A stretch of 34,494 nt of DNA, taken from the NCBI GenBank assembly GCA_035290625.1, contig DATDTY010000028.1, positions 1 through 34,494 of the forward strand. Reading direction: 5' to 3'. Source of the stretch: Candidatus Nanoarchaeia archaeon. GTDB lineage: Archaea; Nanobdellota; Nanobdellia; Woesearchaeales; DATDTY01. Every line of letters starts with the position of its first letter. Position 1 is the stretch's first letter. A model generated the notes under the pieces. It was given only the letters and a program-made list of their open reading frames with translations. It had not been told where the DNA came from and searched no databases. Shown piece by piece: positions 1-34,494 of this stretch. The position numbers were made by a program, and so were the translations under genes.

Positions 1-1
1 T

Positions 2-472
2 TTAAGCGATGAGGAAGCATTGCGCATTTCCGGGCTGAGAGAAGAGGACTTTGAAAAGATCGGTCCATTCGCATTATCTGTGGATAATCTTATCACCCAA
101 CGCGCAGAGGAAGTTGGACTTGGCCCCCATTGGGATGGAAAGATTGAGTTGGTATGGTTCAATTGCCTGGTGCTTGCTGATGTTGCAGGAACATTGGATG
201 AGGACCGCTTCGGCCAGGATCTTAGCAAGGAATTCTTACGCCAATGGTACGACCAAAACCAGCCAGAATTCCACAAAGCTTGTGATGAATGGAAGAAAAT
301 AGGAGATGGCTGGCAGGGGCGCTGCCCTGTTAAACCAGTTCAGCTTCCTGAAGATATTGTAAAGTTAGTCAGCGATATGTACATGGCTGCTGCAAACGCA
401 TGGGTTGGGAGGGGGATATTCGAAGCTCCTGATTTAAGCGATGTAATACTCGCTATGCAGAATAGTGTTTAG
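2..472 (+). CDS. purC: SAICAR synthetase PurC, C-terminal part (gene runs off the left edge)
   Basis: The reading frame is open from base 2 and ends with TAG at 470-472, so the gene begins outside the window; the TTG near base 20 is internal. The visible 156 residues match the C-terminal half of phosphoribosylaminoimidazole-succinocarboxamide synthase: DGKIELVWF, the LADVAGTLDEDRF strand that precedes the active-site region, SKEFLRQWY, and a tail with PVKPVQLPEDIV and AANAWVGRGIF. The enzyme joins aspartate to CAIR in the cytoplasm, using ATP, in purine synthesis. The next gene, 51 bp downstream on the same strand, encodes adenylosuccinate lyase, which acts on the SAICAR product, and this supports the call. 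The N-terminal ATP-binding half cannot be checked here. Confidence 0.8.
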   Translation, partial: LSDEEALRISGLREEDFEKIGPFALSVDNLITQRAEEVGLGPHWDGKIELVWFNCLVLADVAGTLDEDRFGQDLSKEFLRQWYDQNQPEFHKACDEWKKIGDGWQGRCPVKPVQLPEDIVKLVSDMYMAAANAWVGRGIFEAPDLSDVILAMQNSV

Positions 473-523
473 GAAACGAGCAGGTTGCGGCAGAGCTGCA
501 AAAATGGTTGAGAGAGGATAGAG

Positions 524-2002
524 ATGGAAGACGACCTTATCAAAAAAATTTTGGAAAATCTTGGAGCGCGGGGCATCCCTAAAAAATTCGACGTCCCTGA
601 GGTTGATTCTCAAGAATTGGCAGCAGGGAGGTATGGGACAGAGGAGATGTGCGGAGTTTTTAATTCAACTTCGACTGTTCAGGGGATACTTGATCAAGTT
701 GCTCTTTCTACAAAAGTAGTAAGCAAGAATTATCCAGAGATAACCCCTGAAGAGAATGCTCAAAGAATTGCAGAGAAAGCGACCATTGGGTTTGTTAGTC
801 CTGAAGCTGCGCATCAAGAGGAAGCAACGACGCATCATGATGTTATTGCAGTTACAAATATCCTGAGTAAACAGCTTTTGCCTGAAGATAAGCCTCATGT
901 AGGCAGGTTTAAGACCAGCGCCGATAGCACAGAAACCGCGAAGGGATCAAGTTTGAAGACAAGTTTGGATGTGTACATACCACGGCTCGAGGATCTCAGA
1001 GACATTTTGATTGAAAAGGCAGTTGAAGGGAGGGATATCATTACAATGGCGCAGAGCCATGAGCTTGATGCTGTTGCTGAGTCCTTTGGAAAGGTATTCG
1101 TACATTTTGCTGAGAGGATTCAGTTTAGGGTAGATACTTTGGCTTATCATTATAAAAATTCTTTATTTGGAAAGTGGTCTGATGCAACAGGCAGCTATCA
1201 CAACACCGTTGCCACAGGAGTTGATGGGAGGAAACTGGAATCAGACCTTATGGAGAGGTTAGGCCTTCGCAGTATGATTGCCGCAAGCCAAACCCCTCCT
1301 CGCGAAGCTTTGTGTGATATTGGCTCAGCTGTTGCTATATCAATGGCAACACTAGCTTCAATCGCAAGAGAGATTAAAAAACAAAAAAGCGACGATGTTG
1401 ATACGTTATGGGAAGTTGTTGATGAAGGAACAAAGGGCTCCAGCGCTATGCCCCACAAAGACATAAAGGGAGGGAATCCATCAATGGAAGAAAGAATCCG
1501 ATCGTTGAGTCATATGGCTTCTGGGTACACAGCAACTCTGTATGCGACAGCAGATATGGCTTATGCCAGGGACTTAGAGGGATCTGCTTCAGATAGGATT
1601 GTACTTGGCGATCTGTTTAAAATAGCTGATTATGCAGCTAAGCTCACAGCTAACATTTTGCTTCGATTAACACCTCATGAAGAAAGGATTCGTGAACGAA
1701 TAGAGAGAACGCAGGGGGTTACAACTGCTTCAAGAGTCGTTGCATATCTCACTGACCCCCGGCTTACAGAGAACCCTCTGAGCAGGAGAGAGGCGCATGA
1801 TCTTATTGGCAAGCTTGCAAAAAAGGCATATACTGACAAGGTACCATTTTACAATATTCTTCTCGCATCTGAAGATGCCCTCTCTCGACTTGGTCAAGAA
1901 ACCATAAAAGAGATTTCAAATCCCCTGGCATATATTGGAGAATCAAAACAGCAGGTTTTGGATGTTGCTAAGGCGTATTACGGTAAGAGGACATTAGGAT
2001 AA
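524..2002 (+). CDS. purB: adenylosuccinate lyase PurB
   Basis: 492 residues of the fumarase/aspartase superfamily. The enzyme cleaves SAICAR to AICAR plus fumarate and adenylosuccinate to AMP plus fumarate. The superfamily signature is present as KGSSAMPHK followed by GNPSMEERI, but with about four extra residues (DIKG) between MPHK and the NP compared with the usual MPHKxNP. The motif that normally reads THGQPAxPTTFG appears as SHELDAVAESFG: the active-site His is kept but the neighbours are unusual. WSDATGSYHNTVATG fits the substrate-loop strand. purC lies directly upstream, so the two probably form one operon; purB ends 5 bp from the convergent ATPase gene. The odd signature suggests a divergent PurB subfamily. 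A related lyase is possible, but the purC neighbour makes PurB most likely. Confidence 0.87.
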   Translation: MEDDLIKKILENLGARGIPKKFDVPEVDSQELAAGRYGTEEMCGVFNSTSTVQGILDQVALSTKVVSKNYPEITPEENAQRIAEKATIGFVSPEAAHQEEATTHHDVIAVTNILSKQLLPEDKPHVGRFKTSADSTETAKGSSLKTSLDVYIPRLEDLRDILIEKAVEGRDIITMAQSHELDAVAESFGKVFVHFAERIQFRVDTLAYHYKNSLFGKWSDATGSYHNTVATGVDGRKLESDLMERLGLRSMIAASQTPPREALCDIGSAVAISMATLASIAREIKKQKSDDVDTLWEVVDEGTKGSSAMPHKDIKGGNPSMEERIRSLSHMASGYTATLYATADMAYARDLEGSASDRIVLGDLFKIADYAAKLTANILLRLTPHEERIRERIERTQGVTTASRVVAYLTDPRLTENPLSRREAHDLIGKLAKKAYTDKVPFYNILLASEDALSRLGQETIKEISNPLAYIGESKQQVLDVAKAYYGKRTLG

Positions 2003-2007
2003 AATAG

Positions 2008-3546
2008 TTATTGAAGATTCACCCCCTCAAACCTCCTCTCAACCTTTTCCTTTCTCCCCTCTTCCAGTGTTTTCCTGACAACATCATCAAAGAAAGGGAT
2101 CTTTATCGGATATGCAAATGCTGCAAAGTTAGAGGAGACAATCGCCTCTCCTTTATCCAGGGAAGCTATGTTCCTGTCATCATCTGAAAGGTCCTGTGAT
2201 GCAGAATCAATGATAGCCTGCCTCTCAGGCTTCATCTCGGTGCCAAGGATAATCTTCGTGTTCATGTTTGCAAGGATGTCTCTCGGAATCAAAGAGGGAA
2301 GTTGTGTAATTGCTGTCAAGCCAACCTTGAATTTCCTTCCTTCCCTTGCAATCGTTGAGAATATGTTGTGGCCCTTTTCCAGGATCTCCTTTCCTAAAAC
2401 CCTTGGAGCCTCCTCCAGGACAACTGATACAACAGGTTTTTCATTTAATAGCCCATTCATTTTGTGCCATCTGTAAGCATTGAAGATCTCGGTCGCAGCA
2501 AGTGATCCAACCAGGAGCTCAACCTGGCCGGAAAAGCTGGAGGTGTCAATAATCACAGTCTTTCCTCTCTCGCATTCCCTGGCAATGTCAGCTATCGTTG
2601 TCTCTCCTGAAGATAATGAAAAGACCCCTTTGGTGAAGACTTGGTTATTTGCTATCTGGATGTCCAAGATCCAGAGAAGGGTTCTTCTGATGACTGCAAG
2701 GGTATCGTCCCGAAACTGGGCTTTTTCCAGTGGCTTCTCAAGGATGATGGACTCGATCCAAGCATCGCCATACTGTTTATGATAGAGGTTTAAAGCCTGG
2801 CGTTGGGGATCTGAGAAGTCAACAACTCCGTTGAAATGATGAGGCCTCAGAGTTTTCAGATTGACAATCAAAGACCTGCATCCCGGAGGGGGGTTCTTTG
2901 CGGTGTAGTAGACGACCCTCTCTTTTTGAGGATGATCCTTTAAGCCGAGCTTGTTTCTTCCATAGTATTCATCATGAGGGTCCAAGACAAGAAAGCCGCA
3001 GTATTCCTTGTCAACAGTGTTCCAGAGCATATTGGAGACAAAAACACTCTTTCCTCTTCCGGTCGTTCCGGGGATTAGGATATGGTGGGAAAACACCTGA
3101 TCTCCCGGAAGGAAGATATCTGCATCAATAATTTTTGATCCTGAGCGGAGCTTTCCGATGAATAATGGGTTTTGGGGTGTGTTGAGGAATGCGAGATCCT
3201 CTTTTTTTATGTCCCTTATGATGGAGAACATCGAAGGGATATTTTTTGACAATTGGGCTTTGCTTCCCTTCAAAGTTATGAGATTCTTCATCCTTGCAAT
3301 AGTGTAGTTTCTCAGCTCAGGCTCCATTAAATTGATGTCAATGTCCTGCTCAAGGTTCATGCCTGAGATCAGCTCCCTGTTTGCTTGGGAAATCTGAGAG
3401 CCATAGACAAGGTCAAAAGCCTGCATCAGAATCTTTGTTTCAGCAGATTCGGCAATCAAAAGCTCTCCAAGCTCAATCTCCTCTGTTGACTTCTTCCTCA
3501 CCAGAATGTTGCCGAACTCCCCTGCAATCACAAGCCCTTTGGTCAT
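2008..3546 (-). CDS. HerA-like (DUF87) hexameric ATPase
   Basis: 512 residues, close to the usual HerA length. The N-terminal ~130 residues are a beta-rich segment fitting the HAS-barrel domain. The Walker A motif PGTTGRGKS is near residue 180 and the Walker B strand is [14 protein letters not shown] (EE as catalytic acid). The motor C-terminal part [25 protein letters not shown], here split as [11 protein letters not shown] and [13 protein letters not shown], is typical of HerA/FtsK-family DNA translocases, including the conserved TQ. HerA usually works with the nuclease NurA in DNA end resection, but no nurA is visible here, so this could be a HerA paralogue with another role. ATG at 3546 is supported by a TATA element 27 nt upstream. 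The gene converges on purB with a 5-bp gap. Confidence 0.85.
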
Positions 3547-3567
3547 GAAAGGGGAGGTTGTTTGGAG

Positions 3568-3578
3568 TTATTTAAAGG
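3568..3578 (-). promoter_or_regulatory. TATA element of the HerA-like gene
   Basis: On the minus strand this reads CCTTTAAATAA. Its centre lies about 27 nt before the ATG at 3546, the distance expected when transcription starts at or next to the start codon (leaderless mRNA). Confidence 0.6.
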
Positions 3579-3718
3579 TTGTTATGACATAATTTTAACA
3601 ACCGCGTCGTCGGTGAACGCCGAGGTTTCCCGATAAGTTTAGAAGAATTCCTTTCCAAAATCAGATTCGTAGGTGCTCACAGACTTTTGATGTTCATGCG
3701 CGTAGATTTTAGTAATAA

Positions 3719-3878
3719 CGAAAACCGCACTAATCCCCGACCTAAAGGTTGGGGTTTTTGATCGTGCGGTTTTCGGGACAGGAAAATTGAAAAGCAATTT
3801 TCCGTCCCAAAAATCCTCGGATTTTTGTGGATTGAAAATTCGGGCTAAAGCCCGCGTCTTAAACCCCGAATTTTCAAT
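3719..3878. repeat. cluster of nested perfect inverted repeats, possible IS200/IS605-like end or MITE remnant
   Basis: Within the 341-bp gap 3547-3887 there are at least five stem-loops in 160 bp. CGAAAACCGCAC (3719-3730) pairs perfectly with 3764-3775 and encloses CCCCGACC-TAAA-GGTTGGGG (3735-3754). GGAAAATTG (3781-3789) pairs with 3795-3803, flanked by GGGAC (3775-3779) and GTCCC (3804-3808). AAAAATCC (3809-3816) pairs with 3819-3826. ATTGAAAATTCGGG (3831-3844) pairs perfectly with 3865-3878 and encloses CGGGC-TAAA-GCCCG (3841-3854). Short hairpins with a TAAA loop recall the subterminal hairpins of IS200/IS605-type elements, but no tnpA or tnpB is present. The rest of the gap (3579-3718) shows no gene. 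Confidence 0.55.
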
Positions 3879-3887
3879 AAATGTTTT

Positions 3888-4217
3888 CTAGCCAGGCGCC
3901 TTTTTAGGGATATGCTCCAGTAATTTATCTAGTCTTAATCTCCGGTACAAACTGGGATTTTTAGTCACTAATTGGCCTCTTGTTAGGCCAGGATAATGTT
4001 TTTGGTAATATGCAATAGGATCATCCCCAAATCTGCTGTTTGCAAGCGGAACATTGTCTAGTAACCCACGTATCCTCAAGGTTTCATATAAACTCTGATC
4101 GCGCAGCCGTACTTGGCCTCTTGTCAAGCCTTTGTAATGATCCATATAGAATTGGACTGGATCAATTGTTGCGGCAATGTGTTTGTTCCACTTTATTGTT
4201 TCTTCAAGGGATGCCAT
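3888..4217 (-). CDS. small protein with two tandem copies of a GLTRGQ/SLYxxLR motif
   Basis: 109 residues from ATG 4217. A longer in-frame reading to 4340 exists, but a strong TATA element lies 27 nt before 4217, so that start is chosen. After a short basic head the protein is two copies of one unit: DPVQFYMDHYKGLTRGQ then SLYETLRIRGLLDNVP, and DPIAYYQKHYPGLTRGQ then SLYRRLRLDKLLEHIP. The helical pattern with GLTRGQ before SLYxxLR resembles small helix-turn-helix repeats, so nucleic-acid binding is a reasonable guess, not shown. No family is recognised with certainty. It sits alone, divergent from arsR and next to the palindrome cluster. Confidence 0.6.
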   Translation of the reverse strand: MASLEETIKWNKHIAATIDPVQFYMDHYKGLTRGQVRLRDQSLYETLRIRGLLDNVPLANSRFGDDPIAYYQKHYPGLTRGQLVTKNPSLYRRLRLDKLLEHIPKKAPG

Positions 4218-4237
4218 AGAAAGATGGAATTGAGATG

Positions 4238-4249
4238 TATTTATAAATA
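4238..4249 (-). promoter_or_regulatory. TATA element of the tandem-motif gene
   Basis: TATTTATAAATA, self-complementary, centred 27 nt before the ATG at 4217. It decides the start of that gene; the longer frame to 4340 would read through it. Confidence 0.65.
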
Positions 4250-4365
4250 AAATGGTCAAAAAATTAAAACTGCCCATAAGCTGCGTTAAGATGGCCATGC
4301 CGAGCTTTGCCTGCCTTTGAAGCACTTCGTATTCTCGCATCCGGTCCGTTTTTTTGACCGAAAGG

Positions 4366-4377
4366 TATTTAAATATA
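4366..4377 (+). promoter_or_regulatory. BRE/TATA promoter of the arsR operon
   Basis: TATTTAAATATA centred 27 nt before the arsR ATG at 4399, preceded by a purine-rich BRE-like CCGAAAGG at 4358-4365. Confidence 0.65.
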
Positions 4378-4392
4378 AGAATATTCTAATAT
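4373..4392. promoter_or_regulatory. candidate ArsR operator, 20-bp palindrome
   Basis: The perfect core AGAATATTCT (4378-4387) is flanked by ATAT on each outer side with one mismatched pair, giving a 20-bp near-palindrome. It overlaps the downstream edge of the TATA box and the expected transcription start, so a bound dimer would block the promoter. Autorepression by the adjacent ArsR protein is inferred from position. Confidence 0.45.
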
Positions 4393-4398
4393 GTTGTT

Positions 4399-4713
4399 AT
4401 GAGGGAATTGTATAGCATTCATGCTGAGATGTGCAAGGTTTTTTCAAATTCAACGAGATTGGAGATCCTGAACCTATTGAGAGATAAAGAACGTTCAGTC
4501 ACTGAGCTGATAGAAAAGACAAAGTTAAGCCAGGCAAATATTTCTCAGCATTTGTCTATTATGAAGTCTAAAGGCATTGTGGCATCAAGCAGGAAAGGCA
4601 AGAACATCTATTACAAACTTACAAATCCGAAAATCATTAAGGCATTTGATATCATAAGAGAAGTTTTGACTGAAAGGTTAAGGCAGAATGGAAAAATTGT
4701 TAGAGGTTTATAG
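4399..4713 (+). CDS. ArsR-family winged-helix transcriptional regulator
   Basis: 104 residues. The fold is clear: NSTRLEILNLLRDKERSVTEL, split here as NSTRLEILNLL and RDKERSVTEL, then the recognition region LSQANISQHLSIMKSKGIV and the wing SSRKGKNIYYKLTN. ArsR proteins are small dimeric repressors released by metals or other signals. The classic metal-binding cysteine box in helix 3 is missing; the only Cys is at position 12, so it may sense something else or act with a partner. It is the first gene of a same-strand unit reaching to 7573 and ends 1 bp before the next likely start. A palindrome over its own promoter suggests autoregulation. Confidence 0.9.
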   Translation: MRELYSIHAEMCKVFSNSTRLEILNLLRDKERSVTELIEKTKLSQANISQHLSIMKSKGIVASSRKGKNIYYKLTNPKIIKAFDIIREVLTERLRQNGKIVRGL

Positions 4714-4714
4714 G

Positions 4715-5215
4715 ATGAAAAAAATCAATGTAACGAAATTAGATAAGGTAACCAAGATATTGCTGATTTTATTAGTTGGCGTTGTTTTCTATTTTGCTGC
4801 ATTCTTTATAGTAACGCCATTTTTCGCTACAGGGCCTGCCCCAGCGATGGGCATGATGGGCCAAATGATGGGCTCTGGCATAATGAATTTCTCTAGTAGC
4901 AGCTCTGCTAGTATGAATTTAATTTCATTGATTGCTGCAATTGTTGCTGCGCTTGTTGTTTCTTTTTATTTATTTAAGCATGACGCTAAAGAGCAGGAGT
5001 ATAGTATCATAAAAAGGGCTTTATCTGAAGATGAAAACGCGATCTTAGACGTTATAAAAAAAGCAGGTGAAATAACCCAGGACTCGTTAAGGTTTAGATT
5101 AAATTGGAGCAAAGCAAAAGTTTCAACAATACTGACTAATCTGGACAAAATAGGGTTAATCCAAAGAGAACGGATAGGAAAAACGTACAAGGTATATTTA
5201 CAGAAGCAAGAATAA
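4715..5215 (+). CDS. membrane-anchored winged-helix regulator with Met-rich external loop
   Basis: 166 residues from ATG 4715, 1 bp after the arsR stop, with GAGG about 10 nt upstream; an in-frame ATG at 4688 overlapping arsR is the alternative. Membrane segments lie at about 14-37 and 69-87. Between them is a loop (about 40-66) holding GMMGQMMGSGIMN and a serine run. Residues 103-163 form a cytoplasmic winged helix: DENAILDVIKKAGEITQDSL, then LNWSKAKVSTILTNLDKIG and a wing ending TYKVYL. The architecture suggests a one-component sensor in which an outer Met cluster binds a soft metal such as Cu(I) or Ag(I) and the inner domain binds DNA. This is inference from domain layout; I recognise no named family. 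Confidence 0.75.
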   Translation: MKKINVTKLDKVTKILLILLVGVVFYFAAFFIVTPFFATGPAPAMGMMGQMMGSGIMNFSSSSSASMNLISLIAAIVAALVVSFYLFKHDAKEQEYSIIKRALSEDENAILDVIKKAGEITQDSLRFRLNWSKAKVSTILTNLDKIGLIQRERIGKTYKVYLQKQE

Positions 5216-5237
5216 TGGTTTAAAACGGTTTAAGCGG

Positions 5238-5259
5238 CAAAGTAATTATAATTGCTTTG
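5238..5259. promoter_or_regulatory. 22-bp palindromic operator over an internal promoter
   Basis: Outer arms CAAAG and CTTTG enclose an AT core with AATTATAATT (5243-5252); the whole 22 bp is self-complementary except for one base pair. The core doubles as a TATA-like element about 36 nt before the ATG at 5284. This is the only sizeable gap (68 bp) in the operon, so the Met-rich genes can probably be controlled separately, for instance by the membrane winged-helix protein encoded just upstream. Confidence 0.5.
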
Positions 5260-5283
5260 GTATCTAATTTATGGTGATACAAC

Positions 5284-5919
5284 ATGAAAACAGTAATATT
5301 AGCTTTGGGAATGCTGCTGCTGAGCATAGTCTTAGTATCAGCTGATGGAGATCATCAAAGTGAATTTGAAGAAGGGAAAAAACTTGTTGATAGTGGAATG
5401 AGTTGTGATAACTTAACAGATGAACAGCTTGAAGCTATTGGAGAGTATTACATGGAACAAATGCATCCTGGCGAAGCCCATGAGCTGATGGATGAGATGA
5501 TGGGTGGAGAAGGTTCTGAAAATTTAAAGCAGGTGCATATTCAAATGGCTAAAAGGCTTTATTGCAATGAAAATGCCGGCGGAATGATGGGCTCAGGGGG
5601 CATGATGGGAATGATGAATATGATGGGTGGCGGAATGATGGGCCAGGGAACGACGGGTTGGCAGAATCCGCAAACAAACATGATGCAGGGAATGATGGGT
5701 AATTGGGGGTATGGTCTTGGTTATTGGAATTTTTGGGGTATAATCGGGTTATTGGTTTGGATGGGAATAATGGTTTTGATAATCTGGTTTATCTATACAT
5801 TCATAATAAAAAGAGAAGCAGTCCCTGAAATTCCTATTAATGTCTTAAAGAAAAGGTATGCTAAAGGAGAGATAAACAAAAAACAATTTGAGGAAATGAA
5901 AAAGGAGCTAAAGGAGTGA
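5284..5919 (+). CDS. secreted/membrane Met-rich protein with C-terminal SHOCT domain
   Basis: 211 residues with GGTGAT as a ribosome site upstream. Residues 1-20 are a signal peptide ending LVSA before DGD. Residues 30-96 are a helical segment with C41 and C94 and the His/Met-rich stretch EQMHPGEAHELMDEMMGG. Residues 100-140 are very rich in Met and Gly (GGMMGMMNMMGGGMMGQ). A membrane helix spans about 151-175. The end (185-211) is a SHOCT domain, NVLKKRYAKGEINKKQFEEM, which is common at the C-terminus of small membrane proteins. Dense Met clusters outside the cell are known to bind Cu(I)/Ag(I); a metal-binding role is inferred. It follows a palindromic operator and overlaps or abuts the next SHOCT gene. 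Confidence 0.75.
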   Translation: MKTVILALGMLLLSIVLVSADGDHQSEFEEGKKLVDSGMSCDNLTDEQLEAIGEYYMEQMHPGEAHELMDEMMGGEGSENLKQVHIQMAKRLYCNENAGGMMGSGGMMGMMNMMGGGMMGQGTTGWQNPQTNMMQGMMGNWGYGLGYWNFWGIIGLLVWMGIMVLIIWFIYTFIIKREAVPEIPINVLKKRYAKGEINKKQFEEMKKELKE

Positions 5920-5924
5920 TAATC

Positions 5925-6221
5925 ATGGAAAAAGATAAAAACACATTGGTATGGATTTTCATTGCTGTGATTGTTATACTGTTCCTCATAGGAAGTCTTG
6001 GAATGGGCGGGTATGGGATGATGGGCTTTGGCATGGGTTTCGGATTCATCTTTATGCTGATTTTCTGGGGAGTGTTAATATGGCTGGTTGTTGCGCTTAT
6101 CAATGCTGGTCAGGCAGGCAGGAAAGAGGAAGATCCATCAGTCATACTTAAAAAAAGGTATGCTTCTGGGGAAATATCAAAAAAGCAGTATGGGGAAATG
6201 AAAAAAGAACTGTTGCCATGA
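5925..6221 (+). CDS. small membrane protein with SHOCT domain
   Basis: 98 residues from ATG 5925, chosen because AAGGAG at 5911-5916 lies at a good distance; a GTG at 5916 overlapping the previous stop by 4 bp is possible. Two membrane segments (about 8-24 and 39-63) flank a Gly/Met stretch with GMGGYGMMGFGMG. The C-terminus is a SHOCT domain, VILKKRYASGEISKKQYGEM, closely similar to that of the preceding protein. The two are probably related by duplication and may form a complex in the membrane. The stop overlaps the start of the methyltransferase gene (ATGA). Confidence 0.75.
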   Translation: MEKDKNTLVWIFIAVIVILFLIGSLGMGGYGMMGFGMGFGFIFMLIFWGVLIWLVVALINAGQAGRKEEDPSVILKKRYASGEISKKQYGEMKKELLP

Positions 6222-6850
6222 ATAGAACTAGTAAAAGCAGAGAGAAGTATAATCGTCTGGCAAGATTCTATGATTCATATAATAAACTTGCTGAAAGATT
6301 ATGGTTCAGTAAATGGAGGGAAAAGTTTTTCGCTCCGCTAAAAGGAAAGATCCTTGAGGTAGGGATAGGAACAGGAGAAAATATTGGCTATTATGATAAG
6401 AACGCAGAAGTTATAGGAATTGATTTTTCAGAAAAGATGTTAGAGAAGGCCAGAGAAAAGTTAATTAAATCTGGCAAGAAAAACATCACTCTAAAGCAAA
6501 TGGATGCTGAGAATCTTAATTTTAAAGACGATTCGTTTGACTATGTTGTAACAAGCTGTGTTTTTTGCTCGGTTCCTGACCCCATACGAGGCTTAGAGGA
6601 AATAAGGAGAATTCTAAAACCAACAGGCAGACTGATCATGATTGAACATGTGTTAAGCAAAAACCCTGTACTAGCATTGATTGAACACATCCATAATCCC
6701 CTAACAAGGGTTATTATGGGCGTAAACATTAATAGGAACACGAAACAAAATATAATTAATGCTGATATGAAAATCGTAAAAGACCAAAATCTTGCGTTAC
6801 TCGACGTATTTAGGTTATTTATAGCAAGAAAATCATCTAAAGAGGCGTAA
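6218..6850 (+). CDS. class I SAM-dependent methyltransferase (UbiE-like)
   Basis: 210 residues. SAM-binding motif I is ILEVGIGTGENIGYY (about 45-59), followed by the acidic strand VIGIDFSEKMLEKA, motif QMDAENLNFKDDSFDYV and a post-motif ending ILKPTGRLIMIEH. Two cysteines lie in TSCVFCSV (114 and 117), at the end of motif IV. UbiE/COQ5-like methyltransferases act on quinones, lipids or metalloids. Because it sits in an ArsR-led operon, arsenite or another metalloid is a possible substrate, but the three-cysteine pattern of ArsM is not seen, so the substrate is open. It overlaps the previous gene by 4 bp (ATGA), which suggests coupled translation. Confidence 0.85.
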   Translation: MNRTSKSREKYNRLARFYDSYNKLAERLWFSKWREKFFAPLKGKILEVGIGTGENIGYYDKNAEVIGIDFSEKMLEKAREKLIKSGKKNITLKQMDAENLNFKDDSFDYVVTSCVFCSVPDPIRGLEEIRRILKPTGRLIMIEHVLSKNPVLALIEHIHNPLTRVIMGVNINRNTKQNIINADMKIVKDQNLALLDVFRLFIARKSSKEA

Positions 6851-6853
6851 AAT

Positions 6854-7243
6854 ATGAATCCAGAGGATTTTGCATATATTGTTGAAACAGAAAAGAGCTT
6901 TGATGAATCAACTGTTTCAGTTTTGAAAGCAGTTGAGCAGAAAGGTTGGGCTTTGTTTCAGATTTATGATGTAAAAGAGAGGTTAGCGGCAAAGGGGTTT
7001 AAACAAAAGCCATTGAAAATAATTGAGATATGCTCAGGCAAATATGCAAATCAGTTCCTGAATAAGAATAGGTTAATCTCTCTTTGTATGCCTTGCAAAA
7101 TCAATGTGATAGAAGAGAATGGAAAGGTAAAGATTATTGGAATGAAACCGACTATGATATCACAATTTTTCCCAGAAGTTAGCAAAAGAGAAGCTGAGGA
7201 GGTAGAAAGAGAGATTATTGAAATGGTGGATAATGCAAGGTAA
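6854..7243 (+). CDS. DUF302-domain protein
   Basis: 129 residues. The N-terminus FAYIVETEKSFDESTVSVL, a middle stretch KIIEICSGKYANQFL and the later LCMPCKINVIEENGKV match the DUF302 fold: a beta-alpha protein whose family often shows a Cys in the EICxP-like segment and a LLPCxVxVYE-like strand. Here the Cys residues are in EICSG and CMPC. The biochemical role of DUF302 proteins is not settled; in genomes they are often found near sulfur, thiol or metal genes. It begins 3 bp after the methyltransferase stop and is followed by a DsrE-like gene, another sulfur-linked family. No signal peptide is evident, so it is probably cytoplasmic. Confidence 0.8.
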   Translation: MNPEDFAYIVETEKSFDESTVSVLKAVEQKGWALFQIYDVKERLAAKGFKQKPLKIIEICSGKYANQFLNKNRLISLCMPCKINVIEENGKVKIIGMKPTMISQFFPEVSKREAEEVEREIIEMVDNAR

Positions 7244-7246
7244 AGT

Positions 7247-7573
7247 ATGAAAATAGGGGTAATTTTAAACACAAACGATGCAGAAACCTGCTGGAACTGC
7301 TTCAGATTTTGCAACGAAGCGCTCAAGAATAGCCATGCTGTAAAGATATTTTTGCTTGGTAAAGGCGTTGAAGTTGAGAATGTGAAAGATGACAGATTTC
7401 CTCTTCTTGAAGGTTCAATTAAAAAATTTGTGAAAAACAAAGGCAGCATTCTTGCATGCGGAACGTGCTTGCAGATACGGCAGAAAGAAGAAAGCAGGAT
7501 TTGCCCTGTTTCTACAATGGAAGAAATGTTACAAATAGTTGAAGAGTCTGCTAAGGTTTTGACGTTTGGCTAA
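7247..7573 (+). CDS. DsrE/DsrF-like sulfur-relay family protein
   Basis: 108 residues with the alpha/beta DsrE fold: MKIGVILNTNDAETCWNCFR, then AVKIFLLGKGVEVENV and the conserved cysteine strand SILACGTCLQIRQ. The DsrE/TusD Cys in the ACGTC loop is expected to carry a persulfide; C447-type numbering is not needed as the motif is plain. An additional CWNC pair near the N-terminus is noteworthy and could bind metal or take part in thiol exchange. Last gene of the ArsR-led unit, 3 bp after the DUF302 gene. Together with that gene it suggests handling of reactive sulfur or of thiol-bound metals; this is inferred from family and context. Confidence 0.82.
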   Translation: MKIGVILNTNDAETCWNCFRFCNEALKNSHAVKIFLLGKGVEVENVKDDRFPLLEGSIKKFVKNKGSILACGTCLQIRQKEESRICPVSTMEEMLQIVEESAKVLTFG

Positions 7574-7657
7574 CCCTACCTTTTGGGAAGCAGGCTATAT
7601 GCGGCAAAGCCACAGCAACCTTGAAAAGAGGTTCACCGGAGCCCAAACAACCGAAAG

Positions 7658-7681
7658 ATTTATAAGTAAGAAAATTCTTAC
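7658..7681 (+). promoter_or_regulatory. mazEF promoter with operator-like inverted repeat
   Basis: TATA element ATTTATAAG at 7658-7666, preceded by a BRE-like CCGAAAG. It runs directly into GTAAGAAAATTCTTAC (7666-7681), a perfect 7-bp inverted repeat with a 2-bp spacer. AbrB/MazE antitoxins usually bind such repeats to repress their own operon, so this is the likely autoregulatory site. The gap 7574-7701 holds no supported gene. Confidence 0.55.
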
Positions 7682-7701
7682 AACTGCAAGAGGCATTAAA
7701 A

Positions 7702-7959
7702 ATGATGAAAACGATACGAGTGTCAGAGAAGGGACAGATAGCGATTCCTCAGCCAATGAGAGAGACTTTGGGAATTGAAAAAGGAGACGAATTGGTGGTT
7801 ATACAAATAGAGAATAAGATATTGCTGGAAAAGGCACAGAAGATGGAGCAAAAACTAAAGGATGAGTTTAAGGATATTATCAAGTTTAGCGAGAGGTCTC
7901 TAAAAGAGGTTTGGGATAATAAAAGCGATGATATGTGGAGCCAATATCTAAAGAGGTAA
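7702..7959 (+). CDS. mazE: AbrB/MazE-family antitoxin
   Basis: 85 residues; a second ATG lies at 7705 and either could be used. The swapped-hairpin AbrB domain is residues 3-47: KTIRVSEKGQIAIPQPMRE, LGIEKGDELVVIQIENKILL. The C-terminal half is charged and helical, with a short motif SERSLKEVWDNKSDDMW as expected for the toxin-binding tail of MazE. It neutralises the partner ribonuclease and represses the operon. The toxin gene starts 1 bp after its stop, so the pair is one transcript. Confidence 0.88.
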   Translation: MMKTIRVSEKGQIAIPQPMRETLGIEKGDELVVIQIENKILLEKAQKMEQKLKDEFKDIIKFSERSLKEVWDNKSDDMWSQYLKR

Positions 7960-7960
7960 C

Positions 7961-8296
7961 ATGCACATAAATCAAAAGGAGCTGGTTTTGCTCCCGTATC
8001 CGTTTTCAGATTTGGAAGGAACAAAGGTTAGGCCTGCAATTGTTGTATCAAATAATTCTTTCAATAAAAAATCTGCCGATTGTATCATGGTTCCCTTAAC
8101 AACAGTCATCAAAAACGAGCCTTGTTCTGTGATTATAGATCAGCAAAATATGGCTTCAGGCAGGCTTATGAAGCAGAGCAGAGTAAGGGCGGACAAGATT
8201 TTCGCTGTTGAAAAGAGATTAGTTAGTATGAAGATAGGAACGATCACCGACAAAACCTTTGAGAAAATCAAAGCAGAGATTTTTAGGATGTTTTGA
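7961..8296 (+). CDS. mazF: MazF/PemK-family toxin, mRNA endoribonuclease
   Basis: 111 residues. The N-terminal KELVLLPYPFSDLEGTKVRP and AIVVSNN segments are the MazF hallmark (PF--GxKxRPxxVV), with the Arg of KVRP as a catalytic-site candidate. MVPLTTV, QQNMASGRLMKQSRVRADKIF and a final IKAEI helix complete the fold; the Ser/Thr after MVPLT is typical. MazF dimers cut mRNA at short sequence motifs and stop growth when MazE is lost. Full length, no damage seen. The pair sits between two unrelated units, as mobile toxin-antitoxin modules often do. Confidence 0.9.
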   Translation: MHINQKELVLLPYPFSDLEGTKVRPAIVVSNNSFNKKSADCIMVPLTTVIKNEPCSVIIDQQNMASGRLMKQSRVRADKIFAVEKRLVSMKIGTITDKTFEKIKAEIFRMF

Positions 8297-8320
8297 TGAG
8301 CTGCGTTCTGAAACCGATAA

Positions 8321-8330
8321 GATATAAATA
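8321..8330 (+). promoter_or_regulatory. TATA element of the NTPase gene
   Basis: GATATAAATA centred 27 nt before ATG 8353. It favours that start over the in-frame TTG at 8341. Confidence 0.6.
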
Positions 8331-8352
8331 GTATCTCAAATTGCCATTCTCT

Positions 8353-8889
8353 ATGCTCATCAACGTAGGAACCCAGAACCCTTCAAAGCTCCAGGGGGTG
8401 AAGGAAGCAATTGCTCTTGTCCCTCAGCTCAAGGATGCTGAGATCAAGGCAATAGAGGTTGATTCAGGAGTCCACCACCAGCCCAAAAGCTTTGAGGAGA
8501 TTGTAAAAGGCGCAAAGACAAGGGCAAAGAATGCGTACAAAGACTGCGACCTCAGCATTGGCTTGGAATCAGGCATTGCGCAGATTCCAGGAACGATTAC
8601 TGGATGGATGGACTTCTCCTGCTGTGCGATATTTGACGGGAAACGCTATTTTCTCGGCCTCTCCCAAGCATTTGAGTTTCCGCCTGCTGCCATTAAGAAA
8701 GTTACCACCGAGGATAAAAACATTTCCCAAGCTTTTCGCGAATTAGGGTACACTCAAAAGAGCAATCTGGGCAATGAAGAGGGCGCAATCGGTCTTTTGA
8801 CAAAAGGAAGGGTGATGAGAAAAGATCTGAACAAGGAAGCAGTGCTGAGCGCAATTATCCCATGGGAGAACAAAGAGCTCTACGGGTAA
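8353..8889 (+). CDS. inosine/xanthosine triphosphatase (YjjX/DUF84 family)
   Basis: 178 residues from ATG 8353, a start set by the TATA spacing. The opening INVGTQNPSKLQGVKEAI is the YjjX/DUF84 signature; later QPKSFEEIVKGAKTRAKNA, the strand SIGLESGI with its metal-binding Glu, and GLSQAFEFP fit the family. These enzymes hydrolyse ITP and XTP, keeping damaged purines out of nucleic acids, and act in the cytoplasm. The length is normal. The last 10 bp overlap the convergent gene 8880-9317. Confidence 0.87.
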   Translation: MLINVGTQNPSKLQGVKEAIALVPQLKDAEIKAIEVDSGVHHQPKSFEEIVKGAKTRAKNAYKDCDLSIGLESGIAQIPGTITGWMDFSCCAIFDGKRYFLGLSQAFEFPPAAIKKVTTEDKNISQAFRELGYTQKSNLGNEEGAIGLLTKGRVMRKDLNKEAVLSAIIPWENKELYG

Positions 8890-9317
8890 ACCACGTCCTC
8901 TAATTCCAAGAGTTTATAGCCAGAATTCAGTATAAGCTGGTAGAGCAGATCCTCTAGATCCGTATCCGCTATGGCTTGGTCAACGTGTTTTATTTGTAAT
9001 GTAAGGCTGCTGTTTTTAATGTTAAACGATCCACTCATAACGGGATTGAAATAATCAGCCAAGGTTCTTATTGCCAGGCCATGGCGTTCAGCCAAGGTGT
9101 AAAAGTTATCTATCACATTGAAATGATTAGCATTTCCTGCCTGGCACGTAAGATAAAACTCAGGATACTGGGAATCCTGAAATAGGACAAAACAGCCATT
9201 TTGAGAGGTCTCGATATCTATAAGGTTAGTTAATTCTCCATTGCGCTGGGAGAGCAGAGTGAAGTACGGCAGGCTCATAGACAAGAGTGTTTTCATGGAA
9301 TAGTTAAAGCTTTTCAC
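8880..9317 (-). CDS. hypothetical protein
   Basis: 145 residues from GTG 9317. A TATA-like element 29 nt upstream supports this start; ATG 9296 is the alternative. I do not recognise the family. The protein is acidic and soluble-looking with mixed strands and helices (GCFVLFQDSQYPEFYLTC, NVIDNFYTLAERHGLAIRTL) and a C-terminal helix DTDLEDLLYQLILNSGY. No signal peptide, membrane segment or metal motif is seen. The size and strand pattern would allow a small alpha/beta regulatory domain, but that is a guess. It converges on the NTPase gene with a 10-bp overlap and diverges from the GTPase operon. Confidence 0.55.
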   Translation of the reverse strand: MKSFNYSMKTLLSMSLPYFTLLSQRNGELTNLIDIETSQNGCFVLFQDSQYPEFYLTCQAGNANHFNVIDNFYTLAERHGLAIRTLADYFNPVMSGSFNIKNSSLTLQIKHVDQAIADTDLEDLLYQLILNSGYKLLELEDVVYP

Positions 9318-9340
9318 AATACCGTATGCGAGAATAGAAA

Positions 9341-9352
9341 GCTAATTAAAGC
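9341..9352. promoter_or_regulatory. shared, near-symmetric TATA element between divergent genes
   Basis: GCTAATTAAAGC sits 29 nt from GTG 9317 on the minus strand and 30 nt from ATG 9376 on the plus strand. A purine-rich AGAAA upstream on the plus side is BRE-like; the minus side is poorer. One TBP site could serve both genes, with the GTPase operon favoured. Confidence 0.4.
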
Positions 9353-9375
9353 CGAGACCTTCCACTCCTCGAAAG

Positions 9376-10005
9376 ATGAATTTCATAAAAAGGTTTATTC
9401 AGAAGGTATTCCAGAACATCTTCCGCAAGAAGAAGCATATCAAGCTAGGATTATACGGCCCCCCTAATGGAGGCAAGACAACCTTAGCCAATAGGATCTC
9501 CTTGGACTGGCTTGGAGAAGAGATGGGCTCGACTTCTTCAATAGCGCATGAGACGAGAGAGATCCAGATAAAGGAGAAGATAGACATCAAGAACAAAGGG
9601 AAAGAGCTGTCCTTCAATCTGGTGGATACACCAGGGATTGCGACTAAGATTGACTATGAGGAATTCATGAGGAAAGGGCTCGCAGAGAAGGATGCCAAGA
9701 AGCGTGCGAAAGAGGCCACAAGGGGGGTGATCGAGGCGATTAAATGGCTGGATGACATGGACGCAGTAGTGGTCATCATTGATGCCACCAAAGATCCGTA
9801 TTCCCAGGTTAATGTCACGATTATCGGCAACCTTCAGGCGAGGAACATACCGGTCATGATCGTTGCAAACAAAATAGATTTAAAAAGGTCAAGTATTAAG
9901 AAGATACAGGCAGCGTTCCCCCAGTACTCAGTCGTTGGGATTTCAGCGAAGTACGGGGACCATATGGATACCTTTTATGAGTCATTATTTGCATTAGTGG
10001 GGTAA
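9376..10005 (+). CDS. arvA: Era-like small GTPase, ArvA type
   Basis: 209 residues. G1 is GPPNGGKTT (28-36), G3 DTPG (84-87), G4 NKID (165-168) and G5 SAK (190-192). The first 20 residues (MNFIKRFIQKVFQNIFRKKK) form a basic amphipathic helix that could hold the protein on a membrane. The next two genes encode a DUF2073 protein and a DUF2072 zinc ribbon. To my knowledge this trio is the archaeal OapABC/ArvABC cluster, in which the GTPase is required for extracellular vesicle formation in Haloferax. The family match is good; the vesicle role in this organism is inferred from the conserved neighbourhood. Confidence 0.8.
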   Translation: MNFIKRFIQKVFQNIFRKKKHIKLGLYGPPNGGKTTLANRISLDWLGEEMGSTSSIAHETREIQIKEKIDIKNKGKELSFNLVDTPGIATKIDYEEFMRKGLAEKDAKKRAKEATRGVIEAIKWLDDMDAVVVIIDATKDPYSQVNVTIIGNLQARNIPVMIVANKIDLKRSSIKKIQAAFPQYSVVGISAKYGDHMDTFYESLFALVG

Positions 10006-10009
10006 GGAA

Positions 10010-10390
10010 ATGCTAACCATTCAATTTGTGCCGTATGGAGAAATGGAGCCGCTTCAGCCAGAGCAACGGATAAAAAAGGTTCTGGATGTTGCGAAGCAGG
10101 ACAAGATTGTGCTGCTCGAAGGAAGGTTGGCTAAGGAAGAGGAAGCTAACCTTATCTCCATGACCATGTCAGAGATCAACAACAAGTTCAAAGGCATTGA
10201 GCTGGCAGTGATTAACCCTGAAACCCTTGGCGCAGGCTTTGTCGGAAAGCTGAAGGGAACCATGGCTACGCTGCTTCTTGGCAACCGGGTAGGGTTCACC
10301 ATTATCGGGCCTGCGAGCATCGTGAAAGAGATCAAGAAGAACCCAAATAAGATTGAGATGTATATTAATGACCGCAAGAAGAGGAAATAA
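10010..10390 (+). CDS. arvB: DUF2073 protein, ArvB/OapB type
   Basis: 126 residues. MLTIQFVPYGEMEPLQPEQR, the strand KIVLLEGRLAKEEEANLI, and KGIELAVINPE with GNRVGFTIIGPASIV match DUF2073 (OapB). It has no membrane segment and should be cytoplasmic. Its gene starts 4 bp after the GTPase stop and ends 2 bp before the zinc-ribbon gene, so the three are co-translated. The molecular role is not known; in the Haloferax system it works with the GTPase, probably as a partner or regulator. The length is normal for the family. Confidence 0.8.
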   Translation: MLTIQFVPYGEMEPLQPEQRIKKVLDVAKQDKIVLLEGRLAKEEEANLISMTMSEINNKFKGIELAVINPETLGAGFVGKLKGTMATLLLGNRVGFTIIGPASIVKEIKKNPNKIEMYINDRKKRK

Positions 10391-10392
10391 GC

Positions 10393-10773
10393 ATGCCTCA
10401 CCAATGTGTTAGGTGCAACACATTCTATGAAGACGGCGCTGACCAGATCCTGAAGGGTTGCCCCTGCGGTGCGCGGCTGTTTTTTTTTGTGAAAGCAGCG
10501 AAGCTGGAGGAAGCCAGGAAGAAAGCAGACGCATTGAACCTTACCGAAGATGACAAGCAGCAGATTGAGAGGGATATCCTGGATATTGTTGGGAGCAAGG
10601 TGGATGAAGACGAGCCGGTCTTCCTTGATATCGAGGCAATCAATGTTAAGCAGCCCGGGAAGTACGAGCTTGACTTAGTCCATCTATTCAAGAAGGATCC
10701 TCTCATCTTCAAGCTCGCTGAAGGGAAGTATGTGATTGATCTGGTTGAGAGCTTTGGCAGATTGAGGAAATAA
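10393..10773 (+). CDS. arvC: zinc-ribbon protein, ArvC/OapC type (DUF2072)
   Basis: 126 residues. The zinc ribbon is at the N-terminus: CVRC (5 and 8) and CPCG (23 and 25). A helical middle part, then DEPVFLDIEAINVKQPGKYEL and a C-terminal IDLVESF match the DUF2072/OapC family, whose C-terminal part carries the conserved PGxYxLDL strand. Third gene of the GTPase cluster, 2 bp after arvB. The function is inferred from the conserved cluster; a role in membrane shaping or vesicle release is expected, but the ribbon could also bind nucleic acid. Confidence 0.8.
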   Translation: MPHQCVRCNTFYEDGADQILKGCPCGARLFFFVKAAKLEEARKKADALNLTEDDKQQIERDILDIVGSKVDEDEPVFLDIEAINVKQPGKYELDLVHLFKKDPLIFKLAEGKYVIDLVESFGRLRK

Positions 10774-10778
10774 CGGAG

Positions 10779-11516
10779 TCAAGGAGCCGCAGCCTTCCAC
10801 ATCTCTTCGAAGAACTGCCGGTAGGACTGATAAACATCTTCTGATATTGTTTCTATTGCAATCAATCTTTGTGTGTAAAGAAAATTAACGATCCTGTTGT
10901 CGTATATAAGAATAAATGAATTGTTTTTTGTATCAATAAACCTATAGTTCATATGCTTGAAGTCCTTTGCGGCTTTTTTGACCTCTTTCTCGACATCTTT
11001 GTTGAACAATATTTTTGCTTTGATGCCTTGTTTTTCTCTCTGCTTATGAAAATTCAAGAACAGAAGATGCAGGGTTTCATTTGTGGGATCTCCTATCTGC
11101 CTGGCCCCAAAAACATAGTAGGTACCCCCTTTTTTCATTACCCTCAACAGTCTATCATAAACACCTTTGAATCCTTTATACCCTTCATACACATTAGTTT
11201 GTATTCTTTCTTCAGTCTCGTTTTGGATTGCCTTTAGCTCTGGAAGAATTGCCTCTACTTGTTTTTTCTTAGTATCTAACAATTGGACTAAGTGTTCTGG
11301 TGATGCTGCCTGAAAGTGCTTTTTATTTGCTATCATGATATAGCTGACCAAGCCTTTTTTGATGAGGTTATCAAGGCAGTAATATAACGCTGATACCTGG
11401 ATCCCTGTTTCTGCTGTAAGCTTCCATGAAGTGGATTTGCCCAGTTTTAATAGGGCGAGATATACCTTGATCTCATTTTTTGATAATCCAATCTCTTCCA
11501 GGATTCCTTTGAACAA
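10779..11516 (-). CDS. TrmB-family transcriptional regulator
   Basis: 245 residues. The N-terminal winged helix is clear: LEEIGLSKNEIKVYLALLKL, ALYYCLDNLIKKGLVSYI. A coiled-coil linker (about 83-104) leads to a C-terminal sensing domain with YYVFGARQIGDP and a final NSFILIYDNRIVNFLY, the PLD-like fold seen in short TrmB proteins. TrmB regulators bind sugars or other metabolites and control metabolic genes; the nearby divergent acs is a possible target. The start is unusual: the only candidate is TTG at 11516, with no ATG or GTG upstream before a stop and no TATA at the usual distance. The 5' end may have been rearranged. Confidence 0.85.
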   Translation of the reverse strand: MFKGILEEIGLSKNEIKVYLALLKLGKSTSWKLTAETGIQVSALYYCLDNLIKKGLVSYIMIANKKHFQAASPEHLVQLLDTKKKQVEAILPELKAIQNETEERIQTNVYEGYKGFKGVYDRLLRVMKKGGTYYVFGARQIGDPTNETLHLLFLNFHKQREKQGIKAKILFNKDVEKEVKKAAKDFKHMNYRFIDTKNNSFILIYDNRIVNFLYTQRLIAIETISEDVYQSYRQFFEEMWKAAAP

Positions 11517-11693
11517 AGTTGCTACATTGCGCTTGGCGGCGCGGCGTGGTTGGGTGCAACAACCCTTGAAAGCTTGCAGGGTACGCTATACAAGGGGATG
11601 AGAGATAGATACTTGGACATATTAAGCGACTTTAATCACTGGAGATACGCCAATGACGGGGAAGGGTATTGCAGAAAGCAACCAGAAGCTTAA
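11517..11693 (+). pseudogene. possible C-terminal remnant of a lost gene
   Basis: The plus frame ending TAA 11691-11693 encodes a protein-like stretch from about 11523: a hydrophobic IALGGAAWLGATTL, then LYKGMRDRYLDILSDFNHW and YCRKQPEA. It has no usable start except an internal ATG at 11598, and its GC-rich composition differs from the AT-rich DNA that follows (11700-11825). It looks like the tail of a membrane-associated protein whose front part was removed. The family is not recognised. From 11694 to the acs promoter nothing else is seen. Confidence 0.3.
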
Positions 11694-11792
11694 GAATCTT
11701 TTTCATCTTAGAATTTTGTCCTCTCAAAAAGGAGGATTCATTCTCAATAGTATTCAAAAACAGGCTTAACAAGGTATTTAACAATGTATAAA

Positions 11793-11803
11793 ACTTTATA
11801 AAC
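11793..11803 (+). promoter_or_regulatory. TATA element of acs
   Basis: ACTTTATAAAC centred 28 nt before the acs ATG at 11826; a second AT-rich element GTATAAAAC lies just upstream at 11786. Confidence 0.6.
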
Positions 11804-11825
11804 TCCCATTCTCTGATAGGATTTC

Positions 11826-13721
11826 ATGATTTACAAGCCAAACCTCAAGAAGAAGCCTCTGATTAGTTCCAGGCAGTATACAAGGATGTATGATGAGTCC
11901 ATTCGAAACCCTTCGAGGTTCTGGAGAAAAATGGCTTCAGAGATTACATGGAAGAAGAAGTTCTCCGCCTCGTTCAGGAAAACGAGAGACGGAGCAGATT
12001 GGTTTATCGGAGGAAAATTAAACCTCAGCGTCAATTGCTTGGACAGGCATGCTGCAAAAAACCCATGGAAAACAGCATTATTCTGGGAAGGAGAGTTTGG
12101 AGAGCAGCTCAAATACACCTACCAGGAGCTTCTCATTGAAGTATGCAAGCTCGGAAATGTTCTGAAAAAAAGAGGTGTGAAGAAAGGAGATAAGGTATGC
12201 ATCTACATGCCTATGATTCCTGAAGCACTCATTGCAATGCTTGCCTGCGCAAGGATAGGGGCAGTTCATTCTGTCGTTTTTGCAGGCTTCAGCAGCCAGA
12301 GCCTTCGTGAGAGGATCGCAGACTCAAAGAGCAAGGTTGTAATCACAGCAGACGGAGGTTTCAGAAGAGGAAAGATCATTCCCTTGAAGGATATTGCGGA
12401 TAAGGCTGTTCATGGCTTAAGGTTTGTAAAGCATCTCCTTGTCGTTCAGCGTACCAACAGCAAAATTGCTTGGAAGCCGGAAAGGGATCTCTGGTGGGAG
12501 GAGGAGATGAAAGATGCTTCTGCTGTATGCGCTCCAGAATGGATGAGAAGCAATGATCCCCTCTTTATCCTCTACACCTCAGGCTCAACAGGCAAAGCAA
12601 GGGGAATCATGCATCTCAATGGAGGCTATGCAGTCTATGCTACAGCAACATTCAAATACATTTTTGATTACCAGGATGATGTCTACTGGTGCACAGCAGA
12701 TCTTGGATGGATCACAGGCCATACCTATCTTGTGTATGGCCCGCTATTGAACAATGCCACTCTCTTTATGTATGAGGGCGCTCCTGAGTATCCATCTCCG
12801 GATAGATGGTGGCAGCTCATAGAAAAGTATAGGGTGAATACGTTCTATACTTCGCCAACTGGCCTTCGTGCATTGCAGCGCTATGGAGATTCCTGGGTCG
12901 TGAAGCACGATCTCTCTTCCTTGCGGCTTCTAGGGAGCGTAGGCGAGACCATAGGCCCTGAAACCTGGAGATGGTTCTATACAGTTATTGGGAAGAAGAG
13001 ATGCCCTATTGTAGATACCTGGTGGCAGACTGAGACAGGAGGCATCATGATCTCTCCGCTTGCTTGTTTCTCCCTCAAGCCGGGATCTGCCATGAAGCCG
13101 TTTTTTGGAGTTGCTCCATTAATTGTTGACGAAAAAGGCAAGCCTGTAAAGCATGGAGAAAACGGACTCCTCACACTAACAAAGCCTTGGCCTGGCGCAG
13201 GAATAACCCTTGGAAAAGAAGGAGTCCACACCCATGAAAATTACCAGTTGAGCTTTAAGACTTTTTATCTGACTGGAGACCAGGCAAAGCAAGACAGAGA
13301 TGGAGATTACTGGCTGCTTGGCAGGATTGATAATGTGCTCAAGGTGGCCGGCCATCGCATAGGGGCAGCAGAGGTTGAAGCAAGCTTAGCTGCAGACAGC
13401 GCTGTTGCTGAGGCCGCAGTTGTGCCAGTTCCGCACAAAATCAAAGGCTCTGCTATAGCTGCATTTGTTGTGCTGAAGAAGGTCAAGAAAAGTGAAGCTC
13501 TAAAAAGCAGGCTGATTACGAGGGTAGCAGACTCTCTTGGCCATTTTGCAAAGCCAGACTCTGTCATTTTTGTAGATGAATTGCCGAAAAACAGGTCAGG
13601 CAAGATTGTGAGGGAAATCCTCAGGCAGATTGCTGCAGGAGAGAAGCCAGGAACATTTGAGACACTGGTGAATTCAGAGTGTGTAAAGAAGCTGATGCAT
13701 AAGCGCCTACGGATTGGATAA
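11826..13721 (+). CDS. acs: acetyl-CoA synthetase, AMP-forming
   Basis: 631 residues, near the usual 640-650. Converts acetate, ATP and CoA to acetyl-CoA, AMP and pyrophosphate. The ATP-binding P-loop is YTSGSTGKARG (about 250-260). DTWWQTETGG is the adenylate-binding A5 motif, with the Trp that restricts the acyl pocket to acetate. GRIDNVLKVAGHRIG is the hinge segment, and PKNRSGKIVREILR near the C-terminus carries the catalytic Lys (593), the residue controlled by acetylation in bacteria. The first 20 or so residues of the bacterial enzyme appear shortened. In a small archaeal genome this allows acetate uptake; archaea more often use the ADP-forming enzyme in the other direction. Its 3' end overlaps the next gene by 15 bp. 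Confidence 0.93.
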   Translation: MIYKPNLKKKPLISSRQYTRMYDESIRNPSRFWRKMASEITWKKKFSASFRKTRDGADWFIGGKLNLSVNCLDRHAAKNPWKTALFWEGEFGEQLKYTYQELLIEVCKLGNVLKKRGVKKGDKVCIYMPMIPEALIAMLACARIGAVHSVVFAGFSSQSLRERIADSKSKVVITADGGFRRGKIIPLKDIADKAVHGLRFVKHLLVVQRTNSKIAWKPERDLWWEEEMKDASAVCAPEWMRSNDPLFILYTSGSTGKARGIMHLNGGYAVYATATFKYIFDYQDDVYWCTADLGWITGHTYLVYGPLLNNATLFMYEGAPEYPSPDRWWQLIEKYRVNTFYTSPTGLRALQRYGDSWVVKHDLSSLRLLGSVGETIGPETWRWFYTVIGKKRCPIVDTWWQTETGGIMISPLACFSLKPGSAMKPFFGVAPLIVDEKGKPVKHGENGLLTLTKPWPGAGITLGKEGVHTHENYQLSFKTFYLTGDQAKQDRDGDYWLLGRIDNVLKVAGHRIGAAEVEASLAADSAVAEAAVVPVPHKIKGSAIAAFVVLKKVKKSEALKSRLITRVADSLGHFAKPDSVIFVDELPKNRSGKIVREILRQIAAGEKPGTFETLVNSECVKKLMHKRLRIG

Positions 13722-14147
13722 TCCGTTAATTCTATCATTCCATGCTTCTACCCGAATGGAGTGAGACTCAGGAGCTGAAAGAGCGGCCTCAATGGACGAA
13801 AGCTCGTCAATTTCGTTCCTGAGCAGAGCAGCAAGGTCAGAATCGCTGCAGCTCTGAAGAACTGTCAGCTTATCCTTTTCAGTGTGATAAGGGAACAGGA
13901 TGGCAGCCTGGGCAATAGGGCCTTTCTTGAAAATGGTTACTCCATACCATCTACTTCCATCATCAGTATAAGTGTTGCACATGTGCGCATTGTCATCTGA
14001 TACAGTGAGCGCTGCCGCATGAAGCGCGTCATTATTGATTGAATGTGTTTGATAAAAAGTTCTGAGCTTGAGAATAACAGGAAAGGATGTCGTGTAGGAT
14101 TCATCAACTGGCCCAAGAGAGGGATATTGGACGAGGGTTTGCCCCAT
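13707..14147 (-). CDS. hypothetical protein
   Basis: 146 residues from ATG 14147; a longer frame runs back into the tRNA gene, but a TATA element at 14171-14180 is 28 nt before 14147 and settles the start. The family is not recognised. Notable segments are VILKLRTFYQTHSINNDALH, WYGVTIFKKGPIAQAAILFP and a C-terminal helical part DSDLAALLRNEIDELSSIEA. No signal peptide or membrane helix is seen. It lies downstream of tRNA-Pro and the lipoprotein gene on the same strand but has its own promoter. It overlaps acs tail to tail by 15 bp. Confidence 0.55.
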   Translation of the reverse strand: MGQTLVQYPSLGPVDESYTTSFPVILKLRTFYQTHSINNDALHAAALTVSDDNAHMCNTYTDDGSRWYGVTIFKKGPIAQAAILFPYHTEKDKLTVLQSCSDSDLAALLRNEIDELSSIEAALSAPESHSIRVEAWNDRINGLSNP

Positions 14148-14170
14148 AGAACCCAAAGGAGAAACTCCGG

Positions 14171-14180
14171 ATATAAAAAG
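14171..14180 (-). promoter_or_regulatory. TATA element of the 13707-14147 gene
   Basis: CTTTTTATAT on the minus strand, 28 nt before ATG 14147 and only 4 bp past the tRNA 3' end. Confidence 0.55.
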
Positions 14181-14183
14181 ATA

Positions 14184-14256
14184 TGGGGTTGGGAGGATTC
14201 GAACCCCCATTGCCACCTCCCGAAGGTGGAGTGATACCAAGTTACACTACAACCCC
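14184..14256 (-). tRNA. tRNA-Pro (anticodon CGG)
   Basis: 73 nt, full cloverleaf. Acceptor GGGGTTG pairs with CAACCCC; anticodon stem CCACC/GGTGG encloses TTCGGGA, giving anticodon CGG; T stem GGGGG/CCTCC (one G-T pair) encloses TTCGAAT; discriminator A. There is no intron and no encoded CCA, as usual in archaea. The first 10 nt of the tRNA overlap the stop region of the upstream lipoprotein gene, and no separate TATA element is visible, so it may be cut from that gene's transcript. Confidence 0.95.
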
Positions 14257-14771
14257 TTGATTTCGCTGAGCTGCTGCCTCTTTGTCCGGTTATTGAACGG
14301 CCCTACGACGTTTGCAATTACGCAACCATCGATCATATCGTCTTTTTTGGAGATATAGAGCTTCACCATATAAAACTTATCAGGATACCACTCAAAGCTG
14401 TCTGTCGGATTAACAAGCATATTCAATGCATTGTCAGGGGTATTTGCAGGAGCCCAGTTCGTTTCCTCAAGATTAAATCTTGCAAAGGTTGGAGATTCCA
14501 TCAAAGCTGTGAGAGTCTCCTTGGAATTCCATGTCAATGAATACGCTGTTGCTACCTCACATCCTTTCTGAGAGTGATAGGCAAGACCATGAATGCTCTC
14601 AGTTACTTGCGGGTCTTCAAGAAGCATATCAAGGAGTATCCTGCCTGCTTTCTTATGCTGCTTTGGGACTGGCTTGCCGTAAAAAGAAGTGATATAGCTG
14701 TCTTCTGATGAACACGCTGCCAGAGTCAGGAGCAGGAATGCTCTGCGATTGATATACTTTGACCGATCCAT
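14247..14771 (-). CDS. predicted lipoprotein with Tat-like signal
   Basis: 174 residues from ATG 14771. The N-terminus carries NRRAFLLLTLAAC: a twin-arginine pair (9-10), a hydrophobic core and a lipobox LAAC with Cys 20, so it should be exported, possibly folded through Tat, and anchored by lipid. The mature part (SSEDSYITSFYGKPVPKQ, GCEVATAYSLTWNSKETLTA, KFYMVKLYISKKDD) has no recognised domain. The stop codon TAG (14247-14249) lies inside the 5' end of the tRNA-Pro gene. The gene follows the sigma-factor gene on the same strand, and its promoter region is discussed in the findings. Confidence 0.6.
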   Translation of the reverse strand: MDRSKYINRRAFLLLTLAACSSEDSYITSFYGKPVPKQHKKAGRILLDMLLEDPQVTESIHGLAYHSQKGCEVATAYSLTWNSKETLTALMESPTFARFNLEETNWAPANTPDNALNMLVNPTDSFEWYPDKFYMVKLYISKKDDMIDGCVIANVVGPFNNRTKRQQLSEIKGL

Positions 14772-14790
14772 GGAATGATGGATTGTTTTG

Positions 14791-14804
14791 TTTAATATAA
14801 ATGT
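14791..14804 (-). promoter_or_regulatory. TATA element of the lipoprotein gene
   Basis: ACATTTATATTAAA on the minus strand, centred 26 nt before ATG 14771. The same stretch contains TATATT, and TTGGCT lies 16 nt upstream (14816-14821), so it could also be read as a weak sigma-70-type -35/-10 pair. Confidence 0.5.
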
Positions 14805-14858
14805 ATGGCAGGTTAAGCCAAGAACGGCGCCCTAGTGGAAAACTCAGCGCCACTACAA

Positions 14859-16658
14859 TCAAGCGCCACGACGCTCCCTAAGAGCATCCTCCATGATGTG
14901 CTGCTGTACCTTCCATCTGAGATTGTCAATCGCGCCCTCAACAAGGTTAGAGTAAACATGGTATCCAACAGCAATATCCTTATACGAATGCCGTATCTTA
15001 TGCTCATTCAAGCCAAAATGGAGCTTATACCAGTCCTTGTGCTGCTGCAAAGCTCTGACCCCATTCAATGCCTGCTCAAGCTGTTGTTCTGTAAAATGAA
15101 TCCTTCCATCAAACATGATTCCATTCTCCTTGAGGCTAGCCTGGACACGGAGCGTTCCTTTATTGATAGAGGATCGCGGAACATTATAAGAGGCAGCGAG
15201 CTCTGCATAGGTATGCTGTTTTCCGTCAACATACCCGTACTTATGAAAAAACATTTCAAGATAAGGCTGTGTGTTTTGATTTGCCTCCAAGATATGAGAA
15301 AGTTCATTTTTCATATGGAGTCTATACTGAATGTCAAGAGGACGATAATTAGCTTTCGCGCTTATCAGCCTAGAAATCGTTGTTTCAATTTGCCGGATTC
15401 TCTCCCTTGTTACTCCAAACTCATCACCAACCTCCTGCAAAGTGTGGCTGATGCCATCTTGAAGACCATAACGCATGCTAAAGACTGCTTTATCCCGCTC
15501 TGAGACCTGGCGTTTGTGTGTGAAGCGAAGATTGCCCAAAAGAGTTTCCAGCCTCTGCCTTTCTTCAGCATCTATGGCTGCTGCAGCAGGCGACGGAAGT
15601 TTTGTATCAGCGATAATTTCGTGGAAGGTATCATGCTCACCCTCCTTCAACAAATCATCCAAATGCATCGGCTCTTCATGAAAATTAAAATCAGGGCCAG
15701 AAGGAGTCCAGGTCATGTATTTGATATCACTCTTAATCTGGGAGAGCTTATATTGCGGCAATCCAGAGATGATCTGTTCTATGCTTGGCTCCACTCCACT
15801 CTCGTCTATAAACTTTAACACCCATTTTGCAATAGCATGCTGCCGCTCATAGACATGGACAGGAATCCGAATCGTAAACGCTTGATTGACGATTGCTCTC
15901 ATAATCGTCTGGTTGATCCACCATGTGGCGTAGGTGCTGAACTTCAATGGTGCTCCTGTCTCAGGATGGCGCTTCTCGGGGCTGTAATTGAATGCAGCGC
16001 GCTGCAACCCGAAGATTCCTTCCTGAAAAAGATCCATCGGCTCAAGGCTAGGGCAGTTTTTATAATTGGCAAGCACCTTCCCGTAAACAAGCCTAACATT
16101 AGCCTCTATGAGATCATCGATAGCTACTTCATCTCCCTCTCTCACTTGTTTCAGCAAAGCCTGTTCTTCCTCTCGGGTGAGCAGCGGCACTTGGCAAAGA
16201 TAGGTAAGAAAACGCTTCTCATGGCTTGGGCCATCTTCAGGAAAGAAAAGCTTCCGCTCTTTCCTTGCCATTTCAGACCGGAGATCTCTTCTTGGCTTTA
16301 TGCCTCCATTCTTAATCCTATCGGCAACTTTCTGTACGTCTCGAGGCGATAACCAGTAGGAATCTGAATTCGTTTCAGGCCTTATGGCAGCAAGCTCTCC
16401 TGCGAGAATCGCATCGTTGAGTTGTTCATAAGAAAGCCTATTCTTCTCCATTGCCTGAGGAATGGTGATATGCGTGCGATTCATCTTTGAAGAAGGCGCA
16501 AGCCGCTCTGAAGCATAGATAGGCTCATAGCCATACATGCGGAGAAGGGTAGCAACTGACTCTTCAGGAATCCCGGCTATTTCTGCAAGGTTATGAACCG
16601 GCAGATCCCTGTTGATTCGGATCAAATCCGCTGTGCTCAAGGCAATGCTTTCTGCCAT
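14859..16658 (-). CDS. sigma-70-type RNA polymerase sigma factor with extended C-terminus
   Basis: 599 residues from ATG 16658 (set by a TATA element 27 nt upstream; a longer frame reaches 16715). Residues 10-120 carry two small helix-turn-helix-like segments. Region 1.2 is KRFLTYLCQVPLLTREEEQA. Region 2 has DLFQEGIFGLQRA (209-221; the clamp-binding part) and KFSTYATWWINQTIMRAI (239-256), including the aromatic and WW residues that melt and hold the -10 element; then TIRIPVHVYE. Region 3 and the finger (HEIIADTKLPSP) follow. Region 4 is HTLQEVGDEFGVTRERIRQIE (405-425 less the first base-contact spacer), with the TRERIRQ recognition helix intact. Residues 435-599 add two region-4-like units. 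Such a factor is very rare in archaea; complete sigma factors have been reported in some uncultured archaea. Confidence 0.93.
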   Translation of the reverse strand: MAESIALSTADLIRINRDLPVHNLAEIAGIPEESVATLLRMYGYEPIYASERLAPSSKMNRTHITIPQAMEKNRLSYEQLNDAILAGELAAIRPETNSDSYWLSPRDVQKVADRIKNGGIKPRRDLRSEMARKERKLFFPEDGPSHEKRFLTYLCQVPLLTREEEQALLKQVREGDEVAIDDLIEANVRLVYGKVLANYKNCPSLEPMDLFQEGIFGLQRAAFNYSPEKRHPETGAPLKFSTYATWWINQTIMRAIVNQAFTIRIPVHVYERQHAIAKWVLKFIDESGVEPSIEQIISGLPQYKLSQIKSDIKYMTWTPSGPDFNFHEEPMHLDDLLKEGEHDTFHEIIADTKLPSPAAAAIDAEERQRLETLLGNLRFTHKRQVSERDKAVFSMRYGLQDGISHTLQEVGDEFGVTRERIRQIETTISRLISAKANYRPLDIQYRLHMKNELSHILEANQNTQPYLEMFFHKYGYVDGKQHTYAELAASYNVPRSSINKGTLRVQASLKENGIMFDGRIHFTEQQLEQALNGVRALQQHKDWYKLHFGLNEHKIRHSYKDIAVGYHVYSNLVEGAIDNLRWKVQQHIMEDALRERRGA

Positions 16659-16679
16659 TCGCAGGAAGAGAACCTCTGT

Positions 16680-16690
16680 CTTATAAAAAG
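16680..16690 (-). promoter_or_regulatory. TATA element of the sigma-factor gene
   Basis: CTTTTTATAAG on the minus strand, centred 27 nt before ATG 16658. The sigma gene is thus under an ordinary archaeal TBP promoter, within 10 bp of the divergent polX TATA element. Confidence 0.6.
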
Positions 16691-16700
16691 ATTTCCGCAA

Positions 16701-16711
16701 CCTATAAATAG
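16701..16711 (+). promoter_or_regulatory. TATA element of polX
   Basis: CCTATAAATAG centred 27 nt before ATG 16733. It lies inside the 5' part of the longer alternative sigma frame, which is another reason to prefer the shorter sigma start. Confidence 0.6.
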
Positions 16712-16732
16712 CCATTTCCCCTCAACCAGCAT

Positions 16733-18439
16733 ATGAAGAATCCAGAGATCGCATCCATCTTTTATAAGATGGCTGACTACCTTGAAATAAAAGAAGAGCA
16801 GTTCAAGCCTCAGGCATATCGAAAGGCAGCAATGACGATTGAAGAATTAGATGAGGATATTGCTGAACTAGCAAAGCAGGGAAAGCTTCAGGAGCTTCCG
16901 GGGATTGGAGAGTCGCTTGCAAAGAAGATTGTTGAATATATCGAAACAGGAAAGATCCAGGCATTTGAAAGATTACGAAAGGAGCTGCCAATCGATATTG
17001 AGGCCCTAGAGAAGATAGAGGGCATTGGACCAAAGAAAATCGCTTTTTTGTACAAGAAGTTCAGGGTGAGGAATCCAGAAGATTTGCAGAGGATCATTAA
17101 GAGGGGAAAGTTGAAAGGAGTAAAGGGATTTGGAGAGAAGAGCGAGCAGAGATTTCTTCAGGGAATCCAGTTCAGCCAGAAAAGCAAAGGAAGGGTTTTG
17201 CTCGGGGTTGCACTGCCTGAGGCTGAGGCCATTCAGGAGGTTCTGCGAAAACAGAGAGAAGTAAAGAAGGTTGAGATTGCAGGGTCTTTAGGGAGGAAGA
17301 AAGAGACCATCGGAGATATTGACATTCTTATCCAAAGCTCTGATGTGGAGAAGACCTTTGATTTTATTTCTCAGCTCGAATCTGTCAGAAGGGTTTTGGT
17401 GAAAGGGGAGACAAAAATATCCGTCATCCTGAAATCTGGAATACAGGTTGATGTGAGGAATGTTCCTGCTGCTTCATGGGGCTCTGGTCTGCAGTATTTC
17501 TATGGGTCAAAGGAGCACAGCATCCACCTCAGGCAGATTGCAATCAAGAAAGGGTATAAATTATCTGAGTACGGGCTGTTTAAGGGAAAGAAGATGATAG
17601 CCGGAAAGGACGAGAAAGGGATTTACAAGAGATTGGGCGTTGCATGGATGCCTCCTGAGCTGAGGGAGGATAGGGGGGAGATCGAAGCAGGGCAGAAGAG
17701 AAGCCTTCCTGATCTCGTTTCATTGCAGGACGTTCATGGAGACTTTCAGATGCATACAACATATAGTGATGGTGCTGATTCTGTTAAGCAGATGGCTGAA
17801 GCGTGCAATCGGTTGGGATACCACTTTATGGCAATTTCAGATCATATGGGACTGAAGATTGCAAAAGCAATGGACAAAAAGGCACTGTTGAAGCAGCATG
17901 AGGAGATCAGGCAAGCGCAGAAGAGATCATCAATTAACATATTCAGGGCGGCTGAGGTAGATATTAATGATAAAGGAAAGCTGAATATTGATAAGAGCCT
18001 GTTGGAGCATCTTGATATTGTGGTTGGATCTGTGCATATGGGACTGCAGCAGCCAAAGGAAAAGATTACCCAAAGGTACCTTTCTGCGATAGAGTCTGGA
18101 AACATGCATATCCTGGCGCATCCTACAGGAAGGCTGCTGCTTGAGCGAAAGGGAGCTGATGCTGACTGGAGCGAGGTGTTTAAGGCTGCGAAGAAGAATC
18201 ATGTGGCTTTGGAGATCAATGGCCAGCCGAAGAGGCTTGACCTAAATGACACCATGATCCAGGAAGCAAGGAAATATGGATGTGTCTTTTCGACGAACTC
18301 AGACAGCCATTCGGCGTTGCAGCTTCCTAACATGAGATATGCTGTGTTTACTGCAAGAAGAGGCTGGCTTGAGAAGGAGGATATTGTCAACTGCTGGAGC
18401 TTGAAGAAGGTTGAGAGGTGGATAAAGAGAAAAGAATGA
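16733..18439 (+). CDS. polX: family X DNA polymerase with PHP phosphoesterase domain (PolX)
   Basis: 568 residues, the usual length of bacterial/archaeal PolX. Residues 1-150 hold the lyase-like helical domain with helix-hairpin-helix segments (LPGIGESLAKKI, IEGIGPKKI). The palm has GSLGRKKETIGDIDILI with catalytic D195 and D197 and QVDVRNV with D240. The PHP domain starts near 337 with DFQMHTTYSDG and continues with DHMG, HPTGR and SDSH; these bind the metals of a 3'-5' exonuclease/AP endonuclease. The enzyme fills short gaps in DNA repair. It diverges from the sigma-factor gene. All catalytic residues are present. Confidence 0.95.
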   Translation: MKNPEIASIFYKMADYLEIKEEQFKPQAYRKAAMTIEELDEDIAELAKQGKLQELPGIGESLAKKIVEYIETGKIQAFERLRKELPIDIEALEKIEGIGPKKIAFLYKKFRVRNPEDLQRIIKRGKLKGVKGFGEKSEQRFLQGIQFSQKSKGRVLLGVALPEAEAIQEVLRKQREVKKVEIAGSLGRKKETIGDIDILIQSSDVEKTFDFISQLESVRRVLVKGETKISVILKSGIQVDVRNVPAASWGSGLQYFYGSKEHSIHLRQIAIKKGYKLSEYGLFKGKKMIAGKDEKGIYKRLGVAWMPPELREDRGEIEAGQKRSLPDLVSLQDVHGDFQMHTTYSDGADSVKQMAEACNRLGYHFMAISDHMGLKIAKAMDKKALLKQHEEIRQAQKRSSINIFRAAEVDINDKGKLNIDKSLLEHLDIVVGSVHMGLQQPKEKITQRYLSAIESGNMHILAHPTGRLLLERKGADADWSEVFKAAKKNHVALEINGQPKRLDLNDTMIQEARKYGCVFSTNSDSHSALQLPNMRYAVFTARRGWLEKEDIVNCWSLKKVERWIKRKE

Positions 18440-18604
18440 CGGCGTTAATACGAAATAACTTTTATTCTGTTGATTCTTTTAAAATGAGCAGCATTCTTCG
18501 TGATAATTGAGGATATGTTGGAAACAAGGATTTTGACAGCGATAAAACAATTAAGAGAGAGGAAGTGTGATATATCCGAGAGATCCTGCTTCTTTTGTTA
18601 AATC
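18440..18604. other. intergenic region, no supported gene
   Basis: 165 bp between polX and the convergent SLOG-like gene. A 28-codon frame (18515-18601) with GAGG before its ATG exists but has no recognisable product. No clear terminator hairpin is seen. Confidence 0.3.
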
Positions 18605-19156
18605 CTAGCTAAGAAATCTCTTCTTCACAACATCGGCAAGTTCATCCATTCTTTGCACATAGGTTAGCTCGTATAATTGCTCCTTAATCTCCTCGGGCAG
18701 TTTTCCGGAGAACGTATTTTCAAAAATAATAAGGGGGATCTTCTTGTCCAAGAACTTTGCATGGTATTTCATCATGCAGATTTCCACCAGGGATCCCGGA
18801 GAAAGCCCAATGCAGATGCAGAGGTCTCCAAAGGAAGCAATCTCTCCGTCTGCCTCATACCAGGTCTTAACATCTACAGTTTCGTCCAGGATGCCGATGA
18901 ATTCCCTGATATGCTCAACGCCGAATTTCTTGTCCAATAAAGGCACAATTCCTGTCACCTTATGGCCGCCTGCTTCTTTGTAAGCTTTTGCAATCTCGAA
19001 AGGGATGCCTTCATCCGGCACAATGATGAGCTCTGCAGCCAAGGATGCTGCGTACGTCCCTAATTGGCTGATTAATGCGTTGAGGTCCTCCTGGCTTATC
19101 TTGCTGTTCTTAAGGATGGTGTCTTTGCTTGAAGAGCCGATGATGGATAGTTTCAT
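18605..19156 (-). CDS. SLOG/LOG-like Rossmann-fold protein
   Basis: 183 residues. MKLSIIGSSSKDT, then LAAELIIVPDEGIPFEIAKA and ASFGDLCICIGLSPGSLVEI, give the alternating strands and the glycine-rich PGSLVEI loop, comparable to the PGGxGTxxE-type loop of LOG/SLOG proteins. These bind nucleotides or nucleotide-linked ligands, and members act as cytokinin-like nucleoside hydrolases or as sensors. The catalytic R/E pair of true LOG enzymes is not obvious, so a sensing or unknown role is more likely. Possible start element CTTAAG 28 nt upstream is weak. It diverges from the GlgC-like gene. Confidence 0.55.
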   Translation of the reverse strand: MKLSIIGSSSKDTILKNSKISQEDLNALISQLGTYAASLAAELIIVPDEGIPFEIAKAYKEAGGHKVTGIVPLLDKKFGVEHIREFIGILDETVDVKTWYEADGEIASFGDLCICIGLSPGSLVEICMMKYHAKFLDKKIPLIIFENTFSGKLPEEIKEQLYELTYVQRMDELADVVKKRFLS

Positions 19157-19193
19157 TAGAGGGCAGAAGGTTGTGGTGGCTTAAGTGACTTTG

Positions 19194-19216
19194 TAATTAC
19201 TTTATGATAGTAATTA
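19194..19216. promoter_or_regulatory. inverted repeat upstream of glgC, candidate operator
   Basis: TAATTACT (19194-19201) and AGTAATTA (19209-19216) pair perfectly across a 7-bp spacer. It lies 8 bp before the glgC TATA element and inside the divergent 99-bp gap, where an activator or a repressor of either gene could bind. Confidence 0.4.
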
Positions 19217-19223
19217 ATCGAAA

Positions 19224-19234
19224 CATTTATAAGG
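19224..19234 (+). promoter_or_regulatory. TATA element of glgC
   Basis: CATTTATAAGG centred 27 nt before ATG 19256, with CGAAA as a BRE-like element just upstream. Confidence 0.6.
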
Positions 19235-19255
19235 TCTCTAAGATCTTTTTTTTGT

Positions 19256-20494
19256 ATGGAGGAAGTACTTTCAATTGTATTAGCTGGGGGCAGGGGAGAG
19301 CGGCTAGCCCCGTTCACAGATGAGATTCCCAAGCCGCTGGTTCCTTATATAGGGAGCATTCCGCTCATAAACTTTCCATTAAGCAACCTCGTCAATTCAA
19401 ATTTTAGGAGGATTCATGTGTACACACAACACAAGAGTAATGCATTAAACGAGTTTGTGTCTAAAAACTGGAGGCCGCTGGTTGGATCTATTGATGAGTT
19501 TATTGACCATCGAAATGCCCAGATTGAGGGAGGAGGGTATGCAGGAACGGCGCATGCAGTACTCGAAAATCTAGGTGAGATTAATCACCTTCGCCCATCG
19601 TATGTTATTGTTGCGAGCGCTGACCACATCTATAAGATGGATTTCAATCAAATGCTGAATGAGCATACGAAGCAAAACGCTGATGTTAGTATCGCTGCTC
19701 TACCCGTTCTGAAGAAAGATGCTGCCCGCTTGGGGGTCATGGAAACCAAGAAAGGCGGGAGAATAACAGGATTTCATGAGAAAGTGGAAGATCCACCGGA
19801 AATGCCGGATTTTCCTGGGTACTGTCTGGCAAATATGGGCATCTATATTTTTAAGACGTCGGCATTATCGTATATTGGTGAAGAGGATATAGATTTTGGA
19901 AAGAATGTGTTTCCGAGAATAGTAAACGACCGCCACTTGCATGCGTATACCTATACGACAAACAGGATTCCAACAGAGACCGGTGAAGAAGAAAAGTTAA
20001 ACTGGATCGATGTTGGGACGGTACGCGCATTATTTGATGCGTCAATGGATCAGGTGAAGGCATTACCCAAATCAATTGATTTATATAATAAAAAATGGAG
20101 GATATGGAATTTCCTTAATGGGCATACCCTGCCTGCAAAGATTTATGGGATTACTTCCAACGGCCGCTATTTGGCATCTCCGGGGTGTATTGTTGAGAAG
20201 TGCTCACTTGAGAATGTAATTTTAGGCCCGGGATCAGTAGCTGAAGACAGCACCCTTACAGACGTGATTACCCATAATGATGTAGTTATTCAGCCGGGAG
20301 CTTGCATAAAGGGAACCATCATTGACAGCGGAGCGCAGGTTGAGCAGGGCGTTCAGATAGGATTTGATGATGAGGCAGATATGCGAAGGGGATTTCTTCC
20401 AAAGAATGCCGCAGGAAAGCCCTACACTGAAGGGGTTCGTGTGATTCCAAGGAGAATGGCTGCGACAAAGGACGGTCTTGTTCAGATACGTTAA
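19256..20494 (+). CDS. glgC: glucose-1-phosphate adenylyltransferase-family protein (GlgC-like)
   Basis: 412 residues, typical of GlgC. The nucleotide-binding signature is VLAGGRGERLAPFTDEIPKP (8-27). SNLVNSNFRRIHVYTQHKSN corresponds to the GlgC stretch ending TQYKSHSL. GYAGTAHAV, ADHIYKMDF and NWIDVGTVRALFDASMD are further GlgC hallmarks. The C-terminal ~120 residues form a left-handed beta-helix with repeats such as CIVEKCSLENVILGPGSVAE. GlgC makes ADP-glucose for glycogen, but some relatives make other nucleotide sugars, and several residues here (APFTDEIPKP instead of LxPLTxxRAKP) are changed, so the substrate is uncertain. No glycogen synthase is in the window. Confidence 0.8.
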   Translation: MEEVLSIVLAGGRGERLAPFTDEIPKPLVPYIGSIPLINFPLSNLVNSNFRRIHVYTQHKSNALNEFVSKNWRPLVGSIDEFIDHRNAQIEGGGYAGTAHAVLENLGEINHLRPSYVIVASADHIYKMDFNQMLNEHTKQNADVSIAALPVLKKDAARLGVMETKKGGRITGFHEKVEDPPEMPDFPGYCLANMGIYIFKTSALSYIGEEDIDFGKNVFPRIVNDRHLHAYTYTTNRIPTETGEEEKLNWIDVGTVRALFDASMDQVKALPKSIDLYNKKWRIWNFLNGHTLPAKIYGITSNGRYLASPGCIVEKCSLENVILGPGSVAEDSTLTDVITHNDVVIQPGACIKGTIIDSGAQVEQGVQIGFDDEADMRRGFLPKNAAGKPYTEGVRVIPRRMAATKDGLVQIR

Positions 20495-20496
20495 TA

Positions 20497-20505
20497 TTTA
20501 TATAC
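20497..20505 (+). promoter_or_regulatory. TATA element of cmk
   Basis: TTTATATAC centred 27 nt before ATG 20527, immediately after the glgC stop codon. Confidence 0.55.
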
Positions 20506-20526
20506 TCATTCTGGGTCAAGCCTCCT

Positions 20527-21066
20527 ATGATCATCACCATCTCAGGCATGCCAGGAAGCGGAAAATCAACAGTCGCCGGGCTGGTTGCAAAAAAATTAGG
20601 GATCAAGCATTATTCTATTGGAGATCTCATGGGTGAGATTGCTGTTGAGAAAGGCATTTCTTTGCTGGAATTGAGCAGGATTGCTGAGAAGAGCAGGGAG
20701 ATTGATGAGCTTTTGGACAAGAAGCAGAGCAATCTTGGAAATGCTCAGGATAATTTTGTCATTGACTCCCGATTAGGCTGGCATTTTATTCCAGGATCAG
20801 TTAAGATATTTCTTGATGTTGACCTTGATACCGGAGCAAAACGAGTGTATCAGACGAAAAGGAAGGATGAGGCAGAGAATATCTCTTTGAAGAAAACCAA
20901 GGAGAATATTCTGAAGAGGATCGCCTCTGAGAAAAGGAGATATAAGAGATACTACCAGCTCGATTATTTTAAAAGGGCAAATTATGATTATGTTGTGGAT
21001 ACTTCACACATTTCTGCCGGGAAGGCTGCCGAAGACATCATTACCTTCATCAAAAGGTTTAAATAA
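20527..21066 (+). CDS. cmk: cytidylate kinase, archaeal type
   Basis: 179 residues, the usual archaeal size. The P-loop is SGMPGSGKST (6-15). HYSIGDLMGEIAVEKGISLL matches the archaeal CMP-kinase region after the P-loop, and VIDSRLGWHFIPGSVKIFLD is the conserved NMP-binding/core strand. It phosphorylates CMP and dCMP for nucleotide supply. Archaeal cmk often sits among ribosomal and secretion genes, as it does here with FKBP, ftsZ and secE downstream. The 3' end contains the promoter of the next gene. Confidence 0.92.
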   Translation: MIITISGMPGSGKSTVAGLVAKKLGIKHYSIGDLMGEIAVEKGISLLELSRIAEKSREIDELLDKKQSNLGNAQDNFVIDSRLGWHFIPGSVKIFLDVDLDTGAKRVYQTKRKDEAENISLKKTKENILKRIASEKRRYKRYYQLDYFKRANYDYVVDTSHISAGKAAEDIITFIKRFK

Positions 21067-21067
21067 G
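21058..21067 (+). promoter_or_regulatory. TATA element of the FKBP gene
   Basis: TTTAAATAAG centred 26 nt before ATG 21088, overlapping the cmk stop codon. It favours ATG 21088 over TTG 21082. Confidence 0.6.
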
Positions 21068-21087
21068 CGCCTTCTTCCCTTTTGAGT

Positions 21088-21756
21088 ATGGTGTCTACCA
21101 AGAAAGGGGACTTTATCGAGGTTGAGTACACCGGAAGGGCTGGCGGAAGCGTCTTCGACACTACGCATGCCTCTGTTGCAAAGGACTCAGGATTGCAGCA
21201 TTCTCATTTTGAATTTAAGCCGCAGGTGATCTGCCTGGGAGAGAAGCATATGCTGCCTGGCCTTGAGGCAGAGCTTGCCGGAAAAGAGGTAGGAAAAGTC
21301 TACACGATTACTCTCCCGCCAGAAAGGGCATTTGGAAAGAAGAATCCCAAGCTGCTCAGAATGGTTCCAACGTCTTCATTCTCCAAGGAAAAGATTATGC
21401 CTGTTCCGGGGCTTACAGTAAATATTGATGGCATTGGCGGTATTATAAGGACAGTAACAGGAGGCAGGGTGATTGTTGACTTCAACCATCCCTTGGCAGG
21501 AAAAGAAGTAGTGTATGATATCAGAATCAACAGGATCGTTGATGATGAAAAGCTGAAGGTTGAATCCTTGATGAAAGCATTGCTTGGGATAAAGCCCAAG
21601 ATAGAGCTGAACGAGCAGAAGGCAATAGTTACAGTCCCAGCCGAAATCCCAAAAGAGATAGCAGAGGACATTTCCAAGAAGGTTGCAGGCCTCACAAAGA
21701 TAAAAGAGGTTGGGTTCGTTGTGGAGAAGGAAAAGGTTCAGACAGTGAAAGTTTAG
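21088..21756 (+). CDS. FKBP-type peptidyl-prolyl isomerase (SlyD-like)
   Basis: 222 residues. The FKBP domain opens with GDFIEVEYTGRAGGSVFDTT and continues with QVICLGEKHMLPGLEAEL and VGKVYTITLPPERAFG, the family strands with the loop before an inserted domain (PKLLRMVPTSSF to NHPLAGKEVVYD) as in archaeal long FKBPs and SlyD. The C-terminal ~65 residues (from MKALLGIKPKIEL) are an extra alpha/beta module seen in archaeal members. It speeds proline isomerisation and has chaperone activity. Cytoplasmic; no signal peptide. Confidence 0.92.
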   Translation: MVSTKKGDFIEVEYTGRAGGSVFDTTHASVAKDSGLQHSHFEFKPQVICLGEKHMLPGLEAELAGKEVGKVYTITLPPERAFGKKNPKLLRMVPTSSFSKEKIMPVPGLTVNIDGIGGIIRTVTGGRVIVDFNHPLAGKEVVYDIRINRIVDDEKLKVESLMKALLGIKPKIELNEQKAIVTVPAEIPKEIAEDISKKVAGLTKIKEVGFVVEKEKVQTVKV

Positions 21757-21772
21757 TATTGGCCAATGAAAA

Positions 21773-21784
21773 CATTTAAATAAG
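21773..21784 (+). promoter_or_regulatory. TATA element of ftsZ
   Basis: CATTTAAATAAG centred about 27 nt before ATG 21806. Confidence 0.6.
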
Positions 21785-21805
21785 ACCTGAGCATGCCGGA
21801 GTTCT

Positions 21806-22987
21806 ATGGATGAGGGGGAAAAGCCAACAGTTGAAGAGTACTTTGATTCAGGGGGAGCCGCTCCTCGTGAACCAGTACCTGCGCCAAAGCAGTATCAGAA
21901 GCCAGGGGTAAAGATTGACGCAAGCTCAGTAAAGCGGATTTCAAAGACGAATGAGATGGATGCTGAGCTTGAAAAGATCCTTCAGCAGCATCGTGCAACG
22001 ATAAAAGTTGTTGGCTGCGGCGGAAGCGGAAACAATACGATCAACAGGATCACTGAAGTAGGAGTGGCTGGCGCTGAGACTGTGGCAGTGAATACAGACG
22101 CCCAGGATCTGCTCTATACGTCAGCTGACAAGAAAGTCCTCATCGGGAAGGAGATCACGCGCGGCCTCGGAGCTGGCTCTGATCCAAAAATAGGCGAAGA
22201 GGCTGCCCGGGAGACAGAAGCTGAACTGAAAAAGCTGCTGCACGGCAGCGATATGATCTTCCTCACCTGCGGCCTTGGCGGAGGAACCGGAACCGGAAGT
22301 ATACCGGTAATTGCAGAGATTGCCAAGAAGGTCGGTGCACTGACCATAGCAATCGTCACCCTGCCCTTTTCCATGGAAGGCCATAGGAGATATGAAAATG
22401 CCATGATTGGCCTGGAGAAGCTGGAGCAGAGCGTGGATACGCTGATTGTGATTCCAAACGACAAGCTGCTTGAGCTTGCTCCGGATCTGCCCCTGCATAC
22501 AGCATTCAAAGTTGCTGATGAGATCCTCACAAACGCGGTCAAGGGGATCGCTGAGATGGTGACCAAAGCTGGATTGGTGAACCTTGACTTTGCTGATATC
22601 CGGGCAGTGATGGGAAAAGGAGGCATTGCCATGATTGGAGTGGGAGAGTCTGACACTGAAAACCGGGCAGTGGAAGCTGTTGAGAAGGCAATTGCCAACC
22701 CTCTTCTGGATGTGGATATCGCAGGGGCAAACGGCGCCCTGATTAATGTTGCTGGCGGCCCTGATATGACCCTGAATGAGGCAAGGAAGGTGGTAGAGAC
22801 AGTCTCAAGCAGCTTGGACCCTGATGCCAAGATTATCTGGGGTGCACAGATTTACGATGACCTCGAGAAGACAATCCGGGCAATGCTGATCGTGACCGGA
22901 GTGAAATCAACGCAGATTCTTGGAAACAAGCCTAAGCTCAAGCCGGAAAGCGTCAATGACGAGCTTGGGATTGAGTTTGTGGATTAA
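21806..22987 (+). CDS. ftsZ: cell-division GTPase FtsZ
   Basis: 393 residues. A disordered head (1-60) precedes the GTPase domain: VVGCGGSGNNTINRI (68-82), VNTDAQDL, the tubulin signature GLGGGTGTGSIP (156-167), and the T7 synergy loop LVNLDFADIRAVM. The C-terminal polymer domain ends with IIWGAQIYDDLEKTIRAML and a short tail ending LGIEFVD. FtsZ builds the division ring; its order before secE-spt5-L11 is common in archaea. Its last 23 bases plus flank are repeated at 23611-23638, so the native stop region appears duplicated by an insertion. A tail peptide for FtsA/SepF-type partners is short. Confidence 0.97.
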   Translation: MDEGEKPTVEEYFDSGGAAPREPVPAPKQYQKPGVKIDASSVKRISKTNEMDAELEKILQQHRATIKVVGCGGSGNNTINRITEVGVAGAETVAVNTDAQDLLYTSADKKVLIGKEITRGLGAGSDPKIGEEAARETEAELKKLLHGSDMIFLTCGLGGGTGTGSIPVIAEIAKKVGALTIAIVTLPFSMEGHRRYENAMIGLEKLEQSVDTLIVIPNDKLLELAPDLPLHTAFKVADEILTNAVKGIAEMVTKAGLVNLDFADIRAVMGKGGIAMIGVGESDTENRAVEAVEKAIANPLLDVDIAGANGALINVAGGPDMTLNEARKVVETVSSSLDPDAKIIWGAQIYDDLEKTIRAMLIVTGVKSTQILGNKPKLKPESVNDELGIEFVD

Positions 22988-22990
22988 AGA
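22963..22990 (+). repeat. direct repeat, copy 1 (ftsZ 3' end)
   Basis: 28 bp spanning the last ftsZ codons and stop; identical to 23611-23638 except for one base. A further partial match with a 1-base gap continues upstream. The two copies are 648 bp apart and bracket hicBA. Confidence 0.85.
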
Positions 22991-23037
22991 GTGTGTATTG
23001 CCACAGAATGAGGAGGTTATTGAATGTTTCTTAGGGT

Positions 23038-23265
23038 TCATTGAATGCTTCTTATAAAATCTTCTCTTGTCATCCCTGCTTGTTTGATGATGCTAAGTAA
23101 CGTCCCCTTTTTGATTTCCCTTCTTCTGGGAACAACGACCAGGAGGGTTTTCCCTTGCTCCAGTTTATGGAACGACATGTGAGAGCCTTTCTGCCGGACC
23201 ATTGAGAATCCTCCTTTTTGAAGGACTTTTATTACTTCATCGCTAGAAACAACAGGCAGTTTCAT
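23038..23265 (-). CDS. hicA: HicA-family toxin, mRNA interferase
   Basis: 75 residues, full HicA length. KVLQKGGFSMVRQKGSHMSF contains the conserved G-x-x-x-x-R-x-x-GSHxxF with the catalytic His; LLVVVPRRREIKKGTL is the dsRBD-like strand-helix after it. The toxin cleaves mRNA and halts translation when its antitoxin is missing. It follows hicB by 1 bp, an order (antitoxin first) that occurs in some HicAB pairs. Located in the segment between two copies of the ftsZ 3' end. Confidence 0.9.
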   Translation of the reverse strand: MKLPVVSSDEVIKVLQKGGFSMVRQKGSHMSFHKLEQGKTLLVVVPRRREIKKGTLLSIIKQAGMTREDFIRSIQ

Positions 23266-23266
23266 C

Positions 23267-23545
23267 TTAAATTGTAATCTCTACAGGAACGCTTGCGGTA
23301 ACAATTTTTGGAACAATCTTGCCTTGCTTGAAATCTTTTTTTGAGATGCCCAATTGCTCAAGAACTTCATCCATAATTCCAAGCTCTTCTGCGCTTTCAA
23401 TGTAGAGCTCTACAGCTTCTTTGATATTAGCAATGCTTTCTTCAAAGGTTTCTCCCTGGCTTGCCACATTCAATTCAGGGCATACTACTGAATAGCCAGT
23501 ATCCTCCTGCTTTACGAGAACCGTTACTGTTATTTGTTTTGCCAT
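23267..23545 (-). CDS. hicB: HicB-family antitoxin
   Basis: 92 residues. The partial RNase H-like HicB fold is plain: VLVKQEDTGYSVVCPELNVA, then SQGETFEESIANIKEAVELY. No C-terminal ribbon-helix-helix or HTH is obvious; the tail ends VPKIVTASVPVEITI, so DNA binding for autoregulation may be weak or lacking. It neutralises HicA. A TATA element lies 27 nt upstream of its ATG at 23545. Confidence 0.88.
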   Translation of the reverse strand: MAKQITVTVLVKQEDTGYSVVCPELNVASQGETFEESIANIKEAVELYIESAEELGIMDEVLEQLGISKKDFKQGKIVPKIVTASVPVEITI

Positions 23546-23567
23546 CGCAGGTTATAAAGCCGGAGAA

Positions 23568-23578
23568 GTTTAAATAGT
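23568..23578 (-). promoter_or_regulatory. TATA element of hicBA
   Basis: ACTATTTAAAC on the minus strand, about 27 nt before ATG 23545. A second AT stretch (GGCTTTATAAC) lies between it and the start. Confidence 0.55.
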
Positions 23579-23610
23579 TAACTGAAAGGGGTTGAGTGCC
23601 TGTGATGCGG

Positions 23611-23638
23611 GCTTGGGATTGAGTTTGTGGATTGAAGA
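23611..23638 (+). repeat. direct repeat, copy 2 (duplicated ftsZ 3' end)
   Basis: Matches 22963-22990 in 27 of 28 positions, but here the ftsZ stop is changed (GGATTG in place of GGATTA) and there is no gene in front of it. This is the right flank of the hicBA segment and directly abuts the stop of the next minus-strand gene. Confidence 0.85.
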
Positions 23639-23640
23639 AA

Positions 23641-24555
23641 TCAAGAGACTTTATGCTTTAACGCTTCCTCATAAAGAGCGCCAAATCTTTCTCTGTTGTG
23701 GATGATAGATCCTAAGGCAGTATCTTCCAAGAGTGAGTTGACCTCTACCCCTGATCTCAGGAAGTCGCTCAGTTCTGCTGTCTTGACCATGATAGGCTTC
23801 TTCTTTCCAGAATCCTCTTGGTATCTTTTTTCAAGCTCAGCAGCATTAATCTCTGCAACGAGGAGCCCACCTGCATCAGCACTCCCCGGCATTAATGCAA
23901 GGCCAATATCTTGATATCCCTTCATCTGGGCTTCATCAAGCATTAGCGTGGTTGCTGCATCATACCTAATAGCTCTCCGGAACATCTCTGTCTCAAGACT
24001 TATTTCGTCAATCGCCTTGCCTTCTTTTTTAACTTGATGCGCTTCTATGCCCTGATTTGCAATAGATATTGCTCCTGCTTGCTGCTGACCGGTTTTCTTT
24101 TCTACAAGGAGGGCATAGGTTTGGTCAAAGTCCTTGTTTCCATCATAGCCAACAACCAGTGCAAACGTTGAGACATGCATGTAAGCCCCCTGGCTTAGCT
24201 TTGGAGAATATTTGAGTGCAAAAGTGTTGGGCATATGCATATCATATCTATCGAAGGCATCAAGGGGGTCCCCACGAGGATAAAGATTTCTTTGAGCCCA
24301 TTTATCATCCATGATAGTTATGCCCGGTGCTAATATCAAACCTATTCCAAGTCGAGATGCGTTCCCAGGATCAAAGGTATGAAAAGAGACAAGGCCTATT
24401 TTAGGATCGTTTGTTTTATATCCAAATTCTCTTTGCAGAACTTCTCTCTGCTGCTTGACGCTTTCAATAACCCTTATGGGTTCTGGTGCTTTAAAAGTAG
24501 TGATCGTTGTAGCTGCTCTATTCGCGGAAATCAACATCTGCTGGAATTTTGCCAT
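23641..24555 (-). CDS. hypothetical protein
   Basis: 304 residues from ATG 24555, chosen because a TATA-like element is centred 24 nt upstream; GTG 24570 is in frame but too close to it. The family is not recognised. The middle part has strands and turns such as IGLVSFHTFDPGNASRLGIG, TFALVVGYDGNKDFDQTYAL and a later ISLETEMFRRAIRYDAATTL, followed by YQDIGLALMPGSADAGGLLV. The E-rich helix after a glycine-poor loop recalls a very divergent Nudix box, but the key pattern is not met. No signal or membrane segment. It lies between the duplicated ftsZ end and secE, interrupting the usual ftsZ-secE order. Confidence 0.55.
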   Translation of the reverse strand: MAKFQQMLISANRAATTITTFKAPEPIRVIESVKQQREVLQREFGYKTNDPKIGLVSFHTFDPGNASRLGIGLILAPGITIMDDKWAQRNLYPRGDPLDAFDRYDMHMPNTFALKYSPKLSQGAYMHVSTFALVVGYDGNKDFDQTYALLVEKKTGQQQAGAISIANQGIEAHQVKKEGKAIDEISLETEMFRRAIRYDAATTLMLDEAQMKGYQDIGLALMPGSADAGGLLVAEINAAELEKRYQEDSGKKKPIMVKTAELSDFLRSGVEVNSLLEDTALGSIIHNRERFGALYEEALKHKVS

Positions 24556-24571
24556 GTTGGGGGGAAGCACG

Positions 24572-24585
24572 GTTTATTTATTAAG
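24572..24585 (-). promoter_or_regulatory. TATA-like element of the 304-residue protein gene
   Basis: Minus-strand CTTAATAAATAAAC, centred about 24 nt before ATG 24555. Confidence 0.45.
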
Positions 24586-24617
24586 CTACCGATGAAATCT
24601 GTTTTCTGTCTCCAAAA

Positions 24618-24628
24618 CCTTTAAAAAC
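24618..24628 (+). promoter_or_regulatory. TATA element of the secE-spt5-L11 operon
   Basis: ACCTTTAAAAA centred about 26 nt before ATG 24650. Confidence 0.55.
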
Positions 24629-24649
24629 CCCTGTCTAATCCTGCTGAGA

Positions 24650-24847
24650 ATGGAAGGGTTTGCAGAGCCTACGAAGTGGCAGAGGTTCAAGGGGTTTGTG
24701 CTTGAATGCAGGAGAGTATTCCGGATTACAAAGAAGCCGTCAGGGTTTGAATTCAAGACTATAGTGAAGGTGTCTGCATTGGGGATGGTCATCATTGGAT
24801 TGGTTGGATTTTTGGTCCATCTGATTGACGCGCTATTATTTGGATGA
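24650..24847 (+). CDS. secE: preprotein translocase subunit SecE (Sec61-gamma)
   Basis: 65 residues, normal for archaeal SecE. An amphipathic N-terminal helix with KWQRFKGFVLECRRVFRITK lies on the membrane surface; the conserved KPSGFEF turn follows, then one membrane helix, VSALGMVIIGLVGFLVHLID. SecE clamps SecY in the protein-conducting channel. Its stop lies just before the spt5 start, and secE-spt5-L11 is a classic archaeal order. Confidence 0.95.
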   Translation: MEGFAEPTKWQRFKGFVLECRRVFRITKKPSGFEFKTIVKVSALGMVIIGLVGFLVHLIDALLFG

Positions 24848-24854
24848 AGATTCT

Positions 24855-25403
24855 ATGGAAAAGGATCAAGTTGAAGTGGACGAGAAAGGAGCCAGTGAGA
24901 AAGCTGGGCTGGGCTCTCAGCTCTATGCGCTCCGGACTACAGCAAACCGGGAATCACAGGTCATGGACTTTGTGAGCTCGAATGCGCGGAAGAGGAAGCT
25001 TGGAGTCTATGCAGTTGTGCAGCCGCACGGCATGAGAGGGTACATCTTTGTTGAGGCTGCTTCCAGAAGTGATGCTGAGCAGGCTGCGTTTAATGTCCCT
25101 TATGCAAGGGGGGTATTGCCAAACAGTATCGACTTCAATGAGGTTGGCCATATGCTTGAGCAGGTCAAGAAGGAAGTGAATATCGAGAAGAATGATATCG
25201 TCGAGATCATCTCGGGGCCATTCAAGCGAGAGAAGGCAAAGATAAAAAGGATTGACAAGATCAAGGAAGACGTGGTGGTTGAATTGCTCGGAGCTGCGGT
25301 GCCAATTCCAATGACGATGAAGATGGACGCAGTCAAGGTTATTAGGAGAGATACCAAAGACGAGAGCTCCAGGATTCCTGAAGATGAGGATACTGAGATA
25401 TAA
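24855..25403 (+). CDS. spt5: transcription elongation factor Spt5 (archaeal NusG)
   Basis: 182 residues from ATG 24855, 7 bp after the secE stop; a TTG at 24825 would overlap secE and is less likely. The NGN domain is about 20-105: LYALRTTANRESQVMDFVSS, GYIFVEAASRSDAEQAAF. The KOW domain follows with VEIISGPFKREKAKIKRIDK. An acidic tail ends EDEDTEI. Spt5 with Spt4 binds the RNA polymerase clamp coiled coil and keeps elongation processive. In this genome the same clamp region is the expected docking site of the sigma factor's region 2, so the two could compete. The length is slightly above the usual ~150 because of the charged head and tail. Confidence 0.93.
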   Translation: MEKDQVEVDEKGASEKAGLGSQLYALRTTANRESQVMDFVSSNARKRKLGVYAVVQPHGMRGYIFVEAASRSDAEQAAFNVPYARGVLPNSIDFNEVGHMLEQVKKEVNIEKNDIVEIISGPFKREKAKIKRIDKIKEDVVVELLGAAVPIPMTMKMDAVKVIRRDTKDESSRIPEDEDTEI

Positions 25404-25414
25404 GTGAGATTCAA

Positions 25415-26245
25415 ATGGCAACACAATCAGTTCAGGCGCTTGTACCGGGCGGTAAAGCAACAGCGGCCCCTCCTCTCGGGCCTCAGCTCGGGCCTCTTGG
25501 AGTAAACATAGGCCAGGTGGTTTCTGAAATAAACAGGAAGACTGCAGATTTCAAAGGGATGCAGGTCCCAATCAAAGTTATAGTGGATTCAGGCACAAAG
25601 GAATTTGAGGTAACAGTTGGAACCCCTCCTTCATCTGCATTGATTTTTAAGGAAGCTGGTGTTGAAAAGGGAGCCAAGAACCCCTTAACAGACAAGGTTG
25701 CTGATTTGAGGATTGAGCAGATCATCAAGATAGCCAAGATGAAGCAAGACAGCCTCCTTGGCAAGACATTGAAGGAGAATGTGAAGGAGATTATTGGCAG
25801 CTGCAATTCAATGGGAATCCTTGTCCAGGGTGTTGACGCAAAGCAGGCAATCCGGCTGGTAAATGAAGGAAAGTTTAATGAGGAGATCAGGACTGAGAAG
25901 ACTGAACTCACAGCCCAGGAACTCAAACATCTTGAAGAAGAGCGAAAGCGGCTGGCTGAAGAGATCGAGAAGCGCAGAGAGGAGTTTGTTGCCAAGGGTA
26001 AGCTCATTATCTCAGAGATGCAGGGGAAAGTGCGTTCAGAGATCAAGAACCGCATGCTTGCGGAAGGCATACCTGTTGCGATTGTTACTGAATTGCTTCC
26101 TGTTGAGGTTGCAGCAGCTGAAGGGGCAAAAGCAGAAGGAGCCAAGGAAGGCGAGAAGAAAGAGGCTGGGGCAAAGAAGGAGGCTGCTCCAAAGAAAGAA
26201 GCTGCCCCTGAAAAGCAGAAGCAGGAAAAGAAAGGTAAGAGGTAG
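25415..26245 (+). CDS. rpl11: large ribosomal subunit protein L11 with long C-terminal extension
   Basis: 276 residues; archaeal L11 is usually about 160. Residues 1-158 are normal L11: VPGGKATAAPPLGPQLGPLG with the conserved proline region, VNIGQVVSEIN, and the RNA-binding C-domain (KNVKEIIGSCNSMG-like, here ENVKEIIGSCNSMG). Residues 164-195 then form a charged coiled coil (ELKHLEEERKRLAEEIEKRR), 197-230 a mixed segment, and 231-276 an Ala/Lys/Glu tail like those of L1/P-stalk proteins in some archaea. L11 shapes the GTPase-associated centre with 23S rRNA. Twelve bp after spt5; but the usual L1-L10-L12 genes do not follow. Confidence 0.93.
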   Translation: MATQSVQALVPGGKATAAPPLGPQLGPLGVNIGQVVSEINRKTADFKGMQVPIKVIVDSGTKEFEVTVGTPPSSALIFKEAGVEKGAKNPLTDKVADLRIEQIIKIAKMKQDSLLGKTLKENVKEIIGSCNSMGILVQGVDAKQAIRLVNEGKFNEEIRTEKTELTAQELKHLEEERKRLAEEIEKRREEFVAKGKLIISEMQGKVRSEIKNRMLAEGIPVAIVTELLPVEVAAAEGAKAEGAKEGEKKEAGAKKEAAPKKEAAPEKQKQEKKGKR

Positions 26246-26257
26246 GATCAGTAGTAT

Positions 26258-27061
26258 CTACTCTAGTGCTATCCTCTGCATTCGTTCATAGGGAAGGCTC
26301 ATTGTGTCAAGAAGATTGAGGATTCTCTGTTTCTCCTCTCCCATGCCCTTCCAATCCACGAGAATCACATCAATCCCTTCTGTTGTTTTTTCTATCGCCT
26401 GGCTGAGCAACGCCTTGCTGACATAAGGAAGGCTGTATTTCGGGCAGATATGGCCGATGGCTAAGCCGGAGTTTTTCTGTATTTTGTTTGCAGCATCATT
26501 GTAATGAAGCCCTCCGAGGAGCAATGCCGGCTTGTATTTCTTTGCCGGATTTTTTAATGTGTTCAGGATGGATTCTGCAATCTGCGCTCCATATTCCTTG
26601 TTGCTCCATTCCCTTTCTGTTGACCCTATTTCAACAAAAATGCTCGGAATCTCTGTATAAGGGCCATGGTGCGTAGGCTCCAGAGTTACCGGAAGCCCAG
26701 CAGTTTTTGACATCCCGATAAAGAGTGATTTGAGAGAGAATGCGCTGGTTGGGCAAAGTTTCCCCTCCTGCCCCCCAAACTCTGCTTTTCCCCAGTTTCC
26801 AGGAGCATGGATTGTGAAGTTTGGAGTGTTTTCCTTGCTGCGGTGCTTGGAGAGGAAGATCAGGAGATCTGCCTTTGGAAATACTGCCATAGAGAGCAGC
26901 TCATCCTCGACTGTGTAAAGCCTGAGCATGTGGGGTGAAAGGCGGTATTGATAGACAAGACATCCTTGAAACCTCTCCCTTGTTTCTTCAAAGAAGGCAA
27001 AGCCATGATTCATATTCACGCTTGCTGGATCTTTCAGTGAGCAGATCAAAGCAATATCCAT
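26258..27061 (-). CDS. dtdA: D-aminoacyl-tRNA deacylase, GEK1/DTD2 type
   Basis: 267 residues. LLIFLSKHRSKENTPNFTIH and APGNWG form the first conserved block, and LEPTHHGPYTEIPSIFVEIG with the THHGP motif the second; GLHYNDAANKI follows. These are the hallmarks of the archaeal/plant enzyme that removes D-amino acids from tRNA, using zinc. Cytoplasmic. TATA element 27 nt before ATG 27061. Ends 12 bp from the convergent L11 gene. Confidence 0.93.
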   Translation of the reverse strand: MDIALICSLKDPASVNMNHGFAFFEETRERFQGCLVYQYRLSPHMLRLYTVEDELLSMAVFPKADLLIFLSKHRSKENTPNFTIHAPGNWGKAEFGGQEGKLCPTSAFSLKSLFIGMSKTAGLPVTLEPTHHGPYTEIPSIFVEIGSTEREWSNKEYGAQIAESILNTLKNPAKKYKPALLLGGLHYNDAANKIQKNSGLAIGHICPKYSLPYVSKALLSQAIEKTTEGIDVILVDWKGMGEEKQRILNLLDTMSLPYERMQRIALE

Positions 27062-27083
27062 AGAAGTAGAAGCGCCATGTAGT

Positions 27084-27093
27084 GATTATAAGC
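27084..27093 (-). promoter_or_regulatory. TATA element of dtdA
   Basis: GCTTATAATC on the minus strand, 27 nt before ATG 27061. Confidence 0.6.
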
Positions 27094-27181
27094 TTTGCTC
27101 CTCAGGATTCCTGGATAACCAGCCTCAATTCTAATTACTTTCAATATAGTTAAACAAAGATTTCAGGCTATTTGATAAAAA

Positions 27182-27236
27182 ATAAGTATAAAAGTACTAT
27201 TATTGATAAGTAAATTCACTCAGAAATAGATAAGTA
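27182..27236 (+). repeat. three ATAAGTA repeats at exact 24-bp spacing
   Basis: ATAAGTA occurs at 27182-27188, 27206-27212 and 27230-27236; the steps are exactly 24 and 24 bp. The third copy overlaps the TATA element of the AbrB-like gene. The spacing is near two and a quarter helix turns and suggests an array of regulator sites. The rest of 27094-27181 is AT-rich without a gene. Confidence 0.5.
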
Positions 27237-27243
27237 TATAAAC
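27233..27243 (+). promoter_or_regulatory. TATA element of the AbrB-like gene
   Basis: AGTATATAAAC centred 27 nt before ATG 27265; supports that start over TTG 27259. Confidence 0.6.
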
Positions 27244-27264
27244 TTCATTAGGCTAAAGTTGGCT

Positions 27265-27456
27265 ATGGCAACGATCCTCAGACGAAGGCTATATAAAAGG
27301 GGCTCAAGCTACGAGACGACAGTCCCTTCACCCTTGCTGTTTGCGCTTGACAAATCAAAGAGGTACTTTGTTGTCTTTTCATACGATCCTGAAGCAAATA
27401 AGTGGTATATCAAATTTGAGGCTTCTGGAGAGCCTTTGAAAGCTCCAGATAAATAA
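27265..27456 (+). CDS. small AbrB/SpoVT-like DNA-binding protein
   Basis: 63 residues from ATG 27265. LYKRGSSYETTVPSPLLFAL and KRYFVVFSYDPEANKWYIKF give the beta-hairpin, turn and strand pattern of AbrB-like swapped-hairpin proteins; the G-S-S-Y-E-T-T-(V/I)-P core is shared by small archaeal members. Such proteins bind DNA as dimers with low sequence demand and act as global or local regulators. There is no toxin partner; the gene converges on, and overlaps by 47 bp, the P-type ATPase. The repeats just upstream may be its own binding sites. Confidence 0.7.
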   Translation: MATILRRRLYKRGSSYETTVPSPLLFALDKSKRYFVVFSYDPEANKWYIKFEASGEPLKAPDK

Positions 27457-30073
27457 AGCCGGCAGAAGAGACTGCAATAATTGAGCCGAATTCTATGAGT
27501 GTCAAAGGCGCTGTCTTGAATATAGGATTTAAGCTGGGGATAAATACAATTGCGGCAGCGAAAAGGAAGGAGGAAACAACTGCAAGATTCAAATAGCGGT
27601 TTTTGAAGATTCCAACCTTGAAGACAGGATAGCGGAGAGACCTGCAGGAGAAGGCTTGGTAGAGTTCAAAGAACGTGATCACAAGGAACACTGCAGTCTG
27701 GGCCTTGACAAGGCTTTGGCCTGTATTGATGAAATATAGGAATGTAGAGAGAGCCACAAGAGTCATAAGACAGGGGTAGTAGATGAGATAAGCATTCATC
27801 CTGCCATAGATCTTCTCCGCGGAGCTTACAGGTCTGCGCTTCATCGCCCTTGGCTCAAAAGGGTCTGCGCTCAAGGCAGTAGCAGGGAGCCCGTCAGTCA
27901 CGAGATTGATGACAAGAAGCTGGATGGCGGCAAGCGGCAGAGGCAGCCCTGAGATGATGGCAAAGAATATGATAAGGACTTCTGCGATATTCCCTGAAAG
28001 GAGGAATGCGATGAACTTTCTGAGGTTATCATACACTCCTCTTCCCTCCTCAATGGCATGCACAATCGATGCGAAATTGTCATCGGTAAGGATCATATGC
28101 GATGCCTCCTTTGCAACATCTGTCCCTGTGACACCCATCGCGATTCCAATATCCGAACGCTTGAGGCTGGGAGCATCATTGACGCCGTCTCCAGTCATTG
28201 CCACAACTTCTCCCTTTGATTTAAAGGCCTCCACAATCTTCATTTTGTCAGTAGGATTGACGCGTGCATAGACCCCGATACGCTCTACCTGGTCTTCCAG
28301 TTCCTTCTGGCTTATCTTTGCAAGCTCTGCTCCTTCCATGGCATTTCCTTCGATTGCAAGGTCTTTTGCAATTGCCTGGGCTGTGGCCAGATGGTCTCCA
28401 GTTATCATCACGACTTTAATTCCCGCTTCCTTGCACCTCTGGATAGAGCCCTTAACCTCTTCCCTTGCAGGGTCAATCATCGCCTGAAGGCCGATGAAAA
28501 CCAGCCCATTTTCCTCAAGAACCCGTGCGTGCTTGAAGGCAAAGCCAAGAACCCGTAATGCCTCAGAAGCAAATCTCTGGTTGATTGCCAGTATCTCCTT
28601 CCTTTTTTGAAGTGTAAGCTTGCTGATCCTTCCAGACTCGTAGATGTGGTTGCAGTACCCAAGGATGATATCAGGAGCTCCTTTTGTAAAGACATAGGTC
28701 TTTGCTCCAAGCCTATGCTGCGTGCTCATTCTCTTGCGCTCACTGGTGAATCCGATCTCGCCTAAGCGGGGTGAAGATTTCTCCAGGCTCTCTTTCAGAA
28801 GGCCTGCTTTTGCAGCAGAAACGAGCAGAGCCCCTTCTGTCGGATCCCCCAGCAGCTGGCCATCAATAAATCTTGCATCATTACAGAGGCTGCCGATCTT
28901 CAGGAGGAACTCAATGTCTTTTTTCCTGGCTTTCTTTCCATGCGAAAGGAATTCTCCTTCAATCGCATACCCGCTCCCTGTGACATCGATCTCATGCCCG
29001 TTGGTGTATATCTTCTTTACAGTCATCTCATTCTTTGTGAGGGTTCCGGTCTTATCAGAGCAGATGACCGTGGTCGACCCCAGCGTCTCCACACTTGGGA
29101 GCTTTCTGATAAGTACGTTTTTGGCAGCCATCCTTCTCACGCCCAAAGCCAGCCCGATGGTAACCACAACAGGCAATCCTTCAGGTATGGCTGCAACTGC
29201 CAGGCTGACTGCTATGAGAAAGAGGTCCCGGGCTGAATGAAGAAAACCTAAAAAATCTTTTGCGAAAAGAAGCCTGAGAATCTCCGGAGACTTGATGACC
29301 CCTGAAATAAACACAATGATGCAGACAGCGACGGTAATTGAGCCTAAGAGGGTTGCCAATTTCTTAAGCCTGACCTGGAGCGGAGTGGGTTCCGGCCTTT
29401 GCTGCTGGATAAGGGCCGCTATCTTTCCGATCTCGGTCTGCATTCCTGTTTGCGTCACGACTGCATTCCCATGTCCTGCAACAACAATAGTTGAGGAAAA
29501 AAGCATGTTGGTCCTGTCTGACGCACGCGCCTCAGCTGCAATCTCCCTGGCGTCTTTCAGGAGCGGCAATGACTCTCCTGTCAGCGAAGCTTCCTGGGTT
29601 TGAAGGTTAAAAGCCTCAAGTATCCTGCCATCTGCCGGCACCTTCTGTCCTGTTTCTACACGGATAACATCGCCAGGAACAAGCTGGCTTGCAGGAATTT
29701 CTGCCTCCTTGCCGTCTCTAAATACGATTGCTTTGAGAGAGGTAAGCTTCCTGAGCGCCTCAATTGTCTTTTCAGCGCGGTATTCCTGAAAGAAGCCGAG
29801 CATCCCGTTGAGGATGATAATGGCAAGGATAACAAATGCATCGAGAATCTCACCAAGGAGGAAAGAGATTGCTGTTGCTGCGATCAGAAGCCCAATCACA
29901 AAGCTCCTGAACTGGCCAAGAAAGATGGCGAGCGGCCTGACACTTTTTTTTTCCTTGATTTCATTGGGCCCAAACTGGACAAGCCGGCGCGCTGCCTCAG
30001 CCTGAGACAAGCCATGAGAAGATGTGCGGAGCTTTTCCAGAACCAGCTTGGCTGGAAGGCTATGGTGATCCAT
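27410..30073 (-). CDS. P2-type cation ATPase, probably Ca2+ transporting
   Basis: 887 residues with the full P-type layout: actuator TGES (165-168), phosphorylation site SDKTGTLTKNEM with D340, KGAPD nucleotide-binding motif, and TGDGVNDAPSLK hinge. Transmembrane helix M4 carries AAIPEGLPVVVT (293-304) and M6 carries NLVTDGLPATALSADP, the pattern of PMR1/SERCA-like Ca2+ pumps (N and D as ligands). Ten membrane segments are expected. It pumps Ca2+ (or possibly another divalent ion) out of the cell using ATP. Ends overlapped with the AbrB-like gene; TATA element 27 nt before ATG 30073. Confidence 0.93.
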   Translation of the reverse strand: MDHHSLPAKLVLEKLRTSSHGLSQAEAARRLVQFGPNEIKEKKSVRPLAIFLGQFRSFVIGLLIAATAISFLLGEILDAFVILAIIILNGMLGFFQEYRAEKTIEALRKLTSLKAIVFRDGKEAEIPASQLVPGDVIRVETGQKVPADGRILEAFNLQTQEASLTGESLPLLKDAREIAAEARASDRTNMLFSSTIVVAGHGNAVVTQTGMQTEIGKIAALIQQQRPEPTPLQVRLKKLATLLGSITVAVCIIVFISGVIKSPEILRLLFAKDFLGFLHSARDLFLIAVSLAVAAIPEGLPVVVTIGLALGVRRMAAKNVLIRKLPSVETLGSTTVICSDKTGTLTKNEMTVKKIYTNGHEIDVTGSGYAIEGEFLSHGKKARKKDIEFLLKIGSLCNDARFIDGQLLGDPTEGALLVSAAKAGLLKESLEKSSPRLGEIGFTSERKRMSTQHRLGAKTYVFTKGAPDIILGYCNHIYESGRISKLTLQKRKEILAINQRFASEALRVLGFAFKHARVLEENGLVFIGLQAMIDPAREEVKGSIQRCKEAGIKVVMITGDHLATAQAIAKDLAIEGNAMEGAELAKISQKELEDQVERIGVYARVNPTDKMKIVEAFKSKGEVVAMTGDGVNDAPSLKRSDIGIAMGVTGTDVAKEASHMILTDDNFASIVHAIEEGRGVYDNLRKFIAFLLSGNIAEVLIIFFAIISGLPLPLAAIQLLVINLVTDGLPATALSADPFEPRAMKRRPVSSAEKIYGRMNAYLIYYPCLMTLVALSTFLYFINTGQSLVKAQTAVFLVITFFELYQAFSCRSLRYPVFKVGIFKNRYLNLAVVSSFLFAAAIVFIPSLNPIFKTAPLTLIEFGSIIAVSSAGFIYLELSKALQKPQI

Positions 30074-30093
30074 AAGGCCTATGGCTTAAGTTG

Positions 30094-30105
30094 GATTTTA
30101 TAAGG
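30094..30105 (-). promoter_or_regulatory. TATA element of the cation ATPase gene
   Basis: CCTTATAAAATC on the minus strand, about 27 nt before ATG 30073. Confidence 0.6.
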
Positions 30106-30130
30106 ATTGCGAAAAAAAGAAAATAAAAAG

Positions 30131-30346
30131 CTACTTCTTTGGCCTTCCTCTCCTCTTCGGTGCCGCTGAAGGAGTCATCGCAAGGCTGCTCATCCGGGGC
30201 TTGCAGCAGCTTGACGATTCATGCGCAAGGAGAACAATGCCCAGCACAAGAAAACCCCAGCTTGCCCACTTAAGCGGCACTGCGATATCCCAGATAGCTA
30301 ATACAAGAATAAGCACACCAACAATAGTTGTACAATACCCTTTCAT
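30131..30346 (-). CDS. small two-helix membrane protein with basic tail
   Basis: 71 residues from the second of two adjacent ATG codons (30346); GAGGTGGT just upstream gives good spacing to it, and the first ATG (30349) is too close. Membrane helices lie at about 6-22 and 29-44 (IVGVLILVLAIWDIAV and ASWGFLVLGIVLLA). A CC pair follows (SSSCCKP), then a low-complexity tail ending KRRGRPKK, which is an AT-hook-like RGRP core. The tail could bind DNA or a phospholipid surface. The family is not recognised; similar small membrane proteins are common in DPANN archaea. Confidence 0.6.
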   Translation of the reverse strand: MKGYCTTIVGVLILVLAIWDIAVPLKWASWGFLVLGIVLLAHESSSCCKPRMSSLAMTPSAAPKRRGRPKK

Positions 30347-30349
30347 CAT

Positions 30350-30357
30350 ACCACCTC
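30350..30357 (-). promoter_or_regulatory. strong Shine-Dalgarno sequence
   Basis: GAGGTGGT on the minus strand, directly before ATG 30349/30346. It is one of few strong ribosome sites in the window; a TATA-like stretch (30363-30373) lies behind it, so this mRNA has a short leader. Confidence 0.5.
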
Positions 30358-30412
30358 GTTTGTTAATAAAAGACCGTGCGGCTTTTTGAGGAGGATAGGT
30401 ATATAAATGTTG

Positions 30413-31873
30413 TTATTTGGATTTAGGGTATTTTGGAGGCACAAGAGAGGGGTTGGGTTTCCATCGCTCCCTTCTTCTTTTCATCTCGACGCCCTGTAAT
30501 GCTTTATACGCCTCGGCATTTCTCAAATCGATCAGCTGCTGGGTGGTGCGCGCAATTTCATCCAAATTTGAGAGGCTCTTTAGGCCTTTTAATTCACGCA
30601 GTTCGTCGTGAAGCAAAGATGCCTGATGCACCAGAGTAAGTGTCTGGCTGAGCTCAGCCTGGATTTCAGCTGGCCTGATTTTTCCGATAACCGCATTCTT
30701 CAAATCATCTAGGCGGGTGGGATCTATATCCTCGATGCCCTGCTCAGCAGCCAAGCTCCTGAGGGCGTAGAGGGTGCATCCAGGATTTTCCTTAAAGGCC
30801 TCATCAATGATTTGTTCAACGCCCTTATAGTTTGTTGTTATCTGATGATCGATATCGCCTAGCATACCGAATTTGATATGCAAGAGTGTAGGAACAAGGA
30901 GCGCCATCGAATCAATTGCAGGAAATTCAAAGATGATCTGATCAAGGCTGAGGTTCCTTTTTATTGCCTTGGATTCTATAATCTCCGGCGTCTTATGGAT
31001 ATCCCCCTTATAAACAACCTTATGGAGGGAAAAGTCCAGGGTTGTGGATCCGTGAGTAAGGGGTTTCCGGGTAACATAAAGCCCATCAGCCGTTTCATTA
31101 CTTTCCTTGCGCAGCCGCAATGGACCAAGCTCACGTGCCCTCGCCTTGCCCCTCTGATAAAGAGAAGGGTACAACAAGGGCAGATACGTATTGAGGTGCT
31201 TGAAAAGCTCAATAAGATCATCCGTCTTCTCAGGATTCCTGACACCATGCTCAGGCTCAACAGAAAATACCTTGTAGTCATAAGTGGACTGATACCCTAA
31301 CAGGATACCAAGAGGGATTCTAAATCGCCTGCGCAGCTTTTGTGTGTCGGCAAATGCGGCCTGGATAGGGTCATGATAATCGGGATGCTCTGCAGAATAG
31401 ACATTGTTCCAAAGGGAGCAGAGGGTGGAAAGCGTGGCATCAAGAGGATTGACTCGATTAAATCTGTCAAGTGCTTCTGAAGTAGTTCGATACGCACGGG
31501 CATTCTCGATCTCATCTCCAAAATAGGGAAAGCCAGATTCGTCAAATCCCAAGAAAGGCTTCCTGCCGACATCAAGCAGGTAATCTCCGTTGCCTCTGAG
31601 TGCTTTGCTAAAGCTGAGCACAGAAGCCTGTGTTTCTCCAGGGCAGAGCTGATAGAGCGTCGGCCCAAAATCAGAGGTCTTGTCAAAATAGTGGCGAAAG
31701 TAGGAGCGAAAACCAGGAAAATGGAATATCTTGGTAAGCGATTGCTGTTGCTTGGAATTCAGCGGGCTGTTCCCTCCATTGGCTATTGAAAAGATCTGCT
31801 CCTCATTGTCCATATACAGGATGCTCAGCAGCAATGATGCTGGCATATATGAAGGAAAAATATCAACATTCAT
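30413..31873 (-). CDS. hypothetical protein with C-terminal coiled coil
   Basis: 486 residues from ATG 31873, supported by a TATA element 27 nt upstream. The family is not recognised. The N-terminal half is aromatic-rich and globular (FHFPGFRSYFRHYFDKTSDF, GDYLLDVGRKPFLGFDESGF); the middle has IPLGILLGYQSTYDYKVFSV and LPLLYPSLYQRGKARARELG; the C-terminal quarter is helical with heptad-like leucines (LSQTLTLVHQASLLHDELRE) and a basic end ending PPKYPKSK. No signal peptide, membrane helix or nucleotide motif is seen. It stands alone between the small membrane protein and the divergent HAD gene. Confidence 0.55.
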   Translation of the reverse strand: MNVDIFPSYMPASLLLSILYMDNEEQIFSIANGGNSPLNSKQQQSLTKIFHFPGFRSYFRHYFDKTSDFGPTLYQLCPGETQASVLSFSKALRGNGDYLLDVGRKPFLGFDESGFPYFGDEIENARAYRTTSEALDRFNRVNPLDATLSTLCSLWNNVYSAEHPDYHDPIQAAFADTQKLRRRFRIPLGILLGYQSTYDYKVFSVEPEHGVRNPEKTDDLIELFKHLNTYLPLLYPSLYQRGKARARELGPLRLRKESNETADGLYVTRKPLTHGSTTLDFSLHKVVYKGDIHKTPEIIESKAIKRNLSLDQIIFEFPAIDSMALLVPTLLHIKFGMLGDIDHQITTNYKGVEQIIDEAFKENPGCTLYALRSLAAEQGIEDIDPTRLDDLKNAVIGKIRPAEIQAELSQTLTLVHQASLLHDELRELKGLKSLSNLDEIARTTQQLIDLRNAEAYKALQGVEMKRRRERWKPNPSLVPPKYPKSK

Positions 31874-31894
31874 GGCAGACAGGCAAGACGTGTA

Positions 31895-31906
31895 GATTTA
31901 TAAATG
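31895..31906 (-). promoter_or_regulatory. TATA element of the 486-residue protein gene
   Basis: CATTTATAAATC on the minus strand, about 27 nt before ATG 31873. Confidence 0.6.
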
Positions 31907-31970
31907 TTTCTGATTTTATCACTTGATAGTTATAAAATAAAGGAGGGAGGTATGCGGAGAATAAAGAAAG

Positions 31971-31982
31971 GCATAAATAAAC
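31971..31982 (+). promoter_or_regulatory. TATA element of the HAD-ogg operon
   Basis: GCATAAATAAAC centred about 27 nt before ATG 32003, which is where a typical HAD protein begins. Confidence 0.5.
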
Positions 31983-32002
31983 CAGTCCGAACTCTTTCTT
32001 GT

Positions 32003-32587
32003 ATGAAGTTGATGATATTTGACCTGTCAGGAGTCTTATTTTCAAATGAGGAGAATGAGTTCTTTCCGCAGTTCTGCAAAAAATATGGATTGAAGCTGGA
32101 TGAGGTTGTTCCGTATTATAACAAGCTGATAGAGATGGCTGAGAGAAATGAGGTGACGCTTGAGTATGTCTGGGCAAAGGTGTTCCGGAGGTTTAACCTC
32201 AACCTTGACGCACAGGCTACAACAAAGGAAGTCGTGCGGTTAAAACAGGCTAACAAGCCCATGCTTGAGGTTGTCAGGGAGCTTCGGAAAAAGGTCAAGA
32301 CTGCCTATCTCACGAATTATGCAAAGGAGTACTGGGAATTGATTAGCAAAGTTTTTCCTTTCCAGGATTATTTTGATGGAGGTGTTGTTTCCTACCAGGT
32401 TGGATCAAGGAAGCCTGAGAAGGGATGCTTTGAAGCAGTCTTGAAGAAGTTTGGAGTCGGAGTGTCTGAATGCCTGTACATAGATGACAGCCAGAAAAAT
32501 GTCAAAGCAGCGACAGCCTTTGGAATCAAGGGGTTGGTATTCCGAAGCAAAGATGAATTTTTGAGGGAGATTTCTGGGTTGCTATGA
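32003..32587 (+). CDS. HAD-superfamily hydrolase, subfamily IA
   Basis: 194 residues from ATG 32003, where the HAD N-terminus starts and a TATA element fits; an in-frame ATG 31952 preceded by GGAGG would add 17 residues. Motif I is FDLSGVLFS: nucleophile D7, with Ser in the place of the second Asp. Motif II is AYLTNYA (Thr), motif III the Lys of VGSRKPEKG, motif IV YIDDSQKNV. An all-helical cap follows motif I. The DLSG variant lacks the usual general acid, as in the DLGGV group of HAD-IA proteins, so the activity may be phosphatase, dehalogenase-like or weak. The stop overlaps the glycosylase start (ATGA). Confidence 0.88.
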   Translation: MKLMIFDLSGVLFSNEENEFFPQFCKKYGLKLDEVVPYYNKLIEMAERNEVTLEYVWAKVFRRFNLNLDAQATTKEVVRLKQANKPMLEVVRELRKKVKTAYLTNYAKEYWELISKVFPFQDYFDGGVVSYQVGSRKPEKGCFEAVLKKFGVGVSECLYIDDSQKNVKAATAFGIKGLVFRSKDEFLREISGLL

Positions 32588-33204
32588 GGCTCGACCGCAA
32601 GAAGATTTCTAGCTTAAAGAAAGAATATTCGAAGAAGAAAGATGCTATAGAGCAGCGGCTGGCTGAATTCTCACGGATTCCTCCTGAGGAGTATTTCTAT
32701 GAAGGCTGCTTTTGCCTGCTGACTCCCCAGACAAGCGGAAAGAGGAGCTGGGAGGCTGTTATGGAGATGAAGAAGGCTGATTTTTGGAATTCAGGCATTG
32801 ATCCAAAACAATTTTTAGGGAGGATTCGGTTTCACCATACCAAGGCAAAAAGGCTTCTGGAGTTCAGGGAAATGTTTCCTGCAGTGCTTAAGGAATTGAC
32901 TTCAAGGAAGAGCCCAAAAGAGATTGCTTCTTATATTATCCATGATGTAAAAGGCATGGGCTTGAAGGAAGCCAGCCACTATCTGAGGAACATAGGCCAT
33001 AGGAATCTCGCAATACTCGATCGCCATATTTTAAAAAATCTGCAGGAGTATGGGGCATTGAAGGCGCTTCCAAGAACACTCACAAAGAAAAGATATTCCC
33101 TCATTGAGAAGAGATTCAGGCAATTTTCAGAAGAGATAAGAATTCCGATAGACCATTTGGATTTGCTTTTCTGGAGCAATGAGACGGGGGAGATATTCAA
33201 GTAG
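32584..33204 (+). CDS. ogg: 8-oxoguanine DNA glycosylase/AP lyase, Ogg2 type
   Basis: 206 residues, the usual Ogg2 size. YEGCFCLLTPQTSGKRSWEA begins the helical fold; the helix-hairpin-helix with catalytic Lys is VKGMGLKEASHYLRNIGHRN (K128), followed by LAILDRHIL with D146, matching the K/D pair known from archaeal Ogg2. The enzyme removes 8-oxoguanine and cuts the DNA backbone in base-excision repair. Translation is coupled to the HAD gene by a 4-bp overlap; a link between the two is not obvious. Confidence 0.93.
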   Translation: MRLDRKKISSLKKEYSKKKDAIEQRLAEFSRIPPEEYFYEGCFCLLTPQTSGKRSWEAVMEMKKADFWNSGIDPKQFLGRIRFHHTKAKRLLEFREMFPAVLKELTSRKSPKEIASYIIHDVKGMGLKEASHYLRNIGHRNLAILDRHILKNLQEYGALKALPRTLTKKRYSLIEKRFRQFSEEIRIPIDHLDLLFWSNETGEIFK

Positions 33205-33216
33205 CTATTCGAGCTA

Positions 33217-34308
33217 CTACTTCCTTAAGATCTCCTTCTTGAAAATCTCTGTGAAGGTTATCAGGAAAGCCAGGATAACAGGCCCAAGAACAACTCCGAT
33301 AAAGCCAAAGACTCCAAGCCCACCCATAACTCCCAGCAGGACAATCACAGGATGCACATTTGCCCTGTCGCCGATAAGCTTCGGCCTCAGGATATTGTCA
33401 ATCATGCTTATAACCAGGGCTCCATAGAGGAGCAGTACAATCCCTGATATGATGACCCCGGTGTTGCCCTGAGAAAACCCTGTGGCAAGGAGATAGATGC
33501 CTGCCGGGCCCCAGATAAGAGAAGCTCCAACAAAGGGGATCAGCGCAAAGAAGGCAGCAAGAAATCCCCAAAGCAGAGGGGAGTGTATGCCGAAGAACCA
33601 GAATCCAAGAGAGGTAGCTAAGCCCTGAAGGCCAGCAGTCATGAGGTTTCCATAGACAATTGCATACGTGAGGTCATTAAACTGGGCAAAAATTCTTCGC
33701 CGGTCAGCAGCCGATAGGGGGAGGAGCGGCTCAAGGGACTTGGTAAATGCCTGGCCATCCCTGTAAATAAAGAACATTGCAAAAAAGACAATAAAGATAT
33801 TCAGGGCAAACCTTGCAATATGGAAAGCCGCTTCTTTGACATCTTGGGCGACTGGAGGGATCGCCTTGAGGGCAAATTCAAAATAGCCCCGGTATTTCTC
33901 ATTTGTGATAAAGGCCGCGATATCCTGGGAGGTGGCACAAAAAAGGCTTGTTTGGTCTGCGCAGCCCAAGGTCGGCTGGAGAGTATTCAGCCAGCCAGTG
34001 GATCCAATGAAAGATATGATTTCCTTTCCCAGTGTATTAGCAACAAAGATAAGCAAGAGTAAAGAAACAACAATAATTGAAAAAGTGACAATCAGTGCGC
34101 TCAGATTCCTCCTTCCTGTTCTCTGGTATAATGCTCTGTAGACTGGAAAAAAGAGATAGCTGAGGACCAGCGATGTGAGGAGTGCATTGATAAACGGCCT
34201 CAGTATGAAGAAGGAAAGGATAGCTATGGCTACAAAGAGCGTAATGAAAAGGAACTTGATGAATGTTACTGGCTTGATTTCAAGCTCCCTTGGGATGGAC
34301 TTCCTCAT
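33217..34308 (-). CDS. AI-2E family transporter (PerM-like)
   Basis: 363 residues, usual length. Seven or eight membrane helices; the C-terminal half shows the family signature: GFLAAFFALIPFVGASLIWG, SMIDNILRPKLIGDRANVHP and GGLGVFGFIGVVLGPVI. An external loop (about 105-150) holds two Cys (LGCADQTSLFCATSQ) that may form a disulfide. Members export small molecules or act as Na+/H+ antiporters; the substrate cannot be told from sequence. TATA element 27 nt before ATG 34308. Converges on ogg with a 12-bp gap. Confidence 0.9.
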   Translation of the reverse strand: MRKSIPRELEIKPVTFIKFLFITLFVAIAILSFFILRPFINALLTSLVLSYLFFPVYRALYQRTGRRNLSALIVTFSIIVVSLLLLIFVANTLGKEIISFIGSTGWLNTLQPTLGCADQTSLFCATSQDIAAFITNEKYRGYFEFALKAIPPVAQDVKEAAFHIARFALNIFIVFFAMFFIYRDGQAFTKSLEPLLPLSAADRRRIFAQFNDLTYAIVYGNLMTAGLQGLATSLGFWFFGIHSPLLWGFLAAFFALIPFVGASLIWGPAGIYLLATGFSQGNTGVIISGIVLLLYGALVISMIDNILRPKLIGDRANVHPVIVLLGVMGGLGVFGFIGVVLGPVILAFLITFTEIFKKEILRK

Positions 34309-34330
34309 GGAGAGAGAATTGAAAATTGGC

Positions 34331-34341
34331 GTATATAAAGG
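34331..34341 (-). promoter_or_regulatory. TATA element of the AI-2E transporter gene
   Basis: CCTTTATATAC on the minus strand, about 27 nt before ATG 34308. Read on the plus strand it is GTATATAAAGG, so it could also drive the structured region to the right. Confidence 0.6.
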
Positions 34342-34374
34342 TATTGATGGCGCGGGCTCTGTCCCGAAAGTCTG

Positions 34375-34479
34375 AAAAGCCAGCCAAATAGATTATGGCA
34401 GGCTAGTCTGCCATAGACTTCTGTTCGTATGGTTCTGGCTTTTCTGGAGCTTACGCTACTCCCGTAGCACCTTTTTATA
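34375..34479. other. nested inverted repeat, possible structured RNA or mobile-element end
   Basis: AAAAGCCAG (34375-34383) pairs perfectly with CTGGCTTTT (34435-34443). Inside, TATGGCAG (34394-34401) pairs with CTGCCATA (34408-34415). A third hairpin, GCTAC-TCCC-GTAGC, follows, and then CACCTTTTTATA, a T-rich stretch that could end a transcript. No protein frame is supported at 34342-34494. Either an RNA gene cut near the window edge or another palindromic element like the one at 3719-3878. Confidence 0.4.
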
Positions 34480-34494
34480 CTGCTGTTGCCCGAT

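What the first reader, a model, noticed from the sequence alone, without database searches (positions are those of the whole stretch)
14859..16658. Complete sigma-70-type factor in an archaeal genome
Seen: regions 1.2, 2.1-2.4, 3, the finger and 4 are all recognisable, with the -10-melting aromatics (KFSTYATWWINQ) and the -35 recognition helix (TRERIRQ) intact. The DLFQEG clamp-binding part is kept. Known: archaea use TBP/TFB/TFE, and sigma factors are essentially bacterial; complete ones have been reported for a few uncultured archaea. Inferred: the protein may bind the archaeal Rpo1 clamp coiled coil, the site also used by Spt5 and TFE, and redirect polymerase to other promoters. Two changes stand out: in the -10 helix, R to N after WWI, and T to M four residues on.
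Basis: partly seen in the sequence, partly recalled or inferred. Interest (0 to 1): 0.93.

Follow-up and report, generated by a model that had tools for sequence, protein, structure and literature searches.

The report
Triple-tailed sigma factor in an archaeon
An archaeon that carries its own archaeal transcription machinery also carries a bacterial-type sigma factor with two predicted extra DNA-binding domains at its tail, and likely uses it as a second way to start transcription.

Summary
Confirmed: window 14859-16658 (minus strand) encodes a sigma-70-type protein in an archaeal genome (Pfam regions 2 and 4 above cut-off). It is not an artefact: codon usage fits, both flanks hold archaeal genes, and the genome has six region-2 genes, TBP, TFB, TFE-alpha and one Rpo1. 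Sigma-70 genes in Woesearchaeota are already published (PMC8204110); here 116 of 352 genomes of the order match. New here: (1) the 160-residue tail holds two further sigma-4-like domains, the first by profile match, the second by predicted structure only; (2) two relatives carry three sigma genes behind a membrane-anchored winged-helix gene; (3) sigma's clamp face is kept (D403 in 58 of 63), yet this archaeon's polymerase lacks the beta' residues R275, E295 and A302 and part of the flap-tip helix. Best reading: an alternative initiation factor on the archaeal polymerase through a remodelled interface (0.42). Main rival: a stand-alone DNA-binding regulator (0.30).

The parts
14859..16658 (-). 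sigma-70-type factor gene, 599 aa from the likely start (ORF can extend to ATG at 16715, 618 aa)
16681..16690 (-). CTTTTTATAA, archaeal TATA-like box 23-32 nt upstream of ATG 16658 (read by eye; the assignment is an inference)
16533..16646 (-). N-terminal three-helix segment, HTH-like by predicted helices only
16308..16472 (-). second N-terminal domain, HTH_17-like (Pfam hit on the aligned part of relative P0002, E 6e-4, 20.4 bits, under its cut-off of 27)
16128..16193 (-). sigma region 1.2 (just under Pfam cut-off)
15882..16112 (-). sigma region 2
16017..16034 (-). DLFQEG, clamp-facing part of region 2.2
15909..15944 (-). KFSTYATWWINQ, -10 melting and recognition part of regions 2.3-2.4
15381..15506 (-). 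sigma region 4, first copy
15390..15410 (-). TRERIRQ, -35 recognition helix
15108..15329 (-). C1, second sigma-4-like domain (hhalign probability 92% to bacterial region 4)
14871..15092 (-). [not shown]

Best explanation
The gene encodes a sigma-70-type protein in an archaeon that also has TBP, TFB, TFE-alpha and one archaeal RNA polymerase, and it most likely works as an alternative initiation factor: its sigma-2 domain is predicted to sit on the Rpo1 clamp coiled coil and open A/T-rich DNA, while three tandem sigma-4-like domains, two of them predicted extras, would grip upstream DNA in place of the missing flap-tip contact. Shown: the sigma regions, the archaeal context, six region-2 genes in the genome, the kept recognition residues, the absent bacterial docking residues on the polymerase. 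Predicted: the two extra sigma-4 folds. Inferred and untested: binding to the archaeal polymerase, competition with TFE and Spt4/5 for the clamp, promoter choice, and the idea that extra DNA contacts make up for the shortened flap-tip helix. The sigma gene has an archaeal TATA-like box, so it would itself be switched on by TBP/TFB, placing sigma as a second layer below the basal system.
Confidence: 0.42

Rival explanations
1. The archaeal sigmas are stand-alone DNA-binding regulators: former sigma factors that keep their DNA-reading helices, gain more of them (about five HTH-like units in this protein, some of them predicted only), and no longer bind RNA polymerase.
For: Both bacterial docking sites on the polymerase are changed. 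Extra HTH-like domains at both ends. The window's paralogue on C33 has lost most of the -35 helix (TRERIRQ replaced by PEARVIK) and W433. Sequence drift across the order is large.
Against: D403 and E407 have no DNA role that I know of (recalled) and stay among the better kept columns, 4th and 30th of 234. Melting residues Y430 and W434 are kept in 58 and 56 of 64, which a plain double-strand binder would not need.
Confidence: 0.3
2. The protein binds the clamp but does not choose promoters: it blocks or displaces TFE, TFB or Spt4/5 and acts as an inhibitor or a switch of the archaeal polymerase.
For: The clamp coiled coil is a shared site of these factors (PMC3223566, passages seen); part of sigma's clamp face is kept; no enrichment of sigma-70-type promoters in window 1-20000.
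Against: The -10 and -35 recognition residues are largely kept too, and this protein has extra DNA-binding domains (the second is predicted only).
Confidence: 0.12
3. The sigma acts on a foreign bacterial RNA polymerase, of a bacterial partner or of a phage, after delivery into that cell.
For: The kept D403/Q406/E407 face would fit a bacterial beta' better than this archaeon's Rpo1. [quoted passage not shown]
Against: No secretion signal is apparent in the sequence (by eye). The gene uses the codon style of its contig. Five of the six sigma genes lie on contigs with archaeal-type genes (for C9 this rests on a Taw3-like gene under its cut-off), and triple sigma operons of relatives have a TATA-like promoter: these point to use at home.
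Confidence: 0.05
4. Assembly chimera or bacterial contamination.
For: The bin has 84 contigs and 1.14% estimated contamination.
Against: Both flanks in the window hold archaeal-type genes: OapC and HerA on one side, Spt5-NGN and a D-aminoacyl-tRNA deacylase on the other. Codon usage cosine 0.944, tied for second highest of 24 genes. The 90%-identity cluster of this protein has 6 members on 4 contigs in the public collection. Four of the other five sigma genes lie on contigs with archaeal-type genes. A single-contig relative also has a sigma gene (G010).
Confidence: 0.01

Closest known systems
Sigma-70 genes of Woesearchaeota (fam00359, PMC8204110; passage seen)
   Same: Same group of archaea, same kind of protein; that paper also ruled out mis-binning and noted TBP, TFB and TFE beside them.
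   Different: The passage says nothing of tandem region 4, of several sigmas per genome, of triple sigma operons or of the polymerase side of the interface; it reports no anti-sigma candidate. Its supplementary table was not seen.
Bacterial primary sigma factors (RpoD/SigA)
   Same: Regions 1.2 (weak), 2 and 4, most -10 and -35 recognition residues; PDB matches to SigA and RpoS.
   Different: Scores 166 bits against the RpoD equivalog cut-off of 354; has N-terminal HTH-like parts and two further sigma-4-like domains; its presumed polymerase lacks the bacterial docking residues.
Archaeal TFB and TFE
   Same: Initiation factors that use the clamp coiled coil (PMC3223566, passages seen).
   Different: Separate genes, both present in this genome (TFB read by eye, TFE-alpha by Pfam).
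Phage sigma factors (phrog_351)
   Same: Profile match E 2.8e-49 over residues 66-521.
   Different: No relative in viral contigs by the family profile, with only two patterns usable; PHROGs matched none of four orphan ORFs of the window.

Membership tests
Sigma-70 family (Pfam, NCBIfam superfamily) | region 2 over curated cut-off | tested here: met
   PF04542 32.9 bits, cut-off 24
Sigma-70 family (Pfam, NCBIfam superfamily) | region 4 over curated cut-off | tested here: met
   PF04545 55.9 bits, cut-off 24.1
Sigma-70 family (Pfam, NCBIfam superfamily) | superfamily model over cut-off | tested here: met
   TIGR02937 74.2 bits, cut-off 42.9
Sigma-70 group 1/2 (primary-like) | region 1.2 over curated cut-off | tested here: not met
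   PF00140 20.2 bits, cut-off 22: present but just below
RpoD or RpoS equivalogs | equivalog cut-off | tested here: not met
   TIGR02393 166 of 354 bits; TIGR02394 153.5 of 378.7
Functional sigma factor | -10 melting and -35 recognition residues kept | tested here: met
   F427, T429, Y430, W433, W434, Q437, R584, E585, R588, Q589 kept; Y425L, R436N, T440M changed
Functional sigma factor | partner polymerase with sigma docking sites (beta' R275/E295/A302; flap-tip helix) | tested here: not met
   I/L/H in own Rpo1; own Rpo2 8 residues shorter, gap placed opposite L902-K909 of beta
Functional sigma factor | binds RNA polymerase and directs promoter-specific initiation | not testable with these tools
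   needs biochemistry; prediction of complexes was not available
ECF (group 4) sigma | only regions 2 and 4, short protein | tested here: not met
   617 aa with a region 1.2-like part and long extensions; the C81 gene of the same genome does fit

The most novel reading that the evidence does not exclude
This archaeon runs two initiation systems on one RNA polymerase: the TBP/TFB system, and below it a bacterial-type sigma network of six factors. The sigma-2 face has been re-fitted to the archaeal clamp, and because archaeal polymerase lacks a full flap-tip helix, some sigmas anchor themselves by a row of three sigma-4 domains on DNA instead. In relatives a membrane-anchored winged-helix protein heads operons of three sigmas and would be their missing regulator.
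Probability: 0.3. Interest if true: 0.92.

Novelty: new variant of a known kind. Interest (0 to 1): 0.62.

Why it matters
Sigma on one side and TFB/TFE on the other are held to divide bacterial from archaeal transcription. A lineage in which about a third of the genomes searched carry sigma genes (116 of 352; 125 of 371), beside TBP and TFB where I looked (the window's genome), makes it directly testable whether a bacterial initiation factor can work on an archaeal polymerase, and what a sigma needs if its flap-tip dock is cut short. The tandem sigma-4 tail is a concrete, testable answer.

Tried and rejected

Not found in print by my searches: tandem region 4 in sigma factors and multi-sigma operons in archaea (open-licence papers only, listings seen, so a weak negative). 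An earlier report of sigma factors in archaeal single-cell genomes (Rinke et al. 2013) is recalled; the paper is not held.

Full report

It belongs to this archaeon. Genes on both sides include OapC and Spt5-NGN, HerA and a D-aminoacyl-tRNA deacylase; the next gene, PolX, and FtsZ and L11 are not specific to archaea. Codon usage of the sigma gene has cosine 0.944 to the rest, tied for second highest of 24 genes. The genome has TFB (region-4 search hit, read by eye), TBP, TFE-alpha, one Rpo1 match and one Rpo2 match. Region 2 is found at six places, 6 of 6 over the cut-off: C28, C33, two side by side on C31, C9 and C81; in the controls 10 of 10 bacteria and 0 of 4 archaea ring. C31 carries Rrp42 and archaeal proteasome alpha, C33 an archaeal-type S15 (over cut-off), C9 a Taw3-like gene (under its cut-off). 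The C81 gene is ECF-like, 177 aa; its neighbours are not decisive.

It is one of many. With the window protein 24 of 60 genomes match, own included; with the family profile 116 of 352 of the order, own included; with a broader profile 125 of 371 of the phylum, own included. These include a one-contig genome of the order (G010). Castelle et al. 2021 (PMC8204110, passage seen) already reported sigma-70 genes as prevalent in Woesearchaeota, beside TBP, TFB and TFE, with no anti-sigma. So the presence of sigma is known. Close relatives of this particular protein are few: the C33 paralogue (43%), P0002 (53% over 96%) and P0003 (55% over 80%, named Candidatus Nanoarchaeia archaeon); the rest of the 120 listed cover at most 62% of the query at 40% identity or less.

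Residues. In 64 distinct archaeal region-2 sequences the clamp face and DNA face are well kept: D403 58 of 63 (4th of 234 columns), E407 53 of 64, N409 48 of 64, Q406 45 of 64; T429 55, Y430 58, W434 56, Q437 52 and W433 39 of 64; R584 54, E585 54, R588 52 and Q589 55 of 60. The window keeps D, Q and E but has N409I and M413Q, and R436N, T440M and Y425L. The C33 paralogue has lost most of the -35 helix.

The other side of the interface. Aligned without gaps to E. coli beta', own Rpo1 has I, L and H where E. coli has R275, E295 and A302, whose single substitutions impair holoenzyme formation (PMC8321222, passages seen). Of the eight beta' contacts listed for sigma-32 (PMC10216364, passages seen) only R278 and I291 are identical here. 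Rpo1 of 23 of 24 genomes could be read and shows the same three residues with or without sigma genes. Own Rpo2 is 8 residues shorter between flanking anchors where E. coli has the flap-tip helix (contacts E898-F906), and the alignment places the gap opposite L902-K909. So the sigma side looks bacterial and the polymerase side looks archaeal. This is the main puzzle.

Expression. An archaeal TATA-like CTTTTTATAA lies 23-32 nt before ATG 16658. In two genomes of one genus (G191, G192) three sigma genes of 475-494 aa follow a membrane protein (by eye) with a C-terminal winged-helix-type domain (DUF7343), on one strand. The last 41 bases before this operon are the same in both, with a TATA-like CTTTTTATA, while the sequence just further up differs. 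The sigma genes thus appear to be read by the basal archaeal system. The membrane protein is a candidate regulator by position only; no relative of it lies in the other stretches I held.

Mechanism. I commit to an alternative initiation factor on the archaeal polymerase (0.42): sigma-2 on the clamp, where TFE, TFB and Spt4/5 also bind (PMC3223566, passages seen); opening of A/T-rich DNA by the kept aromatics; and a row of sigma-4-like domains gripping DNA because there is no full flap-tip helix to hold region 4. The steps after the anatomy are inferred. The chief rival is a stand-alone DNA-binding regulator (0.30). Canonical promoters are not enriched in window 1-20000 (30 against 35.4 expected), which helps neither reading.

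Verdict. A real, archaeal, sigma-70-family protein; a new variant (tandem sigma-4 tail, partly predicted) of a kind already reported from this group. Interest 0.62.

Noticed in passing
L100 86-5275 (-) and L101 1817-6994 (+), genomes G191 and G192: Operon of a membrane-anchored (by eye) winged-helix-type protein (DUF7343) followed by three sigma-70-type genes, conserved in two genomes of one genus, with 41 identical bases upstream that hold a TATA-like box; a candidate regulator for archaeal sigmas.
   Followed up: partly
window 3888-4340 (-): Orphan ORF with two copies of a roughly 37-residue repeat (YYxxHYxGLTRGQ...); the same repeat sits in the N-terminal part of a sigma-70 protein of genome G200 (L104 6388-9018, 50-54% identity over 41-44 residues). 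No match in the other 59 of 60 genomes searched, G200 not among them.
   Followed up: partly
L116 1435-1968 (+), genome contig C81: Sixth sigma-type gene of the genome, ECF-like, 177 aa, Pfam region 2 and the ECF model over cut-off.
   Followed up: partly
L042 5127-6716 (-); L041 12297-15090 (-): Three further sigma-70-type genes of the genome, two of them side by side; they score higher against two RpoD models (182-264 bits) than the window gene (160-166) but still under the equivalog cut-offs.
   Followed up: partly
window 14184-14256 (-): tRNA-Pro (CGG) overlaps the 5' part of ORF 13707-14240 (-), so that ORF starts later or is not a gene.
   Followed up: no
window 14247-14771 (-): Orphan gene just downstream of the sigma gene with an RR..LAAC stretch that looks like a Tat lipoprotein signal (by eye); no Pfam, NCBIfam or PHROGs match.
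   Followed up: no
window 8880-9317 (-) and 30413-31873 (-): Orphan ORFs without a match in Pfam, NCBIfam or PHROGs.
   Followed up: no
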